Positions 1 to 64,000 of a stretch of 64,000 bases of DNA are shown here, piece after piece. Within the stretch, counting starts at the first letter, position 1. Every line of letters starts with the position of its first letter. The stretch is from the IMG/VR virus record IMGVR_UViG_3300027749_005140, positions 64,001 through 128,000 of that record; one strand, given 5' to 3'. Under the pieces are notes generated by a model, which was not told the origin of the DNA, searched no databases, and saw only the letters and a program-made list of their open reading frames with translations. The position numbers and the translations under genes are program-made. Source of the DNA: a virus.

Positions 1-904
1 ATTTATATGGATTACCATGCCAAAAATCACCATTAAATTCATATATAGTATTTGTTTTAGGTTCATAACCATCAACAATATACTTATCAATTCTAACCTG
101 TCTTTCTTTGATACCTAGTCTATCTAACCAATTATTCTCCATCATCCCAAACTTTAAACCACATTTAGGACAACCTCTTCCTAATAAATGTTTATTAGGA
201 CTTTGTAAAAAATCACCGTGTGTTTTACAAGTTATTATAACTTTTTTACTACTATTTATATAATCTACCTTTGAGTAGTCATACCTATTATTATGAATAT
301 CACTTGCACCTTCTATAAAATCAAAATTACTTTTTTTATTAAGACCTACACATTTTGAGCAACCATGTCCTTTTAAATGTGAACCTACTCTCTGAGTAAA
401 ATCACCGTGGTCATTACAAAATATACTAATAGAATCCATTATTTTTAAAAAACTATTATCTTTTTTATAAATGTATTTATTATTATGAACTATATTAGAT
501 TTTATTATAAAATCATCATTTGTAATAGACTTAGATTCTTGTACACAAGAAGGACAACCACTTCCACTTAAATGATTATTAGGTCTTTGTTTAAAATTAC
601 CATGAATTTTACAAATTATACTTATTTTATCTTTACTATTCACATATTTATCTAAGTAGATATATTTATTATTATGAACTTGATTGGCTTTTTTAATAAA
701 ATCATCATTTGTTAGTATATTAGATTCTTTTATACATTTAGGACAATTACTACCCTTCAAATGTATATCAGCCCTTTGAAAAAAAACTCCGTGTCTTTCA
801 CATAAAATTTCAACTTTATATTTACTACCACTATATTCACTCAAATAAACATATCTATCTTTATGTATATCTTTTACCTTTTTTAAAAAATCATTATTTG
901 TCAT
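1..904 (-). CDS. Homing-type endonuclease with DUF723-like repeats (3' end beyond window)
   Basis: The frame starts at the ATG at 904 and stays open for 301 codons to the window edge, so the C-terminus is missing. It contains four tandem units of about 65 residues. Each unit begins like NDDFIKKANQVHNNKY and ends in a C-x-x-H-G-x-F-x-Q ... HL-x-G-x-GCP-x-C core, seen near residues 35-57, 98-120, 162-184 and 226-247, which looks zinc-binding. After the repeats comes YEFNGDFWHGNP (residues 288-299), which resembles the start of a Vsr/EDxHD-type nuclease fold. Such proteins are usually free-standing phage homing endonucleases, with the repeats reading DNA. A TTAATATATA box ends 4 nt before the start codon. 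Confidence 0.75.
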   Translation of the reverse strand, partial: MTNNDFLKKVKDIHKDRYVYLSEYSGSKYKVEILCERHGVFFQRADIHLKGSNCPKCIKESNILTNDDFIKKANQVHNNKYIYLDKYVNSKDKISIICKIHGNFKQRPNNHLSGSGCPSCVQESKSITNDDFIIKSNIVHNNKYIYKKDNSFLKIMDSISIFCNDHGDFTQRVGSHLKGHGCSKCVGLNKKSNFDFIEGASDIHNNRYDYSKVDYINSSKKVIITCKTHGDFLQSPNKHLLGRGCPKCGLKFGMMENNWLDRLGIKERQVRIDKYIVDGYEPKTNTIYEFNGDFWHGNPYK

Positions 905-908
905 ATAC

Positions 909-918
909 TATATATTAA
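909..918 (-). promoter_or_regulatory. TTAATATATA box, candidate phage late promoter
   Basis: On the minus strand the exact 10-mer TTAATATATA is followed by GTAT and then the ATG of the repeat nuclease. This is the short-spacing form of a motif repeated in the window. Confidence 0.45.
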
Positions 919-975
919 ATTTCCATAGTGGAAATTTATATTTATTGATATATTTTGGTATTATTATAAAAAATA

Positions 976-1308
976 CTATCTAAGCCACCAATCACCACCT
1001 TTGATTTCTTCAAAATCTTTAACATCATATTTATACTTATAAACCCAACACTCAATATCTCTTGATGTGTTTATTTTAACTCTTATATACTCATCACCTT
1101 CAAACTCATCTAGTTCTGGAAATATTGATGGGTCTATAAGATATATATCACCTAAAACCTCTCCGGGTCCAATTACAAAACCAGGATAGAATTCATTTAC
1201 TCTATAAATTTTACCTTTAATTGTTGCTCTTCCAAAAAAAATAGGTTTCTTTAGTAAATTTTTTGCAGTATCTCTGAATTGACCATATACAAATAAATGT
1301 TCTTTCAT
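976..1308 (-). CDS. Gamma-glutamylcyclotransferase-like (AIG2/GGCT fold) protein
   Basis: This 110-residue protein opens with the substrate loop LFVYGQFR (residues 5-12; family form is VYGTLR). It continues with the strand/turn order of the GGCT fold: GKIYRV, YPGFVIG, VLGDIYLID and LDEFEGDEY. The glutamate in LDEFEG sits where the catalytic acid of GGCTs lies. Known members release 5-oxoproline from gamma-glutamyl amines or peptides, and the substrate here cannot be read. It lies 3 nt downstream of the HIT gene and is probably co-transcribed with it. GGCT-like genes are common small accessory genes in large phages. Confidence 0.75.
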   Translation of the reverse strand: MKEHLFVYGQFRDTAKNLLKKPIFFGRATIKGKIYRVNEFYPGFVIGPGEVLGDIYLIDPSIFPELDEFEGDEYIRVKINTSRDIECWVYKYKYDVKDFEEIKGGDWWLR

Positions 1309-1311
1309 AAT

Positions 1312-1710
1312 TTAATAATAACCTTTCCCAATAACAGAGTGTCTAACACCACCTCTCGGGTTTTCTACATCACCAGTGTATCTCGGAATTAAATGACAAT
1401 GAAATTGCATTACAGTTTGTCCTGCAGATTCACCACAGTTCATTCCTATATTGTAACCATCTGGTTCATATTGTGATTCAACTATCTGTTTAGCTTTATC
1501 TAACATTTCAGATAGTTTATTCTTTTTAGATTGACTTAAATCAAAGTAAGTTTCTTCTGAACCGTTTGTTATAATAAGTATATGACCTGGACTTGTTGGA
1601 AATCCATCAAACATTATAAAGAAGTCACTATCTTGATATAAGATTTTATCATCTTCTATCATATGTCTTCCGAACTTAACATCTTCATTTAAACTTGTAA
1701 ACTTTCTCAT
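1312..1710 (-). CDS. HIT-family nucleotide hydrolase/transferase
   Basis: The 132-residue protein has the histidine-triad region GQTVMQFHCHLIPRY near residues 96-110, followed by NPRGGVRHSVIGKGYY, the typical C-terminus of bacterial HIT proteins. The first triad histidine is Gln (Q-x-H-x-H), while the catalytic and last histidines are present. N-terminal DSDFFIMFDGFPTSPGHILII matches the nucleotide-binding strand and loop. HIT enzymes cleave nucleoside phosphoramidates or dinucleoside polyphosphates; the phage role is unknown. An AATATATA box lies 4 nt upstream of the ATG, overlapping the end of the preceding gene. Confidence 0.85.
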   Translation of the reverse strand: MRKFTSLNEDVKFGRHMIEDDKILYQDSDFFIMFDGFPTSPGHILIITNGSEETYFDLSQSKKNKLSEMLDKAKQIVESQYEPDGYNIGMNCGESAGQTVMQFHCHLIPRYTGDVENPRGGVRHSVIGKGYY

Positions 1711-1722
1711 GATGTATATATT

Positions 1723-3930
1723 TTATTCAAATAATGGAAACGAAGGTAAAACCAGACGAGTGTTCGCATTATCTGCAAAAACTAAATATTTAGAATCGTC
1801 TCTAATAATAGTTTGATTAAGTATTTTATCAAACGTAGATTCTGGTATAATGTCAGTAAATAATCTAAGATTAGTAGCTCTCATATCAGATCCTAATAAT
1901 TGAGGGTTAGTATTTTCAATAGTAAATTGAATAGGTGTCATATCTTGTTCATCAGAATAAACTTTTCTCAAGAAGTTACTAGTAAGTTTACCAGCATCCT
2001 CTTCAAAATCAACATTACGTTTATAAATAAATTGAGAGATCTTTCTATTTCTTTGATCAACATTTAATGTATAACAATACCAAACTTCTTCATCTAAGAT
2101 TAAATCAGAATTAGTAGTATAAGTATCACTATTCAAAGTAACCGTTATTACATCATTTACTAAGTTTACTTTCCAACCAATTAGATTGGCATCATCATAG
2201 AAGTTAAAGAAGTTATAAGTCTCACCATCTATATAATTATTGATATTAAACCAAATAGTAAATCCAATATTATCAGAAACTTTCAGAATAGGATCAGAGT
2301 TAAAGTAATTTACTGCTGGTATTCCTGCATCAACAGAATATAAGTCATAATTTGATTTAGATATTACAGTAGAAGCATTTTCAATTAGTTCTTTATTTAT
2401 ACTTGCTAAATATTCTAATCTAATTAAATCTTTAGTTAAAGGTCTTGTTTGAACTTTATTAGCTATTGCTCTCTTATCATCAGTATTCTCAACACCAAAT
2501 AATGAATCAATTGTAGTATTCTGTGTAAGCATATCCAATTTGTTTTGAATCTCTGTTGTACCAGCTTGTACATTTGCTTTTTGGTTGTATTTTTTCAGAA
2601 TCAATTTATAATAAACAGACGAGTTATTGAATCCTCTGAATTGTGATACGTGATCTACTTGAAACATTCTACTTAGTTGACAGAAAAACATAAAGTCTTC
2701 TTTACCTGGTCTTCTTTGAGCACCAAATACACTTTTAAACTGTTCTTTAGTAATATGTACTTCCATATTATCAAATAAACTTAAATCAAATTGATTCATT
2801 GTAATTTGTGAGTCTGGAAACTCATTATTATTTACCGACACTCTAACATCACCTTCACAAACAATATTATATAATTGATACTCATGCATTGAATAATCTT
2901 GTCCTTTTGCATCAGGGTCAGTTACAAAGTAAACAACTTGATGTCCAAACATCATTTGAGCATCAGTACTTAATTTATTTAAAAGGTTAAGTGCAGTACT
3001 TTGATTATAAGGATTATAAAGAAGTGCTTGTTGGTCTTTAGTCATTGGTGAAAAAATATTAGTAGAATCACAACTTCCTCCACTATTTGAGTTTAAATTA
3101 GTATTAGGTATAAAATTTCCATTAGCATCAAATGCCCCAGTTAAGTTAGACTGACAACATTCTCTCAATCCGTATAAATTACTTTTTTGATAATCTAAAG
3201 TAACATTTTGAAAATTACCAACTAGATTTATATCTTGTATTTTTACTGGAACACCAGATTTATTTTCTATTGAATATTCAACCTCAAAAAATCTCGTTGG
3301 TGTTAGTCTTTTAGTAGATACATTTTCTTTAGTTAGAAATTCCCAATCAGACCAAGTTCTTGAATTATCTTGAGAGTATCTCCATTTTAAATCTACCCCT
3401 TGTATACCAGTAGATGATATAACTTCAACATCTTCCAATTTAAAGACCTTATAAATAAAAGGTGGTTTAATTACTTGAATACCACCTGCCAATAATTGAA
3501 CTGCAGAACCATCATCGGTCATAGGTCTTTCAACTGAACACTCAATTGCATATTCTAATATTCTAATTGAACCAAGTGGATTTGTTCCTTTTCTAACCCA
3601 CTTTATATCTAGATATAATGGGTCTAAAGGATCGATTGGTGGAAAGTTATCAATATATTTTTTTAAGTCAAACCAAGTAGTCCATTTTTGACCATCTCTT
3701 GACAAACGATAATACTGTTGTAAATATCTGGTAGTAGATAAACCTAAAGTATCGTAAGTGAATTTGGTTATCTTACTAATATTTTGTAAATTTGTAAAAC
3801 TGATTATGTACTCTTCTTCTATATTATTAATATAGGGTGTTGCATCGGCGGCCGAAGCCGAGGCACTTATGTTAAATTTATCAGAAATAACAGTGGAACC
3901 ATTTAAAACATTTGTATCTATTGTAAACAT
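1723..3930 (-). CDS. Large virion protein with LamG/concanavalin-like domain
   Basis: This 735-residue protein looks like a tail or baseplate component. It is rich in Asn, Thr and Ser, has no signal peptide, and contains repeated beta-strand blocks such as WTTWFDLKKYID and WSDWEFLTKEN, which look like duplicated beta-sandwich units within residues 1-230. From about residue 545 to 690 the run VNYFNSDPILKVSDNIGFTI and later VWYCYTLNVDQRNRK has the shape of a LamG/concanavalin-type carbohydrate-binding fold. It may bind host surface glycans, but that is inference. It is preceded by an exact TTAATATATA box 4 nt from the ATG, like other putative virion genes here. Confidence 0.5.
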   Translation of the reverse strand: MFTIDTNVLNGSTVISDKFNISASASAADATPYINNIEEEYIISFTNLQNISKITKFTYDTLGLSTTRYLQQYYRLSRDGQKWTTWFDLKKYIDNFPPIDPLDPLYLDIKWVRKGTNPLGSIRILEYAIECSVERPMTDDGSAVQLLAGGIQVIKPPFIYKVFKLEDVEVISSTGIQGVDLKWRYSQDNSRTWSDWEFLTKENVSTKRLTPTRFFEVEYSIENKSGVPVKIQDINLVGNFQNVTLDYQKSNLYGLRECCQSNLTGAFDANGNFIPNTNLNSNSGGSCDSTNIFSPMTKDQQALLYNPYNQSTALNLLNKLSTDAQMMFGHQVVYFVTDPDAKGQDYSMHEYQLYNIVCEGDVRVSVNNNEFPDSQITMNQFDLSLFDNMEVHITKEQFKSVFGAQRRPGKEDFMFFCQLSRMFQVDHVSQFRGFNNSSVYYKLILKKYNQKANVQAGTTEIQNKLDMLTQNTTIDSLFGVENTDDKRAIANKVQTRPLTKDLIRLEYLASINKELIENASTVISKSNYDLYSVDAGIPAVNYFNSDPILKVSDNIGFTIWFNINNYIDGETYNFFNFYDDANLIGWKVNLVNDVITVTLNSDTYTTNSDLILDEEVWYCYTLNVDQRNRKISQFIYKRNVDFEEDAGKLTSNFLRKVYSDEQDMTPIQFTIENTNPQLLGSDMRATNLRLFTDIIPESTFDKILNQTIIRDDSKYLVFADNANTRLVLPSFPLFE

Positions 3931-3934
3931 AATT

Positions 3935-3944
3935 TATATATTAA
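3935..3944 (-). promoter_or_regulatory. TTAATATATA box upstream of virion gene
   Basis: Exact TTAATATATA on the minus strand, with spacer AATT and then the ATG at 3930. Confidence 0.45.
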
Positions 3945-3964
3945 AAAAATAATTCTATAATCTT

Positions 3965-3994
3965 TTGTTATATTAAATAATATGTGTATATTTG
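3965..3994 (+). promoter_or_regulatory. Bacteroidota-type promoter TTG-N19-TATATTTG
   Basis: TTG at 3965-3967 and TATATTTG at 3987-3994 are 19 nt apart, the textbook spacing of the Bacteroidota primary sigma factor. The peptidase ATG follows 36 nt later. An in-frame TTG at 3992 lies inside the -7 box and is therefore not a credible start. Confidence 0.7.
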
Positions 3995-4030
3995 CATGTT
4001 ATTAATTATAATAATAATAAAATCGCTAAA

Positions 4031-5251
4031 ATGAATATAACAAAAAAATTCTTACAACTAACATCAAGAACTTATCCTCACGGTACTGAGCAAGAACTTT
4101 TTCACTTGTTACCGAAAAGTTTAAAAGAGGATGAATTTGGTAACTTATTTATTAAAATAGGTGAGAGCGATGTTATGTTTACTTCACACTTAGATACCGC
4201 AACTAAAGCAAATACAGAAGTCGTTCATATTTTTGACGGAGATATCATCAAAACTGATGGTAAATCTATCTTAGGTGCAGATGATAAAGCTGGTGTAACA
4301 ATTATGTTAAACATGATCGAAAAAAACATTCCAGGTTTATATTACTTTTTCTTAGGAGAAGAAGTAGGCTGTATTGGTTCAAGAAAAGTAGCAGACGTAC
4401 AAAAAGAAGAGAAAATTCCAGGTATCAACAAAGTAATCTCTTTTGACCGTAGAAGTACTGATTCTATTATTACATTTCAAAGTTCAAAAAGATGTTGTTC
4501 AGATACATTCGGTGATGCTCTTGCAAAAGCATTCAATGACGTTGAAGAAACATTCTCATATAAATTAGATAAAAATGGTGTTTTAACTGACTCTATACAA
4601 TTTATTAGTATTTATCCAGAGTGTACAAACATTTCTGTTGGTTATTACTCTGAACATACTTTCTCTGAAAGACAAGATATTGCTCACTTAACTAAATTAG
4701 CGGCAGCTTGTTTGAAAGTTGACTGGTCTGCATTACCTGTAGAAAGAGATCCATCTAAAGTTGAGTACGATTACTCTTGGGGTGCTTATGGTTACGGTGA
4801 TGATTGGGGTGCTTGGGGTGGTTCAAGATATGACACTGGTAACTATACCAATGCTTATGCTTCAACAAATGTTATGGATAACGATTACAGTTCTTCAAGA
4901 ACTAGACAACAAGGTGCTTACAGAGTTAAAACTGAGAAATCTTGGTTCTATGACGAATTGTTCCAATATCTATCTATGATTGAAACAAATGCTACAACTG
5001 GTAAAATAGTTAAAGTAGAATTGATCGAAGATAGAATTAAATATGAGTCTCAACTTATTACAAGATTGTTCAAAGATATTGAACTACACTATACTAAATT
5101 AGAATGGGATGGTTTCAAATGTACTGTATTCTATGAGTCAGAACACAGAACTGAATGTGATAGAAATGATTTGTTAGAGTACTTACCAGATTTAGATTAT
5201 CGTGGTTTAGAAATCTTAGGTGATTATGACGATAGTGTTTATATGTGTTAA
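4031..5251 (+). CDS. Zinc aminopeptidase-like protein (M20/M28/M42 clan)
   Basis: The 406-residue protein carries a co-catalytic metallopeptidase set in order: H53 in TSHLDTA, D84 in LGADDKAG, E110-E111 in GEEVGCIGS, D139 in SFDRRSTD and H209 in YSEHTFSE. This is the pattern of cytosolic aminopeptidases and tripeptidases such as PepT and M42. No signal peptide is present. A Gly/Tyr/Trp-rich linker (about residues 240-280) and a roughly 110-residue C-terminal domain without a recognised family follow, so the protein exceeds the catalytic core. Start chosen at 4031 because an upstream in-frame TTG lies in the promoter. It may trim peptides from phage or host protein turnover. A hairpin terminator follows immediately. 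Confidence 0.75.
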   Translation: MNITKKFLQLTSRTYPHGTEQELFHLLPKSLKEDEFGNLFIKIGESDVMFTSHLDTATKANTEVVHIFDGDIIKTDGKSILGADDKAGVTIMLNMIEKNIPGLYYFFLGEEVGCIGSRKVADVQKEEKIPGINKVISFDRRSTDSIITFQSSKRCCSDTFGDALAKAFNDVEETFSYKLDKNGVLTDSIQFISIYPECTNISVGYYSEHTFSERQDIAHLTKLAAACLKVDWSALPVERDPSKVEYDYSWGAYGYGDDWGAWGGSRYDTGNYTNAYASTNVMDNDYSSSRTRQQGAYRVKTEKSWFYDELFQYLSMIETNATTGKIVKVELIEDRIKYESQLITRLFKDIELHYTKLEWDGFKCTVFYESEHRTECDRNDLLEYLPDLDYRGLEILGDYDDSVYMC

Positions 5252-5280
5252 AAAAAGTCGAGAGAAATCTCGACTTTTTT
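5251..5280 (+). terminator. Rho-independent terminator after peptidase gene
   Basis: Stem AAAAAAGTCGAGA, loop GAAA, stem TCTCGACTTTTTT. The 3' arm is the start of a tandemly duplicated segment. Confidence 0.85.
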
Positions 5281-5321
5281 ATTTTTATGATAATTTTAAT
5301 TTAATATATAATAAAAAATAA
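5268..5321 (+). repeat. Tandem duplication, copy A (terminator arm plus TTAATATATA box)
   Basis: A 54-nt segment starting TCTCGACTTTTTTATTTT is repeated at 5327-5380 with a single mismatch. Each copy holds the 3' arm of the terminator and a TTAATATATA box (5301-5310 here). Confidence 0.9.
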
Positions 5322-5326
5322 AAAAA

Positions 5327-5380
5327 TCTCGACTTTTTTATTTTTATGATAATTATAATTTAATATATAATAAAAAATAA
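5327..5380 (+). repeat. Tandem duplication, copy B
   Basis: Second copy of the 54-nt segment. Its TTAATATATA box (5360-5369) lies 20 nt upstream of the next ATG at 5390. The TCTCGAC arm in this copy has lost its 5' partner, which lies only upstream of copy A. Confidence 0.9.
5360..5369 (+). promoter_or_regulatory. TTAATATATA box (second of two, 5301-5310 is the other)
   Basis: Exact motif 20 nt upstream of the amidotransferase-fusion gene. An identical box 59 nt further upstream arose by the tandem duplication. Confidence 0.45.
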
Positions 5381-5389
5381 ACAATTAAA

Positions 5390-6658
5390 ATGTCTATATC
5401 TATTTTTGATAAAAACTCTTGGGCTAATTTACTTCCGAAGGAACTAACAGTAGTTACAAATAATGGTAAATTTACTTTAAAACTACCTGAACAAAATGGT
5501 AGCGAAAACATGGTAGTACCAGATTCTGGACCATCAACTGCAGTAACTGTTATTGCAGATCAAATACAAATCAATTATTCACAAAATACAATGGAAGAAT
5601 TCGGTGGTAGTCCAACAAAAGATGGTGAACCAGATACATTAGAGTTTGATATACATACTGTTAAAACTAATGATGGTACACAAGCTAATCCAGATAATCT
5701 GAAATTAAATGTAAATATAACTTATGGTGATGCACCAGTTTCTAAGTTTACAATATCAATGCCAGGTGAAACTGAGGTCGTTCATTATCAAGGATTTGGT
5801 TCTAAGTATGATCCTAATACTTCCTTTGGTTTTGAGGATGAATCTTTACAAGCACTTATTGACTTTTTTAATAGATTCGGGTTTAAATTAGATAAAGATG
5901 ATTTTACATTTCTTGATAAGAATCCTGATAGTTATACTTATACAGAAGCAGTTAAAATAATGCCAAGTTTTAATGGTGATGTTGTTTTAGTTATTAATAA
6001 TAGTAAACCACAAGAAAATAGATTTTTAACAAATGTTTTAAACTATTTAAAAATGAGAGGAGTTGATCATGTTGTTGCATCTAATCCAGAGGAAGTTAAA
6101 AAGAATAATACTGATAAAGTAATTGGTGCAATTTCAACCGGTTCTCAATATAGATTATCTAACCCAGAAACTGATAATGAATGTGCTGCAAGTACAGAAG
6201 CTTTAAATACATTGAAATGTCCGGTATTAGGTATGTGTTATGGAATGCAGCATATGGGTACTGAGAATGGAGCTAATTTAGCTACTTTAGATAAAACTTA
6301 TAATGATAAATCAATACTAAGTGAATATGATAAACAACATCCTTTATTTAATGGTTTAGATTTATCGGATACTCAAGCAAGCTTTGATTTTAATGATTAT
6401 CTTGAAAATTGTCCACAAGGATTTAAAACAATTGCTAAATTAGATGATAAAATAGCAGGTATCTCAAATGATGAAAAGAAACACTTTGGATTACTTTTTC
6501 ATCCAGAAGATATAGAAGACACATATGGTATATTAGATAACTTTATTGGAATGTGTCAACAAGGTCAAAATAAAAATGACGAACAAGTTATAGACCAATC
6601 TAAGAATGATATGAAATACATACAAACTTACGAAAGTTTTAGAAAAAAAAGAAAATAA
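5390..6658 (+). CDS. Class I glutamine-amidotransferase domain fused to unknown N-domain, C-terminal tag
   Basis: In this 422-residue protein, residues 195-390 form a class I GATase-like domain. The nucleophile elbow PVLGMCYGMQHM holds Cys283, and LLFHPE holds the His371/Glu373 pair, so the triad is complete. No synthetase domain is attached, unlike GuaA, PyrG or CarA. Residues 1-190 are beta-rich (LKLNVNITYGD, KFTISMPGE), unrecognised and virion-like. The last residues (408-417, MKYIQTYESF) resemble the N-terminal tag seen on several other proteins here, now at the C-terminus. The domain may release ammonia from glutamine or act as a peptidase/deglycase of the same fold; substrate unknown. 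Confidence 0.65.
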   Translation: MSISIFDKNSWANLLPKELTVVTNNGKFTLKLPEQNGSENMVVPDSGPSTAVTVIADQIQINYSQNTMEEFGGSPTKDGEPDTLEFDIHTVKTNDGTQANPDNLKLNVNITYGDAPVSKFTISMPGETEVVHYQGFGSKYDPNTSFGFEDESLQALIDFFNRFGFKLDKDDFTFLDKNPDSYTYTEAVKIMPSFNGDVVLVINNSKPQENRFLTNVLNYLKMRGVDHVVASNPEEVKKNNTDKVIGAISTGSQYRLSNPETDNECAASTEALNTLKCPVLGMCYGMQHMGTENGANLATLDKTYNDKSILSEYDKQHPLFNGLDLSDTQASFDFNDYLENCPQGFKTIAKLDDKIAGISNDEKKHFGLLFHPEDIEDTYGILDNFIGMCQQGQNKNDEQVIDQSKNDMKYIQTYESFRKKRK

Positions 6659-6664
6659 ATAACT

Positions 6665-6910
6665 ATGAGTACAACTCCACAAATTCCACAAATTGAGATA
6701 ACAGAAGATCAAACTCAACGTTCAATTTCAGCTGCATTTGATTCAGTAAACTTAATCAATGAATTAAAATCAAAACCTTCCTTAACAGAAGAAGAACAAA
6801 CTAGAGTAGACAGAAACAAGGAACACTTAACAATAATGTTAGCTAAAGATTGGTTTGAAGCTGGTTTAACAGAACAACAAAAAACTGACATAAATACTTG
6901 TTTAGTTTAA
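6665..6910 (+). CDS. Small acidic protein of unknown function
   Basis: An 81-residue, mostly helical protein rich in Gln and Glu (TEEEQTRVDRNKEHL). It starts 6 nt after the preceding stop, so it is probably translated from the same transcript. No family recognised. Its 3' end carries the TTG of the next promoter. Confidence 0.6.
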   Translation: MSTTPQIPQIEITEDQTQRSISAAFDSVNLINELKSKPSLTEEEQTRVDRNKEHLTIMLAKDWFEAGLTEQQKTDINTCLV

Positions 6911-6927
6911 AATAAGTTGTATCTTTG
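6898..6927 (+). promoter_or_regulatory. Bacteroidota-type promoter TTG-N19-TATCTTTG
   Basis: TTG at 6898-6900 and TATCTTTG at 6920-6927 with exactly 19 nt between, 17 nt upstream of the 41-residue gene. Confidence 0.7.
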
Positions 6928-6944
6928 TCAAAATAATAGAAACA

Positions 6945-7070
6945 ATGGCTGGTAAAAAAGGGCAGTTTGCCGTTTGTAAAGAATGGGCTAAACACTTGAG
7001 AAAGAAATACAAAAGAATCTTTTGGAGCTCAGAAAGAGCACTTTCTAAAAAAGAAATTAAAAAAATCTAA
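6945..7070 (+). CDS. 41-residue basic protein
   Basis: Short frame starting MAGKKGQFAVCKEWAKHL and ending KKEIKKI, with about a third Lys/Arg. The exact-spacing promoter in front of it supports a real gene. It could be a nucleic-acid-binding or host-takeover peptide, but no family is recognised. Confidence 0.55.
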   Translation: MAGKKGQFAVCKEWAKHLRKKYKRIFWSSERALSKKEIKKI

Positions 7071-7181
7071 TAAAAATTAGGTGAATTGAAAACTTTATAT
7101 TACTTTTGTACTATATAAAAATATAGATACTTAAAAAGTATAGTATAAAATCAAAGAAAAACAAAAAGGAACAATAAAAGT

Positions 7182-7191
7182 TTAATATATA
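7182..7191 (+). promoter_or_regulatory. TTAATATATA box
   Basis: Exact motif, spacer GTATT, then the ATG of a 32-residue frame at 7197. The same box-plus-GTATT arrangement occurs before 14630. Confidence 0.4.
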
Positions 7192-7196
7192 GTATT

Positions 7197-7295
7197 ATGA
7201 AAAATGTAAATAAAAATATAGTAGTTATGCCGCAGCCGATGCAGGATCAGGATCGTTTCACGAACCAGACTAACTATGTATTTATATCACATTAA
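7197..7295 (+). CDS. 32-residue peptide, possible small gene
   Basis: Frame starting MKNVNKNIVVMPQPMQDQDR. It has a TTAATATATA box 5 nt upstream and a strong terminator 25 nt downstream, forming a compact transcription unit. Codons such as CCG, CAG and ACG are unlike the AT-rich usage of neighbours. Coding status is uncertain; it could instead be a small RNA. Confidence 0.4.
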   Translation: MKNVNKNIVVMPQPMQDQDRFTNQTNYVFISH

Positions 7296-7320
7296 GAAAT
7301 TACGTGTATAAAAATTACAA

Positions 7321-7352
7321 ATCCGTTAGTCTTTGAGACTAACGGATTTTTT
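7321..7352 (+). terminator. Rho-independent terminator upstream of tRNA cluster
   Basis: Eleven-bp stem ATCCGTTAGTC / GACTAACGGAT with loop TTTGA, followed by a T run. It separates the small upstream unit from the tRNA genes. Confidence 0.85.
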
Positions 7353-7371
7353 ATGGAATAAAATTAAATAT

Positions 7372-7444
7372 TGGAGGTATCGTATAATGGTAATTATCCA
7401 GGGTGTTGGCCCCTGTGATTTGGGTTCGAATCCTAATACTCTAA
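7372..7444 (+). tRNA. Aberrant tRNA-Gln-like gene (predicted anticodon TTG)
   Basis: Closely related to the canonical tRNA-Gln at 7641. The acceptor 5' strand has one extra G (TGGAGGTA versus TGGAGTA), while the 3' strand TACTCTA still pairs with the version lacking it. The anticodon stem CAGGG/CCCTG encloses the loop TGTTGGC; TTG occupies positions 34-36 but position 33 is G instead of the near-universal U. T arm TTGGG-TTCGAAT-CCTAA is normal. It could be a decaying duplicate, an altered-function tRNA, or Asn (GTT) if the stem is slipped. Confidence 0.6.
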
Positions 7445-7450
7445 CAAAAA

Positions 7451-7536
7451 CTAGGCATTGGGCAGAGGCTATACCCACCTGATTTGGGATCAGGATTCTT
7501 AACAGATAATCGTCAGTTCGAATCTGACTGCTTAGA
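7451..7536 (+). tRNA. tRNA-Pro-like (TGG) with long variable arm
   Basis: Acceptor CTAGGCA/TGCTTAG with A73, anticodon stem CCTGA/TCAGG, loop TTTGGGA (anticodon TGG at 7485-7487), T arm GTCAG-TTCGAAT-CTGAC. Between anticodon and T stems lie 17 nt (7495-7511) that can pair GATT/AATC, a class II-type variable arm. Known tRNA-Pro is class I; class II arms belong to Leu, Ser and bacterial Tyr. C1-G72 and A73 do fit Pro. Confidence 0.7.
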
Positions 7537-7543
7537 CAAAAAT

Positions 7544-7632
7544 AGTCGTGTGGTGGCAAAGGTTGCCGACCTGCCTGTCACGCAGGGTTGTCTTCGGACA
7601 TTTGTATGCCGGTTCGAGTCCGGTCACGACTG
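7544..7632 (+). tRNA. tRNA-Asp-like (GTC) with long UUCG variable arm
   Basis: Acceptor AGTCGTG/CACGACT with G73, anticodon stem CCTGC/GCAGG, loop CTGTCAC (anticodon GTC at 7577-7579), T arm GCCGG-TTCGAGT-CCGGT. The variable region is 21 nt and holds the hairpin TGTC-TTCG-GACA (7589-7600), so this is a class II-shaped tRNA. Ordinary tRNA-Asp is class I, as in the second Asp gene at 7800. Confidence 0.7.
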
Positions 7633-7640
7633 CAATATAC

Positions 7641-7713
7641 TGGAGTATCGTATAATGGCTAATTACCTCGCACTTTGACTGCGATAATATAGGTTCGATT
7701 CCTATTACTCCAA
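7641..7713 (+). tRNA. tRNA-Gln (TTG)
   Basis: Acceptor TGGAGTA/TACTCCA, anticodon stem TCGCA/TGCGA, loop CTTTGAC with TTG at 7675-7677, T arm ATAGG-TTCGATT-CCTAT, A73. Canonical 73-nt gene without encoded CCA. Confidence 0.9.
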
Positions 7714-7718
7714 CAACA

Positions 7719-7793
7719 CGCGTAACGATCCACAGAGAGAGGTTACCCGACTTGGTATCGGGGTTATTGTCAGTTCGAGTCTGACTTACGCGA
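7719..7793 (+). tRNA. tRNA-Pro (TGG)
   Basis: Acceptor CGCGTAA/TTACGCG, anticodon stem CCCGA/TCGGG, loop CTTGGTA with TGG at 7753-7755, 6-nt variable loop, T arm GTCAG-TTCGAGT-CTGAC, A73. Class I. Confidence 0.9.
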
Positions 7794-7799
7794 CGAAAT

Positions 7800-7871
7800 A
7801 GTGCTGTAGCTCAGTGGAAGAGTGTCTGGTTGTCGCCCAGAAGGTCGCGGGTTCAATCCCCGTCAGTACTG
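7800..7871 (+). tRNA. tRNA-Asp (GTC)
   Basis: Acceptor AGTGCTG/CAGTACT (one G-U), anticodon stem TCTGG/CCAGA, loop TTGTCGC with GTC at 7832-7834, T arm GCGGG-TTCAATC-CCCGT, G73. Class I. It completes the second Gln-Pro-Asp triplet. Confidence 0.9.
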
Positions 7872-7903
7872 CAATTTCGATTCCGATAGGGACCGATAAT
7901 TAT

Positions 7904-7913
7904 TTAATATATA
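7904..7913 (+). promoter_or_regulatory. TTAATATATA box before nuclease gene
   Basis: Exact motif 20 nt upstream of the ATG at 7934. Confidence 0.4.
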
Positions 7914-7933
7914 TAATAAAATAATTATTTATT

Positions 7934-8761
7934 ATGTATGAAAAAGTTTGTAAGTGGTGTGGTAATTTAATCTCTGTTGAAAAACAACAATCATTTGCAT
8001 CACATGTCGCTGGATGTATTATGAATCCAAAAGTAGAAGAACGATACAAAAAGAATAGTGAGAGATTCAAGGGTGTTCTAAAGGTTGAACGAACTGAAAT
8101 AGTTAAAGAGTGTCCTAAATGTAAAGAAATTTTTAAAGTAATTGCAACTGAATCAGAAATTAGACGTAATAAGGTCAGATTATTTTGTTCTAGAAAGTGT
8201 TCAAATGCAAGAATACATTCGGAGTTGACTAAAGAAAAAATGTCATCGGCATCAATTGGTATTATTCCTTATAATAAAGGAATTAAAAAAATTAAAAAAT
8301 TTACTTGTGTTAAATGTGGTAAAGAAGGTATTATAAAAAAATATAATAATAAACAAAAGTATCACTCAGAATGTTGGAGATTATCATCTGGTGGTATAAG
8401 ACAGGGTAGTAGTAGAGGTAAAAAGGGTTGGTATAAAGGTTACTGGTGTGATAGTAGTTATGAACTAGCATATCTTATTTACAATTTAGATAATTCTATT
8501 TTGATTGAAAGAAATAAAAATGGTTTTGAATATACTCATAATGATGAAAAACATTTATTCTATCCGGATTTCATAATAGGAGGTAAATATATTGAGATAA
8601 AGAATTATAAATCAGAACTTACTGATAGTAAAATATCACAATTTCCATATGAAATAGAAATATATTATAAAGAAGAAATGAAACCATTCATAGAATATGT
8701 AAAAAATAAATATGGTAAGGATTTCATAAAATTATATGAAGAAAATAAAATGGCGTTGTAG
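7934..8761 (+). CDS. Free-standing homing endonuclease with zinc fingers and PD-(D/E)XK-like domain
   Basis: This 275-residue protein has at least three Cys-rich fingers: CKWCGN with a distal H and C (residues 7-28), ECPKCKEIF followed by FCSRKCSN, and CVKCGKEG followed by HSEC. The C-terminal part, from GWYKGYWCDSSYELAYL on, contains YPDFIIGGKYIEIKNYK. That is the D-x(n)-E-x-K core of PD-(D/E)XK nucleases found in phage homing enzymes. The final codons (Met-Ala-Leu-stop) are supplied by the 5' end of the tRNA at 8752, so gene and tRNA overlap by 10 nt. Its position beside tRNA genes fits a mobile nuclease that inserted next to its target. Confidence 0.75.
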   Translation: MYEKVCKWCGNLISVEKQQSFASHVAGCIMNPKVEERYKKNSERFKGVLKVERTEIVKECPKCKEIFKVIATESEIRRNKVRLFCSRKCSNARIHSELTKEKMSSASIGIIPYNKGIKKIKKFTCVKCGKEGIIKKYNNKQKYHSECWRLSSGGIRQGSSRGKKGWYKGYWCDSSYELAYLIYNLDNSILIERNKNGFEYTHNDEKHLFYPDFIIGGKYIEIKNYKSELTDSKISQFPYEIEIYYKEEMKPFIEYVKNKYGKDFIKLYEENKMAL

Positions 8762-8823
8762 CTCAGAGGCAGAGCAGTCGGTTCATATCCGTCAGGACGG
8801 GATCTCGGAATTCCCCAACGCTA
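8752..8823 (+). tRNA. tRNA-Met-like (CAT) with deviant T arm
   Basis: Acceptor GGCGTTG/CAACGCT (G1-U72 wobble), D arm GCTC...GAGC, anticodon stem GTCGG/CCGTC with one T-T mismatch, loop TTCATAT with CAT at 8784-8786, A73. The T arm is unusual: GGGAT/TTCCC gives a T-T closing mismatch and the loop CTCGGAA lacks the TTC start. It could be elongator Met or Ile (lysidine-modified); the initiator is unlikely because position 1-72 is paired. Confidence 0.7.
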
Positions 8824-8831
8824 CAAAATAA

Positions 8832-8855
8832 AAAACCTCTCAAATGAGAGGTTTT
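8832..8855. terminator. Bidirectional terminator
   Basis: AAAACCTCTC / GAGAGGTTTT hairpin with flanking A and T runs, between the tRNA and a converging minus-strand gene. Confidence 0.8.
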
Positions 8856-8860
8856 ATTTG

Positions 8861-9055
8861 TTAGTTTTCTAATACCTTATCGATATTAGCTTCTCTAACT
8901 TTAGCTTTTACAATACTTGGACTTTGCATATCCTCGTCTGTAATTCCTAATTGAGTTTTGATGATATTTAATAAATATCTTTCATTCTCCCATTTGTAGT
9001 TTGGTGCTTCTGACATATCTTCTGACATCATTCCACCACTAAAACTTTTGTTCAT
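8861..9055 (-). CDS. Small protein of unknown function
   Basis: 64 residues, starting MNKSFSGGMMSEDMSEAP, with a helical C-terminal half (YLLNIIKTQLGITDEDM). No family recognised. It is a single gene between the shared terminator and a divergent intergenic spacer. Confidence 0.55.
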   Translation of the reverse strand: MNKSFSGGMMSEDMSEAPNYKWENERYLLNIIKTQLGITDEDMQSPSIVKAKVREANIDKVLEN

Positions 9056-9076
9056 AGTAAATTGTTATTTTTTAAA

Positions 9077-9085
9077 TTATATATA
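9077..9085 (+). promoter_or_regulatory. TTATATATA box (variant of TTAATATATA)
   Basis: Variant motif 23 nt before the ATG at 9109. Confidence 0.3.
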
Positions 9086-9108
9086 GAAACATAAAATAAG
9101 TTTAACCA

Positions 9109-9360
9109 ATGAAAACATTAATAGTAAAATCTCCAACACAGCTTTGGACTATTCTTAAAAATAAAGAAGAGATTTTTGAATCCAATAGAGAATTAGAAAG
9201 ATTTATCTTTGTTACAGAAAAATTCATCAAAGGATGTCAATGTGGCTCAGATAACCAAACCTTAATGGATAATCAATATAACTTTATCTCAACAAGTGAA
9301 GAAATCATTTCGCTTTTAAAATTAGAATTAGGATATGATGAAATTATCTTTGATAAATAA
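9109..9360 (+). CDS. Small protein of unknown function
   Basis: 83 residues, MKTLIVKSPTQLWTILKNKE..., with a central CQC pair and a C-terminal hydrophobic helix. No family recognised. The last codons contain the TTG element of the promoter for the next gene. Confidence 0.55.
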   Translation: MKTLIVKSPTQLWTILKNKEEIFESNRELERFIFVTEKFIKGCQCGSDNQTLMDNQYNFISTSEEIISLLKLELGYDEIIFDK

Positions 9361-9379
9361 ATAACTTTTCGTATCTTTG
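9350..9379 (+). promoter_or_regulatory. Bacteroidota-type promoter TTG-N19-TATCTTTG
   Basis: TTG 9350-9352, TATCTTTG 9372-9379, spacing 19 nt. It drives the four-gene operon starting at 9398. Confidence 0.7.
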
Positions 9380-9397
9380 TAATTAAATATATACATT

Positions 9398-9853
9398 ATG
9401 ATGAAACGTGTATATAAAGTAAGATATTCAAAATCCTCATTAGAACTAAATGATGATTATGATAACCTATCCGACTTTGAGAAAGAACAAATTTCAGAAT
9501 TAGATGCTGAAGGTTTTTTTGATTACGAAGATAATAGTATTTATTGTTGTTATGTTATATCAACACCCGTAGAAGTAGTAAAATATAGTAAGATACTTAC
9601 TAATAATTTAATTCAACACGAGTACCTAGATTTATCACAAGAAATTCTAAATAACAAAATAGATATAGAGTTAGAATTAGAAGATAAATTAGATGAAAAG
9701 AATTTATTTAAGTATGATTTCTTTTTAGATGATTTAGAACACTGGATTTATAATAACTTAGAAATAGACATCGTTCTCGATAGAATAACCGATGTCGGAA
9801 TAAACTCATTAAGACAAGTCGAGAAAGACTTTTTAAAACATTACACAGTATGA
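9398..9853 (+). CDS. Acidic protein of unknown function, first gene of cREC operon
   Basis: 151 residues, rich in Asp and Glu (DDYDNLSDFEKEQISELDAEG), without a recognised family. It overlaps the next gene by 4 nt (ATGA), implying translational coupling. A second Met directly follows the first, so the start could be one codon later. Confidence 0.6.
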   Translation: MMKRVYKVRYSKSSLELNDDYDNLSDFEKEQISELDAEGFFDYEDNSIYCCYVISTPVEVVKYSKILTNNLIQHEYLDLSQEILNNKIDIELELEDKLDEKNLFKYDFFLDDLEHWIYNNLEIDIVLDRITDVGINSLRQVEKDFLKHYTV

Positions 9854-10263
9854 TAGTATTTTTAGATGATATCCGAATCCCATCAATGTCTCACAATTTG
9901 AGTAAAGGTCTCGGTGTGGACTATTCTGATAAAAATAAATGGGTAATAGTTAGAGATTACTTTGAGTTTATTGACTTAGTAGACAAACATTTTGACGAAA
10001 TTGATTTGATTTCTTTTGACCACGATTTAGCTTGCTATAAAGATGGTGTTGAGTTCACTGGTAAGTCTGCAGTTGATTATTTAATTGATTACTGTTTAGA
10101 TCATAATAAAAAGTTTCCAGATTGGTATGCTCATACAGACAACACTTCTGGAAAAAGAAATATAATAGGAGCGATATTAAACTACATAAATAAAGTAGAA
10201 GGTAAAGATATTACAAACTTTAGATACTACCACAATGGTATCGTAAACAACAAACCAGTATGA
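9850..10263 (+). CDS. Cyclic-phosphate-processing receiver-domain protein (cREC)
   Basis: The 137-residue protein is a receiver-like fold with FLDDIRIP (residues 4-11), LISFDHDLA (residues 56-64) and a TG-K-x-A-x-x-Y-L-I-x-Y-C helix. It ends with P-x-W-x-x-HTDNTSGKRNI. These are the hallmarks of the family described as cyclic-phosphate-processing receiver domains, predicted from genome context to act on 2',3'-cyclic phosphate RNA ends. This is not a phosphorelay receiver in its usual setting, as no kinase is present. With the 5'-kinase (13295) and RNA ligase (49666) it would complete an RNA-repair set. It overlaps both neighbours by 4 nt. Confidence 0.75.
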   Translation: MIVFLDDIRIPSMSHNLSKGLGVDYSDKNKWVIVRDYFEFIDLVDKHFDEIDLISFDHDLACYKDGVEFTGKSAVDYLIDYCLDHNKKFPDWYAHTDNTSGKRNIIGAILNYINKVEGKDITNFRYYHNGIVNNKPV

Positions 10264-10583
10264 CATTTTTAGATACACATCTAATTATTAAAATTAGAGA
10301 TAAAGTAAAAGCCATAGATCATATCGGATTTATATGGCTTGATAGACCTATCTATGATAAGAAATTTGTCATTGATAGAATTAAATTAGATCCTTATGAG
10401 TGTGAAGAGATAATGCCAATCAGTTGGTATGCAGTAAGTCCTAAAGCACGTTTAAAGATTTATAACGCATTACGTAGAGAAGAAGTTTATATTAAACAAA
10501 AATTAAATGAAAATGATGCTTGGTGTAACTATTACATAAACATTAAACCAAGTCAAAAATTAAAGAAAAATGAACTTAGATAA
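10260..10583 (+). CDS. Unknown protein in cREC operon
   Basis: 107 residues, basic, with aromatic-rich stretches (IGFIWLDRPIYDKKF, AWCNYYINI). No family recognised. Translation is coupled to the genes on both sides by ATGA-type and 14-nt overlaps, suggesting a shared function. Confidence 0.6.
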   Translation: MTFLDTHLIIKIRDKVKAIDHIGFIWLDRPIYDKKFVIDRIKLDPYECEEIMPISWYAVSPKARLKIYNALRREEVYIKQKLNENDAWCNYYINIKPSQKLKKNELR

Positions 10584-11292
10584 AATAGATTTACATTATC
10601 GTTGTGTCGATATAGATTATCACACAGAATATGATTGCGAGAATAATGGCTGTAATGATGAAGGAATTTGTCGTTGTGGTAGTATTCATGACGCAGTGGT
10701 TACACGTGTTGATATTTCTCAAATGGTAAATCTAATTTATGATGAACTGTTTGATAGTAGTACTGTTTTAGGTAAAAGAGAAGATAGATTAAATCAATTA
10801 CTATATGGTATAGGTGAAGACATAAACCGTTATACTATTGACAGAGTTTTAAGAAAATATAAAATATGGGAACCAGATAACTTTGATGTTGAAGTTTGTG
10901 GTGGATACTATGGTCAAGAAATAGAGGGTACGTTCATTATTAAAAACATTTCAGATAAAATAGAGGCAGAATTAGACATAGCTTTTTCTATTGAAGATCT
11001 ATCCGGTAGAGTTGAGTATTTATTAGGTTTAGAGTATGGTAGTTTACTACCAGAGTTAGAGAATTGTCAATACGAAATAATCGAACTTGATAAAAGTGAA
11101 ATAAACTTTGGTGCTATAGAACATCATAGTAAAGTAAAGAAAAAAGATCTAGAGTTCTATAGTGATAAAAACTATAAAGGTATACGAGGTGTTGTTACAT
11201 TTAGTAGAGGTAAATATCGACTAATCGATGGATATCATAGAGTTCATACAACTGCAGGACATAAAGTAAAAGTTCTAAAAGCGTTTAAATAG
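10570..11292 (+). CDS. ParB/sulfiredoxin-fold-like protein with Cys-rich N-terminus
   Basis: In this 240-residue protein the C-terminus reads GKYRLIDGYHRV, matching the LIDGxHR motif of the ParB/Srx nuclease-like fold, preceded by a strand GIRGVVTFSRG. The N-terminus holds a cluster Cys-x4-Cys-x5-Cys-x-Cys (about residues 18-31) that may bind a metal. The middle part has VCGGYYGQEIEG and FSIEDLSGRVEYLLG. ParB-like folds in phages act as nucleases, NTPases or kinases; which applies here is not readable. It is the last gene of the operon, and a perfect-palindrome terminator starts at its stop codon. Confidence 0.5.
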   Translation: MNLDKIDLHYRCVDIDYHTEYDCENNGCNDEGICRCGSIHDAVVTRVDISQMVNLIYDELFDSSTVLGKREDRLNQLLYGIGEDINRYTIDRVLRKYKIWEPDNFDVEVCGGYYGQEIEGTFIIKNISDKIEAELDIAFSIEDLSGRVEYLLGLEYGSLLPELENCQYEIIELDKSEINFGAIEHHSKVKKKDLEFYSDKNYKGIRGVVTFSRGKYRLIDGYHRVHTTAGHKVKVLKAFK

Positions 11293-11320
11293 AAAAAGAC
11301 TCCAATTGGAGTCTTTTTCT
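11291..11320. terminator. Bidirectional terminator (30-nt perfect palindrome)
   Basis: AGAAAAAGACTCC followed by AATT and the exact complement arm. It lies between convergent genes and overlaps both stop codons. Confidence 0.85.
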
Positions 11321-13220
11321 ATTTAAACCATTTTTCTATAAATTCAGATCTTTGTGGCCAATAATGAGGATCTAAATCATCATCTAATTTTTGACTCTCT
11401 ATAATCTCATCTATTTTAGTTTTCAACTCTTCAACTGTTATAAGTGGTTTGTCTCTAAATAAAGTAGGTTTATCTTTATAAGTTTCTATATCAGTATAAT
11501 AATCAAACCAATCAGTTATTCTTCTGTATTTATCAAGATTATCATCATCATCACTTACTTTATCAATTTCATATCCAAGTAATTTAGCATCTTCTTTTGT
11601 TAGATAGAAGTATTCTTTTTCGTTATCAGTTTTTAGTAGATAAGTTTCTATTTTGAAAATATTTAAAACATATTCATTTTTATAATCTAATGTAAGCAGT
11701 TCTAATTTAATCGCTTCTTTATCTCTCCAATCACGATCTTCGACTTTTAGCTCGTTATACCATACCTTCTCTTTTACCTTACCCATTAAGATAATAGTAT
11801 CTTTATCATCTTTGTGATAATATTCATCACCCCAACCACCTGAAATTGTACCATCATCATCAACACTCGTAACTGTTGTAACCCCATCTTCTTCAAATAT
11901 ATAATCTTGATAATCATCACACCAAATGGCATTATCACTATGATAGTATTGATCATCCCATTCTGACCAAGAAAGATCGTCATATCCATCTGGATAAACA
12001 CCTGCACGAGAACCTCTTGTAACACGAATAGAATCTTCTCTGTATATCCAATCTCCTAATCTTTCAGAATAGATTGCATCATCTCTCTCAATATCACAAT
12101 CATGCCAATCAGAATAAACCGTATCACTTATTTCAGTATAACCACCAGAAGTACTATCTAAAATATAACATCCAATATGTTCATTCTCTTCAGTATCATT
12201 ATCATTAGTAAGTATTCCAGTCTTTGGATCATATCTTCTAAATGTGTCAACATAAGGAAATCTATTATATTCCTTACGATTAAGTTGAACCTTTAACTCT
12301 AGTTTATAATTCTGATCTTCGAATGTTACTGAATCTAGACTATGATGATTATTATGTGTTTTATAAGCCCAACCTCTTTCAATCGCATAAGTTCTAAACT
12401 TTTCTATATCAGAATCTTTTATAGTATATTGTCTGTCTAAAAAATAATCAATATCTAAGTGATCTTCTTCAGGAACTGTATTACTATCATCAATTACTTT
12501 CCAAATAAGTGATCTTCCAATTAGTTTATCATCTTCTAATAAAACTAACATTCTACACACCTCTGGATTAGAAGTATAAAGTTCGAATGTTCCTTTTTCT
12601 GCCCTTGCCATACAAGAACTTCCTAATGAACCATTCATAATCTTATAATTATTATAATCATACCAGTAAGCGATTTCTTCACCTGATACTTCAATAAATC
12701 TTTCACCACTTTGTTCTAATGTAGATTTGAATTTATTTACAAATTCTTCTACTTCTCTTGCTGTAAATTTACTAGGGAATATATTATTTATAAAACGACC
12801 TAATTTAATAGGATTTCTAGCTTTTTCATATGGATCTGCATCACCTAACATACCTTGTCCTCTCAAAGGAGATTCACTCCTGACAGTATTAGCTCCACTA
12901 TGTAAGTCCCATATATCGTCACCAATAAGTGGATCATTGTTTAATGTGTCTTCTAAACCCTCTTCATCAAAAACATCAGAGAATCTATCACCTAGAATCT
13001 TTTTAGTATTCTTCATCGTTGTAAATGAAACATAACCTTCTTTATCTAAATTGACAAATGTTATGTCTGGTTTTATATCAGTTTTCTCAGTATCTAAAAG
13101 TGTTTTAGAAATAGGTTCACTAGATAGTTTATTTAAAACCCTTTTAAATGGTGGTGCATAAAATATTACTGACTCATTTAGTAATCTTTCAAGTATAAAA
13201 TCATTATATTTACTTATCAT
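11319..13220 (-). CDS. Large acidic protein with capsid-tag-like N-terminus and Tyr/Trp/Asp repeats
   Basis: The 633-residue protein begins MISKYNDFILERLLNES, close to the MKxxxEFIxE capsid-targeting peptide of T4 internal proteins; LNE-S could be a protease site. Residues 140-300 contain GSLGSSCM (197-204), ELYTSNPEVCRMLVLLEDD and IGRSLIWKV, a block I associate with large-phage proteins of unknown role. Residues about 360-470 hold repeated aromatic acidic units such as ERLGDWIYREDSI, WDDQYYHSDNAIW and YQDYIFEEDGV, likely a small beta-hairpin repeat. No catalytic motif is certain. It may be a head-packaged effector, which is inference from the tag. A TTTATATATA box lies 27 nt upstream. Confidence 0.6.
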   Translation of the reverse strand: MISKYNDFILERLLNESVIFYAPPFKRVLNKLSSEPISKTLLDTEKTDIKPDITFVNLDKEGYVSFTTMKNTKKILGDRFSDVFDEEGLEDTLNNDPLIGDDIWDLHSGANTVRSESPLRGQGMLGDADPYEKARNPIKLGRFINNIFPSKFTAREVEEFVNKFKSTLEQSGERFIEVSGEEIAYWYDYNNYKIMNGSLGSSCMARAEKGTFELYTSNPEVCRMLVLLEDDKLIGRSLIWKVIDDSNTVPEEDHLDIDYFLDRQYTIKDSDIEKFRTYAIERGWAYKTHNNHHSLDSVTFEDQNYKLELKVQLNRKEYNRFPYVDTFRRYDPKTGILTNDNDTEENEHIGCYILDSTSGGYTEISDTVYSDWHDCDIERDDAIYSERLGDWIYREDSIRVTRGSRAGVYPDGYDDLSWSEWDDQYYHSDNAIWCDDYQDYIFEEDGVTTVTSVDDDGTISGGWGDEYYHKDDKDTIILMGKVKEKVWYNELKVEDRDWRDKEAIKLELLTLDYKNEYVLNIFKIETYLLKTDNEKEYFYLTKEDAKLLGYEIDKVSDDDDNLDKYRRITDWFDYYTDIETYKDKPTLFRDKPLITVEELKTKIDEIIESQKLDDDLDPHYWPQRSEFIEKWFK

Positions 13221-13247
13221 ATTATTATTAAAACTTTATTTATTTCT

Positions 13248-13257
13248 TATATATAAA
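13248..13257 (-). promoter_or_regulatory. TTTATATATA box (variant)
   Basis: Minus-strand variant box 27 nt before the ATG at 13220. It abuts the plus-strand promoter at 13260. Confidence 0.3.
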
Positions 13258-13259
13258 AA

Positions 13260-13289
13260 TTGTCATTCCGAATTTTATTCGTATATTTG
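13260..13289 (+). promoter_or_regulatory. Bacteroidota-type promoter TTG-N19-TATATTTG
   Basis: TTG 13260-13262 and TATATTTG 13282-13289, 19 nt apart. Only 5 nt separate the -7 box from the kinase ATG, so the transcript is probably leaderless. Confidence 0.75.
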
Positions 13290-13294
13290 TAATT

Positions 13295-13771
13295 ATGAAA
13301 ACAAAATCACCATTCGTTATAATATTATCAGGAATACCAATGTCTGGTAAATCTACTTGGGTAAGAGAAAACTACCCAGATGTTCTTGCTATATCCAGAG
13401 ACGAACTTGTTATGGAAGTTGCAGGTACAAGAGATTATAACTTAGCATTTAAAACTGTTGATCAAAAAGCAGTTGATAAATTATTGGCTAAAAGAATAAC
13501 TGATGCAGCTACTCAAAAAGTTGATGTTATCATCGACATGACTAACTTATCAAGAAAAGTAAGAGTAAAAAACCTTTCTTACTTCTCTAATGATTATTAC
13601 AAAGTATCTGTTGTATTACCAATACTAGATTCAGAAGAATACAAAAGGAGAAATGATTTTAGATTAGTAAACGAAAACAAATTCATACCACCATTTGTAA
13701 TTAAATCAATGATGGATTCTTTCGTTTTTCCAACAGATGATGAAGGTTTTGATAAAATAATTTTAGTATAA
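13295..13771 (+). CDS. pnk: Polynucleotide 5'-kinase (T4 Pnk kinase domain)
   Basis: The 158-residue protein has a P-loop GIPMSGKST (residues 14-22), then SRDE, which aligns with the NRDD of T4 Pnk, and IDMTNLSRKVR, which aligns with its DTNLNPERR lid region. The T4 protein of 301 residues has an added 3'-phosphatase domain; this one stops after the kinase. It should phosphorylate 5'-OH ends of nucleic acid. The missing 3'-phosphatase/cyclic phosphodiesterase step could be supplied by the cREC protein at 9850. The promoter leaves almost no 5' leader. Its stop overlaps the next start (TAATG). Confidence 0.8.
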   Translation: MKTKSPFVIILSGIPMSGKSTWVRENYPDVLAISRDELVMEVAGTRDYNLAFKTVDQKAVDKLLAKRITDAATQKVDVIIDMTNLSRKVRVKNLSYFSNDYYKVSVVLPILDSEEYKRRNDFRLVNENKFIPPFVIKSMMDSFVFPTDDEGFDKIILV

Positions 13772-14193
13772 TGGCATCAATTAAAAGTTTGGAACGTATG
13801 AAGGAATACATTAGACGTGCTAATGGTTCACCAGGTCCAGAAGGTATTTATCCCAAAGGATGGATAAAAAAGAAAGAAGAAAAAAACAAAAATATGGACA
13901 TAATAAACATTTTATTAGATGCAGTCGTTGCATCAGGAAAGAAATTTAGTGAAATACCTAAAGAGTCGGTTTATGCTTACCTTGAAAAGGCAGGAATAAA
14001 TAAAAGTAAATGGCAAGGTATCTATGAGACACTTGCGAGTAAATTTAAAGAAACTAAATCCACTGTTAAAATTGTAGAAGATAGAACACCTAAAAACATT
14101 GTAGATTATACTGAAAACAGTTCAAGAAATGATGTTATGAAGAGAGAACCGAGAAAAACTATTTTCTCCGAAATTAAAAAATTAACGAAATAA
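13771..14193 (+). CDS. Basic protein of unknown function, coupled to pnk
   Basis: 140 residues, highly basic (KGWIKKKEEKNKNMD), with a central helical stretch (DIINILLDAVVASGKKFSEI) that could be a small helix-turn-helix-like bundle. The 1-nt overlap with pnk implies co-translation. It might be a nucleic-acid-binding partner of the kinase; no family recognised. Confidence 0.55.
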   Translation: MASIKSLERMKEYIRRANGSPGPEGIYPKGWIKKKEEKNKNMDIINILLDAVVASGKKFSEIPKESVYAYLEKAGINKSKWQGIYETLASKFKETKSTVKIVEDRTPKNIVDYTENSSRNDVMKREPRKTIFSEIKKLTK

Positions 14194-14196
14194 TTT

Positions 14197-14227
14197 TTGG
14201 ATTTCTGGAGTAATCACCGTATATTTG
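14197..14227 (+). promoter_or_regulatory. Bacteroidota-type promoter with 29-nt conserved module
   Basis: TTG 14197-14199 and TATATTTG 14220-14227 (20 nt apart). The 29 nt from 14217 to 14245 are identical to 45214-45242 before another small gene, and the first 20 match 61880-61899. Confidence 0.75.
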
Positions 14228-14248
14228 TACTCTAATAAAGAAACAGAT

Positions 14249-14584
14249 ATGACAAACTTCGACAACTTAAAATTTATTGATGGTGATTTCTTAACTACTG
14301 AAAGTCTTGCAGATATGATCTATGAGAACGAAGGTTCTTTTACACAAAAAGATCAATCTATGTCATTTGATGTAGATGGGAAAGATGTTACCGTAAACTA
14401 TGAGGTTTATGTTGAAGGAACTATCGAAGAAGAAAGTGGTGACTATTGGACACCAGGATCTTGTGATGTAGAACTTACTGATGTTGATGTTACTATCAAC
14501 GAAGTTTTTATCGATGGTGTGTTAGTAGATCTTGATACAGAAGACTTTTTTAAAGTAGAAACGTTATTAAAAAATAGTTTATAA
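14249..14584 (+). CDS. Acidic beta-rich protein of unknown function
   Basis: 111 residues, MTNFDNLKFIDGDFL..., strongly acidic with alternating-strand patterns (KDVTVNYEVYVEGTI, DVELTDVDVTINEVF). No family recognised. The start at 14249 is preferred because an upstream in-frame TTG at 14225 lies within the promoter -7 box. A terminator follows the stop, so it is monocistronic. Confidence 0.6.
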   Translation: MTNFDNLKFIDGDFLTTESLADMIYENEGSFTQKDQSMSFDVDGKDVTVNYEVYVEGTIEEESGDYWTPGSCDVELTDVDVTINEVFIDGVLVDLDTEDFFKVETLLKNSL

Positions 14585-14617
14585 TAAAAAAACCCAGATT
14601 TTTATCTGGGTTTTTTT
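14585..14617 (+). terminator. Rho-independent terminator
   Basis: AAAAAACCCAGA / TCTGGGTTTTTT hairpin right after the stop. Its T run merges into the next TTATATATA box. Confidence 0.85.
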
Positions 14618-14624
14618 ATATATA
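14616..14624 (+). promoter_or_regulatory. TTATATATA box (variant)
   Basis: Variant box then spacer GTATT and ATG at 14630, the same layout as before 7197. Confidence 0.35.
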
Positions 14625-14629
14625 GTATT

Positions 14630-15112
14630 ATGAGAAATATAAAAACGATACTAGAGTTCTTCGATGATGATGATTTTAAATCACAATACGAGATACCTTA
14701 TCTAAAAGGTGAAATGCCTGAAGTCATAAGTAAGTTTAAAGATTATGAGTCTAGTGAAGATATTAGATTCTTGGATGTAATGAGATACCAATTTCCAGTA
14801 CTTAATCACTTCAATTATAAAGTAGTTGAAAAGGGAGAAAATAAAATACATCTTCTTTTTGCGACATCACTAAAACATGTAAATGGAGACGACTATTATG
14901 CTTCTATTACATTTGCTTTCCATAAAGAAAAATATACAGTAATTACAATCTTTAGAAAACTAAAAAGTGAAGATAAATCTAAATGGGATGTCAAAGAACA
15001 TAAATTTAATGATATACATTCAACATTTACTGTTGTTGAAGACTTTATAAAAAGGTGCGAAGATTTTAACATCATAATACCAGATCTTAATTTTAATATA
15101 CAAAGTAACTAA
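14630..15112 (+). CDS. Unknown protein, possible tag-like N-terminus
   Basis: 160 residues starting MRNIKTILEFFDDDDFKSQ, a weaker match to the N-terminal tag seen on other proteins here. The rest alternates strands and helices (NKIHLLFATSLKHVNGDDYY, KYTVITIFRKLK) and suggests a compact cytosolic or virion-internal domain. No family recognised. Confidence 0.55.
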   Translation: MRNIKTILEFFDDDDFKSQYEIPYLKGEMPEVISKFKDYESSEDIRFLDVMRYQFPVLNHFNYKVVEKGENKIHLLFATSLKHVNGDDYYASITFAFHKEKYTVITIFRKLKSEDKSKWDVKEHKFNDIHSTFTVVEDFIKRCEDFNIIIPDLNFNIQSN

Positions 15113-15156
15113 ACTAATCATTTACAATCTCGTATAACATAAAAATTACTTTTTTT

Positions 15157-15477
15157 ATGTGGGTAAAAATTGACGACGAAGTATTTCATGTCGAGGATAT
15201 AAGTGTACAACTTTCTATTTCTAAACATGCCACTATTTATCTGGATTTAGACATTCAGAACAATAAACACTACTACGACTTTTTTATAGATAAATATGAG
15301 AAGGTTAAGAATTTCACAATTGAACATACTAAATATATTGCAAAGGGCTGTCGTATAAAAACTATTGATATAGTTTTTAACTCAAAGTTAAATCTAAACA
15401 TCTACTGTGAACATATTGATACTGATGTATCTGAAAGAAGAGATTCTATCATTGAACAAATTTTAAAAGAAAAGTAA
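15157..15477 (+). CDS. Unknown beta-rich protein
   Basis: 106 residues, MWVKIDDEVFHVEDISVQLS..., with about seven predicted strands. Probably a small virion or regulatory protein, but no family recognised. It lies 44 nt after the preceding gene without a clear promoter of its own. Confidence 0.55.
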   Translation: MWVKIDDEVFHVEDISVQLSISKHATIYLDLDIQNNKHYYDFFIDKYEKVKNFTIEHTKYIAKGCRIKTIDIVFNSKLNLNIYCEHIDTDVSERRDSIIEQILKEK

Positions 15478-15532
15478 AAACTTTAAACAATTACAGAATA
15501 TAAAACTTATTATAAATCTTATTAAATAAATT

Positions 15533-17638
15533 ATGGAGATAAACAAAAACTTACTTACGAAAACACTTGACATTAAAGCTTCTCTAGAAGATGATGACGA
15601 TGATGACTACAACAAATTCGGAGGTGGTAACGGTAAAAAATCTGACACTAAATCTAAAACTCCGGTATTAGATACTTACAGTCGTGATTTAACCAAATAT
15701 GCGGAAGAAGGTAAACTTGATCCTATTGTAGGTAGAGATAAAGAAATCGAAAGAGTTTCTCAAATTCTTTCAAGAAGAAAGAAAAATAATCCTATGTTAC
15801 TTGGTGAAGCAGGAGTTGGTAAATCTTCTATCGCAGAAGGATTAGCACTTAGAATCGCTCAACGAAAAGTTAGTAGAATCTTATTTGACAAAAGAGTTGT
15901 TATGTTGGATCTAGCTTCTATGGTTGCGGGTACTAAATACAGAGGACAATTTGAAGAAAGAATCAAAGCTCTTATGGCAGAGGTTGAAGATGATAAATCT
16001 ATTATTCTTTTTATTGATGAAATTCACACTATGATTGGTGCCGGTGGTTCAAGTGGTTCTATGGATGCTTCTAATATGTTTAAACCTGCTTTAGCAAGAG
16101 GTGAAATCCAAATCATTGGTGCAACAACACTTGATGAGTATAGAAAACATGTTGAAAAAGATGCTGCATTAGAAAGACGTTTTCAGAAAGTTATTGTTGA
16201 ACCTGCTACTGCAGAAGAAACTATACAAATCTTAACAAACATAAAAGATAAGTATGAGTCTCATCATAACGTAACTTACACTGAAGAAGCAATTAAAGCT
16301 TGTGTTGATTTAACTGTAAGATATATGTCTGATAGACACTTACCAGATAAAGCTATCGATGCGTTAGATGAAGCTGGTGCAAGAGTACACATATCTAACA
16401 TAGTAGTTCCTAAAGAAATTACTGATGTAGAACAAAAGATCATCGAAATCAAAGAAAAGAAAAATGATGTAATCAAACGTCAGAAGTATGAAGAAGCTGC
16501 TAAATTGAGAGATGTTGAAAAACAATTAAATACTCAATTACAAGTAGCTAAAGAAAGATGGGAAGAAGAAACTTTGAAAAACAGACAATTAGTAAGTGAA
16601 GATAATGTAGCTGAGGTTGTTTCTATGATTACTGGTATTCCAGTTCAGAAAGTAAATCAAAGTGAAAACAAAAAACTTTCTAAAATGTATGAAAACATTG
16701 CGGGTAAAGTTGTTGGACAAGATGATGCTGTTAAGAAAATCATCAAATCTATCCAAAGAGGTAGAGTTGGTATGAAAGATCCTAACAAACCAATCTTTAG
16801 TGGTATCTTAATTGGTAACTCTGGAGTTGGTAAAACAGAATTAGCGAAACAATTATCTAAGTATTTGTTTGAATCAGAAGATTCTTTAATCAGATTAGAT
16901 ATGTCTGAGTATATGGACAAAATCTCTTTAACAAGAATTCAAGGTGCCGCTCCTGGATATGTTGGATATGATGATGCGAACGTATTAGATAAAATAAGAA
17001 GAAAGCCTTATTCAGTTATTCTTTTAGATGAGATTGAAAAAGCTCATCCGGATATATTCAATCTTTTCTTACAGATGTTAGATGAAGGACATATTACAGA
17101 TTCTCACGGTAGAAAAGTTAGTTTTAAAAACTGTGTAATCTTAATGACTTCAAATGTTGGTACTAAAGTTGTTAAAGAATTTGGTGCTGGTGTTGGATTC
17201 TCTACCAAAACTAAAACAGATAAGAGAGAAGATGATATAAAAGGTATCTTAGAAAAAGAGTTGAAGAAAAAATTTGCACCTGAATTTATCAATAGATTAG
17301 ATGAAATCATTTACTTTAGAGATTTAGGTAAAGAAGAAATAATGAAAATTGTTGAACTTGAATTAAGAAAAACTTTAGGACGAGGTTTAGAGATTGGATT
17401 TACTTTAGAAGTGTCTGATGTGTTGAAAGAACATTTAGTTGAGATTGGTTATGATCCTCAATTTGGTGCTCGACCTTTGAAAAGAGCAATTCAACGAAGT
17501 ATCGATGATGCAGTGACTGAATTTATTATTGAAAGTGAACCAAAAGAAGGTACTACTTTAGTACTTGATTATGATGTTGAAAATGATGTAACAACAGTCA
17601 ACTTGAAAAAGAGAAAGAAAATAAAAAAAGAAGAGTAA
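15533..17638 (+). CDS. clpC: ClpC-type AAA+ unfoldase lacking the Clp N-domain
   Basis: This 701-residue protein has two AAA+ modules. D1 carries Walker A GEAGVGKS (91-98) and Walker B LFIDEIHT (159-166). A UVR-like linker lies around 315-335 (RQKYEEAAKLRDVEKQL), typical of ClpC. D2 carries Walker A GNSGVGKT (428-435), Walker B VILLDEIEKAHPDIF and the sensor GARPLKRAIQ. The loop GAGVGFST (552-559) keeps the [LIV]-G-[FL] tripeptide that docks ClpP, so it probably feeds a protease. Host ClpC has about 150 more N-terminal residues for adaptors; here they are replaced by a 45-residue acidic/Gly-rich stretch. It likely acts in the host cytosol with host ClpP. Confidence 0.9.
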   Translation: MEINKNLLTKTLDIKASLEDDDDDDYNKFGGGNGKKSDTKSKTPVLDTYSRDLTKYAEEGKLDPIVGRDKEIERVSQILSRRKKNNPMLLGEAGVGKSSIAEGLALRIAQRKVSRILFDKRVVMLDLASMVAGTKYRGQFEERIKALMAEVEDDKSIILFIDEIHTMIGAGGSSGSMDASNMFKPALARGEIQIIGATTLDEYRKHVEKDAALERRFQKVIVEPATAEETIQILTNIKDKYESHHNVTYTEEAIKACVDLTVRYMSDRHLPDKAIDALDEAGARVHISNIVVPKEITDVEQKIIEIKEKKNDVIKRQKYEEAAKLRDVEKQLNTQLQVAKERWEEETLKNRQLVSEDNVAEVVSMITGIPVQKVNQSENKKLSKMYENIAGKVVGQDDAVKKIIKSIQRGRVGMKDPNKPIFSGILIGNSGVGKTELAKQLSKYLFESEDSLIRLDMSEYMDKISLTRIQGAAPGYVGYDDANVLDKIRRKPYSVILLDEIEKAHPDIFNLFLQMLDEGHITDSHGRKVSFKNCVILMTSNVGTKVVKEFGAGVGFSTKTKTDKREDDIKGILEKELKKKFAPEFINRLDEIIYFRDLGKEEIMKIVELELRKTLGRGLEIGFTLEVSDVLKEHLVEIGYDPQFGARPLKRAIQRSIDDAVTEFIIESEPKEGTTLVLDYDVENDVTTVNLKKRKKIKKEE

Positions 17639-17654
17639 TACTCTTCTTTTTTTT
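17623..17654. terminator. Terminator at clpC end
   Basis: GAAGAG-TAATA-CTCTTC with long A and T flanks, including the clpC stop. It also serves the converging minus gene. Confidence 0.8.
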
Positions 17655-18172
17655 TATTTACCTGCCAAATTGGCCAATTTTCCTTTTGCTACTGGATCAT
17701 GAACATCCCAAGTATACAGAGTTTCAGAATTTGTATTATTATCATCTACCTCTAAATAATTAGATTTTCCATTACCTGGTGTTGAATAGATATCCAATGT
17801 ACACATTTTACCAGGTTTTTCTGAATAACTAATAGTTAAGTCTTCACTTCTTGTAGGTTTTCTAAGAACTTCAATACCACCTTGTGGTGAAACTATACTA
17901 AAACTTTGACAAGTTTGTTCAGTCCATTGCATAATACCATACACATTCTCATCACCTTGTTTTACTTTATCATAAGCTTCCTGTCTTAGCTTTCTTGATT
18001 CATCAGTTGAATTTGAATTTTTAGTTATTACTTTTAATCCATTTTTAATTAAATCTGACTCATATCTTTTTGCCATATCTACTAAAGATTTAGTATTACC
18101 TTCCATCCTTCTATTAGTTTCATGATCTATATCAATTTCTTCAAAAATTTTGAATGACTTTAAGTATTTCAT
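17654..18172 (-). CDS. Tagged protein (MKYLKSFKIFEE) of unknown function
   Basis: 172 residues. The N-terminus MKYLKSFKIFEEIDID matches the recurrent MKxLKxFxxFxE tag. The remainder (DMAKRYESDLIKNGLKVI, YGIMQWTEQTCQSFSIV) is an unrecognised domain with Cys109-like and aromatic residues. Under the head-packaging idea it would be an internal protein. A TTAATATATA box lies 24 nt upstream. Confidence 0.6.
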   Translation of the reverse strand: MKYLKSFKIFEEIDIDHETNRRMEGNTKSLVDMAKRYESDLIKNGLKVITKNSNSTDESRKLRQEAYDKVKQGDENVYGIMQWTEQTCQSFSIVSPQGGIEVLRKPTRSEDLTISYSEKPGKMCTLDIYSTPGNGKSNYLEVDDNNTNSETLYTWDVHDPVAKGKLANLAGK

Positions 18173-18196
18173 AATAATTTATTTTTTTTTATAATG

Positions 18197-18206
18197 TATA
18201 TATTAA
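18197..18206 (-). promoter_or_regulatory. TTAATATATA box
   Basis: Exact minus-strand motif 24 nt before the ATG at 18172. Confidence 0.45.
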
Positions 18207-18239
18207 AACAAAAACATCATTTTACATATAAAAAGAAAA

Positions 18240-18247
18240 TAATTTTG
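18240..18247 (+). promoter_or_regulatory. Possible -7 box TAATTTTG of the glycan operon
   Basis: Matches TAnnTTTG and lies 3 nt before the preferred fcl ATG at 18251, but no TTG is found 19-21 nt upstream. It is the only promoter-like signal at the head of the 16-kb island. Confidence 0.35.
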
Positions 18248-18250
18248 TAT

Positions 18251-20224
18251 ATGCAAAAAGACTCAAAAATATTTATAGCCGGTCACAAAGGTATGGTCGG
18301 TTCTGCTATACATAGAAAACTAAAAGAACTAGGTTATACTAATATAATTACTTCAACAAAATCAGATCTAAACTTAAAAAATCAAGAAGATGTTAGATTT
18401 TTTTTCTGGCATCATTCTTTTGAATATGTTTTCTTATGTGCTGCCAAAGTTGGTGGTATAAAAGCTAATTCAGACTTTAAAGCAGACTTTATCTATGATA
18501 ATATAATGATACAATCTAATATTATTCATTCCGCTAAACATTTTGGAGTTAAAAAACTTCTTTTCTTAGGTTCATCTTGTATTTATCCCAAGTTATGTCA
18601 ACAACCAATCAAAGAAGAATACTTACTTACTGGTTCATTAGAACCAACCAACGATTCGTATGCTATAGCTAAGATTGCTGGTATTAAAATGTGTCAAAGT
18701 TTTAATGAACAGTATGGTACTAATTTTATTTCAGTTATGCCAACAAATCTTTATGGTCAATGCTTTTCACACGATACTGATGTATTAACACCTAAAGGTA
18801 TCAAAAATATTAAAGACATTAAAATAGGTGATGAAATTTATACATTGAATCCAACATCACACAATGTTGAGATAGAAAAAGTTATTGCAACACAAACTAC
18901 AAAAACTAATGAATTTTTTAACTTCAAATCCAGAGGATGTGATTTTAGAGTAACACCTGATCATAAAATCTATTATAAAACATCAACAAAATATGTTAAA
19001 AGAGAGGCAGAAATATTCAGAAATATAGCAGGTAAAGAATATGGTCAAATAACATTAGCACATCATAATATTATAGAAAATAATAAGATGTATCAATTTG
19101 ATTTGAAAAAATATAAAGATGATAAACACATATTACGATATGATAACTATATGAAAGATGGAAAACATAGTAATTATAAATATTATCCAACCGAATATGA
19201 TCTATTGGATATTTGTGAATTTATAGGTTGGTATGTATCAGAAGGTTCAATATTAGATAATAAAAAAACAAAATATGATAATTTAGATTGTGGTCAGATA
19301 AGAATATCGCAACACAAATTCATAAATCCTGAAAATTATAGTGAAATAGACAATTTATTAACACGTATGGGAATATCATATGGGAAAGATAATTTTGCAT
19401 TTTACTTCACATCAAGAGCATTAAAAACTTTTATTAGAGAAGAAATTGGAGTAGGTTCTAATAATAAAAAAATACCTAATTTTATATATGAGTTGTCATC
19501 AGAATATAGATTAAAAGTTTTTAAATCTTTAATGAAAGGAGATGGTAATAAAAGTGGATTTAGATATAATACAAAGTCAATTCAACTTAGAGATGATTTT
19601 GTTTTATTGGCATTTTCACTAGGTATAAAAACATCATATTCCTTTAGTGGAGTCTGGAGAATTAACATAAGAAATATAAGTGAGAAAGTAACAGTTAAAT
19701 ATAAAAATATAAACATAGAAAATATAAATAATGAAGCAGTCTATTGTGTAACTACTGAGAAAAATCATATAATATATGCCGGTAGAAATGGTAAATTTAA
19801 TTGGATAGGCCAATGTGATAACTATGATTTGAATAACTCACACGTACTTCCTGCAATGATTAGAAAGTTTCACGAAGCTAAAATCAATAATTTACCACAC
19901 GTAGAAATATGGGGTGACGGTTCTCCAATGAGAGAGTTTTTATTTGTTGATGATCTAGCAGATGCTTGTTTACATCTAATGGAAAATTACAATGATTCTG
20001 AAATAGTAAACATTGGTACTGGTGAAGATATAACAATTAAAGATCTAGCTTACTTAGTAAAAGAAGTAGTTGGATTTAAAGGTAATATACTTTTTAATTC
20101 ACAAATGCCTAATGGAACACCTAGAAAACTATTAGATGTTTCCAAACTTACAAACTTAGGATGGCAATATAAAATATCTCTTAAAGAAGGTATAGAAAAA
20201 ACATATGTAGATTATGTCAAATAA
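18251..20224 (+). CDS. fcl: GDP-L-fucose synthase interrupted by an in-frame intein
   Basis: The extein parts together give about 306 residues of a short-chain dehydrogenase: Rossmann motif [30 protein letters not shown]-x-Y-A-x-x-K ([10 protein letters not shown]) with catalytic Tyr and Lys, [15 protein letters not shown] and [18 protein letters not shown]. The enzyme epimerises and reduces GDP-4-keto-6-deoxymannose to GDP-L-fucose, the step after Gmd, which is encoded by the overlapping next gene. The intein sits after NLYGQ in the substrate/NADP region and must be removed for activity. Start at 18251 ([14 protein letters not shown]) matches the family better than an upstream ATG at 18194. 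Confidence 0.9.
18761..19813 (+). mobile_element. Intein with LAGLIDADG-type homing endonuclease in fcl
   Basis: 351 codons in frame. It starts at Cys ([15 protein letters not shown], splicing block A) and has block [10 protein letters not shown]. Two LAGLIDADG-like helices are visible: [16 protein letters not shown] and [18 protein letters not shown]. It ends [18 protein letters not shown] followed by FNWIGQ, with Cys as the +1 residue. The final residue is Gln and the penultimate one Gly, not the usual His-Asn. Both junctions read G-Q-C, with near-identical DNA (GGTCAATGC and GGCCAATGT), the likely homing site. Confidence 0.9.
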
Positions 20225-21260
20225 AAAAGTCGCACTCCTAACGGGGATAACGGGAATGGATGGTTCTCACCTAGCAGAACTTCTTTTAGACAAAGGTTAT
20301 GAAGTACACGGTATTATTAGAAGATGTTCATCATTTAATACTGCCCGTATCGATCATATTTATGATAGAATAAAACTACACTATGGTGATCTAACTGATC
20401 CGTTAGTTATTTCAGATTTAGTGACGAAAATACAACCAGATGAAGTTTATAACTTAGGTGCTCAGTCACACGTTAGAGTTTCATTTGAGATACCTTATTA
20501 TACCGCACAAGTTGATGGTTTAGGTACATTAGTAATATTAGAGGCCGTAAAAAACCACTGTCCTAATGCAAGAGTTTATCAGGCATCTACTTCTGAACTA
20601 TATGGTGGTATGTCTTATAATATGCCAGTAACCGGATACACAGAAGAATCAGTTATGCATCCACGTTCACCTTATGGTTGTGCGAAGATGTATGGTCTTT
20701 GGATAACAAAGAACTATAGAGAATCTTATGGAATGCATATTAGTAATGGAATACTTTTCAACCACGAAGGTGAAAGAAGAGGTGAGACATTTGTTACCAG
20801 AAAAGTAACGATGGCATTGGGAGTTATTAAAAACTATTTAGATCATGGTCAAAGTGATTTCCCTACATTAAAATTAGGTAACCTTTACTCTAAAAGAGAT
20901 TGGGGATATGCCAAAGATTATGTTTATGGTATGTGGCTAATGACACAACAAGACACTCCAGACGATTACGTTTTGGCAACTAATGAAACACATTCAATTA
21001 AAGAATTGGTCGACCTAGCGGCCTTAGAATGTAAAATGGAATTGAAATGGATTGGAGAAGGAATAAATGAGAAAGCTTATTTTGAAGATAATGTAATTGT
21101 AGAGATTGATGAGAGATATTACAGACCGGCAGAGGTTGATATACTTTTAGGAGACTATACAAAAGCAAAGGAAAAATTAGGTTGGGAACCAAAAGTTAAG
21201 TTTAATGACTTAGTTAAAATTATGATGAATCATGATATAAAAAGTCAACAAACTCCTTAA
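20214..21260 (+). CDS. gmd: GDP-mannose 4,6-dehydratase
   Basis: 348 residues, the usual length. Motifs: [13 protein letters not shown] (NADP loop), [32 protein letters not shown], the catalytic ASTSELYG and [27 protein letters not shown] and [13 protein letters not shown]. It converts GDP-D-mannose to GDP-4-keto-6-deoxymannose for Fcl. It starts inside the fcl stop region (11-nt overlap), so the pair is co-translated. No phosphomannomutase or GDP-mannose pyrophosphorylase is recognised in the window, so host GDP-mannose is presumably used. Confidence 0.95.
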
Positions 21261-21952
21261 TGAAACTTATTATCGAATACTTTAAATCCACAAATCAAAA
21301 TCGTGATGTAGAATATAAATCTTGTATAAATGAGAATATTAAGAATACTTTAATTGAAAAGATATATATCTTCATATCAGATGATTCTATACTAGATTTA
21401 CAATCAGATAAAATTGAAATTATTAAAATAGATAATAGACCTTCATTTAAGTTTTTATTTGAATGGTGTAATACTAACCTACCAGATGATATTTGTATTG
21501 TTGCAAATACTGATATTTTCTTTGACTCAACTATAGAACACCTAAATAATACTGATCTTACTAATACATTTCTTGCTTTAACAAGATGGGATTTAGTACT
21601 CAAAGATAATCAATGGTTTGTTGATTTTTATAATAAATCATGTAATCAAATTGGACTAACGACTGGAATGTTTTCACAAGATTCTTGGATATTTAAAACA
21701 CCTATAAAAGTAGATGAAAGAAGCAACTTTCTAATGGGTAAACCAGGATGTGATAACAGAATTGTTCAAATCTATTTAGAGAATGATTATAATGTTAAAA
21801 ATCCAAGTATGCAGATAGTTAGTAAACACTTACATATTTCTAATCATAGAACTTATAATAATACAGATATGGTATTTGGTCCATATCTTTTGGTTGAACC
21901 AACCAATGATATAAATATCGATAGCCAAAAGAAAACAATACCACACTTTTAA
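21260..21952 (+). CDS. Glycosyltransferase-like protein (GT-A type, NTDIFFD)
   Basis: 230 residues. A conserved core CIVANTDIFFDSTIEHL supplies a D-x-D-like metal/nucleotide-sugar motif, followed by LALTRWDL and a C-terminal GCDNRIVQIYLEN and KHLHISNHRTY. This arrangement resembles small viral and bacterial GT-A enzymes of unknown specificity. It starts at the last base of the gmd stop (1-nt overlap). Acceptor and donor unknown. Confidence 0.6.
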   Translation: MKLIIEYFKSTNQNRDVEYKSCINENIKNTLIEKIYIFISDDSILDLQSDKIEIIKIDNRPSFKFLFEWCNTNLPDDICIVANTDIFFDSTIEHLNNTDLTNTFLALTRWDLVLKDNQWFVDFYNKSCNQIGLTTGMFSQDSWIFKTPIKVDERSNFLMGKPGCDNRIVQIYLENDYNVKNPSMQIVSKHLHISNHRTYNNTDMVFGPYLLVEPTNDINIDSQKKTIPHF

Positions 21953-22785
21953 TGAGAGTAGATAAGAGATTTAATTCACAAGAAAGTAATGATGCGATTG
22001 CCAACTTAGTAAAAGAAAATAAAAGTTTTCTAATATCAAGAGTAGGATTAGGTGGAGAAACTGCTATATCTGCTTTAGTATTAGCAAATCAACAAATACC
22101 ACAACATGTTTATAATTGGTTCTATATAAATGCAGGGTTCTATGGATCAAAAAATCTTATAACCTATGCAAAGTATTACAAGTCTGCTTGTGAATCTTGT
22201 GACTTACACGCATATTGGAATTTTCAAGGATTTATCGAAATGGAAGACTTTCTAGTACCTGAAGATAAAACACTTATTGATGTAAGTGCATTAGAATCAT
22301 TTAGATTTGATAATCCTTGGACAGAACATCTAAAAGGTAAAAAGATACTTATTATAAATCCATTTAAAGAAACAATAGATAAACAATTGCTAGTTAAGGA
22401 TAAGATATGGGAAAATAAAAATATACTACCTGATGCAGAATATATTACATATAAGTCTGTTCAATCAATTGGTGGTCAAGGTCCAGATAAAGACTGGTAT
22501 GAATCATATGATAAAATGTGTAAAGATATATCAGAGATAGATTTTGATGTTGCTTTACTAGGTTGTGGTTCATACGGACTACCACTATGTGATTTTATTA
22601 AAAATAAATTGAATAAATCTACCGTTTATATTGGTGGTGGACTTCAATTATACTTTGGTATAAAAGGTAAAAGATGGGAAGGTAGTGAAGATATTACAAA
22701 ATTCTATAATGAATATTGGGTAAGACCAAATACAGAAGAAACACCGGCAACAAGTACAATGGTTGAGGGTGGTTGTTACTGGTAA
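21952..22785 (+). CDS. GT-D-fold-like glycosyltransferase
   Basis: 277 residues. FLISRVGLGGETAIS near the N-terminus resembles the (S/A)R-x-G-x-GE opening of the GT-D fold (DUF1792). VALLGCGSYGLPLCDFIK followed by VYIGGGLQLYFGIKGKRWE matches its C-terminal signature. Such enzymes add glucose-like sugars in bacterial glycoprotein pathways; specificity here is unknown. It overlaps the previous gene by 1 nt. Confidence 0.65.
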   Translation: MRVDKRFNSQESNDAIANLVKENKSFLISRVGLGGETAISALVLANQQIPQHVYNWFYINAGFYGSKNLITYAKYYKSACESCDLHAYWNFQGFIEMEDFLVPEDKTLIDVSALESFRFDNPWTEHLKGKKILIINPFKETIDKQLLVKDKIWENKNILPDAEYITYKSVQSIGGQGPDKDWYESYDKMCKDISEIDFDVALLGCGSYGLPLCDFIKNKLNKSTVYIGGGLQLYFGIKGKRWEGSEDITKFYNEYWVRPNTEETPATSTMVEGGCYW

Positions 22786-22799
22786 AAAATAAAATTAAA

Positions 22800-23708
22800 A
22801 TGGAAAAATTATTAATAAGTTATTGTTTCTTTACACCAAAGAACTTACATAAAGAAATGAGATTTTGGGATCTCTATAATACATATGATAGATATTGGTA
22901 TAATATACCTGCTTTAATGGCAGTTAATAGTATTATATACCCGAATGCAAAAATAAAAATACACCTCTCGGAGGAAATAAAATCAAACCCATTATTCGAG
23001 ATTTTGTATAAAATATCTGAAAATATGAGTAATGTTGAATTGGTATTTATGCCTTATGAATATACCAACACTGAACCAACTATGTGGAGATATAAACCTT
23101 TATTCGATAAAGAATCTGATGTTGTTTTATGTAGAGACATAGATTCACTACCCAATGAAGATGAGATAAAATCAACATACTACTTTTTACAAAATAAAAA
23201 TTATAAAGTACATACTTTAAGAACACATACAAATCATGGTAGTGGTGCAACTATAATACTAGCAGGTCTTTGTGGATATAGACCATCAGAAATATACTTT
23301 ATAAAGGATATTACATTTGATGCTTACTATAATCATTTTAAATCAATGAGTTGGGGGTTAGATCAAAACTCACTAATAAATCTATTCGTAAGAGATCAAC
23401 CTTGGACAGGTGAAAATTTTCTAGACTCACCAATTAGTACCGAATATCATAAAGTACCAAATGCCTTAATAAACTGTAAATCATTCAATCAAGATTTCTA
23501 TAGAACCAATGTTGATATTTCACAAATAGATAATCGTATTTTAGAAATACTAAATGATGAAACTAAATGGGCAGGTGAACCAACAAATTTAAGAGGTGAT
23601 AAACTAGTTAAATTATTAAGTTTAGATATACCAGAACTTAAAAAAATGAAGGAGATAATAGAATCTTGTTCAGAAGATATAAAAAACTTTTACTTAGGTA
23701 ATGTATAA
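22800..23708 (+). CDS. Glycosyltransferase-like protein (CRDIDSLP)
   Basis: 302 residues from the ATG at 22800, preferred to an upstream in-frame start at 22773 that lies inside the preceding gene. VVLCRDIDSLPNEDE is a D-x-D-type sugar-nucleotide site, and THTNHGSGATIILAGLCGYR is a likely acceptor loop. Related sequences occur in polysaccharide loci. Substrate unknown. It overlaps the next gene by 8 nt. Confidence 0.6.
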   Translation: MEKLLISYCFFTPKNLHKEMRFWDLYNTYDRYWYNIPALMAVNSIIYPNAKIKIHLSEEIKSNPLFEILYKISENMSNVELVFMPYEYTNTEPTMWRYKPLFDKESDVVLCRDIDSLPNEDEIKSTYYFLQNKNYKVHTLRTHTNHGSGATIILAGLCGYRPSEIYFIKDITFDAYYNHFKSMSWGLDQNSLINLFVRDQPWTGENFLDSPISTEYHKVPNALINCKSFNQDFYRTNVDISQIDNRILEILNDETKWAGEPTNLRGDKLVKLLSLDIPELKKMKEIIESCSEDIKNFYLGNV

Positions 23709-24522
23709 CTTTATTGATGGTGACTTCTTTGAATCACTTGCTGATTTTACCTTTGGTGATATGTACTCACAAAATATGACTGAACCAAGTTATGATTTAC
23801 TAAACTCTATTTTTCAGAAATATGATAAACCTATTCTATTCATTGAAACACATAGACTAGGTAATTTGTTTAGAGAACTAGTAAAGTTTTCTAATAATGT
23901 GATAATTATTGCACATAATTCAGATGCAACTTTTGGTATTGAATTATTTAATAATCTTCCAAAAAATGTTGAGAAGATATGGTGTCAGAATTATAACTAT
24001 ATTGAAACTGATAGAATTAAAAGTTTACCTATTGGTTTAGAAAGAGTTAGATGGTTTCCAGAACAAAAGAAACAAGAAGTACTTTATCAATCAATAGGTG
24101 ATAATACTAAATCTGATTTAGTTTATATGAACTTTAACCCAGGTACTAATCCTCAGAGACAAACTATATTTGATCAATTAAATAACAAATCATTTATTAC
24201 ACAGAAAATGGTTGGAAATGGTGGAGATTATAATACTTATATAAATGATATAAAATCACATAAATATGTTATATCACCACCGGGAAATGGTATAGATTGC
24301 CATAGAAACTGGGAGGCAATTTATTTGGGTTGTATTCCTATAGTTTTAGATAGTTATTTTAATAGAAATGTGTATGAAAAATTACCAGTTTTAATTGTTA
24401 AAGATTATGAGCTAAATGAGAAAGAATTACTTGATAGGTATGATGAAATCATAAACAAAAATCAAAACATTGATATAATAAATAAAAAATATTGGGAGAA
24501 TGAAATTAGATCTAATAAATAA
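23701..24522 (+). CDS. Exostosin-like (GT47-type) glycosyltransferase
   Basis: 273 residues. The C-terminal half has YVISPPGNGIDCHRNWEAIY and LGCIPIVLDSYF, then YEKLPVLIVKDYEL, the nucleotide-binding pattern of GT-B exostosin-like enzymes, where the Glu and His/Arg contact the donor. The N-terminal half is variable. Donor sugar unknown. Confidence 0.65.
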   Translation: MYNFIDGDFFESLADFTFGDMYSQNMTEPSYDLLNSIFQKYDKPILFIETHRLGNLFRELVKFSNNVIIIAHNSDATFGIELFNNLPKNVEKIWCQNYNYIETDRIKSLPIGLERVRWFPEQKKQEVLYQSIGDNTKSDLVYMNFNPGTNPQRQTIFDQLNNKSFITQKMVGNGGDYNTYINDIKSHKYVISPPGNGIDCHRNWEAIYLGCIPIVLDSYFNRNVYEKLPVLIVKDYELNEKELLDRYDEIINKNQNIDIINKKYWENEIRSNK

Positions 24523-25141
24523 AATATATGTTTGCCATTACACTAAACTAACGGAAAGAGTTGTTCCTTTAAAAGAGCAACTATCTAAATATAACCTAGA
24601 TACTGATTGGATTTTATCAAATGATAAAGAAGACCTAAATATTGAACTATTAAAACAAGAATTTATAAATATTGATAAGCATTTTCAACTAGATGGTCAT
24701 TATAGAAAATTAAGACTAAGTGAACTTTCACTTTTACTTAAACATTATGATATTTGGCTAGATATGAAGAATAATAATATTCAGAATGCACTTATCTTAG
24801 AAGATGATGCTTTATTATCAGATAACTTTGTTATACTATTTAATGAATATACTAAGGATATAAATAAAGATTATGATATAGTATGGGTTGGTAGTTGTTG
24901 TGATTTACATGCAAATGGTTCTTCTAATTTAATTAGAACAAATAGTAGTAGATGTACACACGGATATATGTTAAACTTAAAAGTTGTTGATACATTACTC
25001 GAAAATGTTAAGTATAATAACTACCCTGTAGATTTCTACTTCAACTATATTATAAATAAATTTAATGTAAATAACTACTGGATGGAACCAGACCTAATTT
25101 CACAAAATCCAAAATTCGAGACATCAATACAGAATGGATAA
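24500..25141 (+). CDS. GT25-family glycosyltransferase
   Basis: 213 residues. NKIYVCHYTKLTERVVPLKE (opening strand and R-x-x), SELSLLLKHYDIW, ALILEDDALLS (D-x-D-like metal site), HGYMLN and PVDFYFN are in the order expected for the GT25 family, which includes LPS galactosyl- and glucosyltransferases. It starts 23 nt inside the preceding gene. Confidence 0.75.
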   Translation: MKLDLINKIYVCHYTKLTERVVPLKEQLSKYNLDTDWILSNDKEDLNIELLKQEFINIDKHFQLDGHYRKLRLSELSLLLKHYDIWLDMKNNNIQNALILEDDALLSDNFVILFNEYTKDINKDYDIVWVGSCCDLHANGSSNLIRTNSSRCTHGYMLNLKVVDTLLENVKYNNYPVDFYFNYIINKFNVNNYWMEPDLISQNPKFETSIQNG

Positions 25142-26015
25142 AATAAAAGTAAAAGTTGTCTGTGATTGGGATAGTGACTACAATATCTCTAATATATTTA
25201 GAGATATATGGTACAATGATGACGTATCTAAAAGTATAGACCTTGTTTATAATGATGTATATGATTATTTAATAATATTAAATAAATATAAACATCAAAT
25301 AAAATGTCCTATTGAGAATCGTATAGTATTTATAATGGAACCTTCTTGGAGTCAAAATTGGGATAGAAACTTAGGATCTTATGTTTCAAAGATATACTCA
25401 CATATAAACTTTGATCAAAAATGTCAATTTAACCCATCGGTTATGACTACACACCTTTTTCCTAAACCGATAAATATTGGTGAGATACAGTATGTTGAGA
25501 ATAACATAAATACCATATCTAATACTAAATATGATAAAACTAAGAAGTTATCGATAGTAGTATCCAACATTAGTGGTTACAAAAGATATAACTTTGTACA
25601 AAATTTATTAAATAGTGATTTAGAGTTTGATATGTATGGTAGAGGTTGGAACATAACTGATAGAAGATATAAAGGATATGTTGAAAACAAATTAGATGCC
25701 ATAAAAGATTATCAATTCTCTATATGTATGGAAAATTCTGTTGAAGATGGTTATATAACCGAAAAATTCATAGACTCAATTCTGTGTGAAACAGTACCTA
25801 TTTATTATGGCTCAAAGGGTGTAGAAAATTGGTATGGTGATTGCTTTGAATATATAGATGTTGAAAATGATTCTATTGATAAAATTAAAGAAATAGTAAG
25901 TGGTGACAAAGTTTATAACTTTGATAAAGCAAAAGATTTCTATTTGAATATAAATAATCCATTTAATATTCTACTAAAATATATAAATAATAATGACACT
26001 AACAATAACACATAA
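25134..26015 (+). CDS. GT10-family alpha-1,3/4-fucosyltransferase
   Basis: 293 residues. YQFSICMENSVEDGYITEKF and then LCETVPIYYGS form the GDP-fucose-binding signature of GT10 (compare FSIAFENS..GYITEKF..A..AGTVPIYYG). The N-terminal acceptor domain with FIMEPSWSQNWDR is divergent. It should use the GDP-L-fucose made by Gmd and Fcl encoded at the head of the same operon, which links donor synthesis and transfer. The acceptor, whether a phage or host glycan, is unknown. Overlaps both neighbours. Confidence 0.85.
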   Translation: MDKIKVKVVCDWDSDYNISNIFRDIWYNDDVSKSIDLVYNDVYDYLIILNKYKHQIKCPIENRIVFIMEPSWSQNWDRNLGSYVSKIYSHINFDQKCQFNPSVMTTHLFPKPINIGEIQYVENNINTISNTKYDKTKKLSIVVSNISGYKRYNFVQNLLNSDLEFDMYGRGWNITDRRYKGYVENKLDAIKDYQFSICMENSVEDGYITEKFIDSILCETVPIYYGSKGVENWYGDCFEYIDVENDSIDKIKEIVSGDKVYNFDKAKDFYLNINNPFNILLKYINNNDTNNNT

Positions 26016-26796
26016 TGCGGGATTTTTCTCCTGTTGTACTATAAGACTTATAGAAATAGTAAATTTCTTTAACAAAAATAAAAATCTACCTACTATTGTT
26101 GACTCTTCAAGACAATTTGACTTTTATAAATCAAAACCAGAAGATTTATCTAAATTTTACTTCACCGAAAAAGAAAATAATATAGAATATAACATTGATA
26201 TAAAATTATCAAAAACTGATGATGAAGAACAATTCTCAGACTATAAACTATTAAATATTATCGATATAAATCCATTTGTTGAAAAGTACTTTAATTTATC
26301 TAATGAAGTAAACTCTATGGTATTAGAAATGGAACAAAAGTATAATATAGATTATGAAAATACTATTGCTGTATTTTATAGAGGTAATGATAAGGTTAAA
26401 GAAACTAATATTGGTTCATATGATGAATTTCTAAATAAAACACTTGAAATTTCTAATAGTAATCCAGAAAAGAAAATAATAATACAAACAGACGATCAAG
26501 GTTTTCTAAATTATTGTAAAGATAAGATAGATAATAGTAAAATTATAGTTTTTGATGAGATACCAAGTATAAACTCTAACCCTACTATGGCGGTACACCA
26601 TATTATTAGACCAGATGATAAAAAAATATTTGCTGCATACTTTCTAGCAATAACAAAAATCGTATCAAAATCTAATATATTGATAACACATTCTGGAAAT
26701 TGTGGTATGTGGGCAATATTACTTAGAGGTAATACTAATAATGTACATCAGTACTTAAATAGTATCTATAAACCACAATCAGATGGTTGGATATAA
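25993..26796 (+). CDS. Fucosyltransferase-superfamily-like GT-B protein
   Basis: 267 residues. IAVFYRGNDKVKETNIGS, IIIQTDDQGFL and ILITHSGNCGMWAILLRG follow the order of nucleotide-binding motifs in GT-B enzymes related to GT11/GT23-type fucosyltransferases (H/Y-x-R-x-D ... TDD ... S-x-x-S/G). The match is by pattern only. It overlaps the GT10 gene by 23 nt. Confidence 0.4.
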   Translation: MTLTITHNAGFFSCCTIRLIEIVNFFNKNKNLPTIVDSSRQFDFYKSKPEDLSKFYFTEKENNIEYNIDIKLSKTDDEEQFSDYKLLNIIDINPFVEKYFNLSNEVNSMVLEMEQKYNIDYENTIAVFYRGNDKVKETNIGSYDEFLNKTLEISNSNPEKKIIIQTDDQGFLNYCKDKIDNSKIIVFDEIPSINSNPTMAVHHIIRPDDKKIFAAYFLAITKIVSKSNILITHSGNCGMWAILLRGNTNNVHQYLNSIYKPQSDGWI

Positions 26797-26812
26797 ACTA
26801 AATGTGAATTAA

Positions 26813-27628
26813 ATGAAAATAGCTTTATTACTAACTGGGCAACTTAGAACATTTGATCATGAACTTGTAAAAAAAAGTTGGAAAAAATTTATGGATGAAT
26901 ACGATGTAGAAATATTTGGTTGTTTCTGGTCTAATAGAGGCCAAAGTATTTTTTCAACTGAACAAAAATTAAATGATAATATAGATATTAATGAAAAAAT
27001 TGAAATAGATTATGTAAAAAGTATTCTTAATACAAATAATATAACTTTATTTGATTATGATGAATGGTTACAAAGAGATGAAGTTATTTCTTGGAAAAAT
27101 AAATATGATTTTGATACAAAATATTTTAACCCTTTATTTGCAAATTCTTTTCTTAGAGAAGAGTCGTATAAACTATTAGAATTAAGTAATAAACAATATA
27201 ATTCAGTTATTTCATCTCGACCAGATATTATTTTAACAAGAAAACCACCTGAATACCTATTTGAAGGTACAAATACTATTTGGCACCAAAGGTATCATTT
27301 TAAAGATATTATTTATAGTACTTTTTTTTCATCAAATCAAACAACTATGGAGAAAATTTGTAAATTTTATAGTAGTAATTTGATTGATGAATCAATTAAA
27401 TCACCTCATAATAGATATAACAATATATTAGAGCATTGTGGAGTAATGTATTCATACATAAAACTTTTGAATTTGGATGATAAATCTTATATAGGTACTC
27501 TTTTTGCAGAACCTTTTAGGACTACAGAGACCTTGAATATTGAAAATATAAGAGAGAGTATCAGACTAAATCAAAATAATCTAGGTATGGATTTTGATAA
27601 AAACTGGTTTCCACTTTTTGAAAATTAA
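26813..27628 (+). CDS. Glycosyltransferase-like paralog 1 (LLTGQLRTF, SRPD)
   Basis: 271 residues. It opens MKIALLLTGQLRTFDHELV, continues with DVEIFGCFW and has YNSVISSRPDIILT. These mark a family with three more copies at 29405, 31187 and 31940. The R-x-D pair and D-x-F strand suggest a GT-A-like nucleotide-sugar site. The family is common in large viruses; no activity is known to me. Confidence 0.55.
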   Translation: MKIALLLTGQLRTFDHELVKKSWKKFMDEYDVEIFGCFWSNRGQSIFSTEQKLNDNIDINEKIEIDYVKSILNTNNITLFDYDEWLQRDEVISWKNKYDFDTKYFNPLFANSFLREESYKLLELSNKQYNSVISSRPDIILTRKPPEYLFEGTNTIWHQRYHFKDIIYSTFFSSNQTTMEKICKFYSSNLIDESIKSPHNRYNNILEHCGVMYSYIKLLNLDDKSYIGTLFAEPFRTTETLNIENIRESIRLNQNNLGMDFDKNWFPLFEN

Positions 27629-27643
27629 AAAAATAAAAATTAT

Positions 27644-28585
27644 ATGAAAATCGCTTTACATGATAACTCTCTGTCAATAAGAGGAACTACAGTTGCACTT
27701 TATGATTATGCAGAATATTTAACAAATAAATTCGGATACGAATGTATCATCTTGTATAACAAAGCCAGTAATAATAATGACTCTGATGTAATAAATAACA
27801 AATTCTCTAAATTTAAAGTTATTGGTTATCAGAATATTTCCGAAATAGATGGATATTTAATAGAAAATAAATGTGATTACTTTTTTGTTATTAAAAGTGG
27901 TCAGTTTGATGGAGTAATAAGTAATGTTTGTAAAAATATTATAATGGCAGTCTCTGCTAACATTAATAGGAATGATATTCACGGTGATAAATATTATGTT
28001 TGTTCTCCTTGGTTAAGTAAAATTACTGGTATTGACTATGTTCCACATATGATTAATCTACCAGATGTAGATTCTAATTTAAGAAATGAATTAGGAATAC
28101 CTTCAGATGCAATAGTTTTCGGAAGAAATGGTGGATATGAGACCTTTGACCTAATTTTTGTTAAAGATGTAATAAGAGATATACTATCAATTAAGGAAAA
28201 TTATTACTTTATTTTTCAAAATACCGAAAAATTTATTGAACATCCAAGAGTAATTTGGCTAAGTCCAAATCCTGACTTAGAATATAAGGTAAAGTTTATC
28301 AACACATGTGATGCTCATTTACACTCTCGATATGTAGGTGAGTCTTTTGGACTTACTTGTGGTGAATTCTCCATAAAAAATAAGCCAGTTATAACATGGG
28401 CCGGATCTTCCGAGAGAAATCATATTGATATATTAGGAGAAAAGGCATTATTATATAATAACTATGATGACTTAATGAGTCTATTATTGAAATTTCCTAT
28501 TATAGAGAAGAATAACTGGAATTGCTATGCTAATTTTTTACCAGACTTGGTAATTGATAGATTTAAAAAAATGTACTTAGAATAA
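27644..28585 (+). CDS. GT4-type glycosyltransferase
   Basis: 313 residues, GT-B fold. The N-terminal MKIALHDNSLSIRGTTVAL resembles the G-G-x-x loop. FGRNGGYETFDLIFVKDVI and the C-terminal CDAHLHSRYVGESFGLTCGE, with an E-S-F-G-L-T/E-x7-E-like signature, then PVITWAGSSERNHIDILG are the donor-binding site of family GT4. Donor unknown. Confidence 0.75.
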   Translation: MKIALHDNSLSIRGTTVALYDYAEYLTNKFGYECIILYNKASNNNDSDVINNKFSKFKVIGYQNISEIDGYLIENKCDYFFVIKSGQFDGVISNVCKNIIMAVSANINRNDIHGDKYYVCSPWLSKITGIDYVPHMINLPDVDSNLRNELGIPSDAIVFGRNGGYETFDLIFVKDVIRDILSIKENYYFIFQNTEKFIEHPRVIWLSPNPDLEYKVKFINTCDAHLHSRYVGESFGLTCGEFSIKNKPVITWAGSSERNHIDILGEKALLYNNYDDLMSLLLKFPIIEKNNWNCYANFLPDLVIDRFKKMYLE

Positions 28586-29388
28586 TGAATTATGATGACC
28601 TAAACTGTACAGTAGTGACTGCACTTTATAATATAAACAGAGAAAATTGGCCAGACTATAAAAGACCTTGGCAAGAATATTTAAACTATTTCAAAAATAC
28701 TTTATCACTTAGATGTAAGTTTGTTATTTATGTAGAACCAGATTTAGTTGATTTTGTAACTGAAGTAAGAAAGGAAGTTGATCAAGACTTGAAATACACA
28801 AAAATAGTTCAAATGGAATTTAATCAATTACCTAAGTTTTATCTTAAAGACAGAATAGATAATGTAATGTCTTCTACCGAATATAGAAACACATTAGTTG
28901 ACCCAAACCCACCAGAGTATAATAATAGTAATTATTCAGTTTTAATACTTTCTAAAATGTTTTTAGTTGAGGATGCAATTGATAAAAACTTTTATAATAC
29001 TGATTACTATATGTGGTTAGATGGTGGTATCAGACATACTAGTTTTAGAACAGAAGATAAGTTTAAATTCTATCCCAATCCACTAAAAATTAATGATATT
29101 AGTGGAATAAGAATTTTATGTAGATTTAGACCAGAGGAATCTGATTTAGACATAAAACACTTCTATAAATCTCACAAAAATAGATTTGGTGCTGGTGTTA
29201 TAGTTGGTAAAAAAGAGCATATAAAAGAATTTAACATTAAAATAAATGATATATTAGAAGAAGCTCTACTAAATAATTTAATTGATAGTGAACAATCACT
29301 TCATACTGTTTGTTATTTAAGAAACAAAGAGATGTTTGATCTAATATATAATCAAGATTGGTTCTATCATTTTGATTATTACCTATAA
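28585..29388 (+). CDS. HtrL/YibB-like glycosyltransferase family protein
   Basis: 267 residues. TVVTALYNINRENWPDYKRP, W-x-E-Y-L-N-Y-F and TDYYMWLDGGIRHTSF follow the HtrL/YibB pattern (TIVTAYYDI ... W-x-D-x-G). HtrL lies in LPS core loci in enterics and is assumed to be a glycosyltransferase. Starts at the last base of the preceding stop. Confidence 0.65.
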   Translation: MNYDDLNCTVVTALYNINRENWPDYKRPWQEYLNYFKNTLSLRCKFVIYVEPDLVDFVTEVRKEVDQDLKYTKIVQMEFNQLPKFYLKDRIDNVMSSTEYRNTLVDPNPPEYNNSNYSVLILSKMFLVEDAIDKNFYNTDYYMWLDGGIRHTSFRTEDKFKFYPNPLKINDISGIRILCRFRPEESDLDIKHFYKSHKNRFGAGVIVGKKEHIKEFNIKINDILEEALLNNLIDSEQSLHTVCYLRNKEMFDLIYNQDWFYHFDYYL

Positions 29389-29404
29389 AAAATAAATATA
29401 ACCT

Positions 29405-30079
29405 ATGAAAGTTGCTATTTGTATATCTGGTCATGTTAGATCACTTGATAAATGTATTCAAAACATAAGAGAAAATATATTCTACCCGATAAAAAGTGAA
29501 TTCGATACTGATATATTTCTATCAACATGGTCTACTGATAAAGACTTATCTTTTTTAAATGAAGATAGTGTTACTATTGAAGTTGAACCTACAATAGACT
29601 TTAGAATGAATTCAAAAAATTATCTAAAATATCCAAACCTATGTTGTCAAACAACTTGTGATAATGCTACATCTATGTGGTATAAAGTTAAAAAATCTTT
29701 TGATATGACAAATGATGAACATCAGATAATAGTTAGAATTAGACCTGATGTTATCTATGATACTAAAATAGATTTAAGTCAAATAATTGATTCTTATTCT
29801 AATGATAATATCTACATGTCAGAATCACCAGGCCGATACTTAGAAGTAACTAAGGGTATGTTAGATCCATTCATATTTGGTAATAGAAAGGTTATGTCAA
29901 ACCTAATGAATACTTATAACAATATTGAAGAATATGTTAAAGATGATAATATAGTACATTGTATTGAAGGATTTTTATACGAGAATACAAAAAATAATAA
30001 ATTAGAAAGAATTGATTTCAAATACTCTATTCTTAGAGAGAATGGAAATATAGATAAGTGTTATATTGAGAATAAATAA
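29405..30079 (+). CDS. Glycosyltransferase-like paralog 2 (CISGHVRS, RIRPD)
   Basis: 224 residues. MKVAICISGHVRSLDKC and QIIVRIRPDVIYD place it in the same family as 26813, 31187 and 31940. Cys-rich centre (YPNLCCQTTCDN). Confidence 0.55.
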   Translation: MKVAICISGHVRSLDKCIQNIRENIFYPIKSEFDTDIFLSTWSTDKDLSFLNEDSVTIEVEPTIDFRMNSKNYLKYPNLCCQTTCDNATSMWYKVKKSFDMTNDEHQIIVRIRPDVIYDTKIDLSQIIDSYSNDNIYMSESPGRYLEVTKGMLDPFIFGNRKVMSNLMNTYNNIEEYVKDDNIVHCIEGFLYENTKNNKLERIDFKYSILRENGNIDKCYIENK

Positions 30080-30089
30080 AAAAATAATT

Positions 30090-31190
30090 ATGGCTAGAAG
30101 CAAATGTGTTCTTTGTGAAGATAAAATAGAAAAAATTCACACAATAAATAATATACCATCATTTATGGGTGTTGTTGAATCAAATACCAATATAGTAAAG
30201 AATGATATGGTAATTGGAGAATGTTTAAATTGTGGACTATTACAAAATATCAATCTATTAGATCCAGACTTGATTTACTTAAACAACCATAATACACAAG
30301 TTGTTGGTGATATATGGAAAAACCATTATGTAGAATTATCAGATTTTATAAAAGAAAATTCAAATGGTAATGTAATTTTTGAAATTGGTGATCCGTCAGC
30401 AAAACTAGCCAAAAAACTAAAGGATAATTATAAAAAATGGATTATTATAGAACCAAATACTGATACCAAAAGTTTTGACAATGTTGAGATAATTAAGGGT
30501 TTCTTCCAAGGAATAAATCCTACAAATTATATTGTATCAACAATTGTTCACTCTCATGTTCTTGAACACATGTATGAGCCGGTAGAATTTCTAAAAGAGT
30601 GTAATAATATCTTACAAGATGGTGGAGTTACTATATTTTCAATACCTAATATAAAGTGGTTGATGAATAATAAAGCTCTACCGACAGGTATATTACATTT
30701 TGAACACACATATTATATCAATGAAGACAATATTGAATATTTTTTAAATAAATCCGGCTTTGAATTAAATGAAATAAAATATTATAAAAATCATTCCTTA
30801 TTCATCAAAGCAACAAAAAAAGAATTATCTAATATAAATATTACTAAATCTAATAATAAAGATGTTTTTTTAGACTTGGTTCATTATTATGATGATAAAA
30901 TTAAAAATATAAATAATAAATTGTTAAAAAAAGAATATTATTTATATTCTGCTCACATAAACTCACAGTATATGATAAATAATGGAATTAGTAATAATAT
31001 AAAGGCTTTACTAGATAAATCAGAATCTAAAATAGGTAAAAAGTTGTATGGATATGACTATGATATATTATCACCAGATTCAATTAGTAATGATGAGTCA
31101 CCAATTGTATTGGCATCACATATGGGTGTATATTATGAAGAAATAAAAAATAATCTTTTAGAGATAAATAAAAATGTGATTGTATTATGA
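30090..31190 (+). CDS. C-methyltransferase-like protein with zinc-binding N-domain
   Basis: 366 residues from ATG at 30090. CVLCEDKIEK ... CLNCGLLQNINLL is the N-terminal zinc-binding pair of sugar C-methyltransferases (TylC3/NovU type). VIFEIGDPSAKLAKKLK is the SAM-binding motif, and SHVLEHMYEPVEFLKEC the post-motif. A C-terminal region, GKKLYGYDYDILSPDSISND, resembles their C-terminal domain but is shortened. Predicted to methylate a nucleotide sugar or glycan. The alternative TTG start at 30066 overlaps the previous gene and was not used. Confidence 0.7.
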   Translation: MARSKCVLCEDKIEKIHTINNIPSFMGVVESNTNIVKNDMVIGECLNCGLLQNINLLDPDLIYLNNHNTQVVGDIWKNHYVELSDFIKENSNGNVIFEIGDPSAKLAKKLKDNYKKWIIIEPNTDTKSFDNVEIIKGFFQGINPTNYIVSTIVHSHVLEHMYEPVEFLKECNNILQDGGVTIFSIPNIKWLMNNKALPTGILHFEHTYYINEDNIEYFLNKSGFELNEIKYYKNHSLFIKATKKELSNINITKSNNKDVFLDLVHYYDDKIKNINNKLLKKEYYLYSAHINSQYMINNGISNNIKALLDKSESKIGKKLYGYDYDILSPDSISNDESPIVLASHMGVYYEEIKNNLLEINKNVIVL

Positions 31191-31930
31191 GAGTAGCAGT
31201 TTGTTTATCAGGTCAATTGAGAAATTATAAAGAAACATTCCCATATTTTAAAAGTTTTATAATTGATGATCTATCACCAGATATATTTATTTATACAGAT
31301 AAGTATGATGTTGAAATAGAAAGATTATATAAACCAAAACATTTTGAATTTAACACTAATATTATAAATAATAACCTAGGCTATAAAAATACACATACGT
31401 CTACAAATGATATTAGCCTTTTAAATCAATTTTATAAAATTTCAGAGTGTAATAAATTAAAGTGTAAATATGAGGATGAAAATAAATTTAAGTATGATTT
31501 GGTAATTAGATGTAGACTTGATTCCTTCTTTATAAGAAAATTTAAAAAAGAAGAGCTTGAATTAAAAGATAATCAAGTTATGACACCTTGGGGTTGGGAT
31601 TTTAAATCTGTTTCAGAACATGCAGAGACTGATATTTTTGCATTAGGTAAATCAGAAGCAATGGATAAATACTCGTCAGTATTCGATAACTTAGATAAGT
31701 ATAAAAATGATATTATATTTCATCCAGAATCACTTATAGGTTATAATCTTTTTAGAGAAAATGTAGAAGTTAAAACATATGAGATTAACTTTCAATTTCA
31801 TTATCCTGAAATAGATGAGTTTGGTAATAATATTGATGTTAGTCAAAGAATACAAGAATTAAAAAACAATGGAGTTGAATATAGTCAAAATTTTTGGATG
31901 AATAAGATACTATATTATCCAATAAAATAA
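31187..31930 (+). CDS. Glycosyltransferase-like paralog 3 (CLSGQLRN, RCRLD)
   Basis: 247 residues. MRVAVCLSGQLRNYKETF, SPDIFIYTD and YDLVIRCRLDSFFIRK match the paralogous family. MTPWGWDFKSVSEHAETDIF is shared with viral homologues I recall. 4-nt overlap (ATGA) with the methyltransferase gene. Confidence 0.55.
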   Translation: MRVAVCLSGQLRNYKETFPYFKSFIIDDLSPDIFIYTDKYDVEIERLYKPKHFEFNTNIINNNLGYKNTHTSTNDISLLNQFYKISECNKLKCKYEDENKFKYDLVIRCRLDSFFIRKFKKEELELKDNQVMTPWGWDFKSVSEHAETDIFALGKSEAMDKYSSVFDNLDKYKNDIIFHPESLIGYNLFRENVEVKTYEINFQFHYPEIDEFGNNIDVSQRIQELKNNGVEYSQNFWMNKILYYPIK

Positions 31931-31939
31931 GTAAATAAT

Positions 31940-32605
31940 ATGAAAATTGCAGTTTTGTTAACAGGGAATATAAGAACATGGTCAGAGAGTAACTTATTTG
32001 ATTTTATTGATGTTGATGTTGACTATTTTATATCTACAACAAATAAAAAATATAATTATCATCCTTTTATTTCAAATAAATTTGGATATAATCATATAAA
32101 TGATTTAATAATATCTAACGATGATATAAAAAACATCTTCAACAATATAGACTATAAAGAACTAATTATAAATGATGATGATGAAATAAACGATGATGAT
32201 TTCTCGGTAAATATGAGAAACATTGATAGTTGTTATCATCAATTTAATAGAATAAAAAAAATTTTATACTATATTGAAGAACATGAGAAAGATTATGGAA
32301 AGTATGACCTAATTATTAAGACCAGATTAGATTTAAAATACTATGGAAAGTTAAGTCAATATTTAAACGTTGATAATTATATTTATACTTCTTTTGGTGA
32401 TGGTGATCCAAATGATACAATATTAATTTCAAAAAGAGATGATTTTTTTAATATTATCAATAATATTATGCTAGAATTTTATAATCAAGCTGATCAAAAT
32501 AGTCATTTGAATCCACCACATGGCCTATTACAATCAATGTTAAATAGATTTCAACTTCAAAATAGACCTAATAATATTGCAGAAATTATAAGACTTAAAT
32601 TATAA
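31940..32605 (+). CDS. Glycosyltransferase-like paralog 4 (LLTGNIRTW, KTRLD)
   Basis: 221 residues. MKIAVLLTGNIRTWSESN and YDLIIKTRLDLKYY give the same family signature. Middle part very Asp/Asn-rich (NDDDEINDDDF). Confidence 0.55.
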   Translation: MKIAVLLTGNIRTWSESNLFDFIDVDVDYFISTTNKKYNYHPFISNKFGYNHINDLIISNDDIKNIFNNIDYKELIINDDDEINDDDFSVNMRNIDSCYHQFNRIKKILYYIEEHEKDYGKYDLIIKTRLDLKYYGKLSQYLNVDNYIYTSFGDGDPNDTILISKRDDFFNIINNIMLEFYNQADQNSHLNPPHGLLQSMLNRFQLQNRPNNIAEIIRLKL

Positions 32606-32630
32606 TAAAAAGATAAAAAAATAATAGATT

Positions 32631-32951
32631 ATGAAGTTACACAAATTAGATAATATGTTTAAAGGTTGGTTTATAGGTGACTTTGAGCCAAGTTTATTTA
32701 ATGCAGACTTTGAAGTTGGTGTTAAAGAGTATAAATCCGGTGATAAAGAACAAAAACATTATCATAAACTGGCTAAAGAATTTACTGTGATAATATCGGG
32801 TAAGGTCAAGATGAATGATATTGAATATATAAAAGGAGATATAATACAAATTGACGAAAATGAATCTACGGATTTTGAGTGTATTGAAGATACAATAACT
32901 GTTGTTGTTAAAACAAAAAGTATAAAAAACGATAAATATATAAATGATTAA
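32631..32951 (+). CDS. Small cupin-fold protein
   Basis: 106 residues. KEQKHYHKLAKEFTVIISGKVKM followed by DIIQIDENESTDFECIED fits the two cupin motifs (H-x-H ... E ... G). Such proteins act as sugar isomerases/epimerases or binding modules in glycan loci; metal residues His and Glu are visible but the activity is not defined. Overlaps the next gene by 8 nt. Confidence 0.6.
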   Translation: MKLHKLDNMFKGWFIGDFEPSLFNADFEVGVKEYKSGDKEQKHYHKLAKEFTVIISGKVKMNDIEYIKGDIIQIDENESTDFECIEDTITVVVKTKSIKNDKYIND

Positions 32952-34302
32952 ATTAGTAATATTTGACCTAGATGGGGTTTTAATAGACACAAGAGAAATA
33001 CACTATGAAGTTTTGAATAAATCCTTACTTAGTATTGATGAGAAATACACTATATCACATAAAGACCACTTGTCTAAGTTTGATGGATTATCAACAAATA
33101 GAAAATTAGAAATACTTTCTAATGAAAGAGGTTTACCTAAAGAGTTGCATAAAGTAATTTGGGAAAAGAAACAAGAATTAACTATAATAGAGTTAGAAGA
33201 TAAAATTAAAAGATCTGATAAATTGATTAATATAATTAATATATTAAAGTCAAAAGATATTAAGGTTTATGTTGCATCTAACTCTATTAAAAAAACCATA
33301 GAAATATCACTTGATAAATTAGGAATATCAGATTTAATAGACGGATTCTTATCCAATGAAGATGTTCTAAGTCCTAAACCACATCCTGAAATTTATATGA
33401 GATGTATGATAAATGAAAAGGTTATGCCAAGTGAAACTTTAATTTTAGAAGACTCATATATTGGCAGATTATCCGCAATCTCATCTGGTGCAAATATTTG
33501 CTCAGTGAATAACCCAGATGATGTCACAATTGAAAAAATAGAGAAGTCATTAAAGAATGAATTAAGAGATATTAAGTGGCATGATGATAAGATGAATATT
33601 CTAATTCCAATGGCTGGGGCGGGTAGTAGATTTTCAAGTGCAGGATACACTTTTCCAAAACCTTTAATTGAAGTTGATGGAATACCAATGATTCAAGTAG
33701 TGATTGATAATTTAAACATAGATGCGAATTTCATATATATTGTTAGAAAAGAACATTATGATAAATTTAACTTAAAATCATTTCTAAATGTAATAACACC
33801 GAATTGTAAAATTATAATGGTTGATGAAGTAACTGAAGGTGCTTGTTGTACTACTTTACTTGCAGAAGAATATATCAATAATAATAACTCACTACTAATT
33901 GCAAACTCAGATCAATTTATAGAATGGGTATCTGGTGAATATTATCACTCTATAAATACAAATGGTATTGATGGTAGTATTTTAACATTTGAAAATACAC
34001 ACCCTAAATGGAGTTATGTTAAGTGTGATGACTATGGTAATGTTGTTGAACTAAAAGAAAAGGAAGTAATAAGTAATAATGCAACAGTTGGAATTTATTA
34101 CTGGAAATCCGGTGCAGAATATGTAAAGTATTCTAAACAGATGATAAGTAAAAATATAAGAGTAAATAATGAATTCTATGTTGCACCAGTATATAATGAA
34201 GCAATTCAAGATGGTAAGATAATTAAAACACATAGAATAAAAAAGATGTGGGGGTTAGGTACACCAGAAGACTTAGAATACTACTTAAAAAACTATAAAT
34301 AA
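32944..34302 (+). CDS. HAD phosphatase fused to sugar-nucleotidyltransferase
   Basis: In this 452-residue protein residues 1-205 are a HAD-family phosphatase of the beta-phosphoglucomutase type: FDLDGVLIDT (nucleophile Asp and acid/base Asp), VYVASNS, SPKPHPEIYM and LILEDSYIGRLSA. Residues 217-452 are a nucleotidyltransferase: ILIPMAGAGSRFSSAGYTFPK, ANSDQFIEW for the metal site, and WGLGTPEDLEYYL at the end. The two activities could successively handle a sugar phosphate and activate it. No equivalent single-gene fusion is known to me for fucose; the sugar is unidentified. Confidence 0.8.
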   Translation: MIKLVIFDLDGVLIDTREIHYEVLNKSLLSIDEKYTISHKDHLSKFDGLSTNRKLEILSNERGLPKELHKVIWEKKQELTIIELEDKIKRSDKLINIINILKSKDIKVYVASNSIKKTIEISLDKLGISDLIDGFLSNEDVLSPKPHPEIYMRCMINEKVMPSETLILEDSYIGRLSAISSGANICSVNNPDDVTIEKIEKSLKNELRDIKWHDDKMNILIPMAGAGSRFSSAGYTFPKPLIEVDGIPMIQVVIDNLNIDANFIYIVRKEHYDKFNLKSFLNVITPNCKIIMVDEVTEGACCTTLLAEEYINNNNSLLIANSDQFIEWVSGEYYHSINTNGIDGSILTFENTHPKWSYVKCDDYGNVVELKEKEVISNNATVGIYYWKSGAEYVKYSKQMISKNIRVNNEFYVAPVYNEAIQDGKIIKTHRIKKMWGLGTPEDLEYYLKNYK

Positions 34303-34303
34303 A

Positions 34304-34756
34304 ATGATTTATATAGCACATAGAGGAAATACCAATGGTAAGTTTGAATCTTATGAGAATGAACCAAATTATATTGATATGGCAATTAAAAAAGGATTTG
34401 ATGTAGAGATTGATATTTGGTGTATTGATAATCTAATATATCTTGGTCATGATAAACCACAATATGGTATAGACTTTGGATGGTTACGTGATAGAATAAC
34501 AAAATTGTGGATACATTGTAAAAATTTAGAAGCAATGATTCTATTAAAGAATTGTGGATATGATACTAATTATTTTTGGCATCAAGAAGATGACTTCACT
34601 ATTACTTCAATGGGTTATTTCTGGACATATCCTGGTAAAGAATTAAGTAGTAACTCGATTGCAGTGATGCCAGAGACTAAAGAATTTAAAGACATTGAAA
34701 AGGCATACGCAATATGTTCTGATTATGTAGAAAAAATAAAATTAGATAGTGAATAA
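34304..34756 (+). CDS. Glycerophosphodiesterase-like (PLC-type TIM-barrel) fragment-length protein
   Basis: 150 residues. MIYIAHRGN, ENEPNYIDMAIKKGFDVEID and LIYLGHDKPQYG contain the catalytic H-R and E-x-D pair of GDPD enzymes plus a later His. Normal enzymes exceed 230 residues, so this is a minimal or truncated barrel. Similar short forms occur in glycan gene groups of large viruses. Confidence 0.6.
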   Translation: MIYIAHRGNTNGKFESYENEPNYIDMAIKKGFDVEIDIWCIDNLIYLGHDKPQYGIDFGWLRDRITKLWIHCKNLEAMILLKNCGYDTNYFWHQEDDFTITSMGYFWTYPGKELSSNSIAVMPETKEFKDIEKAYAICSDYVEKIKLDSE

Positions 34757-34958
34757 AAAAACAGGTGCAGGTGGTGAAATTTATGGGGATAACTATATGA
34801 ATCAACCTCTAGGAAAATCATATGGTATTGATATAGAAGCTAAAATGACACAAATGTTGGCTGACGAACTAACAAAATCAATTGATGCAGACATCATGAA
34901 AGAACTATTCAGTAAGAGAAATAAAAGAAAAATTAAGATTGAAAATCTTTTTAAATAA
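34749..34958 (+). CDS. Small protein of unknown function
   Basis: 69 residues from GTG at 34749 or 53 from ATG at 34797; the stop is the same. C-terminal helix DIEAKMTQMLADELTKSIDADIM is amphipathic. It ends the plus-strand run and overlaps the converging gene by 8 nt. Confidence 0.5.
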   Translation: MNKKTGAGGEIYGDNYMNQPLGKSYGIDIEAKMTQMLADELTKSIDADIMKELFSKRNKRKIKIENLFK

Positions 34959-35550
34959 TCTGAATAATCTGAGGTACATCACCAAGTTCAAGTACCTTAC
35001 TTTGATTAAGTAAGAACTCAATATCATAAAAGTTAAAGTGAAAAGTAATTGTAAATTCTTTCGCATTAACTTTTTGTTGTGAGTAGTTGAAAGTATTTTC
35101 GGATAAAGATTTAAGTATTATTTCATAAAAACGAATGATATAAATCGCATCCCTATGTATATCAACACAAGTAATTGTAAATGGTTCTAAGAAAGCATTA
35201 TCTACATCTAAATAGTGTTTACTCATAATATCAAACATCAACCAGTAATTTAAGTCGGAATCAACAGATCTAAATGTAACAGTTAAATCATGTGTAGTTG
35301 GTATATCTTGAATATTTTTTGCCGGTTTTAAGAATCTTTCTTTACCTCTAACCTCAATACGTTTAACCAACTCAAATGATATTCCTGGGAAATTTACACC
35401 TTTAATAGTAGAGTTCAAATAATCAATAACATTTTCATATTGAACCCAATTCTTCTCAAGAACTGGTGTATAAGTATCTATAATCTCAGCCTTTAAAAAA
35501 GATTGTGGTAAATTAAATATAAACTGACTAGCTTGACTGGATAATCTCAT
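34951..35550 (-). CDS. Tail-tube-like virion protein
   Basis: 199 residues. The pattern LPQSFLKAEI, YLNSTIKGVNFPGISFE, DLTVTFRSVDSDLNYWLMFD, ITCVDIHRDAIYIIRFYEII and KEFTITFHFNFYDIEF follows the fold order of T4 gp19-like tail-tube proteins (repeated T-V-T-F strands and an FPG loop). It may be the main tube protein or a tube-initiator. Lies 15 nt downstream of another virion gene on the same strand. Confidence 0.55.
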   Translation of the reverse strand: MRLSSQASQFIFNLPQSFLKAEIIDTYTPVLEKNWVQYENVIDYLNSTIKGVNFPGISFELVKRIEVRGKERFLKPAKNIQDIPTTHDLTVTFRSVDSDLNYWLMFDIMSKHYLDVDNAFLEPFTITCVDIHRDAIYIIRFYEIILKSLSENTFNYSQQKVNAKEFTITFHFNFYDIEFLLNQSKVLELGDVPQIIQII

Positions 35551-35565
35551 CTGTTACTATTATTT

Positions 35566-37452
35566 TTATGACATTGCACCTGGTTTTATAATAGGAGCTT
35601 GTTCGTTTATTAGTTTTCTTGTAACAACTGCAGTTTCCTTAGTTGTATTTGGATCTAAAATAATACTTGGATTATTTGCTTGCATATTCGCCGCTTGATC
35701 ATTTAACGCATTTACGTTTGATTTACTATCATATATTTTGAATAATCCGGTATATATTACTGATGTAGTAGATTGACTCTTGCCGGTGATATAAAATATA
35801 TTTATACCACTATCATATATTCTTTTAATCTCTGCAAATCTACTTTGATTTACTTTAAATACTATTTGACCAATTGCTAAATTAATATCACCAGATTCTG
35901 TGAATAATGGAAATGTAATTTGATTTTGATCATTCTTTATAACAAAACTAATCTCACTTATACTTGTCATATTAAAATAATCTGGCTTAGTCTCTGGTCC
36001 AGTTGCAATAGAGAATTTAATAACATTATCAAATGGATAAAGTAAAACCTGGATCTTACCGAATCCATAAAACATCGCATTATTAAAAAGTGCATTATCT
36101 GATTTAGCAATGATATTAAATCTATCAATTAAAACTGGGAATGGAACCTTAATAGTTTCAATAACTACACCATTTTGTGAACTTAAATTATTCATACCTT
36201 GTGTATTACCATTACCATTACTCATACCATTACCTGGAGTACCTATACCAGTATTACCTAATACCAACGAACCATTCGCATTACCTAAACCACCAATTAA
36301 AGTAGTATTTATAGATGATTTTATGTTATAGATTTTTGGTTTAGAAACATTCTTAACATTGATTTTCATCATGTTTATTGCATATTTAGATAACTCATCT
36401 TGTAACATACCATAAGAGGCTCTTCTAATAATTGTACTATCATCAACACTATCAATAAGTCTCATCTCAACATCAATTATAGCAGTTGTAGAAGAGTATT
36501 TTATTATAGGTCTATATTCTATAGTTTCATTAAAATTATCTGTTACAGTTATTGTGGTAGTCTTCCCACGAATGTTTTGCTCATATAAAGTAATATCATA
36601 TTGAACATAATAATTTCTATCTAAAGTATATGAGTCATCAATAAATTTTTTAAAACCATATATTGTATCATTATAAACTCCATATATTTCAAAAAAGTCA
36701 CCATTTGGTGAATGTTGGACTACTAATCCTAGTCTTTCAAATTCTGGTGATTGTGGTATTGATGTTGTATTATTTGCACTTAATAAATAAGACTTAACAC
36801 TATTTATTGTTTGTATATTAGTTATAAAGTGAAAGTCAATGAATATTGGTGCAGTTGAACTTAATCCAATATTATCAGTAAGGTTATAGTTTATACTATT
36901 CTCTTTTGGTTTACCATCTAAAATTTGTGAAGATAACTCACTTAATGCTGGAATTTCAACTGTGATATTCTTACCCCATAACTTTTCTTGAAAAAGTAAT
37001 GGTGGTGATGTAAAGTTCAATAAATATTGTTGATTTATATCTGTCATATCAAAATAGAAATTAGATAAGTCATAAATTTTACTATTTGTATAATCATGTG
37101 CATAAACCTTTACATAGAATCCTAAATATTCTCCAAAAGTCCAATTTATTGGTAAGTGAACTTTTAAGGTATCGTGTCTTAATGGATTACCAGATGTATA
37201 ATCTTTTACTTGTAAAAATGAATAGTTATTAGTATTTATTTTACCATATCTACCGGAGATAGTATCAAGTTTAAATAATTGATTATTTATATCATTACCA
37301 GTAATACTTGATGGACCCGCCATATAAGCATTTGTTTTATATTTAGAATTAACTAAAATACTATATGGTTCAGATATTAGATTTGAATCATTATAGATAT
37401 ATTCCAATAGAATATTTTTGTCAAGTTTGATGTATTTAGAAATCTTAGACAT
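35566..37452 (-). CDS. Large virion structural protein
   Basis: 628 residues, beta-rich with many Asn/Thr/Ser and no signal peptide (FGEYLGFYVKVYAHDYTNS, YIIRF-like strands). A glycine/asparagine-rich hinge lies near residues 390-425. No catalytic motif. Its position before the tube-like gene and the TTAATATATA box 25 nt upstream support a tail or baseplate role. Confidence 0.5.
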   Translation of the reverse strand: MSKISKYIKLDKNILLEYIYNDSNLISEPYSILVNSKYKTNAYMAGPSSITGNDINNQLFKLDTISGRYGKINTNNYSFLQVKDYTSGNPLRHDTLKVHLPINWTFGEYLGFYVKVYAHDYTNSKIYDLSNFYFDMTDINQQYLLNFTSPPLLFQEKLWGKNITVEIPALSELSSQILDGKPKENSINYNLTDNIGLSSTAPIFIDFHFITNIQTINSVKSYLLSANNTTSIPQSPEFERLGLVVQHSPNGDFFEIYGVYNDTIYGFKKFIDDSYTLDRNYYVQYDITLYEQNIRGKTTTITVTDNFNETIEYRPIIKYSSTTAIIDVEMRLIDSVDDSTIIRRASYGMLQDELSKYAINMMKINVKNVSKPKIYNIKSSINTTLIGGLGNANGSLVLGNTGIGTPGNGMSNGNGNTQGMNNLSSQNGVVIETIKVPFPVLIDRFNIIAKSDNALFNNAMFYGFGKIQVLLYPFDNVIKFSIATGPETKPDYFNMTSISEISFVIKNDQNQITFPLFTESGDINLAIGQIVFKVNQSRFAEIKRIYDSGINIFYITGKSQSTTSVIYTGLFKIYDSKSNVNALNDQAANMQANNPSIILDPNTTKETAVVTRKLINEQAPIIKPGAMS

Positions 37453-37477
37453 TTGTTATAGAAACAATATTTTATTG

Positions 37478-37487
37478 TATATATTAA
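37478..37487 (-). promoter_or_regulatory. TTAATATATA box before virion gene
   Basis: Exact minus-strand motif, 25 nt upstream of the ATG at 37452. It lies just downstream of the terminator of the previous operon. Confidence 0.5.
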
Positions 37488-37490
37488 AAA

Positions 37491-37518
37491 AGAAAACCTT
37501 TCTTATGAAAGGTTTTCT
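37491..37518 (-). terminator. Rho-independent terminator
   Basis: AGAAAACCTTTC / GAAAGGTTTTCT hairpin with T run on the minus strand, overlapping the stop of the 37503 gene. Confidence 0.8.
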
Positions 37519-37916
37519 TTAATTAATCTATCTCTAACTGATTCAATTATCTGTTCTTCAGTTAAAGTAAAATGTTTTTCTTTAATTTTTCTATAAAGTT
37601 CTTGTTCTTCTAATGCTAATTTTTCAATCTCTTTATTTAAAGGATTTACTAAATCTTCTAGTGACTTACCTTCATCATCTACTTCCTGTAGAGCTTTCAT
37701 TAGTTCATTTAAAAAGTATTCAGTACCATTACCTGGACTTTTTGAATTTCTGCTTTCTTTAGCTTCTTTCTCAATTTTTTCAATTTTAACTAATGTCTCA
37801 TCTAGTTTATTCGAAACTTGTTGAGCTTTCTTTTGATAAAGATCCATATTATTAGATAACTTTAAATAAGTTCTTCTAATTCTTACTGCATTTTGTAAAA
37901 ATACTTCATCTACCAT
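37503..37916 (-). CDS. Coiled-coil protein of unknown function
   Basis: 137 residues with heptad-like helices (LSNNMDLYQKKAQQVSNKLD, NKEIEKLALEEQELYRKIKE). Probably a structural or assembly factor. Shares 1 nt with the upstream gene, so it is co-translated with it. Confidence 0.55.
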   Translation of the reverse strand: MVDEVFLQNAVRIRRTYLKLSNNMDLYQKKAQQVSNKLDETLVKIEKIEKEAKESRNSKSPGNGTEYFLNELMKALQEVDDEGKSLEDLVNPLNKEIEKLALEEQELYRKIKEKHFTLTEEQIIESVRDRLIKENLS

Positions 37917-38836
37917 TATTTAATTACTTCTTTTTTTGCACGTGGTGCTCTTGGTTTAGTAACTTTAACCGGAGTTTCAGGAACTTGTGTAACTGAGTCA
38001 GTTATTTGATCATTTACAGGTACTGGAAATGATTCAACTTTATCTTCACCATAAACCAAAGTATTTATTTTACTTTTAATCATATCTTTAATAGTATCAG
38101 GATTTTTTAACAATTCATTAGTAAATTCTTCTGATAAAAAATCAATAATACTTGTTTCATAAGAATCCTCCATCATTTCGATAAAATCTAAACGAGGAAT
38201 TTTATTCTTAATATCTAAACTAATATTAAACTCAACAATTCTTTTCACACCTTTAAACATTTTAATAATAGGATCTTCAACTTCTACTCTTTGAACTGGT
38301 TGAACATACTCTACTTTTTCCTCTCTACTTACTTCAACACGTTGAACAACTTCTTGAACTGGTTGTTGATATTGAGGTACTCTTGGTAACTCACTTTCAG
38401 ATTCCTCTCCCAAAATTTTAGCAAATGCTTCATTTTGTCTTTGTAATGATTCAACAGGTGGTTGAACAATACCATACTTAGCCGCCAATGCTGCCTTTTC
38501 ATCTTCTTCTGAAGACATTGTAATAAGAGATTCTTCTTGTTCTATACCTCTCGGTATATCAATTCGATTTACACCCGCAACATTTATTTCACCATTATCA
38601 TCACCGATTTGATCTTGTGGTATATTTTTAATCTTTTCTGCTAATATATTATAAGCACCTTGATTATTAAAGAAACTCATTGGATCAATCTCTTCTGTAT
38701 ATAGTGCAGGATTCATAAGTGCAGTAACATTTAATTTTTGTTTATTTTCTAAAATTGCAATGTTCTCAAATGAATCAATAACGGTTACTATTTCACCGGT
38801 TAAGTTATTTTTAAAACTTTTATTTGCTAAACTCAT
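37916..38836 (-). CDS. Unknown protein with Val/Gln/Pro-rich linker
   Basis: 306 residues. An N-terminal beta domain (GEIVTVIDSFENIAILENKQ), an acidic linker with repeats of VQPVQ/VQRVEV between about 155 and 195, a helical domain and a basic tail (KPRAPRAKKEVIK). The layout suggests a structural scaffold or hub. Preceded by TATAAATA, the T4 late-promoter consensus, 4 nt before the ATG. Confidence 0.5.
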   Translation of the reverse strand: MSLANKSFKNNLTGEIVTVIDSFENIAILENKQKLNVTALMNPALYTEEIDPMSFFNNQGAYNILAEKIKNIPQDQIGDDNGEINVAGVNRIDIPRGIEQEESLITMSSEEDEKAALAAKYGIVQPPVESLQRQNEAFAKILGEESESELPRVPQYQQPVQEVVQRVEVSREEKVEYVQPVQRVEVEDPIIKMFKGVKRIVEFNISLDIKNKIPRLDFIEMMEDSYETSIIDFLSEEFTNELLKNPDTIKDMIKSKINTLVYGEDKVESFPVPVNDQITDSVTQVPETPVKVTKPRAPRAKKEVIK

Positions 38837-38840
38837 AGTT

Positions 38841-38848
38841 TATTTATA
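38841..38848 (-). promoter_or_regulatory. TATAAATA, exact T4 late-promoter consensus
   Basis: On the minus strand TATAAATA is followed by AACT and the ATG at 38836. Confidence 0.4.
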
Positions 38849-38913
38849 TTTTTTTTCAGTCTTCCTTAATAGATTATATTAAATAATTATTAAAAGTTCT
38901 GATTATACTCAAT

Positions 38914-38943
38914 AAAAAAAATCCCTATAAATAGGGATTTTTA
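38914..38943 (-). terminator. Rho-independent terminator after gp32-like gene
   Basis: AAAATCCCTAT / ATAGGGATTTTT hairpin downstream of the stop at 38974. Confidence 0.8.
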
Positions 38944-38973
38944 TTAAATCATAACTAATTGATTATCAGATAG

Positions 38974-39933
38974 TTACAAGTCACTAAAGAAGTCATCTTC
39001 ATCTTCTGTAGTAGCAGTTGCACTTGCAGTGTTTGTGAAACTATCTTCAAATTCAAAATCTTCAGAAGCTGGTTTAGCTTGTTGAGCTGTTGGATAAGTA
39101 GAAGAAGATTTTCCAGTCAAGAAATTACTAATTTCAGTGATTTTTGAATGTTGTTCGTCAGTTAATTGTTTCGGAGCAAAATCTTCAAGTTCATTAGTTC
39201 TGTCAAGTAAAAATTCTTTTACTTTACCTTGTGCATTTGGATCAATTTTACCTTCTACAAGTGGAGCATTTTTGAAAACAGCTTTATCTTTAAAGTAGAT
39301 TGGTAAAGAAGTAGCCTCAGGTTTGAACATACTCATTTTGTAATCTGGGTAAGTTTCGTCTCCTGTTTGAATTTCTTTAACAACTAATACGAAATCTTTA
39401 CCTGCAGATAAATCAAATACGTTACAAGGAACGCCAGAGATTTCACCATTTTTCTCAGCAGAGATTTTATCTTTAATCGTTTTACCATATTGGAAAATAC
39501 AGATTTTACCAACTAATTCTGGTTGTTGATCATCTTCTATTACTAATACGTAAGAGTAATATTTTTTAGAATACTTTAATTGTTTTGATTTCTCAATCAA
39601 GATTGCATTCTTTGAGTTTTGCATTGTGTAATACAAATCTGTTAAAGGACATTTCTCGTTAAAGTTTTTAGGTGAATCAAACCATCCACTTAATTCTTTT
39701 TGATTTTTAATGTCCACATAGTGGCTTACTTTGTCGATAGCCGATTGTCCGATTTTACCTTCTTGTGTTAAGTTAGGTAAAAAACGAACCACACTTCTCC
39801 AACCCTTCTTTTTGTCTTTACATTTTGATAAATCTACTCTGTAGATACCATCTGTGTTTGTTGCTTTTGCTTCATTTAGGAAGTCCATTTTCGAGTCTAA
39901 CCCGCCGTTAAATAAATCATCAAGTTCATTCAT
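38974..39933 (-). CDS. T4 gp32-like single-stranded DNA-binding protein
   Basis: 319 residues (T4 gp32: 301). N-terminal basic/acidic helix, then KKKGWRSVVRFLPN and KKYYSYVLVIEDDQQPELVG, which resemble the OB-fold core of gp32. In the middle, CPLTDLYY and CNVFDLSAGKDF; the canonical Zn-ribbon ligands are not all obvious. The C-terminus is very acidic and phenylalanine-rich (EDEDDFFSDL), as expected for the partner-binding tail. It coats ssDNA in replication, recombination and repair. An RNA hairpin lies 24 nt upstream of the start. It is followed by a terminator and preceded by a DEDDh exonuclease two genes away. Confidence 0.75.
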   Translation of the reverse strand: MNELDDLFNGGLDSKMDFLNEAKATNTDGIYRVDLSKCKDKKKGWRSVVRFLPNLTQEGKIGQSAIDKVSHYVDIKNQKELSGWFDSPKNFNEKCPLTDLYYTMQNSKNAILIEKSKQLKYSKKYYSYVLVIEDDQQPELVGKICIFQYGKTIKDKISAEKNGEISGVPCNVFDLSAGKDFVLVVKEIQTGDETYPDYKMSMFKPEATSLPIYFKDKAVFKNAPLVEGKIDPNAQGKVKEFLLDRTNELEDFAPKQLTDEQHSKITEISNFLTGKSSSTYPTAQQAKPASEDFEFEDSFTNTASATATTEDEDDFFSDL

Positions 39934-39957
39934 AATTGCTTTTTATTGTTTTTCTAT

Positions 39958-39973
39958 ATCGGTTTAACCCGAT
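39958..39973 (-). promoter_or_regulatory. Hairpin in the leader of the gp32-like mRNA
   Basis: ATCGG / CCGAT arms with a TTTAAC-type loop in the leader, 24 nt before the start codon. T4 gp32 represses its own translation through a leader structure, so a similar role is possible but unproven. Confidence 0.3.
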
Positions 39974-40108
39974 TACTTATTATATGAAAAAGATTGATAA
40001 AAGTTTAAAAAAAGTTGTATTTTATTAGGTTATTTCTAACTTTTTTTGTATAAAATAATATCTATCCGTTTTATAATTTAAAGTTATATCCAATAAGAAT
40101 TGATTAGT

Positions 40109-40630
40109 TTAGAATTTCATATCTAATATGAACTCATAACTGATACCTCTATCATTATGAGTAACATTTAAAGTATGTGTAAATGTAGTAATTGGAAACT
40201 CTTCCCCAAATATACTTTCATCTTTGAACTTTGTTTGTAAGTGTTTAAGACCAGTTTCTATATCAAGAAAGTCATTAGAAAGTCCATTAAAAGTTGCTGC
40301 GTAACCAGATAAAGTTTTATCTCCCTTAGCATAGTTACCTACAATTCTATATCTACCAAAGAAACCAACGTGGTCTGCTTTATTTACTTTAGATATAGAT
40401 GTTTTTGCATCACGATCAAGTGCTTCTACAAAGTATTCATCTAATAAGTCTTTAGTATCTTCTAAGATCTCAGGAAAGATAGTTTTTAAATATAACATAT
40501 TCTGTTTACCAAGATTAAGTTTTCTTTCTACTTCCTCATGCCACGCTTTTTGGAATCTAGCAACATCATTACCTTCTTTATCATATAAATGACCTTCTTC
40601 AAATGCCTCGTTATACTTTCTTAATTTCAT
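40109..40630 (-). CDS. Unknown protein with weak tag-like N-terminus
   Basis: 173 residues starting MKLRKYNEAFEEGHLYDK, a partial match to the recurrent tag. The rest is acidic/helical with a C-terminal strand-rich part (TTFTHTLNVTHNDRGISYEF). No family recognised. Overlaps the exonuclease gene by 1 nt, as in an operon. Confidence 0.55.
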   Translation of the reverse strand: MKLRKYNEAFEEGHLYDKEGNDVARFQKAWHEEVERKLNLGKQNMLYLKTIFPEILEDTKDLLDEYFVEALDRDAKTSISKVNKADHVGFFGRYRIVGNYAKGDKTLSGYAATFNGLSNDFLDIETGLKHLQTKFKDESIFGEEFPITTFTHTLNVTHNDRGISYEFILDMKF

Positions 40631-41397
40631 TACTTTGTTCTAATACTTTTTATCCTTTCGGTTTGATACTTTGATATATCTATATTATTATATTGATTTA
40701 ATAAATCAACTATTCTTTTATACATTTCTATCGTAATACGACAATCCGTTAATGCATCATGATAACCAGACATATTGATTCCAAGTGCTGGTCCAACTTT
40801 ACTCATTGAAGATGAGATTAAACCATTATCTCTCGGTGAAGTTCCGATACCTTCTACCATTTTTTGATAAGTTATATCAGTTTCTGCTAACTTTTGAATA
40901 AGTGGTAAGAAATATAATTGAATCAACATTTTAGTATCAAATACTTCATTAGTTATCTTATGACCGTATCTACCAGATAACATCTGCATGTCAAATCCTG
41001 CATTCTGTGCGACTAATAAACAAGGTGAGAACTCAGTCATCCAATCAAAGAACTCATCAACGATTTGTCTTTCTTCTTTATATTTATAACCGCCCGAACC
41101 ATAATGATTGAAACTTAATATTCTTCTATTACCACCATCTGGTTGATTATACCTTGTCTTTAATTCAGAGGTTAGTTTAATTTTCTCATCGAAAGAACTA
41201 ATCTCATCAAATGTATTAGAACTGAAATTATATTTAGTCGCAAGAGAAGATACTTGTGTTAGTTGTTCTTTCTTAGGACCTAATAGGCCGGTCGTTTCTA
41301 CATCAACCCATAACCACGGTAAATTAGACTTACTTTTAAGAAAGTTTAACATTTCTGGTATGGTTTTATACCACATTTTATTTTCTTTTAACAACAT
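40630..41397 (-). CDS. DEDDh-type 3'-5' exonuclease (DnaQ/RNase T fold)
   Basis: 255 residues. Exo I WVDVETTGLLG, Exo II LLVAQNAGFDMQML and Exo III YHDALTDCRITIEMY with the His-x4-Asp signature make a complete active site (two Asp, Glu, His, Asp). It could proofread, process 3' ends or turn over RNA. A second Met at residue 8 (MWYKTIP) may be the true start. Confidence 0.85.
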   Translation of the reverse strand: MLLKENKMWYKTIPEMLNFLKSKSNLPWLWVDVETTGLLGPKKEQLTQVSSLATKYNFSSNTFDEISSFDEKIKLTSELKTRYNQPDGGNRRILSFNHYGSGGYKYKEERQIVDEFFDWMTEFSPCLLVAQNAGFDMQMLSGRYGHKITNEVFDTKMLIQLYFLPLIQKLAETDITYQKMVEGIGTSPRDNGLISSSMSKVGPALGINMSGYHDALTDCRITIEMYKRIVDLLNQYNNIDISKYQTERIKSIRTK

Positions 41398-41400
41398 CTT

Positions 41401-41736
41401 TTATTTCTTTACTTTACCTTGTTTCTTTTCGTAATCTAAATCAAATTTAACTTTTGGTTTAGGTTCAGGTGCAAATGGACCAATTAAGTGTTTTAGATTC
41501 CAAGAGGAAACAAACTTTTTATTGTGTTTTTCATAATCTTCATAAGATTCGATACCTGTATCAATAGGATTGTGAATATAATCTATATTAGCACCTTGTT
41601 TATTCATATCAGATATTCTATTACCAATATCAGTCTTTGCTGATATTTTCATAACTTTCTTTAACTGATCTACTGATTGCTGTCTAGGAAGTGCCTCATT
41701 GACTTCATCAAACTCATTAAATTTTAATATTTTCAT
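41401..41736 (-). CDS. Tagged protein (MKILKFNEFDEVNEA)
   Basis: 111 residues from ATG at 41736; eight codons further upstream add a hydrophobic piece that spoils the tag and lacks a box. MKILKFNEFDEVNEA fits the tag, and VNE-A could be a T4 gp21-like cleavage site. The remaining part has basic residues (KGKVKK end). A TTAATATATA box lies 5 nt before the ATG. Confidence 0.55.
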   Translation of the reverse strand: MKILKFNEFDEVNEALPRQQSVDQLKKVMKISAKTDIGNRISDMNKQGANIDYIHNPIDTGIESYEDYEKHNKKFVSSWNLKHLIGPFAPEPKPKVKFDLDYEKKQGKVKK

Positions 41737-41741
41737 AAAGT

Positions 41742-41751
41742 TATATATTAA
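41742..41751 (-). promoter_or_regulatory. TTAATATATA box before tagged gene
   Basis: Exact minus-strand motif, spacer ACTTT, then the ATG at 41736. Confidence 0.5.
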
Positions 41752-41761
41752 AATTATCAAA

Positions 41762-41792
41762 CAAAAAACCCACTCGAAAGTGGGTTGTTTTT
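41762..41792 (-). terminator. Rho-independent terminator of nrdB
   Basis: AACCCACT-CGAA-AGTGGGTT with T run on the minus strand, overlapping the end of nrdB. Confidence 0.8.
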
Positions 41793-42753
41793 AGAAATCT
41801 TCATTAAGATTATCAAAGTCAATTACTTTATCAGAAACTTTTTGATAATCACCATTTCTTTTCTCAAAGAAGTTTACTTTACCTTGTAAGGATAACATTT
41901 CCATAAAATCAAAAGGATTTTCAGAATTAAATACTTTAGTACAACCTAATTCAACTAACCAGAAGTCAGCAACGAACTCGATATACTGTGCCATAAGTTT
42001 TTCATTCATCCCAATTAAGGATACTGGTAATGAATCCGAAATAAATTCTTTTTCAATTTCAACAGCATCACAGATAATTTCTTTGATTCTTTCTTCTGTT
42101 ACTTTGTTTTGAATATACTTATTATGTAATAAACAAGCAAATTGACAGTGTAAAGCTTCGTCTCTTGAAATCAATTCATTAGAGAATGATAATCCAGGCA
42201 TTAAACCTCTTTTCTTTAACCAGAAGATTGCACAAAATGATCCAGAAAAGAATATACCTTCAACTGCAGCAAATGCAATCAATCTTTCCGCGAATGAATC
42301 AGAATCAATCCATTTTAAAGCCCACTGAGCTTTCTTTTGAACTGAAGGAACAGTATCAATTGCATTAAACAAACGATCTTTCTCATCGTTATCTCTGATA
42401 TAAGTATCAATCAATAAAGAGTAAGTTTCAGAGTGTACATTCTCCATCGCAATTTGAAATCCGTAAAAGGATTTTGCTTCAGGATATTGTACCTCTTTTA
42501 AGAAGTTTTCTGCTAAGTTTTCATTTACGATACCATCTGATGCCGCAAAGAACGCTAATACATTTTTAATGTAATGTCTTTCATTATCATTCAATTTTTC
42601 ATCCCAGTCAGTCATATCCTGTGCTAGGTCTATCTCTTCTGCCGTCCAGAATGACATTTCCTCAACTTTATAAAGATCCCATATATCGTGATACTTTAAG
42701 GGAAACATTACAAATCTGTTAGGATTTTCGGTCAATATGTGTTCTTTTTCCAT
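41791..42753 (-). CDS. nrdB: Ribonucleoside-diphosphate reductase small subunit
   Basis: The 320-residue protein is a diiron R2 of the eukaryote-like class Ia type. Visible are the metal ligands in [10 protein letters not shown] and [11 protein letters not shown], the radical Tyr region LIDTYIRD, and [20 protein letters not shown]. The C-terminus FDNLNEDF resembles the R1-docking tail. It supplies the tyrosyl radical for making dNTPs. The large subunit (nrdA) is not in this window. Upstream is a TTAGTATATA-type box and a structured leader. Confidence 0.95.
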
Positions 42754-42777
42754 AATTTATTTTTAATTTGTTTTTTT

Positions 42778-42787
42778 TATATACTAA
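42778..42787 (-). promoter_or_regulatory. TTAGTATATA box (one mismatch) before nrdB
   Basis: Minus-strand box 24 nt upstream of the nrdB ATG. Confidence 0.35.
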
Positions 42788-42812
42788 TTTATTACAAAGT
42801 TGTTTAGAAAGT

Positions 42813-42896
42813 GAAAACACCAAGGAGCGAATTTGGTGTTTTCTTTATAGCCTAAACTACAACCGGTCCTAAGAGTGGGTTCAATGACCCCCGGTT
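42813..42896. ncRNA. Unidentified structured RNA/leader between nrdB and next gene
   Basis: Two nested hairpins: GAAAACACCA/TGGTGTTTTC (42813-42843) and an AACCGG/CCGGTT outer stem (42861-42866, 42891-42896) holding GGGT-TCAATG-ACCC. A TTAATATATA box on the minus strand (42903-42912) points into it, so it may be a leader or small RNA. No known riboswitch class matched by eye. Confidence 0.4.
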
Positions 42897-42902
42897 ATAA
42901 AT

Positions 42903-42912
42903 TATATATTAA
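42903..42912 (-). promoter_or_regulatory. TTAATATATA box facing the structured RNA
   Basis: Exact minus-strand motif. Transcription from here would read through the hairpins towards nrdB. Confidence 0.4.
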
Positions 42913-42997
42913 AAATATATTGATATGTTTCAAACTTTTTACTGAAATAACATAAAACATAAGTAAATAATTTATTGTCTAATTAAAAACCAAAATA

Positions 42998-43303
42998 ATG
43001 GTAAAACACGAAATTAAAGTAGATTTTTCTGACTCTACTACAATCCAAGCACTTATTGAAAAGTCTTACTTTGAAGAAGGATTCAAAGGTAAAATCTTAG
43101 GTAAGAAAAACTTCTTAACAATTGACGAGAGTGATGAAATCAATCACACAATTTTTAAAGGGCTTAACAATGCAACAGTTAAGATAACTAATGAAATCAT
43201 TGATGGTTCAATGAGATTTCTAGTTGATGAAACCGAAGGTGATGTGAGACTTTATCCTATCTCAATCTATTGTGTTAAAGAAGAAAAATATACCTTCTAC
43301 TAA
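42998..43303 (+). CDS. Unknown protein ahead of GMP reductase-like gene
   Basis: 101 residues, MVKHEIKVDFSDSTT..., beta-rich. It ends directly before the next ATG with no gap, so both are co-translated. No family recognised. Confidence 0.55.
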   Translation: MVKHEIKVDFSDSTTIQALIEKSYFEEGFKGKILGKKNFLTIDESDEINHTIFKGLNNATVKITNEIIDGSMRFLVDETEGDVRLYPISIYCVKEEKYTFY

Positions 43304-44323
43304 ATGAAGAAATTCGACTGGAATGACATCACAATAATACCAGATACTCTGAGTACTATTGCTTCTCGTAGTGAGATAAATCCATTACAAAATGGAAAGC
43401 TTCCTATCTTTACTGCACCAATGGATATGGTTATCGATGAGAATAACATATCTGAATTTGAATTAAATAACGTAAACATTTGTTTACCGAGAAATGTTAA
43501 ATTCGATAGTTTAAAGAATGATAATTACTTCTATTCTTATGGTCTTGATGAAATGATTGTGTTATTCGAGTCTGGTAAAGATCTACCTAAAAAAGTGCTA
43601 ATTGACGTGGCTAACGGCCATATGCTCAAACTTTGGGAAATCTCTAAAAGAATAAAAGAGAAATATGGTAACAACATTGAACTAATGGTTGGTAACATTG
43701 CTAACCCTGATACTTATAGAAAGTATTGTGAGATTGGTGTTGATTGGATTAGAGTTGGTATTGGTGGAGGCTCTGCTTGTACTACATCAGCAAATGTTTC
43801 TATACATTTCCCAATGGCATCATTAGTAAATGAATGTTATGAAATATCTAAAGAGTTTGATAATCCTACCAAAATCTTAGCAGATGGTGGATTTAGAAGT
43901 TTCTCTGATATAATTAAAGCGTTAGCACTTGGAGCTCATGCTTGTATGTTAGGTGGAATCTTCAACAAATGTTTAGAAAGTTGTTCTGATAACTTTTTAA
44001 AAGATTCTGTTGGTTTATTTCATTTAATAGATGAAGAACGTGCAATCACTAATTTCGATAGTGGTATTGATGTTTGGAAGTATTATAGAGGAATGTCAAC
44101 TAAAGAAGTTCAGAAGTCTTGGAATAGGAAAGAACTTAAAACTGGTGAAGGTATTTCTAAATATAATAAAGTAGAATATACTTTATCTGGATGGAGAGAA
44201 AACTTTACTGATTATTTAAGATCAGCAATGTCTTATTCTAATAGTAGAACTTTAGAAGATTTTATCGGTCAAGCTAACTGGGTTAAAATATCACAGAATG
44301 CTTTTGATAGATTCAATAAGTAA
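43304..44323 (+). CDS. IMP dehydrogenase / GMP reductase family enzyme
   Basis: 339 residues. TAPMDMVI, VLIDVANGH, IELMVGNIANP, RVGIGGGSACTT (catalytic Cys), ILADGGFRSFSD and HACMLGG follow the IMPDH/GMPR barrel order. There is no CBS pair, as in GMP reductase or minimal IMPDH. Which purine step it performs cannot be decided from motifs; GMP reductase is favoured by length (about 345). It would shift the guanine/adenine nucleotide pool for the phage. Confidence 0.85.
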   Translation: MKKFDWNDITIIPDTLSTIASRSEINPLQNGKLPIFTAPMDMVIDENNISEFELNNVNICLPRNVKFDSLKNDNYFYSYGLDEMIVLFESGKDLPKKVLIDVANGHMLKLWEISKRIKEKYGNNIELMVGNIANPDTYRKYCEIGVDWIRVGIGGGSACTTSANVSIHFPMASLVNECYEISKEFDNPTKILADGGFRSFSDIIKALALGAHACMLGGIFNKCLESCSDNFLKDSVGLFHLIDEERAITNFDSGIDVWKYYRGMSTKEVQKSWNRKELKTGEGISKYNKVEYTLSGWRENFTDYLRSAMSYSNSRTLEDFIGQANWVKISQNAFDRFNK

Positions 44324-44326
44324 AAG

Positions 44327-44353
44327 AAAAACCACTCATTTGAGTGGTTTTTT
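44327..44353 (+). terminator. Rho-independent terminator
   Basis: AAAAACCACTCA / TGAGTGGTTTTT hairpin four nt after the stop. Confidence 0.85.
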
Positions 44354-44395
44354 ATTATTTTTATATTTTTGGTAACATAAAAACGTACTTTCTTT

Positions 44396-45175
44396 CTACT
44401 TTTTCACCATTATAAACCAAGAAGAGTTTGATTGTCCTTTGATTTCTTCTTCTACTTCTTTGTACTCTGCTTGACCTTGTGTAATCAAGTTAGCACTATT
44501 TATTTTGATTCCACCGGGGAGTGAAAAATCGTACATTCCTAGCATATTTCCTAATTGAACTTTAGTCCAACCAACAACATACTTATAGAATAAATCATCT
44601 TTAAATAAGTTTTCTTGTGGAATATTAGCGTAAGCTTCAATAATTACATCATATTCAACTTTTGTTAGAATATGTAATCTATGATTTAATTGATTAAATG
44701 AGTATTTAAGTGTATATTTATTTAATTGATTTAACATATCAGACATATTATCTAACATTGTTTTATAAACTCCTAACTCTCCAATTGTTGTAACATAAGA
44801 AGATAAGTAAGGTTGATTAGTAACTCCTAAGTTTACAGATAAGTTTGGGGTATTAAGACCTAATTGAAAAAGTGATGTTCCTTTAACTTCATATAAGTAA
44901 ACAATAGATTGTATCTCACAAGGAACACTTACATATCCATACTTTGTAAACTCTTCAATAGTAAATGCTTCTTTTTTAAGAAGGAAATACATTTTTTGTA
45001 CGGCATATTGATACCATCTATAGAAATATGGAAGAGCTCTGGATTCGATTATCTGACGTATATTTGCATCAGGCATTGTTTTTGGCAAAGCACATGAAAC
45101 ACTTATTTCAGTTTGTACTAAATCTATAAATTCATCTATTGTTAATCCACCTTGATAAGGAATATAATCTGCCAT
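44396..45175 (-). CDS. Virion protein, perhaps neck/connector
   Basis: 259 residues. GLTIDEFIDLVQTEI, ANIPQENLFKDDLFYKYVVG, LGNMLGMYDFSLPGGIKIN and GQAEYKEVEEEIKG look like a helical neck or head-completion protein of T4-like phages. The pattern is from memory, not a confirmed homologue. The TTAATATATA box is 20 nt upstream. Confidence 0.4.
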   Translation of the reverse strand: MADYIPYQGGLTIDEFIDLVQTEISVSCALPKTMPDANIRQIIESRALPYFYRWYQYAVQKMYFLLKKEAFTIEEFTKYGYVSVPCEIQSIVYLYEVKGTSLFQLGLNTPNLSVNLGVTNQPYLSSYVTTIGELGVYKTMLDNMSDMLNQLNKYTLKYSFNQLNHRLHILTKVEYDVIIEAYANIPQENLFKDDLFYKYVVGWTKVQLGNMLGMYDFSLPGGIKINSANLITQGQAEYKEVEEEIKGQSNSSWFIMVKK

Positions 45176-45192
45176 AAAAATTTTAATATTTA

Positions 45193-45224
45193 TTGTATAT
45201 ATTAAATTTTAATCCGTATATTTG
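45193..45224 (+). promoter_or_regulatory. Bacteroidota-type promoter TTG-N21-TATATTTG with shared 29-nt module
   Basis: TTG 45193-45195, TATATTTG 45217-45224. Positions 45214-45242 are identical to 14217-14245. An oppositely oriented TTAATATATA box at 45196-45205 interleaves with it. Confidence 0.7.
45196..45205 (-). promoter_or_regulatory. TTAATATATA box before neck-like gene
   Basis: Exact minus-strand motif 20 nt before the ATG at 45175, sitting inside the spacer of a divergent promoter. Confidence 0.45.
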
Positions 45225-45246
45225 TACTCTAATAAAGAAACAAACT

Positions 45247-45414
45247 ATGAACTCAATCGGAAAAATAACAAAAGAACAAATCATCAAATCTAGAAAGAAA
45301 GCTTCAAGAGAAATGGAGATCGAAGCTAATGCTGGTTGGGTAGCAACTCATAAAGTACACAAGTCTCAAAAAGACTATAACAGAAAACCAAAACATAGAA
45401 ACTTAGAATTTTAA
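45247..45414 (+). CDS. Small basic protein of unknown function
   Basis: 55 residues, MNSIGKITKEQIIKSRKKAS..., strongly basic (KSQKDYNRKPKHRNLEF). Start chosen downstream of the promoter; an earlier in-frame ATG at 45193 lies within it. Could bind nucleic acid. Shares 1 nt with the next gene. Confidence 0.55.
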   Translation: MNSIGKITKEQIIKSRKKASREMEIEANAGWVATHKVHKSQKDYNRKPKHRNLEF

Positions 45415-45713
45415 TGGAATTTAAAATAACCACAAAATATCAGCACGGAGTAAAATCTAAGAATGGTAGACGAATAAACTATCGTCTTTACTTCTTAAAT
45501 GATATTCTAATTTACAAACAACGAGTTCCATTTGATGAAACTATGGAATTAGGATTTCAAGGTAAGTATTTTTTCACAAATGAGTATATACTCAATGGGA
45601 ATCTATACCAAACAAGAACTAATGACAAAGATGAAAGAAGTATTTACTTTCCTCTTTCTAAAAAAATACTAAAAGAATTAGGAGTACCTAATGATTTAAA
45701 AATAGAAATATAA
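45414..45713 (+). CDS. Small beta-rich protein of unknown function
   Basis: 99 residues, basic, with strand patterns (GRRINYRLYFLNDILIYKQ). It starts at the last base of the previous stop. No family recognised. Confidence 0.55.
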   Translation: MEFKITTKYQHGVKSKNGRRINYRLYFLNDILIYKQRVPFDETMELGFQGKYFFTNEYILNGNLYQTRTNDKDERSIYFPLSKKILKELGVPNDLKIEI

Positions 45714-45741
45714 AAAGCCATATTATTTTAATATGGCTTTT
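45712..45741. terminator. Bidirectional terminator
   Basis: AAAAGCCATATTA / TAATATGGCTTTT hairpin; it includes the stop codon of the minus-strand 57-residue gene. Confidence 0.8.
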
Positions 45742-45896
45742 ATTTTTTCTTTTCTTTCTAAATTTTTTGATAAACTTACTTTTAATTCAAACCATTCACC
45801 TTTTGAGTAAATACTATTTATACGAGTATATGTATCATAATACAAGTCACCATCATTAGGATTACTTGGTTTAGTATCAAATGATAATCTTGACAT
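45723..45896 (-). CDS. 57-residue protein at end of dnaJ operon
   Basis: Reads MSRLSFDTKPSNPNDGDLYY and ends KIKAILK. DGDLYYDTYTRINSIYSKGEW is a compact motif resembling small phage tail-associated proteins with a DGDLY-type turn. Its ATG overlaps the upstream stop (TAATG). Function unknown. Confidence 0.5.
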   Translation of the reverse strand: MSRLSFDTKPSNPNDGDLYYDTYTRINSIYSKGEWFELKVSLSKNLERKEKIKAILK

Positions 45897-46321
45897 TAAA
45901 AATTATTATAAATCATTTTTGTTAATTTAGGATCATTAAAAGTATTACCATTAAAGAAAAGATAAATACCTTTTAGTCTCTTCACTTCTAAAATTGCCAA
46001 TTCTTCTGTTTCAAATATATTCAACATAATAGGAACTGATTTTAATTTACCTTTTTCAAATATTCTATGTTCTCCTTTAATATCATTAAAATATCTAAGT
46101 TCGATTATACTAAAGTATCCAGTTTCTACTTGATGTATCTTATATTTTATAACATAAGGTTTATTACTATACTCTTTTGTAAATATAAGAGCATCAATAC
46201 ATTCTAACATAACTTCATCTGTATGTAGATTTCTAATATTTTCCAAATCTCTTTTAGACTTTGATTGATTTATACTACACCAAAATAAACTATCTAATGT
46301 AGTTACTTGTAAATTAAACAT
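45896..46321 (-). CDS. Unknown protein in dnaJ operon
   Basis: 141 residues with mixed strands and helices (YVIKYKIHQVETGYFSIIEL). No family recognised. Overlaps dnaJ by 1 nt. Confidence 0.5.
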   Translation of the reverse strand: MFNLQVTTLDSLFWCSINQSKSKRDLENIRNLHTDEVMLECIDALIFTKEYSNKPYVIKYKIHQVETGYFSIIELRYFNDIKGEHRIFEKGKLKSVPIMLNIFETEELAILEVKRLKGIYLFFNGNTFNDPKLTKMIYNNF

Positions 46322-47391
46322 TAAAAATTACCAGCATTTTTTAGTTTTTCCAGTATTGCTTTTTGTTCAAGGTTGATAGACTTTGGTATTCTAATTCTAA
46401 TATTTATTACTAAACTTCCCATACCTTCGTGAATATCTGGAATTCCTTTACCATTTACTCTTATAATCTTACCGTGTTCTGTACCCGGTTCAATAGCTAC
46501 TATTACATCACCGTGTGGTGTTTTAACCGATACATTGTTACCAATTATTGCATCAATAACTGAAATCTCTACATCAACTATAATGTTACCACCTTCTCTT
46601 CTAAAATATGGCTCTCTAATTTCATCAAAGACAATATATAAGTCTCCCGGAACACCATTGACTACATGATTTCCAAATCCCGCCATACTCATTTGCATTC
46701 CATTTCCAACACCTTTAGGTATTTCAACATCAACGGTTTGTTCTTTTAAAGTTGTTCCATGTCCGTGACAAACATTACACTTGTTTGCTATTTGAGTTCC
46801 AGAACCATTACAGTCAGGACAACCCGAAACATTTCTAATTTGTCCAAATGGTGTATTTTGTACTACAGTTCTTTGTCCAGAACCATTACACGGAATACAA
46901 GTTCTTACATCGGAACCACCTTTACCATTACAAGGATTACAAGGTTCATGTCTTTTATACTTTAATTTCTTTGTAGCACCATTGATTATTTCTTCAATAG
47001 TTAAAGTAACTTTTATTCTTAAATCAGATCCTTTTGATTGTCTTTGTTGTTGTTGTTGTTGTCTTTGACCACCACCAAATATATCTCCAAATTGACTGAA
47101 TATATCATCCATATTGAAACCGTGACCTCTTCCACCACCGAATGGATTTCCACCTCCGAATGGGTTACCTCCACCATCTGCAGATCCGAATCTATCAAAA
47201 TTAGATTTCTTTTCTGGATCAGAAAGCACATCATAAGCTTCTGCAGCTTCTTTAAATTTTGTTTCTGCTTCTGGATTACCTGGATTTTTATCAGGATGCC
47301 ACTTCATTGCCATTTTACGATAAGACTTCTTAATCTCATCTTCTGATGCTGTTTTATCAACACCTAGTACGTTATAATAATCTTTTGCCAT
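46321..47391 (-). CDS. dnaJ: DnaJ co-chaperone
   Basis: 356 residues, near full length. J-domain with HPD at 32-34 ([11 protein letters not shown]), a Gly/Phe-rich region ([17 protein letters not shown]), a short Gln run, four CxxCxGxG zinc motifs ([32 protein letters not shown]), then the substrate-binding C-terminal domains. It delivers clients to DnaK and stimulates its ATPase. Unlike host operons, it is transcribed with grpE on the minus strand while dnaK is 3.7 kb away on the plus strand. Confidence 0.95.
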
Positions 47392-47394
47392 ATT

Positions 47395-47709
47395 TTATGT
47401 TAATATTTTTTCTAATTTTATATCTCTATATATTTGTTTGGTTGTATCTGTCAGTCTAATACTTACCCATCTATTATATCTTATAATGAACTCAGTATTA
47501 CTTATCATTGAAGACATAATTGGCATCTCATCAATTATATCTTTGAATATAGTTTCTGCATCTTGTATCATCCAATTTTCTATTTCTGATAATCTTTTAC
47601 AGAAATAATCCATAAATGGGGTAGCAGTATCAATAACGTTACCTAGATAAATATCAGAGTTAAACCCCTGTGGAGCGCCTTCTGATATTTGTACATACCA
47701 ATTAATCAT
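47395..47709 (-). CDS. Unknown protein between grpE and dnaJ
   Basis: 104 residues, MINWYVQISEGAPQGFNSDIY..., helical second half. Overlaps the upstream gene by 8 nt and precedes dnaJ by 3 nt. No family recognised. Confidence 0.5.
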   Translation of the reverse strand: MINWYVQISEGAPQGFNSDIYLGNVIDTATPFMDYFCKRLSEIENWMIQDAETIFKDIIDEMPIMSSMISNTEFIIRYNRWVSIRLTDTTKQIYRDIKLEKILT

Positions 47710-48223
47710 TTATTATTCTCTTTAAATTTTTATCTCTTGTTGCCAATTTCATATCAGCATCAACTGTTTCTGAATTATATGCTATATGGAATAAACCTGC
47801 AATATAATTATCAACTATAAGTTGTAGTGTTTCTTGTGTTCTATCTAAATTATCAAATATCTCTAATTTATTTGAAGACTTTGGTATAATTAAAACCAAA
47901 TAATCTAAAAATTCATCTATATCAAATAATAATTCAAATAATTGTAACCTTTCTTTTTTTAACATAGAAGGTGGAGTAACATAAACTTTACCCCACACTC
48001 TTCTAATTGTCGGTAGAATAAAATCTAGTAGATCATCATCACCATCATACAAATTTCCTTGAAATTCAAATCCTTTAAATAAGTAAAGTTTCTTATCAAT
48101 AACATATTCTAATAAATCTCTAAATTCAGATGTATTTTTAATACCTTGACACAACGTATCAAGAATTATTTCTCGATACGATGGGTTTTGATTTATTTCT
48201 AATATGGAAGGTTTAGTATTCAC
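47702..48223 (-). CDS. Unknown protein between grpE and dnaJ
   Basis: 173 residues, mostly helical (LQLFELLFDIDEFLDYLVLII). Its ATG overlaps the grpE stop by 1 nt. Translationally coupled; possibly virion assembly clients of the chaperones, which is inference. Confidence 0.5.
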   Translation of the reverse strand: MNTKPSILEINQNPSYREIILDTLCQGIKNTSEFRDLLEYVIDKKLYLFKGFEFQGNLYDGDDDLLDFILPTIRRVWGKVYVTPPSMLKKERLQLFELLFDIDEFLDYLVLIIPKSSNKLEIFDNLDRTQETLQLIVDNYIAGLFHIAYNSETVDADMKLATRDKNLKRIIND

Positions 48224-48675
48224 TATTTTCCTAATACAACTTTTGGATATCTAAAAGGTTTACCATTTAATGTATAACCTTTAGTGACTACATCTATTAC
48301 TTTTTTAGCACCTGCTTCAGTTATACTAATAACTTCGTGTAACTCATCATCATAAGTTTCAGTTTGAATTGGTTCAATACCTTGTGACTTTAAGAAAGTT
48401 TCTAATTTTTGTGCGATTAGTAAAACTCCTTTATCAACTTTATCCATTGATTTCAAAGCCAATGTAACATCATTATCCATATCAATAACAGATGATAACA
48501 TTTTAGTTTTTGTGTTTAATACTAACTCTTCTTTATCTTTCTGAACTCTTCTTTTGTAGTTTTCAAAATCTGCATAAAGACGTAAGTATTTGTCCTCGGA
48601 CTCTTGTAGTTTTTGTTCTACTGTTACTTCAACAATAGTTTCTTCTAAAATTTCTTTTTGTTCTTCGTTTTCCAT
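48223..48675 (-). CDS. grpE: GrpE nucleotide exchange factor
   Basis: 150 residues, shorter than host GrpE (about 190). Acidic N-terminus, the long helix EDKYLRLYADFENYKRRVQK, VIDMDNDVTLALKSM, and the beta domain YDDELHEVISITEAGAKK and YTLNGKPFRYPKVVLGK. The hallmarks FENYKRR and KPFRYPKVVLGK are intact. It exchanges ADP on DnaK. Confidence 0.9.
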   Translation of the reverse strand: MENEEQKEILEETIVEVTVEQKLQESEDKYLRLYADFENYKRRVQKDKEELVLNTKTKMLSSVIDMDNDVTLALKSMDKVDKGVLLIAQKLETFLKSQGIEPIQTETYDDELHEVISITEAGAKKVIDVVTKGYTLNGKPFRYPKVVLGK

Positions 48676-48680
48676 TTTTA

Positions 48681-49178
48681 TTAATAATTAAATTTAAGCA
48701 TCTTCTTTACCGCACTTGCGTTATAAAACTCATATATAACATTTTTGTCTTCAAGTTCAATCACTTCTAGTTTTTCTAAACTTATTTTCATTTCATCTAT
48801 GTATTCAACAAGCTCTTTTAATGAGTTTACCCAACCAGCACTAGGCTCCCAATAGTCAGGAAATTTATCTAAAAACTTATCAACTGCGTAGTCAAAGTTT
48901 TTCTTTCTTATAAGTAACGTACCATCTTTTTTAGGGTTATTGATAGATTTATTACTCAAAAATTCAGTAACATAAGTATTAAACTTATGAATTAAATTTA
49001 TAGTTTCGATTATTTTAAGTAAACCCATTACTAATGCATCTCTTTCAGATATTTCTATCTCTACATTTTCTTTAAGTATTCTTTCCGCTTCTTTTTCAGT
49101 ACATTGAAGTACATAATATACATAGGAGTCCCAAAGGCAACGCTTCACGATCTCTTCGGGACATAAAGTTATTTTCAT
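48681..49178 (-). CDS. Unknown protein, first gene of grpE-dnaJ operon
   Basis: 165 residues, helical, starting MKITLCPEEIVKRCLWDSYVY. No family recognised. 5 nt upstream of grpE. Confidence 0.5.
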   Translation of the reverse strand: MKITLCPEEIVKRCLWDSYVYYVLQCTEKEAERILKENVEIEISERDALVMGLLKIIETINLIHKFNTYVTEFLSNKSINNPKKDGTLLIRKKNFDYAVDKFLDKFPDYWEPSAGWVNSLKELVEYIDEMKISLEKLEVIELEDKNVIYEFYNASAVKKMLKFNY

Positions 49179-49230
49179 ATTATTTTTAGTAATTTTATTA
49201 TTATATGTGTATTTAGTAAGAAGTTTTTCT

Positions 49231-49238
49231 TATCTTTG
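49231..49238 (+). promoter_or_regulatory. -7 box TATCTTTG
   Basis: 18 nt before the ATG at 49257. No TTG at the expected distance, so a weaker or differently activated promoter. Confidence 0.5.
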
Positions 49239-49256
49239 TCAAAATATAATTAAAAC

Positions 49257-49448
49257 ATGGAAATAAACCAAAAAGTAGAATTAAATAAGAAGATTAAATC
49301 TTATGATGGTGCTAATTCATTTTTAGTGTCATTACAGAAGCAATTAAAAACAAATACAAAATTAAATAAAGAAGACTTTAAAGGAAGACAAGTAAAAGTT
49401 TTAAGTGATAAACAATACTCTGTTGCCGAAAGTTTATTAAAAGACTAA
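49257..49448 (+). CDS. Small basic protein upstream of RNA ligase
   Basis: 63 residues, MEINQKVELNKKIKSYDGAN..., Lys-rich. Followed after 3 nt by the next gene. No family recognised. Confidence 0.5.
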   Translation: MEINQKVELNKKIKSYDGANSFLVSLQKQLKTNTKLNKEDFKGRQVKVLSDKQYSVAESLLKD

Positions 49449-49451
49449 AAT

Positions 49452-49664
49452 ATGAATAACAATTATAACATCGCAGTATCTGCAATAGATCTTCTTAGTG
49501 ATGGTTTAACATCTAACAACCATACTAAGATAAGAGAAGCACTTAATATGATTCATGACGAGAATTTTTCTTGGAGTGGATTAGAAGTTGTCAAGATGGA
49601 GTGGGATGAATTATTATTAGAAATTAAGCGAAGATACGAAGAAGTAAAAGTAAAACTTAAATAA
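49452..49664 (+). CDS. Small helical protein upstream of RNA ligase
   Basis: 70 residues, MNNNYNIAVSAIDLLSDGL..., with an amphipathic helix near the end. 1-nt gap to the ligase gene. No family recognised. Confidence 0.5.
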   Translation: MNNNYNIAVSAIDLLSDGLTSNNHTKIREALNMIHDENFSWSGLEVVKMEWDELLLEIKRRYEEVKVKLK

Positions 49665-49665
49665 A

Positions 49666-50925
49666 ATGAAAACACTATACAACATACCAACTTACGATGA
49701 AGCATTAGCTTTGGTTAATAGAGTGGACTCTCCATTCTACGAGTCAAAATCTATTGTTGGTGGGTATGCTGTATCTACTTTCAACTATAGATTAGCTTCT
49801 TGGGCGGATTTCAATGATGTAGGTGCGAAAGAAATGAGAGGAATATCATACGTATTCAACTCTGACGGATCTTTGTTTAAAAGATACTTATTATTAGAGA
49901 AATTCTTTAACTTGAACCAAGTACCAGATACTATGTATTCAGAAGTTAAAGATTTCAAAATAAAATCTATCTACAACAAAGAAGATGGATCTGTTGCATC
50001 ATTTATAAAACTTCCAGATGGATCAGTTTTTGGTAAATCAAAAATGTCTGTTATTACAGACCAAGCAGAAGGTATCATGAGAGTTTACAAATCAAATGAG
50101 TCTGTAAAAAGATTTGTTGATTGGACTTTCGATAACGATATATCTGCAATCTTTGAGTATGTCGCTCCATCAAACAAAATTGTTTTGAGATATGCAAAAG
50201 AAGATTTAATCTTGTTAAAATTGAGAGATAATGTTACTGGTGAACTATTAGACTTAAATGACTATTTAGACGTAATCGGAGACATTAGAATGGCGCCTTC
50301 TGAGGCAGGTTATACTTTAGACGAGTTAATCGAAATGGCTTCTTACACAGAAGATAAAGAAGGATGGATAATTGAATTTACTAACGGTTTATTGATGAAA
50401 ATCAAAACTGATTGGTACTTCAAAAGGCACGGTATATTGACTGAGGATATTTACAGAGAAAACATTATAATCAACTACATCTTAACTGATGAAATTGATG
50501 ATGTTGTTGCACAAATCCCAGAAGATGAAGTAGAAGCTCACGCTAGAATTGAAAAAATTATCTTAATAGTTAAAAGAGCTTTATCTAAAAAAGTTGAAGA
50601 AATAAAAAGATCATATGAGTTCTACTTAACTGTGGGTTCAAGAAAAGATTATGCAATCAACTATAGAGGTAAAGAAGAGAACTTCGCGTTTGTAATGAAA
50701 ATGGCGACTGTAGATGAAATGGCATTACTATCAAGAGAAGAAATCTTAGAAATCTTTGAAGAATATGAAAGATATGAATATATGATCAAAAATTCTGAAC
50801 CATTTGAAATGGCGAAAGGTTGGTTGTCGAGAGATACTAACAAATTGTTAATAGCAAGAGATTGGTTATCTAAAATTGACCCAACTTTATTCTTCATTGA
50901 CGTTGAAGAAGATGTAGAAGACTAA
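49666..50925 (+). CDS. rnlA: T4 Rnl1-type RNA ligase
   Basis: 419 residues (T4: 374). Adenylation motif I is KEDGSVASF with Lys105. Upstream is EMRGISYVFNSDGSLFKR, and LLEKFFNLNQVPDTM matches T4 EKFFNLNENPFTM. FEYVAPSNKIVLRYA aligns with T4 FEFVAPTNRIVLAYQ, and LLMKIKTDWYFKRH with motif V. It seals RNA 3'-OH to 5'-phosphate, classically repairing cleaved host tRNA anticodon loops. The kinase partner is at 13295. Last gene before a terminator. Confidence 0.95.
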   Translation: MKTLYNIPTYDEALALVNRVDSPFYESKSIVGGYAVSTFNYRLASWADFNDVGAKEMRGISYVFNSDGSLFKRYLLLEKFFNLNQVPDTMYSEVKDFKIKSIYNKEDGSVASFIKLPDGSVFGKSKMSVITDQAEGIMRVYKSNESVKRFVDWTFDNDISAIFEYVAPSNKIVLRYAKEDLILLKLRDNVTGELLDLNDYLDVIGDIRMAPSEAGYTLDELIEMASYTEDKEGWIIEFTNGLLMKIKTDWYFKRHGILTEDIYRENIIINYILTDEIDDVVAQIPEDEVEAHARIEKIILIVKRALSKKVEEIKRSYEFYLTVGSRKDYAINYRGKEENFAFVMKMATVDEMALLSREEILEIFEEYERYEYMIKNSEPFEMAKGWLSRDTNKLLIARDWLSKIDPTLFFIDVEEDVED

Positions 50926-50949
50926 AACCCACCGATTGGTGGGTTTTTT
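50924..50949 (+). terminator. Rho-independent terminator
   Basis: AAAACCCACC-GATT-GGTGGGTTTT hairpin starting in the ligase stop codon. Confidence 0.85.
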
Positions 50950-51006
50950 AAAAATTTGTAAAACTTTTTTAATTTTTACAATATATATTTAGTGTAAAGA
51001 TTATGT

Positions 51007-51021
51007 ATGACATAATGTCAT
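51007..51021 (+). promoter_or_regulatory. Palindromic operator-like site upstream of dnaK
   Basis: ATGACAT-A-ATGTCAT is a perfect 7-bp palindrome. Another half site ATGTCA follows at 51036-51041. Situated 27 nt before the -7 box, a plausible repressor or activator site. Confidence 0.45.
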
Positions 51022-51047
51022 TATCTTATGTATAAATGTCAGTAAAA

Positions 51048-51055
51048 TAACTTTG
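51048..51055 (+). promoter_or_regulatory. -7 box TAACTTTG of dnaK
   Basis: Matches TAnnTTTG, 49 nt upstream of the ATG. No TTG at the usual position, so it may need an activator. Confidence 0.5.
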
Positions 51056-51104
51056 GCACAGAAATTGAATATTACTAATTACAAAAAAATAAATTAATTA
51101 AATT

Positions 51105-52997
51105 ATGGCAAAAGATGTAATCATCGGAATCGATCTTGGAACCACTAATAGCTGTGTAGCAGTTGTTGAAGGTGGAGAACCAATCGTTATTTCAAATTCA
51201 GAAGGTAAAAGAACAACACCTTCAGTTGTAGGATTCACTGATAAAGACAGAAAAGTTGGTGACCCTGCGAAAAGACAAGCAGTTACAAACCCTGAAAAAA
51301 CTGTTTACTCAATAAAAAGATTTGTAGGGAAAGACTTTTCATCTTGTACAGATGAAGTAACAAGAGTTCCTTACAAAGTAGAAAAAACTGGCTCAAATGT
51401 ACCTGGTGTTAGAATTGACGACAGAGTATATACTCCACAAGAAATCTCAGCAATGATTCTTCAAAAGATGAAGAAAACTGCAGAAGATTACTTGGGTTAT
51501 GAAGTAACTAGAGCAGTTATTACCGTTCCTGCTTACTTCGGTGATGCAGAAAGAACAGCAACAATCGAAGCAGGAGAAATCGCTGGTTTGAAAGTTGAAA
51601 GAATTATCAATGAACCAACTGCGGCTGCTTTAGCATATGGTTTAGATAAGAAAAACACTGAATCTAAAATTTTAGTATTTGACTGTGGTGGTGGAACTCA
51701 CGACGTGTCTGTATTAGAAATTGGTGATGGTGTTTTTGAAGTAAAATCTACTGATGGTGATACTCACTTAGGTGGTGACGACTTTGATAATGAAATCATT
51801 ACTTGGATGGTAGAAGAATTCAAATCTGAAAATGGTATGGATTTATCAAAAGATGCTATGGCATTACAAAGATTAAAAGAAGCTGCTGAGAAAGCGAAGA
51901 TTGAATTATCTTCTTCTACAACAACTGATATTAATCTACCTTACATCACATCAAGAGACAATCAGCCTTTACACTTTGTTAAACAGTTAACTAAAGCGAA
52001 ATTTGAACAAATGACTAGTTCATTAGTTAAAAGAGCTATTGATTGTGCAAAGTCTGCTCTTAAAAGTGCTAAATTAAAACCATCTGATATTGACGAAGTT
52101 ATCTTAGTTGGTGGTTCTACAAGAATTCCTGCTATTCAAGATGCTATCGAATCATTCATTGGTAAGAAAGCAAACAAATCTGTGAACCCAGATGAAGTTG
52201 TTGCGTTAGGAGCAGCTATTCAAGGAGCAGTTTTAACTGGTGGTATTTCAGATGTATTACTTTTAGATGTAACTCCTCTTTCACTTGGTATTGAAACAAT
52301 GGGTAGCGTATTTACAAAATTGATTGATGCAAATACTACTATTCCTACAAGAAAAAGTGAAACATTCTCTACTGCCTCAGATAATCAATCATCAGTGGAA
52401 ATCCACTGTCTTCAAGGAGAAAGACCGATGGCAAGAGATAACCGTTCTTTAGGTAGATTCCATTTAGATGGTATCCCACCTGCACCAAGAGGTGTTCCCC
52501 AAGTTGAGGTGATTTTGGATATCGATGCTAACGGTATACTTTCTGTAACCGCGAAAGATAAAGCTACTGGTAAAGAAAACAAAATCCGAATTGAAGGTGG
52601 TTCTCAGTTGACTAAAGAGGAAATTGAGAACATGAAGGCAGAAGCTGAAGCTAATGCAGAATCTGATAGAATTGAAAGAGAAACAGTTGACAAACTTAAC
52701 GGTGCAGACAACTTAATCTTCCAAACAGAAAAACAAATTAAAGAGTTTGATGAAAAACTATCAGAAGAAGACAAGAGAGCTTTAGGTATAGACCTAGAAG
52801 AATTGAAAAAAGCTTATGCTGATAAAAATGTTGATGCAATTGACGAAAGTTCTAAAAAACTAAGTGAATCATGGCATGCAATCAGTACTAAATTGTACGA
52901 ACAATCTCAAAATGAACCTGAGCAAACTAACGAAAGCTCAGATGATAATGTTGAAGATGTAAGCTTTGAGGAAGTTTCTGATGAAGAAACTAAGTAA
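51105..52997 (+). CDS. dnaK: DnaK (Hsp70) chaperone
   Basis: 630 residues, full length. [14 protein letters not shown] at the start, [25 protein letters not shown], the Bacteroidota-type [20 protein letters not shown], and [12 protein letters not shown] in the nucleotide domain. The linker is [13 protein letters not shown], then the substrate domain ([16 protein letters not shown]) and an acidic C-terminal tail. Conserved phosphate-binding and linker residues are intact, so it should be active. It refolds proteins with DnaJ and GrpE, both encoded in the window. Close similarity to host DnaK suggests capture from a host. Confidence 0.97.
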
Positions 52998-53017
52998 GTA
53001 ATAGTTTCTAACTATTT

Positions 53018-53049
53018 AAAAACCCAGTAATTATATTACTGGGTTTTTT
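53018..53049 (+). terminator. Rho-independent terminator after dnaK
   Basis: AAAAACCCAGTAAT / ATTACTGGGTTTTT hairpin 20 nt after the stop. Confidence 0.85.
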
Positions 53050-53056
53050 ATATATA
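53048..53056 (+). promoter_or_regulatory. TTATATATA box (variant)
   Basis: Starts in the T run of the terminator; spacer GGTAT, then ATG at 53062. Confidence 0.35.
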
Positions 53057-53061
53057 GGTAT

Positions 53062-53310
53062 ATGAAAGAAATATTTAGTAGTGTTATAAGAAAAAAAGTT
53101 ACTAAACTAATTAGTGATATAGGGTTAGATATTTCGGAGATAGTTATCAAATTACCTCTAAGTATTGAAACTTTTGATACTATAGAATTGATCAATAATA
53201 CTATTATTCTTCATAGATTTGAAGCTAATTTAGATTATATTTTTCTTTTTGATCATTTAGAAGATGAAGATAAGTTAGAGGTATATAAACTACTTTTTAT
53301 TTATTTATGA
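53062..53310 (+). CDS. Small unknown protein
   Basis: 82 residues, helical (MKEIFSSVIRKKVTKLISDI). Its 3' end overlaps the converging minus-strand gene by 6 nt. No family recognised. Confidence 0.5.
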   Translation: MKEIFSSVIRKKVTKLISDIGLDISEIVIKLPLSIETFDTIELINNTIILHRFEANLDYIFLFDHLEDEDKLEVYKLLFIYL

Positions 53311-53805
53311 CGAATATCTACTTTTATTCTTTTCTGCAAGATAAGCTTTTAAGTCTTCATAGTTGACATTACCTGGATTACTAAATATTTTATCAGAAAA
53401 ACCAATTGGTTTATCCTCAATCTTTTTAATTTCATTCGCTTTTACACGCTCATCATACTCTTCTTCAACAGTTTTTAGTATGTGTCCTAAGTAAAATTCG
53501 ATACCTTTATCTCTTACTAATAAATTATCCAATTCAAATAAAAATTCTTGTAAATCGTCAGTATAAACTGCAAAAGATTTATCTTTTATATAATGATCTA
53601 CATAGAACTTTATATCACCAACATTTCCCTGTCCATAAATTGTGGTATTATATTGCATGTTATAAAACTTTGCAAACTTATCTTTATCATTATAAATACG
53701 GGATCCATTTTTCTCTATAGTAGGAACTAATCCTAAACTAACTCTAAAATACCTGGATTTTTTAAATTCTTGAAGTGTTTGAAAACTTGATACTATACTT
53801 AACAT
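53305..53805 (-). CDS. Unknown protein at end of exported-protein operon
   Basis: 166 residues. The N-terminus MLSIVSSFQTLQEFKKSRYF has no tag or signal peptide. Mixed strands and helices with IYGQGNVGDIKFYVDHYI. No family recognised. Confidence 0.5.
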   Translation of the reverse strand: MLSIVSSFQTLQEFKKSRYFRVSLGLVPTIEKNGSRIYNDKDKFAKFYNMQYNTTIYGQGNVGDIKFYVDHYIKDKSFAVYTDDLQEFLFELDNLLVRDKGIEFYLGHILKTVEEEYDERVKANEIKKIEDKPIGFSDKIFSNPGNVNYEDLKAYLAEKNKSRYSS

Positions 53806-53833
53806 AATTTATTTATTAAAATAAACTAGTTTC

Positions 53834-54394
53834 CTATTCAGTTTCTATTTCAAACTTTTCTTCTTCGTCACCAAACACATCATCTAATTCAATTTTAAGA
53901 TTGATAAGATATTCTTCATCTAACGATTTAACATCTACATTTTTATCTAATTGACCAATTATCTCAAATGTATTTATTTCATATTTTTTAAGAGTAACAT
54001 GACACTTTTTAATATCTTCTATACTAAAATCTTTATCATCTTCTTTAGGGAATGCTGCAATATCTTGTGCGACCTCTGCAGTATCTACTTTTATAAAAAT
54101 AGAATATGAATTTTCGTCATCAGAAAACTTAACTGTTAAGCCAGTATTCTTCATTGATATTTCAGAACTATCCAATCTAACACCAAACTCTTTAAAAGTT
54201 GGTTTATTCTTATCTTTATTAGATGAAAACTTTGCCTTTTTAACAGTCATTTCTTCAGAATCTTCTTCTGGCTCAGACTCATATTCAAACATCTTATCGA
54301 TTTTATTCTTTAAAACACCTAGTAATGAGTTACTATAGTTTTCAATTGTATCAGTTGCTTCAAGAATAAACTCTGTATATTTAATTATCTTCAT
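53834..54394 (-). CDS. Tagged protein (MKIIKYTEFILEA)
   Basis: 186 residues, the clearest tag in the window: MKIIKYTEFILEA resembles T4 MKTYQEFIAEA. ILE-A fits the (I/L)-x-E cleavage rule of the T4 gp21 prohead protease. Acidic body (EPEEDSEEMTVKKAK, GDEEEKFEIETE) with beta-rich middle, as in some internal head proteins. 4 nt downstream of another tagged gene. Confidence 0.6.
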   Translation of the reverse strand: MKIIKYTEFILEATDTIENYSNSLLGVLKNKIDKMFEYESEPEEDSEEMTVKKAKFSSNKDKNKPTFKEFGVRLDSSEISMKNTGLTVKFSDDENSYSIFIKVDTAEVAQDIAAFPKEDDKDFSIEDIKKCHVTLKKYEINTFEIIGQLDKNVDVKSLDEEYLINLKIELDDVFGDEEEKFEIETE

Positions 54395-54398
54395 CTTA

Positions 54399-54671
54399 TT
54401 ATAAATTTTTTATTGATGTATTTGGTTTTGGTGGCATCACAATTGTTGAATACCCACCTTGTCCTAATCCTATCTTATCTTTTATATCATTTACAAAAAC
54501 TTGAGGTACTTTACCACTATCTTCATATTCTACCATCATTTCACCATAAAAGTCCATAAGATTATTTATCTCTATCGGTCTTAAATTAAATTTCTTTAGT
54601 ATAGAAAGAACTTCTGATTGATAATCATTATCTGAATATCCGAATCCTTCAAAAGTTTTTAAATGTTTCAT
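54399..54671 (-). CDS. Tagged protein (MKHLKTFEGFG)
   Basis: 90 residues. MKHLKTFEGFGYSDND fits the tag; the rest is a short helical/loop region (QSEVLSILKKFNLRPI, GQGGYSTIVMPPKP). TAATATATA box 4 nt before the ATG. Confidence 0.6.
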   Translation of the reverse strand: MKHLKTFEGFGYSDNDYQSEVLSILKKFNLRPIEINNLMDFYGEMMVEYEDSGKVPQVFVNDIKDKIGLGQGGYSTIVMPPKPNTSIKNL

Positions 54672-54675
54672 ATAC

Positions 54676-54684
54676 TATATATTA
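54676..54684 (-). promoter_or_regulatory. TAATATATA box before tagged gene
   Basis: Minus-strand motif then GTAT and the ATG at 54671, the same short layout as before 904. Confidence 0.45.
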
Positions 54685-55173
54685 CTTATCACAAGTACCT
54701 TTTTCTACCTTTACTCTATACTGCATAGCTTTATCATAAACAAACTCAATTAGCCAAGGTTCAACATCAGTTATTTTAAATAAAAAACTTAACTCAAATA
54801 AATAAGCTTGCATTTCTTCATTACAAACATTATTATTATCGGATATATGTGCAATGTGATATGCTTCATGAATAATTGTTGATGCAAGATTATTTATAGA
54901 ACCTCTACCAAAATTTTTTGAGGAAATTACAATAACTCTCTTACCATCAATTATATGAATAGTATTTATACTACCATTCCAAACACTTATTCTATCTACA
55001 TTTGTTTCTACGAAGTCATAAAGAAATGGATCAACTATCTTAATCTTATCAAGTGATCTTTGTATCTCTACATCCCAGAAGTCTCCAGCTTTATCTATTT
55101 TAATTTGTGCATTAAGATTACAATAAAATAGAATAAAACATATTAAAAATAACTTACATTTTATAAACTGCAT
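54682..55173 (-). CDS. Exported HExxH metallopeptidase-like protein
   Basis: 163 residues. Sec signal peptide (KCKLFLICFILFYCNLNAQ, cleavage after A in the Bacteroidota style before Q). Catalytic motif IIHEAYHIAH with a downstream NEEMQAYLFE as a possible third ligand, a gluzincin-like pattern. It may act in the periplasm on peptidoglycan-linked or outer-membrane proteins. Overlaps the upstream gene by 20 nt. Confidence 0.65.
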   Translation of the reverse strand: MQFIKCKLFLICFILFYCNLNAQIKIDKAGDFWDVEIQRSLDKIKIVDPFLYDFVETNVDRISVWNGSINTIHIIDGKRVIVISSKNFGRGSINNLASTIIHEAYHIAHISDNNNVCNEEMQAYLFELSFLFKITDVEPWLIEFVYDKAMQYRVKVEKGTCDK

Positions 55174-55600
55174 CTTCTATACTTTTTTTTAATGCTCCGG
55201 CGAATGAAGTTTTATTAAATGGTAGATTCTCATCATTCAAATCAATGAATGTAGCAGTTACTGATGTTTTTGCTCTACCTACTCCTTCAAAATCTTCACC
55301 ATCTTTTGTGATTTTAACTTTAACCTCTGTATCTTTACTTACCTTCATAAATGGTCCTATTGATACACCAACAGTTGGTGCTTCAATACTAACTATCTCT
55401 ACAACAATTGGTTTACCATCTTCACATATAGTAAAGTTTTCTGACATAATCTCTTCTGTAAGTTGTCTAATACCAAAGACTACTCTTTCTTTTTTCATTT
55501 CCGGTGCATCAACTGATGACTTAATTTCAGTAACTTTATAACAGGGTTTTGTGAATCCCATTAAAGCCATAACAACTAAAATTATTATTAAATCTTTCAT
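55154..55600 (-). CDS. Exported protein of unknown function
   Basis: 148 residues with an N-terminal hydrophobic segment (LIIILVVMALMGF) followed by KPC, which is not a good lipobox. The body is beta-rich (VGVSIGPFMKVSKDTEVKVK, RAKTSVTATFIDL). Related in style to the CsgG-like neighbour but not recognised. 2 nt downstream of the repeat-rich gene. Confidence 0.55.
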   Translation of the reverse strand: MKDLIIILVVMALMGFTKPCYKVTEIKSSVDAPEMKKERVVFGIRQLTEEIMSENFTICEDGKPIVVEIVSIEAPTVGVSIGPFMKVSKDTEVKVKITKDGEDFEGVGRAKTSVTATFIDLNDENLPFNKTSFAGALKKSIEDAVYKM

Positions 55601-55602
55601 AA

Positions 55603-57294
55603 TTAAAACATTATTTTTCCACCTGTTAAAACTTGATAGTTTAACATGCTTTTATTCATTTCATAAACTCCTGAGAAACTAACATTAAACTTAAACGTTT
55701 TTGTAAGTTTATAATCCCAGGTAGAATAAGGAACGATGAGTATACTACTATCCCACCATTTACCATCATAAAACTGTGTAAATGGAGAATAAACTCCGAT
55801 AAATAGTACAGAACCAGATATTTTTGGACTTATATTATATGAGTAAAACCCACCACCAATTGCAGATATATTCATAAAACTTTTTTCACCATATTTACCT
55901 GCAGTATAGTTTAAACCAGCCATTGTAGTAAGCTTTTTCCAATTACCTTTATATCTCTTAGATAATACCATTGTAGTTGTATTAAAAAAGTCTTTATCAA
56001 AGTTCATCATTGACGAATTTGCTGCAATAAATGTTAGTTTAGATTTTTTGAACACCCAAGCTTTATACAAAGTTATATTAGTATTATTTACAACTGATGT
56101 GAAATTGACTAATACACCTTTAACACGAGTATTATCAGTATTTGCCATTGTCATAGAACTTGTAAACTTAAACTGATTTTTTGCAGTAGGATCTTCTGCA
56201 CTTTTCATTACAACAATATCACCAGAACCAATCATAGATCCTGTTTTCTTCTCACTCTTATTACCTTTTCCACCACTAGAACCACCACTAGAGTTATCCT
56301 CTGCATCGGCTACTGTAGTTGATGTTGTACTTGAACTTGAACTAGTTGATGTATTTTTATCTTCATCCTTTTTATTATCACCGCTTGAATTATCCTCTGA
56401 ATTTGAAACTGCATTTGCAGTAGAACCACTTCCTCCTCCACTACCTTGAGTCGTAACTCCAGTACCACTAGTTGATACACTTGGTGTAGTAGTGTTATTT
56501 GCTACTGAAGTTGAACCAGAAGTTGTTGAACCACCATTAGTTGAACCATTAGTTGAACCAGAAGTTGTTGAATTACCATTAGTTGAACCAGAAGTTGAAC
56601 CAGAAGTTGTTGAACCATTAGTTGAACCAGAAGTTGTTGAACCATTAGTTGAACCATTAGTTGTTGAATTACCATTAGTTGAACCATTAGTTGAACCAGA
56701 AGTTGTTGAACCACCATTAGTTGAACCACCATTAGTTGAACCAGAAGTTGTTGAATTACCATTAGTTGAACCATTAGTTGTTGAATTACCATTAGTTGAA
56801 CCAGAACTTGTTGAACCAGAACTCTTCTCTTCTTTTTTCTCATTAGAAGAACTACTAGAATCACCATTCTCACTATTATCTAAAGCATTTGCTAAATTAC
56901 TAGACATTCCACCACCTGCAACATCCGATAAAATATCACTCATCATACTTGTTATGTTTGCAACACTTACAACAGTACTTATAACATTTTGGGCAACTGT
57001 CATATTTATATTATTCGTTAAAACAGTTGCTATAGCACCACAAGGTTGACTTGTATTTGTACCGGAAACTGTATTCATCCAAGTTTGGAAATTACCATTA
57101 TTAAAATCAACACTATTAAACGTACCAACATGACCATAATAATCTACAGTTACATTACTACCTGGTGCACCAATAGGTACAGTCAATGACTTTAACTTAC
57201 CAGAACAAGGCTCAATATAAGAGTAGTCATAACTACTTTGTGAATATGTAGTTAAACTAATTAGTATTAAAAGTAATGTTAGTATCTTTTTCAT
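55603..57294 (-). CDS. Exported repeat-rich protein with outer-membrane-like C-domain
   Basis: 563 residues. Signal peptide [19 protein letters not shown]. After a 130-residue N-domain, about residues 140-345 are low complexity, dominated by STNG/STTSG units, then Ser/Asp/Lys. From about 350 the sequence turns into alternating beta strands ([40 protein letters not shown]) and ends in GGKIMF. A terminal Phe with strands is the signature of outer-membrane barrels. It may span the outer membrane and display the Ser/Thr/Asn-rich stalk. Overlaps the CsgG-like gene by 1 nt. Confidence 0.6.
56510..56830 (-). repeat. Coding tandem repeats (STNG/STTSG)
   Basis: Many near-identical units on the plus strand such as GAAGTTGTTGAACCA and ACCATTAGTTGAACC. 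They encode the Ser/Thr/Gly/Asn stretch of the overlapping exported protein; unit number is prone to slippage. Confidence 0.85.
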
Positions 57295-58001
57295 TATTTA
57301 GCGAATACTGCTTTTTTAATCATTTTTGATATAATTCTTGAAGCAGCAGTTTCAAGAGATTTCTTTGTTGTAATACCAATAGTTGATTGATTAAACTTAA
57401 CCTCATCAACACCATCAAGTAAAGTTGCTTTCTTTATAGTAACTGCTTCACTTGTACCTGAACCTGTAATAACTTCACCTGTTTCTGCATCAACAAATCT
57501 AACTTGAAGTCCAAGAATAGTCTTTTGTTTTAACTCTGCAGAACCTACTGTAAGTTCTTCCTCATCTGATACAGAGAAGTCATATACTTCAATATAAACA
57601 AAGTATTTAGCTAAAATAACATTACCCTTCACTTTTATTTGATTTGATGATATACCCTTTGCGGAAGCTTTATCTTGTGCAATCATCTTTTGTTTGATGT
57701 CATTTTTATCTTCGGTGAATACGAAACGATTTGTCATCTCTAAGTATTCTAATACAATATTTGCAACACCTAATCCAACTCTTTTATCTTTAAGTTCTGG
57801 ATACATTGCATAAACATCTTCATTGATACCAATTGAAAGTACTTGTACCGGAATTGGTTCCCCATCATAGTCTGCAACTACATTGATAGATTGTTTTTTC
57901 TCAAATTCTGCTTGATATGACTCAGTTTTGGTACTACCTATAACTTGAGCAGTAGCTGATAATCCTATAAGAGAAATTATTATAAAAAGTAGGTTTTTCA
58001 T
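57294..58001 (-). CDS. CsgG-family outer-membrane secretion protein
   Basis: 235 residues. Signal peptide (MKNLLFIIISLIGLSATAQ). The body follows the CsgG pattern: KRVGLGVANIVLEYLEMTNR, KGNVILAKYFVYIEVYDFSV, KTILGLQVRFVDAETGEVI and a C-terminal helix KKSLETAASRIISKMI. CsgG forms a nonameric pore exporting curli subunits. Unlike E. coli CsgG it has no lipobox Cys. Cargo here is not evident; the downstream repeat-rich protein is a candidate partner. Confidence 0.75.
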   Translation of the reverse strand: MKNLLFIIISLIGLSATAQVIGSTKTESYQAEFEKKQSINVVADYDGEPIPVQVLSIGINEDVYAMYPELKDKRVGLGVANIVLEYLEMTNRFVFTEDKNDIKQKMIAQDKASAKGISSNQIKVKGNVILAKYFVYIEVYDFSVSDEEELTVGSAELKQKTILGLQVRFVDAETGEVITGSGTSEAVTIKKATLLDGVDEVKFNQSTIGITTKKSLETAASRIISKMIKKAVFAK

Positions 58002-58023
58002 TACATTTTTTTATTTTTTTGGA

Positions 58024-58058
58024 AAAAAAAGAGATGATTTAAAAACCATCCCTTTTTT
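58024..58058 (-). terminator. Weak terminator-like hairpin
   Basis: GAGATG / CATCCC arms with flanking A and T runs between the 58071 stop and the CsgG-like gene. Confidence 0.45.
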
Positions 58059-58070
58059 ATTTTTTGGTTT

Positions 58071-58391
58071 TTACCAAGGGTCTTCTTCTTTTGGTTTAGC
58101 TGGTGTAGCAGCAGGTGCCGCTTTCTCAACTGTTTTTTCTCTAATGATAGTTGTACCCCCACCACCTTGCTTTTGTTGGTTAGTGTTGTTATTAGCTACA
58201 TTAACTACAATAGGTGCTGCAGCTGGTGCTGCTACTTCAGTTTTTGTTTTCTCCTCATCATCTGAGTGTCCACCAAATAATTGAGTTGATACCCAAACTC
58301 CACCTGCAGTGATTAAAGTTGTTATTCCACCGATTATTGTTTTCTTTAATCCTGACATTGTACCGTCATTTGTTTCTGTTTCTTCTGACAT
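58071..58391 (-). CDS. Small single-TM protein next to holin-like gene
   Basis: 106 residues from ATG at 58391; a longer frame from 58511 only reads the preceding gene out of phase. One hydrophobic segment (LKKTIIGGITTLITAGGVWV) follows an acidic N-tail, then an Ala/Pro/Lys-rich tail ending KPKEEDPW. It could be a spanin-like or antiholin partner; unproven. Confidence 0.5.
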   Translation of the reverse strand: MSEETETNDGTMSGLKKTIIGGITTLITAGGVWVSTQLFGGHSDDEEKTKTEVAAPAAAPIVVNVANNNTNQQKQGGGGTTIIREKTVEKAAPAATPAKPKEEDPW

Positions 58392-58407
58392 AATTTTTTT
58401 ATTTTTT

Positions 58408-58761
58408 TTATTGTTCACTGTCCATTGTGTTAGATAGTGCAACACCATCTTCCTCATCAACCTTTTGAATAAGCATTTTATCTCTATCTTCAGAGTTGAA
58501 CCAATAGTCAACTACTTTGTTAAGATTTCCTACGAATGCACCTAAAAGAATAAGTAATAATTCTTTCCAGTCTTCTCCTACTGGTACTCCAAAGAATATA
58601 CCAGAATTGATTCCTAGTATAATCATAAAGAATAAACCTAATACTATCGCTGTAATTCTCCAACGATTAGATTGCATTTGTTGTAACATAAAGTAGAAAC
58701 GATTTTTATCATCTACTTTTACATACTCACTGTCTCCACCAAAAAATGATTTTAAACTCAT
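58408..58761 (-). CDS. Holin-like membrane protein
   Basis: 117 residues with two hydrophobic helices (RITAIVLGLFFMIILGINSG and KELLLILLGAFVGNLNKVVD), then YWFNSEDRDK. The helix-(K)xDYWFxSxxxxDK layout is typical of small phage holins. It is sandwiched between exported-protein genes, so it may either time lysis or have an export-related role. Confidence 0.55.
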   Translation of the reverse strand: MSLKSFFGGDSEYVKVDDKNRFYFMLQQMQSNRWRITAIVLGLFFMIILGINSGIFFGVPVGEDWKELLLILLGAFVGNLNKVVDYWFNSEDRDKMLIQKVDEEDGVALSNTMDSEQ

Positions 58762-58777
58762 ATTTATTTTATTTTTT

Positions 58778-60694
58778 TTATTGTTTAACTACTTTTGTTG
58801 CAGTTAAATGTTGTTGAGAATCAGGTGCCAAAACTGCGATATATGTCCCAGTTGGTAATTCACCTAAATCTACTGTATAGCTATATTTTCCCTTTGGAAA
58901 ATTCTCAGTTATAACATCAATACATTTTTTACCATTGATGTCATAGAAACCTAAGTTAGCTTTAGTTCCTTTTGATACTGTGAAAGCAACTGTTACCTGT
59001 CCATCAGTTGGATTAGGGTAAACAATCATTTCATTTGTATTTACTAAAGAACCATTATTCATTTTATTTATTACTACTAAACCATCAGTTGGTCTAATAT
59101 TGAAATCGTGAGAAGTTGCATCACCTGCTGCTTTACGAGTAACTACTAAAGGACTAGTTCCCCAGTCACCTTGTGGTTTTTTAGCAACAAATTGTAATGT
59201 GAATGCAATATCATTATTTTTAACTAAATCTAAACCACCGAATGCATCATAACCACCCCAGTCAATAATATTTTCTTCTGGGTTAGTATAAGACATCCAT
59301 CTTGAAACAGATGTTGTACTTTCAATCCCTTTAAATTCTAAAAGGGATTGGTCATACCATACTCCAAACTGCATTGAACCTAAAAGGTAATCAGCAGAAA
59401 GTACTCTTACAGGAACATTGATTAAGTTACCTTCTTGAATGTTATTTAAAGTAGGTAAGTTTAATTCAATTTCTTGATTTACATTATCAAATATGATAGT
59501 TTTGTCAATAATATGGTAAGGAGCATTTGCTGGGTTAGCAATCTCAATTGGAACCATACGAGCCATTTGGAAACCTGTGTTGTTAGTATCTCCTGCACCT
59601 AATACATAGAAACTTACTAATGTATGTGGATCAGCTGGTAAAATAACTTTATCAAATACAGTTACACCAGGAATTGTAGATCTCAAGTTTGTTGGTGAAG
59701 TATTTACAGTATTGTATTCAGTTTCATTAAAGAATAAAACATCTTTTACACCATTTGGCCAAGCAGTAAATCTACCTGCGATTCTACCAAATATTGAATA
59801 AACGTCAGCAATAGTAATTGTATTAGAACCATTTACGTCAGCAGAATAGAAATCAAATCCTGTTGGTGTAGTTGTACCTAAAACAATATCATTAGCTTTT
59901 TGAGCATCTGCTGTTGTTACGATGTTACCAAAGTTAAGAGCATCACCTTGAACGTGTATTCTTACATCATAGTAAGATACGTCAATTGGTTCATTAAATG
60001 TGAACGCACCATTCACATCAGTAGTAAATGTTGTTACATCTGTCCAAGTTGTTGCAGTAGTTGCTTTCTTTTGTAATACAACTGGGATGTTTTTTGCACC
60101 AGCACCTGTAACTGTTTTGAAGTTACCAGAGTAAGCAAACATTTGTTGTTGGAAAACCCCACCATAGTTATGAACAACTAAAGTTGTATCTAAACCATTT
60201 ATATCTGATGCTCCATTTGGAAATGCAGTTACACCAGTTACAGCCATATTGGCAATTGGATTTGTTCCTGAAAAGTTTTGAAAGTTAGGAGTATGAAGTA
60301 ATTTCAAATCAAATAACGTTCCATCAGGAATAGTAAAGGTAGAAGAACTACCAGTGTATGCGATTGTAATTGTTATGTTACCTTCAGTAGTGTTGGTAAC
60401 ATATTGTAAACTTTGTGGGAATGTTGTGTTTAAAGAAGTTACGACTGGAGCTCCACCTGCGAAAGCTACTTTGTCATACCATACTCTAAACTGAACACCC
60501 GAAACTTTTGTAGAAGTAGTGTTCGCATAACACATTCTAACATGAGTTTCCCCTGCAGTAATTGTCCCAACTGGGTAAGTACTGTCAAACATAACATAAA
60601 CCCCTGTTCCAGGAGCGGTAGGACAAGTCTGTGCAAATGTAGAAAAACTACATAACAAGAACAAACCTACCATAAAGGTTAAGATTTTTTTCAT
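58778..60694 (-). CDS. T9SS-secreted multidomain protein (cohesin/dockerin-like, C-terminal sorting domain)
   Basis: 638 residues. Signal peptide MKKILTFMVGLFLLCSFSTF followed by AQ. Two cohesin-like beta domains are suggested by ETHVRMCYANTTSTKVSGVQ and VSGVQFRVWYDKVAFAGG near 50-75, and LLGSMQFGVWYDQSLLEFKG near 440. Between them lies SADVNGSNTITIADVYSIFG, a dockerin/EF-hand-like loop. The last 85 residues (VYPNPTDGQVTVAF, DINGKKCI, ELPTGTYIAV, KVVKQ) are a type A T9SS sorting domain. The T9SS is found only in Bacteroidota and relatives. The protein is predicted to be anchored on, or released from, the infected cell. Exact TTAATATATA box 28 nt upstream. Confidence 0.85.
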   Translation of the reverse strand: MKKILTFMVGLFLLCSFSTFAQTCPTAPGTGVYVMFDSTYPVGTITAGETHVRMCYANTTSTKVSGVQFRVWYDKVAFAGGAPVVTSLNTTFPQSLQYVTNTTEGNITITIAYTGSSSTFTIPDGTLFDLKLLHTPNFQNFSGTNPIANMAVTGVTAFPNGASDINGLDTTLVVHNYGGVFQQQMFAYSGNFKTVTGAGAKNIPVVLQKKATTATTWTDVTTFTTDVNGAFTFNEPIDVSYYDVRIHVQGDALNFGNIVTTADAQKANDIVLGTTTPTGFDFYSADVNGSNTITIADVYSIFGRIAGRFTAWPNGVKDVLFFNETEYNTVNTSPTNLRSTIPGVTVFDKVILPADPHTLVSFYVLGAGDTNNTGFQMARMVPIEIANPANAPYHIIDKTIIFDNVNQEIELNLPTLNNIQEGNLINVPVRVLSADYLLGSMQFGVWYDQSLLEFKGIESTTSVSRWMSYTNPEENIIDWGGYDAFGGLDLVKNNDIAFTLQFVAKKPQGDWGTSPLVVTRKAAGDATSHDFNIRPTDGLVVINKMNNGSLVNTNEMIVYPNPTDGQVTVAFTVSKGTKANLGFYDINGKKCIDVITENFPKGKYSYTVDLGELPTGTYIAVLAPDSQQHLTATKVVKQ

Positions 60695-60722
60695 TGGTTG
60701 GTTGATATTTTTTTTTTCATAA

Positions 60723-60732
60723 TATATATTAA
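60723..60732 (-). promoter_or_regulatory. TTAATATATA box of the exported-protein island
   Basis: Exact minus-strand motif 28 nt upstream of the ATG at 60694. It is the only promoter-like signal at the head of the island, which runs to 53305, although a second box precedes the tagged gene at 54671. Confidence 0.5.
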
Positions 60733-60830
60733 AAAAAAAATCGAAAAAATGTCAACTTTTCACTGTATATAAGTAAAATCCTTGTAAAATAAAGAGGACC
60801 TTTTATAGTAGAAAATTAAAAAAACTTTTG

Positions 60831-60838
60831 TACCTTTG
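60831..60838 (+). promoter_or_regulatory. -7 box TACCTTTG of UV endonuclease gene
   Basis: Matches TAnnTTTG and lies only 4 nt before the ATG at 60843, implying a leaderless transcript. No clear TTG. Confidence 0.55.
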
Positions 60839-60842
60839 TAAA

Positions 60843-61757
60843 ATGAAGAATATAGGCTATTGTTGTATCTCCATGGGAGTAAATACAGGTAAGAAAAAGA
60901 AAGAATTCGTAACGGTGAACCGAGGTATGGTTCGTAGAACATTTGATGCAAAAGGTCTTCCTTATGTATCAGAACTAATTATTGAAAATCTAAAAGATAC
61001 TTTAAAACTATTAGAGTATAACATTAAGAATAACATTTACATTTATCGAATGTCAAGTGACTCCTTTCCTTGGATGTCAGAATATGAGTTCAGTGATCTA
61101 CCAAAGTTCCCTGCCATTCATACTTATATGAAACTTATCGGTAAGAAAGTAAAAGACCACGGTATACGTATATCGTACCACCCTGGACCTTTCAATGTGC
61201 TCGCAAGTGAGAATCCATCAGTAGTTCAGAAGACTATTAAAGAATTAAACAAACACGCAGAACTTATGGATTTGATGGAATTAGACCAAACTACATTCTA
61301 TCCAATCAACATTCATATCAATACTACTCAACCAACAAGAGAGTTGGCTGCAGAAAGATTTTGTAAAGAGTTTGAAAACTTATCAGAGTCTTGTAAGAAA
61401 AGATTAGTTGTAGAGAATGACGATGGTCAAAACCAATACTCTGTTAAAATGTTATATGACTGGGTTCATCAAGTTATTGGTATTCCAATTACTGTAGATA
61501 GTTTACACTATCAATGTCATCCAGATAATATGAGTTGGGAAGATACATTAAGATTAGGAACATCTACTTGGAAAGGTGTAAGACCTCTTACACATCATTC
61601 ATCTACAAAAACATATGAAGATACTACTGCAAAAAAAATTGCACATGCTGATTTTTTATATGAAAAGTTTGAAAGTTTTGATATAGAAGTAGATATAGAA
61701 CTAGAATGCAAACAAAAAGATTTGGCTTTATTTAGATACAGGAAAGAGCATATTTAA
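60843..61757 (+). CDS. uvsE: UV damage endonuclease (UvsE/UVDE)
   Basis: 304 residues from ATG at 60843; an in-frame TTG at 60828 overlaps the promoter. MKNIGYCCISMGV, YIYRMSSDSFPW, IRISYHPGPFNVLAS, MELDQTTFYPINIHINTT, KRLVVENDDGQ, VDSLHYQCHP and ELECKQKDLALFR form the metal-binding TIM barrel of UVDE. It nicks 5' to UV photoproducts and abasic sites in an excision repair route independent of UvrABC. A 32-residue frame follows directly. Confidence 0.95.
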   Translation: MKNIGYCCISMGVNTGKKKKEFVTVNRGMVRRTFDAKGLPYVSELIIENLKDTLKLLEYNIKNNIYIYRMSSDSFPWMSEYEFSDLPKFPAIHTYMKLIGKKVKDHGIRISYHPGPFNVLASENPSVVQKTIKELNKHAELMDLMELDQTTFYPINIHINTTQPTRELAAERFCKEFENLSESCKKRLVVENDDGQNQYSVKMLYDWVHQVIGIPITVDSLHYQCHPDNMSWEDTLRLGTSTWKGVRPLTHHSSTKTYEDTTAKKIAHADFLYEKFESFDIEVDIELECKQKDLALFRYRKEHI

Positions 61758-61758
61758 T

Positions 61759-61857
61759 ATGGGTCGTTATTGTCCCGTATGGTTTGATGAAAGAGAATTA
61801 GAGTTTGTAAATAAAGATGATGAACGAGATTATAAACTCAAAAAGTTATTAGGATAA
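61759..61857 (+). CDS. 32-residue peptide downstream of uvsE
   Basis: Frame MGRYCPVWFDERELEFVNKD, starting 1 nt after the uvsE stop and ending KLKKLLG. Charged, with one Cys-Pro; translational coupling makes it plausible. No family recognised. Its 3' end holds part of the next promoter's TTG. Confidence 0.4.
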   Translation: MGRYCPVWFDERELEFVNKDDERDYKLKKLLG

Positions 61858-61858
61858 T

Positions 61859-61889
61859 TTGGTATTATCAAATAATGACCGTATATTTG
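61859..61889 (+). promoter_or_regulatory. Bacteroidota-type promoter TTG-N20-TATATTTG with shared module
   Basis: TTG 61859-61861, TATATTTG 61882-61889. CCGTATATTTGTACTCTAAT (61880-61899) is identical to the first 20 nt of the module at 14217 and 45214. Confidence 0.75.
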
Positions 61890-61917
61890 TACTCTAATCA
61901 AATAACAAAAACGACTT

Positions 61918-62292
61918 ATGATAACATCTACTAAAATCAATTCAGTTCAAGCTAAGATTAAAGCAGCAATCGCACAAATTGCAAGAGAAGAAAATGTTGA
62001 TATTACTTTTGGTTCTTGTAGATATGACAGTGCCAAATACAACACGACAATGACTGTTAAAACTAAAGTTATCACTGAAAGAGTTATCACTGTAAATGAT
62101 AATACTTCTAAAATGTTAGGATTTGATGGTAATGTTATTGGTAGATTTACAATTGTAAATGGTAAAACATTCACTATCACTGACATCAAAACAAGAAACA
62201 GAACTTATCCAATCATCGCGCAGTTTGAAGGTAAATCATACAAGCTTAGTGTACCACAAGTAAAAAGAGGTTTACTAAACTTAACAAAATAA
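61918..62292 (+). CDS. Unknown basic beta-rich protein
   Basis: 124 residues. A helical start (VQAKIKAAIAQIAREEN) then strands with repeated Thr/Lys (MTVKTKVITERVITVNDN, GRFTIVNGKTFTITDIKT). It could be a nucleic-acid-binding fold. No family recognised. Confidence 0.55.
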   Translation: MITSTKINSVQAKIKAAIAQIAREENVDITFGSCRYDSAKYNTTMTVKTKVITERVITVNDNTSKMLGFDGNVIGRFTIVNGKTFTITDIKTRNRTYPIIAQFEGKSYKLSVPQVKRGLLNLTK

Positions 62293-62293
62293 T

Positions 62294-62318
62294 AAAAGAG
62301 GACTATTTGTCCTCTTTT
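62294..62318. terminator. Bidirectional terminator
   Basis: AAAAGAGGAC-TATTT-GTCCTCTTTT between convergent genes. Confidence 0.85.
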
Positions 62319-62770
62319 TTCTTTTTATTTCTTTCGATAATCATTTCCTCTGGTGTTAGTAATCCTCTACCAAACAATTTAACTCTATCGTCATATCTTT
62401 TCTTAACTCTTTCTGAAATTGGCACTGGTGCTCCTTCATCATCAATTCTAACGAATACCATTTTAGTCGAACAAACTAAATCTTGAACACCTGTATAAAC
62501 ATTATGTTTTCTTGCTTCAAGATTGATTGTAATAGATGTATTACCTATCTTCTCAACACTACCATATATCTTAATTAAGTTACCAGTTTTAACTGGTCTT
62601 TGAAAAATTACTTCTTCAATTTTCTTTGTAACCATTCTTGGTGTATCACAAATCTGACAACAATAAACTGCTGCAGACTCGTCTAAAATTGACATCATTT
62701 CACCACCAAATAAATTTCCATGTACTCCTATCTGTGAGGCCATACACACTCTTGTTGTAATTAGTTCCAT
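62303..62770 (-). CDS. Acyl-CoA thioesterase (hotdog fold, YciA-like)
   Basis: 155 residues. QIGVHGNLFGGEMMSILDES holds the catalytic Asn/Asp region of the YciA/BACH family. RMVTKKIEEVIFQRPVKTG and CSTKMVFVRIDDEGAPVPIS complete the hotdog strands, and a Lys-rich tail ends the protein. It hydrolyses acyl-CoA thioesters in the cytosol; a phage role in membrane lipid or CoA turnover is unknown. 3 nt after the dCMP deaminase gene. Confidence 0.85.
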   Translation of the reverse strand: MELITTRVCMASQIGVHGNLFGGEMMSILDESAAVYCCQICDTPRMVTKKIEEVIFQRPVKTGNLIKIYGSVEKIGNTSITINLEARKHNVYTGVQDLVCSTKMVFVRIDDEGAPVPISERVKKRYDDRVKLFGRGLLTPEEMIIERNKKKKEDK

Positions 62771-62773
62771 TAT

Positions 62774-63187
62774 TTATATTTTAATTATTTCTACCCCTGC
62801 TTCTCTTAAAAACTCTACACCAGTTATATCTTTGTAATCTTCGTGATAAACTAATCTTTTAATTCCTGATTGAAGAACTAATTTAGAACAATCTCTACAC
62901 GGAGAATGTGTTTGATATAATGTTGCACCATCACAAGATTGACCGTGTTTAGCACATTTTAAGATAGCATTTGCTTCTGCGTGAATAACAAACCAATTAG
63001 TTTCATCATTAGTCTCACAGCAGTTATCAAACCCTGTCGGTGTTCCATTGTAACCATCTGATACAATCATACCATTTTTTACAATTATGGCTCCTACTTG
63101 TTTTCTAGTACAATGTGAAAGTGTTGCCCACTCGTGAGCCATATTTAGATATACTTTATCGTATCTTTCTTGTTTTTCCTTTTCCAT
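62774..63187 (-). CDS. Deoxycytidylate deaminase
   Basis: 137 residues. VIHAEANAILKCA has the catalytic Glu with the first zinc His; HSPCRDCSKLV has the two zinc Cys. GYNGTPTGFDNCC is a second typical motif. It converts dCMP to dUMP for thymidylate synthesis, a common phage activity. Overlapped at its start by the preceding gene. Confidence 0.95.
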   Translation of the reverse strand: MEKEKQERYDKVYLNMAHEWATLSHCTRKQVGAIIVKNGMIVSDGYNGTPTGFDNCCETNDETNWFVIHAEANAILKCAKHGQSCDGATLYQTHSPCRDCSKLVLQSGIKRLVYHEDYKDITGVEFLREAGVEIIKI

Positions 63188-63357
63188 TTCATTATTCTTT
63201 TAATTTTACCAATACGTCTATGTTTTCTGAGTATCTTATGAAACTCTTCATAAGTTTCTTTTGAAGTAACAACATAATTAGCAGAACCTCTTATAGAAGC
63301 TCTACTAATCTCATTTGCTGCTTTACTTATCTTACTAATTAAAGATCGATTATCCAT
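63145..63357 (-). CDS. Small basic protein between nusG and dCMP deaminase
   Basis: 70 residues from MDNRSLISKISK; a start 4 codons earlier is possible. C-terminus very basic (RRIGKIKRIMKWKRKNKK). Overlaps nusG by 8 nt and the deaminase by 43 nt. No family recognised. Confidence 0.5.
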   Translation of the reverse strand: MDNRSLISKISKAANEISRASIRGSANYVVTSKETYEEFHKILRKHRRIGKIKRIMKWKRKNKKDTIKYI

Positions 63358-63901
63358 GAATTTTATCAATCTGATGTAAATCCAAAGTCAATGGTGTTTT
63401 TCTACCAAAGATTGAAACTGCTAGAACTACTTTTTGATCTTCAACTTTCTCAACGGTCGCTTTCATTGTAGTGAAAGGTCCTTCGTTTATCATAACTTCT
63501 TCACCAACAATATAAGAAAGTGTTGATTCTTTAGTCATTGATTCAGTATGTCTACCAATCATTCTATTTACTTCTAATTCAGTAAGTGATTTAATGTCAC
63601 CATTTCTTTCTGTTAAGAAACCGGCAACTCCTTTAACACCTTTTAAAAAGTATTTAAGTTCTCCTAATGAATTAGTTTCCATAAAGATATATCCAGGTAA
63701 CATAATAGTTTCTTTCTGAACTTTCTTACCATTTTTCAAGTAGAAAATCTTTTCAAGTGGAACAATTACTTGTCCTACTTTACCAATAAGATCTCCATTC
63801 TCTGCTTCTTTTGTAAGACGCTCTGCTACTGATTTTTCGCGGTTTCCAGCGGTGCGGACCACATAAAAGCTCATACCTTGTGTATGTTTTGTATTTTCCA
63901 T
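63350..63901 (-). CDS. nusG: NusG-type transcription elongation factor
   Basis: 183 residues, near standard. NGN domain from FYVVRTAGNREKSVAERL through VIVPLEKIFYLKNGKKV and MLPGYIFME to GVAGFL. KOW domain GEEVMINEGPFTTMKATVEK and VVLAVSIFGRKTPLTLD. Host NusG binds RNA polymerase and can anti-terminate; a phage copy may modify RNA polymerase processivity or couple it to translation. The NGN order and the GPF motif match NusG better than RfaH. Confidence 0.9.
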   Translation of the reverse strand: MENTKHTQGMSFYVVRTAGNREKSVAERLTKEAENGDLIGKVGQVIVPLEKIFYLKNGKKVQKETIMLPGYIFMETNSLGELKYFLKGVKGVAGFLTERNGDIKSLTELEVNRMIGRHTESMTKESTLSYIVGEEVMINEGPFTTMKATVEKVEDQKVVLAVSIFGRKTPLTLDLHQIDKIHG

Positions 63902-63903
63902 AT

Positions 63904-64000
63904 TTATTGTTTGTTTTTATTTACCCAGTCTTTTATAAGACTTTCTATAATTTTTGATTTATTATACATTTTATACTCAACTATTTTAATAAACTCACCA
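63904..64000 (-). CDS. C-terminal end of an upstream gene (partial)
   Basis: 32 codons in frame to the window edge, ending ESLIKDWVNKNKQ and stop at 63904. Helical and basic. It lies just upstream of nusG. No identification possible from this fragment. Confidence 0.4.
   Translation of the reverse strand, partial: GEFIKIVEYKMYNKSKIIESLIKDWVNKNKQ

What the first reader, a model, noticed from the sequence alone, without database searches (positions are those of the whole stretch)
7372..7632. Three odd tRNAs duplicate the anticodon set of three normal neighbours
The cluster is Gln-Pro-Asp, then Gln-Pro-Asp again. The second triplet is canonical. In the first, the Gln copy has an extra acceptor base and G33, the Pro copy has a 17-nt class II variable arm and the Asp copy a 21-nt arm with a UUCG hairpin. 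Long arms belong to Leu, Ser and Tyr tRNAs, so these may be mischarged, recoding or decoy tRNAs (for example cleavage-resistant). The arrangement looks deliberate rather than random decay, because acceptor and T stems remain intact.
Basis: seen in the sequence. Interest (0 to 1): 0.9.

Follow-up and report, generated by a model that had tools for sequence, protein, structure and literature searches.

The report
Self-sensing switches on phage tRNA operons
The odd transfer-RNA genes are real, but the bigger discovery lies just upstream: in a group of giant phages almost every tRNA gene cluster sits behind a tiny gene whose codons spell out the very tRNAs in that cluster, plus a removable transcription stop, so the virus appears to switch on replacement tRNAs only when the matching ones run short.

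Summary
Six tRNA genes (Gln-Pro-Asp twice) lie at 7372-7872; the first Gln has G33 and an extra acceptor base, the first Pro a 17-nt and the first Asp a 21-nt variable region. The second triplet is not fully canonical: its Pro copy scores worst. Mischarging is unlikely, because the long-arm copies keep their cognate end elements, and such copies recur across a clade of megaphages.

The larger finding is upstream. A promoter, a 32-codon leader ORF (7197-7295; ...MPQPMQDQD...), an antiterminator segment and an intrinsic terminator (7319-7349) precede the array. The leader's central residues are Pro, Gln, Asp and Met. I found 47 such leader/terminator/array units in 8 related phage records. Leader residues match the downstream tRNAs 525 times, against 228 when leaders are swapped within a phage (0 of 100,000 permutations). 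Leaders prefer rare codons and, for Ile, match the isoacceptor. In 46 of 47, a stalled ribosome is predicted to free a segment that blocks the terminator.

Best reading: trp-type transcription attenuation, repurposed so a phage tRNA operon senses shortage of its own tRNAs. I found no earlier description in the library searched. Transcription data are needed.

The parts
7077..7108 (+). Bacteroidetes-type promoter: TTAGG-type upstream element and TA-n2-TTTG (7101-7108)
   Evidence: Motif TAnn(n)TTTG within 200 nt upstream of the leader in 38 of 47 units versus 17% in shuffles
7197..7295 (+). Leader peptide ORF MKNVNKNIVVMPQPMQDQDRFTNQTNYVFISH
   Evidence: 97% identical leaders in three other contigs
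7230..7253 (+). Control codons CCG CAG CCG ATG CAG GAT CAG GAT (Pro Gln Pro Met Gln Asp Gln Asp), matching the downstream Gln/Pro/Asp tRNAs
   Evidence: composition match by permutation; rare codons CCG and CAG enriched in leaders
7218..7229 (+). Region 1: pairs with region 2 in the ribosome-free fold (protector hairpin)
7266..7274 (+). Region 2: CAGACTAAC, a copy of the terminator 3' arm; antiterminator strand
7319..7352 (+). Intrinsic terminator (hairpin 7319-7349; 5' arm/region 3 GTTAGTCT 7325-7332) and T run
   Evidence: hairpin -17.8 to -18.4 kcal/mol
7372..7445 (+). tRNA-Gln(TTG), odd copy: loop TGTTGGC (G33), one extra acceptor base in this record only
7451..7537 (+). tRNA-Pro(TGG), odd copy: 17-nt variable region; C1:G72 and A73 kept
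7544..7633 (+). tRNA-Asp(GTC), odd copy: 21-nt variable region with cUUCGg hairpin; G73 kept
7641..7714 (+). tRNA-Gln(TTG), canonical; anticodon stem exchanged with compensation in G002
7719..7794 (+). tRNA-Pro(TGG), short variable region but T37 and degenerate D arm; below the Rfam report level
7800..7872 (+). tRNA-Asp(GTC), canonical
8752..8823 (+). Seventh tRNA-like sequence (CAT anticodon loop, abnormal T loop), overlapping the end of the HNH-like ORF 7934-8761
8830..8856 (+). Terminator-like hairpin closing the region
   Evidence: sequence, (read by eye)

Best explanation
The tRNA array is an operon under leader-peptide transcription attenuation, with control codons chosen to match the tRNAs the operon makes. 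RNA polymerase starts at the upstream promoter and a ribosome translates the leader. If charged Pro, Gln or Asp tRNAs are plentiful, the ribosome runs through codons 12-19, region 2 is covered or kept by region 1, the terminator forms, and the tRNAs are not transcribed. If one of these tRNAs is short, the ribosome stalls on the control codons, region 2 pairs with the terminator's 5' arm, the terminator cannot form, and the whole array is transcribed; the new tRNAs then relieve the stall. Shown from sequence: promoter motif, leader, matching codons, terminator, competing antiterminator, their joint change across phages. Inferred: stalling, readthrough and feedback. The paired normal and structurally odd copies of each tRNA are probably alternative forms kept against tRNA-cutting defences (inference, weaker).
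For: A blind rule (terminator within 300 nt of a tRNA, longest short ORF ending 10-60 nt before it) gives 48 units in 8 phage records, 47 after one evident false hit is dropped. Leader residues match array amino acids 525 times against a mean of 228 under within-phage swaps, z 11.8, 0 of 100,000; in every phage the true pairing is the single best permutation (all 48 units). Matches are concentrated at codons 6-21. Where Gln tRNAs form their own array a poly-Gln leader precedes them (MTTTQQIQQQQINQTD, MKNLTLQQQQQMIKLD, MTTSFQQQQQQQINRTD), and Arg/Ser arrays have MKTIITTSSSSSSRSSNL-type leaders. Control codons are rare ones: GTG 0.83 v 0.04, ACG 0.54 v 0.03, CCG 0.60 v 0.07, CGC 0.29 v 0.00. Arrays with Ile-TAT use ATA in the leader (14 of 18), arrays with Ile-GAT use ATT/ATC (11 of 12). 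Region 2 pairs with its own terminator arm at -13.0 kcal/mol mean against -8.5 for swapped arms; 46 of 47 sequester at least 5 nt of the arm in the stalled state, mean energy -18.1 v -8.9 for shuffles. Scanning this whole record, both strands, for promoter plus leader plus terminator plus antiterminator returns four places, all before tRNA arrays.
Against: No transcript, ribosome-profiling or culture evidence exists; all records are metagenomic assemblies. Several of the 8 phages are close relatives, so units are not independent (though each phage passes alone). The antiterminator in a few units (the Arg/Ser leader of this record) is weak, and shuffled spacers also sequester 5 nt or more in 68% of cases, so the energy and the 8-nt threshold (89% v 38%) are the informative measures. 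In some units region 2 lies 20 or more nt upstream of the stop codon, so the finishing ribosome may not cover it and the protector hairpin must do the work. Nine leaders lack the promoter motif; several of these are second leaders inside an array.
Confidence: 0.88

Rival explanations
1. One reading: the odd tRNAs are mischarged (Leu/Ser/Tyr) or recoding tRNAs that insert other residues at Pro, Asp or Gln codons.
For: Long variable arms are a SerRS/LeuRS/TyrRS trait and the arms are real.
Against: 3'-end elements are those of the cognate amino acid in both long- and short-arm copies (Pro C1:G72/A73, Asp G73, Cys U73, His C73, Asn G73). Leu tRNAs of the same clade often have short arms (13 of 36), so arm length does not track identity here.
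Confidence: 0.04
2. Only codon compensation: the phage carries a near-complete tRNA set to suit its AT-rich genes, in operons with ordinary terminators and unrelated small ORFs.
For: About 40 tRNA genes covering most amino acids; codon compensation is a standard proposal for phage tRNAs (PMC10264068).
Against: Does not explain the match between leader codons and array content, the isoacceptor-level match for Ile or the paired antiterminators.
Confidence: 0.04
3. Tripwire variant (compatible with the best explanation): attenuators exist mainly to detect host tRNA-cutting defences; cleavage of a host tRNA stalls the leader and turns on structurally altered, cleavage-resistant copies.
For: Normal and odd copies coexist across the clade. 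Variable-loop differences protect T5 tRNA-Tyr, and Septu cuts the tRNA-Tyr variable loop (PMC13096335). The phage encodes a T4-Rnl1-like RNA ligase (window 49666-50925).
Against: No nuclease, host or resistance was tested; ordinary depletion by phage demand or amino-acid shortage would work equally well.
Confidence: 0.35
4. Odd copies are decaying pseudogenes (a rival for the tRNAs only, not for the attenuator).
For: Lower covariance scores; one-base acceptor insertion in the first Gln; the seventh copy has an abnormal T loop.
Against: Pro-long and Asp-long are almost unchanged in G002; long-arm Asn and Cys recur in G001/G002 and long arms occur in all 8 records. They stay above the Rfam cut-off.
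Confidence: 0.12

Closest known systems
Leader-peptide transcription attenuators of amino-acid operons (trp, his, leu, thr, phe; Rfam has several leader families)
   Same: Promoter, short leader ORF rich in control codons, competing antiterminator and terminator hairpins, rare control codons.
   Different: Controls tRNA genes, not biosynthetic enzymes; the control codons cover one to several amino acids equal to the tRNA set of the array; encoded by a phage; no Rfam leader family reaches its gathering cut-off.
pheM-pheST attenuator of E. coli (own knowledge)
   Same: Attenuation by a leader peptide of a translation-machinery gene, sensing the charged tRNA.
   Different: Regulates a synthetase, one amino acid, in a chromosome.
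T-box riboswitches (own knowledge)
   Same: Terminator/antiterminator choice that senses tRNA charging.
   Different: No T-box match here; sensing is by translated codons.
Phage tRNAs that evade tRNA-targeting defences (PMC10264068, PMC11555353, PMC13096335)
   Same: Phage tRNAs replacing cut host tRNAs; altered anticodon or variable loops.
   Different: No regulation by tRNA sensing was mentioned in the passages read; here variable-arm class itself is swapped in many isoacceptors.
Allo-tRNAs / class II tRNAs (own knowledge)
   Same: Long variable arm with unexpected anticodon.
   Different: 7/5 acceptor/T stems and cognate discriminators, not 8/4 or 9/3 Ser-type tRNAs.

Membership tests
Leader-peptide transcription attenuator | Short translatable ORF between promoter and regulated genes | tested here: met
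   47 units; 7197-7295 in the window
Leader-peptide transcription attenuator | Control codons matching the regulated function | tested here: met
   525 v 228 residues, 0 of 100,000 permutations; Ile isoacceptor match
Leader-peptide transcription attenuator | Intrinsic terminator between leader and genes | tested here: met
   hairpin -17.8 kcal/mol in the window
Leader-peptide transcription attenuator | Mutually exclusive antiterminator freed by a stalled ribosome | tested here: met
   By prediction only: 46 of 47, above shuffles and swapped arms
Leader-peptide transcription attenuator | Readthrough depends on charged-tRNA supply | not testable with these tools
   Needs transcription assays
T-box riboswitch | Specifier loop and T-box sequence | tested here: not met
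   No Rfam T-box match in window, L009 or L010 at gathering thresholds
Functional elongator tRNA | Acceptor, anticodon and T arms and overall model score | tested here: met
   First three copies 32-40 bits, above the cut-off; the second Pro is not reported by Rfam
Allo-tRNA / Ser-type recoding tRNA | 8/4 or 9/3 acceptor/T geometry and Ser-type identity | tested here: not met
   7/5 geometry; end elements match the cognate short isoacceptors
Nuclease-resistant phage tRNA | Resistance to a tRNA-cutting enzyme | not testable with these tools
   Would need cleavage assays

The most novel reading that the evidence does not exclude
Giant phages carry a multi-channel set of attenuators, one per tRNA operon, each reading a different group of isoacceptors, that together act as a real-time monitor of the cell's tRNA pool and release structurally disguised replacement tRNAs when host defences cut particular tRNAs.
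Probability: 0.35. Interest if true: 0.96.

Novelty: new variant of a known kind. Interest (0 to 1): 0.88.

Why it matters
The function and control of phage tRNA genes have been debated for decades. A regulator whose codons name its own products gives a direct, readable statement of what each tRNA operon responds to: shortage of exactly those tRNAs. It would extend classical attenuation to feedback control of tRNA supply by a virus, make the codon-compensation and defence-evasion models experimentally separable, and offer reporters of tRNA depletion during infection. A similar architecture appears in one much more distant phage and, less certainly, in Lak megaphages.

Tried and rejected
Mischarging (end elements cognate). 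Pseudogene decay as the main account (conservation in relatives). T-box control (no Rfam match). A permuted tRNA gene at L009 10583-10728: conserved in three phages; Rfam's best weak match is YrlA, a Y RNA (22 bits against a cut-off of 69), so it is listed only in passing. Distant phages G020, G021 and G031 show no convincing leaders with this rule; G024 has a leader and terminator but its array covers all amino acids, so the match is uninformative. For G030/G032/G033 and Lak-B6 the fold fits but the composition match is weak or not significant (p 0.03-0.11). One spurious unit (G017 L125) was dropped from the structure counts. Five searches for a prior report of phage tRNA operon attenuation returned nothing relevant, nor did two later ones; the library lacks most subscription journals, so this does not prove absence. 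The sister megaphage Mar_Mega_1 (OU342829) was not in the collections.

Full report
Setting. The window is bases 64001-128000 of a 131,933-bp virus record with 39 tRNA matches. A conserved ClpB-like protein (window 15533-17638) ties it to IMG/VR contigs and to LR745206 (635 kb) and LR756502 (642 kb). A published study places those two uncultured phages among the largest megaphages (PMC9723777). Promoters of the form TAnnTTTG suggest a Bacteroidetes host (inference).

The tRNAs. Two further facts change the picture. First, long variable arms on non-Leu/Ser/Tyr tRNAs occur in all eight related records: His, Asn, Cys, Thr, Pro and Asp here; Lys, Gln, Val, Ile, Glu, Arg and Met elsewhere; 39 of 244 in all. 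Thirteen of 36 Leu tRNAs have lost theirs. Second, long-arm copies keep cognate discriminator and first-pair identities. Arm length therefore varies freely while identity at the end of the acceptor stem is held. This argues for functional isoacceptor variants and against mischarging. Why both forms are kept is not shown. Resistance to tRNA-cutting defences is the best-supported guess, given published cases where variable-loop (PMC13096335) or anticodon-loop (PMC10264068) differences matter, and given that this phage also encodes a T4-Rnl1-like RNA ligase.

The attenuator. Reading the 300 nt before each array in this record showed the same order each time: promoter, about 60-100 nt, a short ORF, an intrinsic terminator, then tRNAs. 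The peptides name the tRNAs that follow: MPQPMQDQD before Gln/Pro/Asp; FSKSFKWFSHKF before Lys/Trp/Phe/His; IAIEAIGGYEAGYII before Tyr/Glu/Ile/Gly/Ala; LNINLTLNVLCLRR before Arg/Leu; NTVNINVITITNCVNNTT before Asn/Val/Cys/Thr; TSSSSSSRSS before Arg, with a Ser-type tRNA (GGA loop) just after it.

Test in relatives. A rule blind to peptide content found 48 units in eight records. When leaders are permuted among arrays of the same phage, the true pairing scores 525 matched residues against 228 +/- 25, never reached in 100,000 trials, and is the unique best permutation in each phage separately. Matching residues occupy codons 6-21, not the first five codons or the tail. Where arrays are split, leaders are split too: Gln-only arrays have poly-Gln leaders in three phages. 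Leaders use codons rare in this phage's genes. For Ile the codon used (ATA or ATT) follows the anticodon encoded (TAT or GAT): 14 of 18 and 11 of 12, Fisher p = 0.0005 without correction for relatedness. The Arg trend (CGN with ACG, AGR with TCT) is in the same direction, p = 0.06.

RNA switch. Just after the control codons lies a segment that repeats the terminator's 3' arm and so can pair with its 5' arm. In the window CAGACTAAC (7266-7274) pairs with GTTAGTCT (7325-7332). With a ribosome on the Gln/Asp codons this antiterminator is the minimum-energy fold of the RNA made so far (-13.1 kcal/mol); from a ribosome at the stop codon onward only the terminator forms (-18.4); with no ribosome the region around 7218-7229 pairs with region 2 and leaves the terminator free. 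Once the 3' arm has been made the terminator is the more stable fold even in the stalled state, so, as in the classical attenuators, the order of synthesis matters. This is the 1:2/2:3/3:4 logic of the trp attenuator. Over 47 units the own-arm pairing averages -13.0 against -8.5 kcal/mol with other arms of the same phage; 46 of 47 block the terminator arm when stalled, with mean energy -18.1 against -8.9 kcal/mol for shuffled spacers. Sequences of region 2 and of both terminator arms change together between phages, for example CTTCGGGT/ACCCGAAC, GAGGGTTC/GAACCCTC and CGGGTTTTG/CAAAACCCG.

Specificity and space. Scanning this whole record on both strands for promoter, leader, terminator and antiterminator together gives four places, all before tRNA arrays. 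In most units only 5-30 nt separate terminator and first tRNA, leaving little room for another promoter, so array transcription should depend on readthrough (inference).

Wider occurrence. A phage with only 41% identity in the ClpB-like protein (G027) has leader ...TPAPAVAFRRGTGTGTGTCVPAGCG... before an Arg/Thr/Val/Ala/Gly/Pro array (binomial p 1e-5 against the amino-acid composition of the window's own genes) with a strong antiterminator. Three other jumbo phages (G030, G032, G033) and Lak-B6 have leader, antiterminator and terminator before mixed arrays, but the composition match is weak or not significant. G020, G021 and G031 gave no convincing unit.

What is known. Leader-peptide attenuation of amino-acid operons is classical, and signs of it were reported in Flavobacterium (PMC9723704). 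Seven text searches aimed at attenuation of phage or bacterial tRNA operons returned nothing relevant. The library is partial. The mechanism is thus known in kind, but its use for feedback control of tRNA genes by a virus appears new.

Limits. Everything rests on sequence and folding predictions from metagenomic assemblies. Relatives are not independent. No step of stalling, readthrough or tRNA function was observed.

Noticed in passing
L009:10583-10728 (record G000 39582-39727); L095:2734-2885; L099:5033-5177: A conserved RNA element whose tRNA-like 3' half precedes its 5' half, between Gly and Ala tRNA genes, with outer stem AAGATAG/CTATCTT; weak Rfam match to the Y RNA family YrlA (22 bits, cut-off 69). 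A likely phage Y RNA.
   Followed up: partly
window 49666-50925: T4 Rnl1-type RNA ligase gene, the type that repairs cut tRNAs in T4.
   Followed up: no
L010:12573-12647 and 12 further Leu tRNAs in relatives: Leu tRNAs with short (class I) variable regions, the mirror image of the long-arm copies.
   Followed up: partly
L010:13649-13729; L010:13939-13998: An Ile(GAT)-like tRNA with a variable region of about 25 nt missed by ARAGORN, and an Ile(GAT)-like sequence that Rfam matches only in its middle (positions 8-63).
   Followed up: partly
L114:813-886 (G012): A tRNA with CTA anticodon (possible amber suppressor) in a relative.
   Followed up: no
window 18194-20224: NAD-dependent epimerase gene interrupted by a Hint/intein-like domain.
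   Followed up: no
window 46321-52997: Phage-encoded DnaJ (46321-47391), GrpE (48223-48675) and HSP70 (51105-52997) chaperone genes.
   Followed up: no

Follow-up and report, generated by a model that had tools for sequence, protein, structure and literature searches.

What would a phage gain from carrying, side by side, a cargo protein for the type IX secretion system (T9SS), a CsgG-like protein and outer-membrane proteins? The question is raised by a locus in the window, i.e., the whole 64,000-nucleotide stretch of viral DNA analysed here, which belongs to a record of 131,933 bases. A sequence-only reading of this stretch had described a phage-borne island of exported proteins at 53305-60694, and every feature it named does lie in one minus-strand run. 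Its extent was trimmed, however, because the three genes at 53305-54671 are confined to this record and two contigs nearly identical to it, leaving a conserved module of seven protein genes (Table 1). Likewise, the gene set is real yet is not a private island, but rather an operon conserved in ~80 examined virus contigs, including those of jumbo-sized viruses and of the cultured Flavobacterium phage immuto, in the order T9SS cargo, TM106 plus a protein with two transmembrane (TM) helices, CsgG-like protein, barrel, (lectin), second CsgG-like protein and HExxH protein. The exported and membrane gene set comprises six to eight genes per virus, the phages carrying the operon range from about 100 to >300 kb, and a relative of the CsgG-like protein is present in 353 virus contigs. 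A search of the genomes of 84,980 species returned a single cellular match, on one MAG contig that bears the same module plus an endolysin. That these are host genes in a misassembled or prophage-like contig, as domain types typical of Bacteroidota might suggest, is scarcely credible in view of this lone match and of the ~80 virus contigs and the isolated phage that carry the module.

Table 1. Positions of the module and of its component features in the window.
Feature	Position	Strand	Description	Basis
Conserved module	54682-60694	-	Seven protein genes in one run	
HExxH protein	54682..55173	-	163 aa, exported, putative zinc metallopeptidase	Motif
Second CsgG-like protein	55154..55600	-	148 aa, exported, smaller	hhalign of family profiles
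Barrel protein	55603..57294	-	563 aa; Sec signal followed by an N-terminal domain that bears an invariant Cys pair, a linker of Ser/Thr/Gly/Asn and a predicted C-terminal 12-strand barrel	Alignments, AF2 model, PDB matches
CsgG-superfamily protein	57294..58001	-	235 aa, Sec signal	Fold match
Intergenic hairpin, then U tract	58002..58070	-	Terminator- or attenuator-like, between TM106 and CsgG-like gene	
TM106	58071..58391	-	Bitopic inner-membrane protein	Inspection
TM117	58408..58761	-	Inner-membrane protein; two predicted TM helices, charged cytoplasmic-type tail FNSEDRDKMLIQKVDEEDG	Inspection, homologues
T9SS type-A cargo	58778..60694	-	638 aa, first operon gene; Sec signal, N-terminal beta domains, dockerin-like 247-311, cohesin-like 408-544, T9SS sorting 558-638	Pfam/NCBIfam over cut-off
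Operon upstream region	60695..60830	-	TTGACA and TAATAT hexamers 18 nt apart (60755-60726)	

The module is found in phages that are otherwise distant from each other. Terminases of the phages compared are 27-35% identical, yet the same pairs exhibit 63-84% identity for the CsgG-like protein, 72-85% for TM117, 61-82% for the endolysin, 51-80% for TM106 and 48-72% for the T9SS cargo. In the window's own record no capsid or terminase gene was recognised by eye. TM117 is the most conserved member (71-93% identity), and the inner-membrane pieces as a whole are the most conserved of the operon, above the surface pieces. No published description of this module was found, phage CsgG and phage T9SS cargo being known separately.

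Four proteins had been proposed to carry Sec-type signals; all four do, while a fifth, the product of 55154-55600, had been overlooked, and the signals are kept in homologues as judged from alignments and a hydrophobicity score. These five signals, together with the retained T9SS sorting domain, make it very improbable that the proteins are structural components of the virion, whose assembly is cytoplasmic, even though relatives possess carbohydrate-binding domains and a late-type promoter motif.

The T9SS C-terminal sorting domain of the first gene product was borne out by both profiles searched, i.e., PF18962 (E=1.7e-10, 41.5 bits versus a cut-off of 27) and TIGR04183 (33.7 bits versus a cut-off of 23). 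This match is the only one of its kind in the record, and the domain is present in 82 of the homologous genes. The signal of the cargo is hydrophobic and ends in FAQ, and a hydrophobic core was detected in the N-terminus of 39 of 40 homologues using a simple score, not a dedicated predictor; the protein is expected to use the T9SS of the host. Profile A4, when compared to the PDB, returned a dockerin-type chain (E=5e-4) and a cohesin-type chain (E=3e-3), while the cargo homologue of immuto, gp015, matches Pfam Cohesin (5.9e-9). In most relatives the run also includes a lectin gene, absent from the window's own operon, whose product has a dockerin-like unit in common with the cargo. The cargo and its C-type-lectin/LamG partners are of variable architecture (332-990 aa), and a crude motif listing revealed no diversity-generating retroelement for C-type lectins.

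Surface-directed cargo, variable partners and a lectin gene within the run would all be expected if the module remodels the cell surface so as to block superinfection or protect progeny, the cargo and lectin altering surface glycans or receptors and the CsgG-like and barrel proteins acting as an export or anchoring platform, with no membrane rupture. Also in its favour are glycosyltransferase clusters, found in immuto and at other places in the window, and an exported NUC1-like nuclease which some loci add and which could cut incoming DNA. This explanation is possible though rather doubtful: the motif found in relatives is late, not early, and thus ill-timed for superinfection exclusion, the recurrent endolysin linkage described below is unexpected, and it is the inner-membrane rather than the surface pieces that are most conserved.

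The CsgG-like identity of the 57294-58001 product was upheld as to fold but not as to Pfam membership (PF03783, 18.3 bits versus a cut-off of 20.8). An AlphaFold2 model built from 32 homologues, with a moderate mean pLDDT of 62.5, was submitted to Foldseek, and the top 20 PDB matches were all solved CsgG structures (E=1e-8 to 4e-6, TM ~0.5); the alignments used for structure prediction leave out the immuto row. Direct searches that started from E. coli CsgG retrieved neither the immuto homologue nor these proteins, and homology to CsgG therefore rests on fold. PDB sequence searches returned no CsgG and nothing convincing for profile A1, and only weak matches to ribosomal protein S1 for profile A2. 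The smaller protein encoded at 55154-55600, homologues of which are present across loci, aligns with the CsgG-like family with an hhalign probability of 97% (E=1e-10). The TM1/TM2 region is present in the CsgG-like protein, while the segment at the TM1 position appears strongly charged in the alignment (SEDEVVK..GESKTTQ), making a CsgG-type pore doubtful. Pfam, PHROGs and NCBIfam searches identified no CsgE, CsgF or curlin-repeat partner among the module genes of the window, the partner genes of relatives having been partly scanned. Some, though not all, CsgG-like homologues possess a lipobox (LxSCK). Pinholin action, as proposed for phage Melnitz, was rejected as a first choice for the CsgG-like protein, since the Sec signals, along with the lipobox in some homologues, point outward.

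Structure prediction also agreed with the description of the 55603-57294 product as a repeat-rich, outer-membrane-like protein. Following a low-complexity linker, its C-terminal domain is modelled as a barrel, with 12 strands at residues 217-419, mostly at pLDDT 72-93, in the AF2 model of a homologue (L009). Comparison of this model with the PDB returned NanC, KdgM, autotransporter barrels and FapF, and the protein is thus predicted to be an outer-membrane beta-barrel. The CsgG fold, the presence of FapF, a functional-amyloid exporter, among the barrel matches, and the pelagiphage CsgGF clusters with curlin-repeat proteins would fit a phage-encoded secretion or fibre system. In it, a CsgG-like ring and a FapF-like barrel would pass the lectin or other subunits to the outside, where these would build up an adhesive layer and make cells aggregate (‘sibling capture’). 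We consider this improbable, given that CsgF, CsgE and curlin-repeat proteins were not recognised among the profile-scanned window genes, that the charged segment makes the pore itself doubtful, that the barrel matches are generic and that the window's operon is without a lectin gene.

The HExxH motif that had been noted in the 54682-55173 product is present in 29/29 dereplicated homologues, and is followed by EExx[AC]Y in 28 of these. HExxH plus a downstream Glu is the gluzincin-type pattern, and the protein is a putative metallopeptidase of this type; it returned no Pfam or known peptidase family match. Of the 34 dereplicated loci, 22 contain its gene, which five of them encode on the opposite strand.

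TM117, which had been described as holin-like, does possess two predicted TM helices, but neither it nor its homologues match a holin profile, and membership of a holin family was not sustained. In other loci its slot is occupied by an unrelated 2-TM family, HOL65, which in immuto lies directly ahead of the endolysin and an annotated holin. TM106 consists of a short N-terminus, one TM helix, an Ala/Pro/Gln-rich periplasmic tail and an acidic stretch, ending in Trp; this final residue is W in all 36 dereplicated homologues (ESW, APW, DSW, SPW, DPW or EPW). By inspection its topology is that of a bitopic inner-membrane protein, such as a two-component spanin pairs with an outer-membrane lipoprotein, but its tail is of disordered type, in contrast to the coiled-coil periplasmic domain of such a spanin.

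To which stage of infection these proteins belong is suggested by the neighbouring genes and regulatory signals. The flanking endolysin is a GH19 enzyme (PHROG lysis match, 4e-66), located within ~8 kb of the module in 40 of 54 long loci and in 19 of 34 dereplicated loci. Among the flanking families of the latter it is the commonest after the HExxH protein, followed by a holin-like family (15) and an endolysin-like family (10; phrog_33083). It may lie upstream or downstream and on either strand, varying among CsgG clades. Of the 11 dereplicated loci whose contigs reach 90 kb or more, four have the endolysin nearby, against 1.2 expected at random (P=0.024). Furthermore, TATTTAT precedes the T9SS gene in 15 of 32 cases (mean of 1.8 and maximum of 7 in 2000 shuffles) and the endolysin in 8 of 18, and almost never precedes internal genes such as those for CsgG, the barrel and TM117. 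In immuto it is located 24-33 nt ahead of the TerL, portal, tail sheath and tail tube genes. Judging from its position, the TATTTATA motif may be a late promoter. The region ahead of the operon in the window lacks it, and promoter-like hexamers are no commoner there than in shuffles. Within that operon, the hairpin (-16.3 kcal/mol, z=-4.3 versus shuffles) was absent from the list of a simple terminator scan, and in many relatives TM106 and the CsgG-like gene are not separated by a gap.

In proteobacterial phages, outer-membrane disruption is the job of spanins. Bacteroidota phages are among the spanin-less phages listed (PMC6139136), or are described as having unimolecular spanins only (PMC12596118), and the CsgGF of Melnitz has likewise been proposed to act in lysis (PMC9004378). 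The conserved gene order, the export signals and TM segments, and the combination of inner-membrane with outer-membrane or surface parts are strongly supported, as is the finding that in relatives the operon has a late-type promoter motif, and often its location, in common with the endolysin. Where the sequence-only reading had listed superinfection exclusion, surface remodelling, aggregation and assisted release without choosing, the endolysin linkage and the late-type motif lead us to favour a role at egress, with surface remodelling still a rival. Our tentative preference, at somewhat less than even confidence, is that Bacteroidota phages express this trans-envelope module late and use it at egress, possibly in an outer-membrane lysis step. 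The inner-membrane protein, through its tail with the invariant final Trp, and the barrel, through its long flexible arm, would meet in the periplasm and so couple both membranes. When the endolysin and holin breach the wall and the inner membrane, this complex, aided by the secreted metallopeptidase, would disrupt or permeabilise the outer membrane. The T9SS cargo, plus the lectin in most relatives, might coat the surface and thereby keep progeny from becoming trapped on debris or on cells already infected.

Several observations weigh against a function at egress. Outer-membrane rupture needs neither a T9SS cargo nor a lectin; the immuto module lies ~28 kb away from its holin-endolysin cassette; the motif is missing upstream of the window's operon; and of the 11 long-contig loci mentioned above only four have the endolysin nearby. 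A search of the whole record for an endolysin, a lectin and a holin belonging to the window's phage found none of them, which shows little because the record is probably incomplete. The more specific proposal, i.e., that a dedicated non-spanin machine composed of the Trp-tailed tether, 2-TM protein, CsgG-like proteins, long-armed barrel and T9SS scaffold breaks the outer membrane and is exchanged between distant phages, seems to us rather unlikely. Spanins (lambda Rz/Rz1 and unimolecular) bear no recognised sequence relation to the module, which is a far larger set, in which an integral barrel replaces or accompanies a lipoprotein, and for which bridging is a proposal. Bacteroidota play a major part in breaking down algal and gut polysaccharides, and the conserved, apparently late envelope operon is a concrete candidate for how their phages open the outer membrane.

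The closest known systems resemble the module in part. The CsgF-CsgG clusters of pelagimyophages (HTVC008M) and methylophage Melnitz are likewise found in T4-like phages and encode a CsgG-fold protein in a co-directional exported run (PMC7029224, PMC9004378). Their CsgG is 40-44% identical to that of E. coli, whereas the CsgG-like protein of the module is linked by fold only, and they comprise CsgF, curlin-repeat proteins and a cyclase gene instead of the barrel, TM106/TM117, second CsgG-like protein and T9SS cargo. The module is a second example of T4-like phages with a CsgG-fold protein, put together independently of the first, and is relevant to the question of why csgGF occurs in marine phages. 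Phage proteins with a T9SS type-A sorting domain are also known from Cryophage (PMC7468147), where the cargo genes are variable (endoglucanase, GH39, PA14), and from some crAss-like phages, where they are BACON-linked (PMC6949934). The cargo described here, in contrast, carries cohesin- and dockerin-like domains and is a constant component of an operon of several genes, and the operon represents a case of phages building on the type IX secretion system of the host. In immuto (vB_FspM_immuto_2-6A), which infects Flavobacterium sp. LMO8, the corresponding genes gp013-gp019, annotated as hypothetical or by domain only, encode a CsgG-like protein (72%), barrel, second CsgG-like protein, TM106, lectin and cohesin/T9SS pieces. 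They differ in that several genes share out the cargo, no TM117 was found among them and the lysis cassette lies in another part of the genome; this cultured representative makes the module testable.

The minus-strand run of named genes that a sequence-only reading had described in this virus record (131,933 bases, of which the window covers 64001-128000) was confirmed and recurs in relatives. The three small genes at the downstream end of the proposed island (53305-60694) lie outside the module, and one module gene, whose profile is related to that of the CsgG-like family, had been overlooked.

Genes of the module and of its downstream flank (window positions)
Feature	Position	Strand	Evidence
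T9SS cargo	58778-60694	-	C-terminal T9SS type-A sorting domain, above curated Pfam and NCBIfam cut-offs
TM117	58408-58761	-	inner-membrane protein, two predicted TM helices
TM106	58071-58391	-	bitopic inner-membrane protein
CsgG-like protein	57294-58001	-	Pfam CsgG 18.3 bits (cut-off 20.8) and predicted fold
Barrel (repeat) protein	55603-57294	-	N-terminal domain, disordered linker, 12 strands (model of homologue L009)
Second CsgG-like protein (overlooked)	55154-55600	-	family-profile alignment to CsgG-like: probability 97%, E=1e-10
HExxH protein	54682-55173	-	HExxH in 29/29 dereplicated homologues
Three small genes just downstream of module	53305-54671	-	no family; restricted to this record and two near-identical contigs

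Conservation, gene order and export signals are established for this module, as are, by prediction, its folds. The claimed T9SS sorting domain was borne out in profile searches, and homologues keep the HExxH motif. The CsgG-like assignment stood as regards fold and fell short of the Pfam cut-off: when an AlphaFold2 model built from 32 homologues (mean pLDDT 62.5) was compared with the PDB, solved CsgG chains filled the top 20 places (E=1e-8 to 4e-6, TM about 0.5). The repeat-rich protein, proposed to be outer-membrane-like, indeed has a homologue (locus L009) whose modelled strands (residues 217-419, confidence mostly good) resemble outer-membrane barrels, including NanC, KdgM, autotransporter barrels and FapF. 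All 36 TM106 homologues carry a C-terminal tryptophan preceded by an acidic stretch, and in the window a hairpin and U tract separate the TM106 and CsgG-like genes.

The CsgG-like protein has relatives encoded in 353 stretches among the virus contigs searched, and neighbourhoods were compared across 84 loci from about 80 distinct contigs. The recurring order is T9SS cargo (about 635 aa), TM106, 2-TM protein, CsgG-like, barrel, lectin (where present), second CsgG-like and HExxH, with small permutations, i.e., TM117 on either side of CsgG and the lectin on either side of the second CsgG-like gene. Identity to the window proteins decreases from inside to outside: 71-93% for TM117, 62-76% for CsgG-like, 52-84% for TM106, 42-88% (median 45) for the cargo, 31-52% for the barrel and 27-86% (median 33) for the second CsgG-like protein. 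Among phage isolates, tblastn matches to the CsgG-like and T9SS proteins occur only in Flavobacterium phages named immuto. The module looks viral, since a scan of cellular genomes from 84,980 species, pattern-based and thus liable to miss distant forms, returned one locus, a 254-kb MAG contig with module and endolysin.

In relatives the lectin proteins contain C-type lectin and LamG domains, and the region with the dockerin-like unit is common to them and the cargo. Searched against the PDB, the cargo profile found chains of dockerin (E=5e-4) and cohesin (3e-3), and a piece of the immuto cargo matches Pfam Cohesin at 5.9e-9; cargo and lectin may therefore be joined through a cohesin-dockerin pair. 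No lectin gene was found in the window's own operon or elsewhere in the virus record.

A GH19/PG_binding_1 endolysin (PHROG lysis match 4e-66) lies within about 8 kb of the module in 40 of 54 long loci. Once near-identical loci were removed it was present in 19/34, exceeded among flanking families only by HExxH; one holin-like 2-TM (15) and one endolysin-like (10) family ranked next. Restricted to dereplicated loci on contigs of 90 kb or more, the enrichment is modest (4/11 vs 1.2 expected, P=0.024), and about 28 kb separates endolysin and module in immuto. Endolysin arrangements, upstream or downstream and on either strand, are dispersed across the CsgG tree, which suggests repeated origins of the linkage. 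The terminase is usually a slow-evolving gene; where the large terminases of two lineages share 27-35% identity, the CsgG-like protein (63-84%), TM117 (72-85%) and endolysin (61-82%) are closer. Either distant T4-like phages exchange module and endolysin with one another, or both may be kept constant by a shared host target; each reading would fit a lysis or an envelope role, and the terminase comparison favours neither.

TATTTAT precedes the T9SS gene in 15/32 loci (shuffles: mean 1.8, maximum 7 in 2000) and the endolysin in 8/18; by the same count it precedes CsgG in 1/32, the barrel in 0/29 and TM117 in 0/17. In immuto it lies 24-33 nt upstream of TerL, portal, tail sheath and tail tube, and 21 nt upstream of a holin-like gene preceding the endolysin. 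We take TATTTAT for a putative late promoter in this group of phages, with the T9SS gene probably heading a late operon; this step rests on relatives, since the motif was not found upstream of the window's own operon and also precedes 42/278 other flanking genes. Late timing is supported in relatives.

A late trans-envelope egress module is the favoured reading. TM106 would be the inner-membrane anchor, its tail reaching into the periplasm, and the barrel the outer anchor, its long arm and N-domain probably periplasmic; contact between them could couple both membranes. At the outer membrane the CsgG-like proteins could assemble as a collar or ring, the cargo would mark or coat the cell surface, and after endolysin and holin action the complex could break the outer membrane; we infer this coupling and rupture. 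Spanin-less phages listed include Bacteroidota phages (PMC6139136), and a survey assigned Bacteroidota phages unimolecular spanins only (PMC12596118). The main alternative is surface remodelling with no membrane rupture: late motif and endolysin linkage argue against early superinfection exclusion, but do not count against protection of progeny from debris.

Pelagimyophages and Melnitz carry csgGF alongside curlin-repeat genes (PMC7029224, PMC9004378), and their CsgG shares 40-44% identity with E. coli CsgG, whereas only the fold identifies the module's protein. Reports of T9SS cargo exist for Cryophage (PMC7468147) and a crAss-like group (PMC6949934). The module joins already known parts in an apparently new combination, as no description of it was found in the open-access literature searched, and there is a real chance that it is a new kind of lysis machine.

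An acyl-CoA-thioesterase-like gene (62303-62770, minus) lies close to the module, which a family of similar thioesterases flanks in 8/34 dereplicated loci, and an exported NUC1-like nuclease adjoins or sits within the module in 8/34 (L024, 10589-11176, and immuto locus L085, 9935-10513; PHROG nuclease 7e-15 and 5e-20), possibly removing host DNA at lysis or blocking incoming DNA. By inspection of the sequence, DnaJ-, GrpE- and DnaK-like genes (46321-47391, minus; 48223-48675, minus; 51105-52997, plus) lie within 7 kb, an apparently complete host-type trio unusual in phage. Also read by inspection are a Clp-type AAA+ ATPase-like protein (15533-17638, plus), a glutamyl-tRNA-reductase (HemA)-like ORF of the same virus record (L087, 6526-7707, minus) and a run of sugar-nucleotide genes (GDP-fucose/mannose dehydratase types) with many glycosyltransferase-like ORFs (18194-34302, plus), to which immuto has a comparable cluster. 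A Gln-Pro-Asp tRNA triplet occurs in two tandem copies (7372-7872, plus), and immuto encodes the queuosine/7-deazaguanine DNA-modification genes QueC, QueD, QueE, FolE, DpdA and QueF (L085, 18607-37015).
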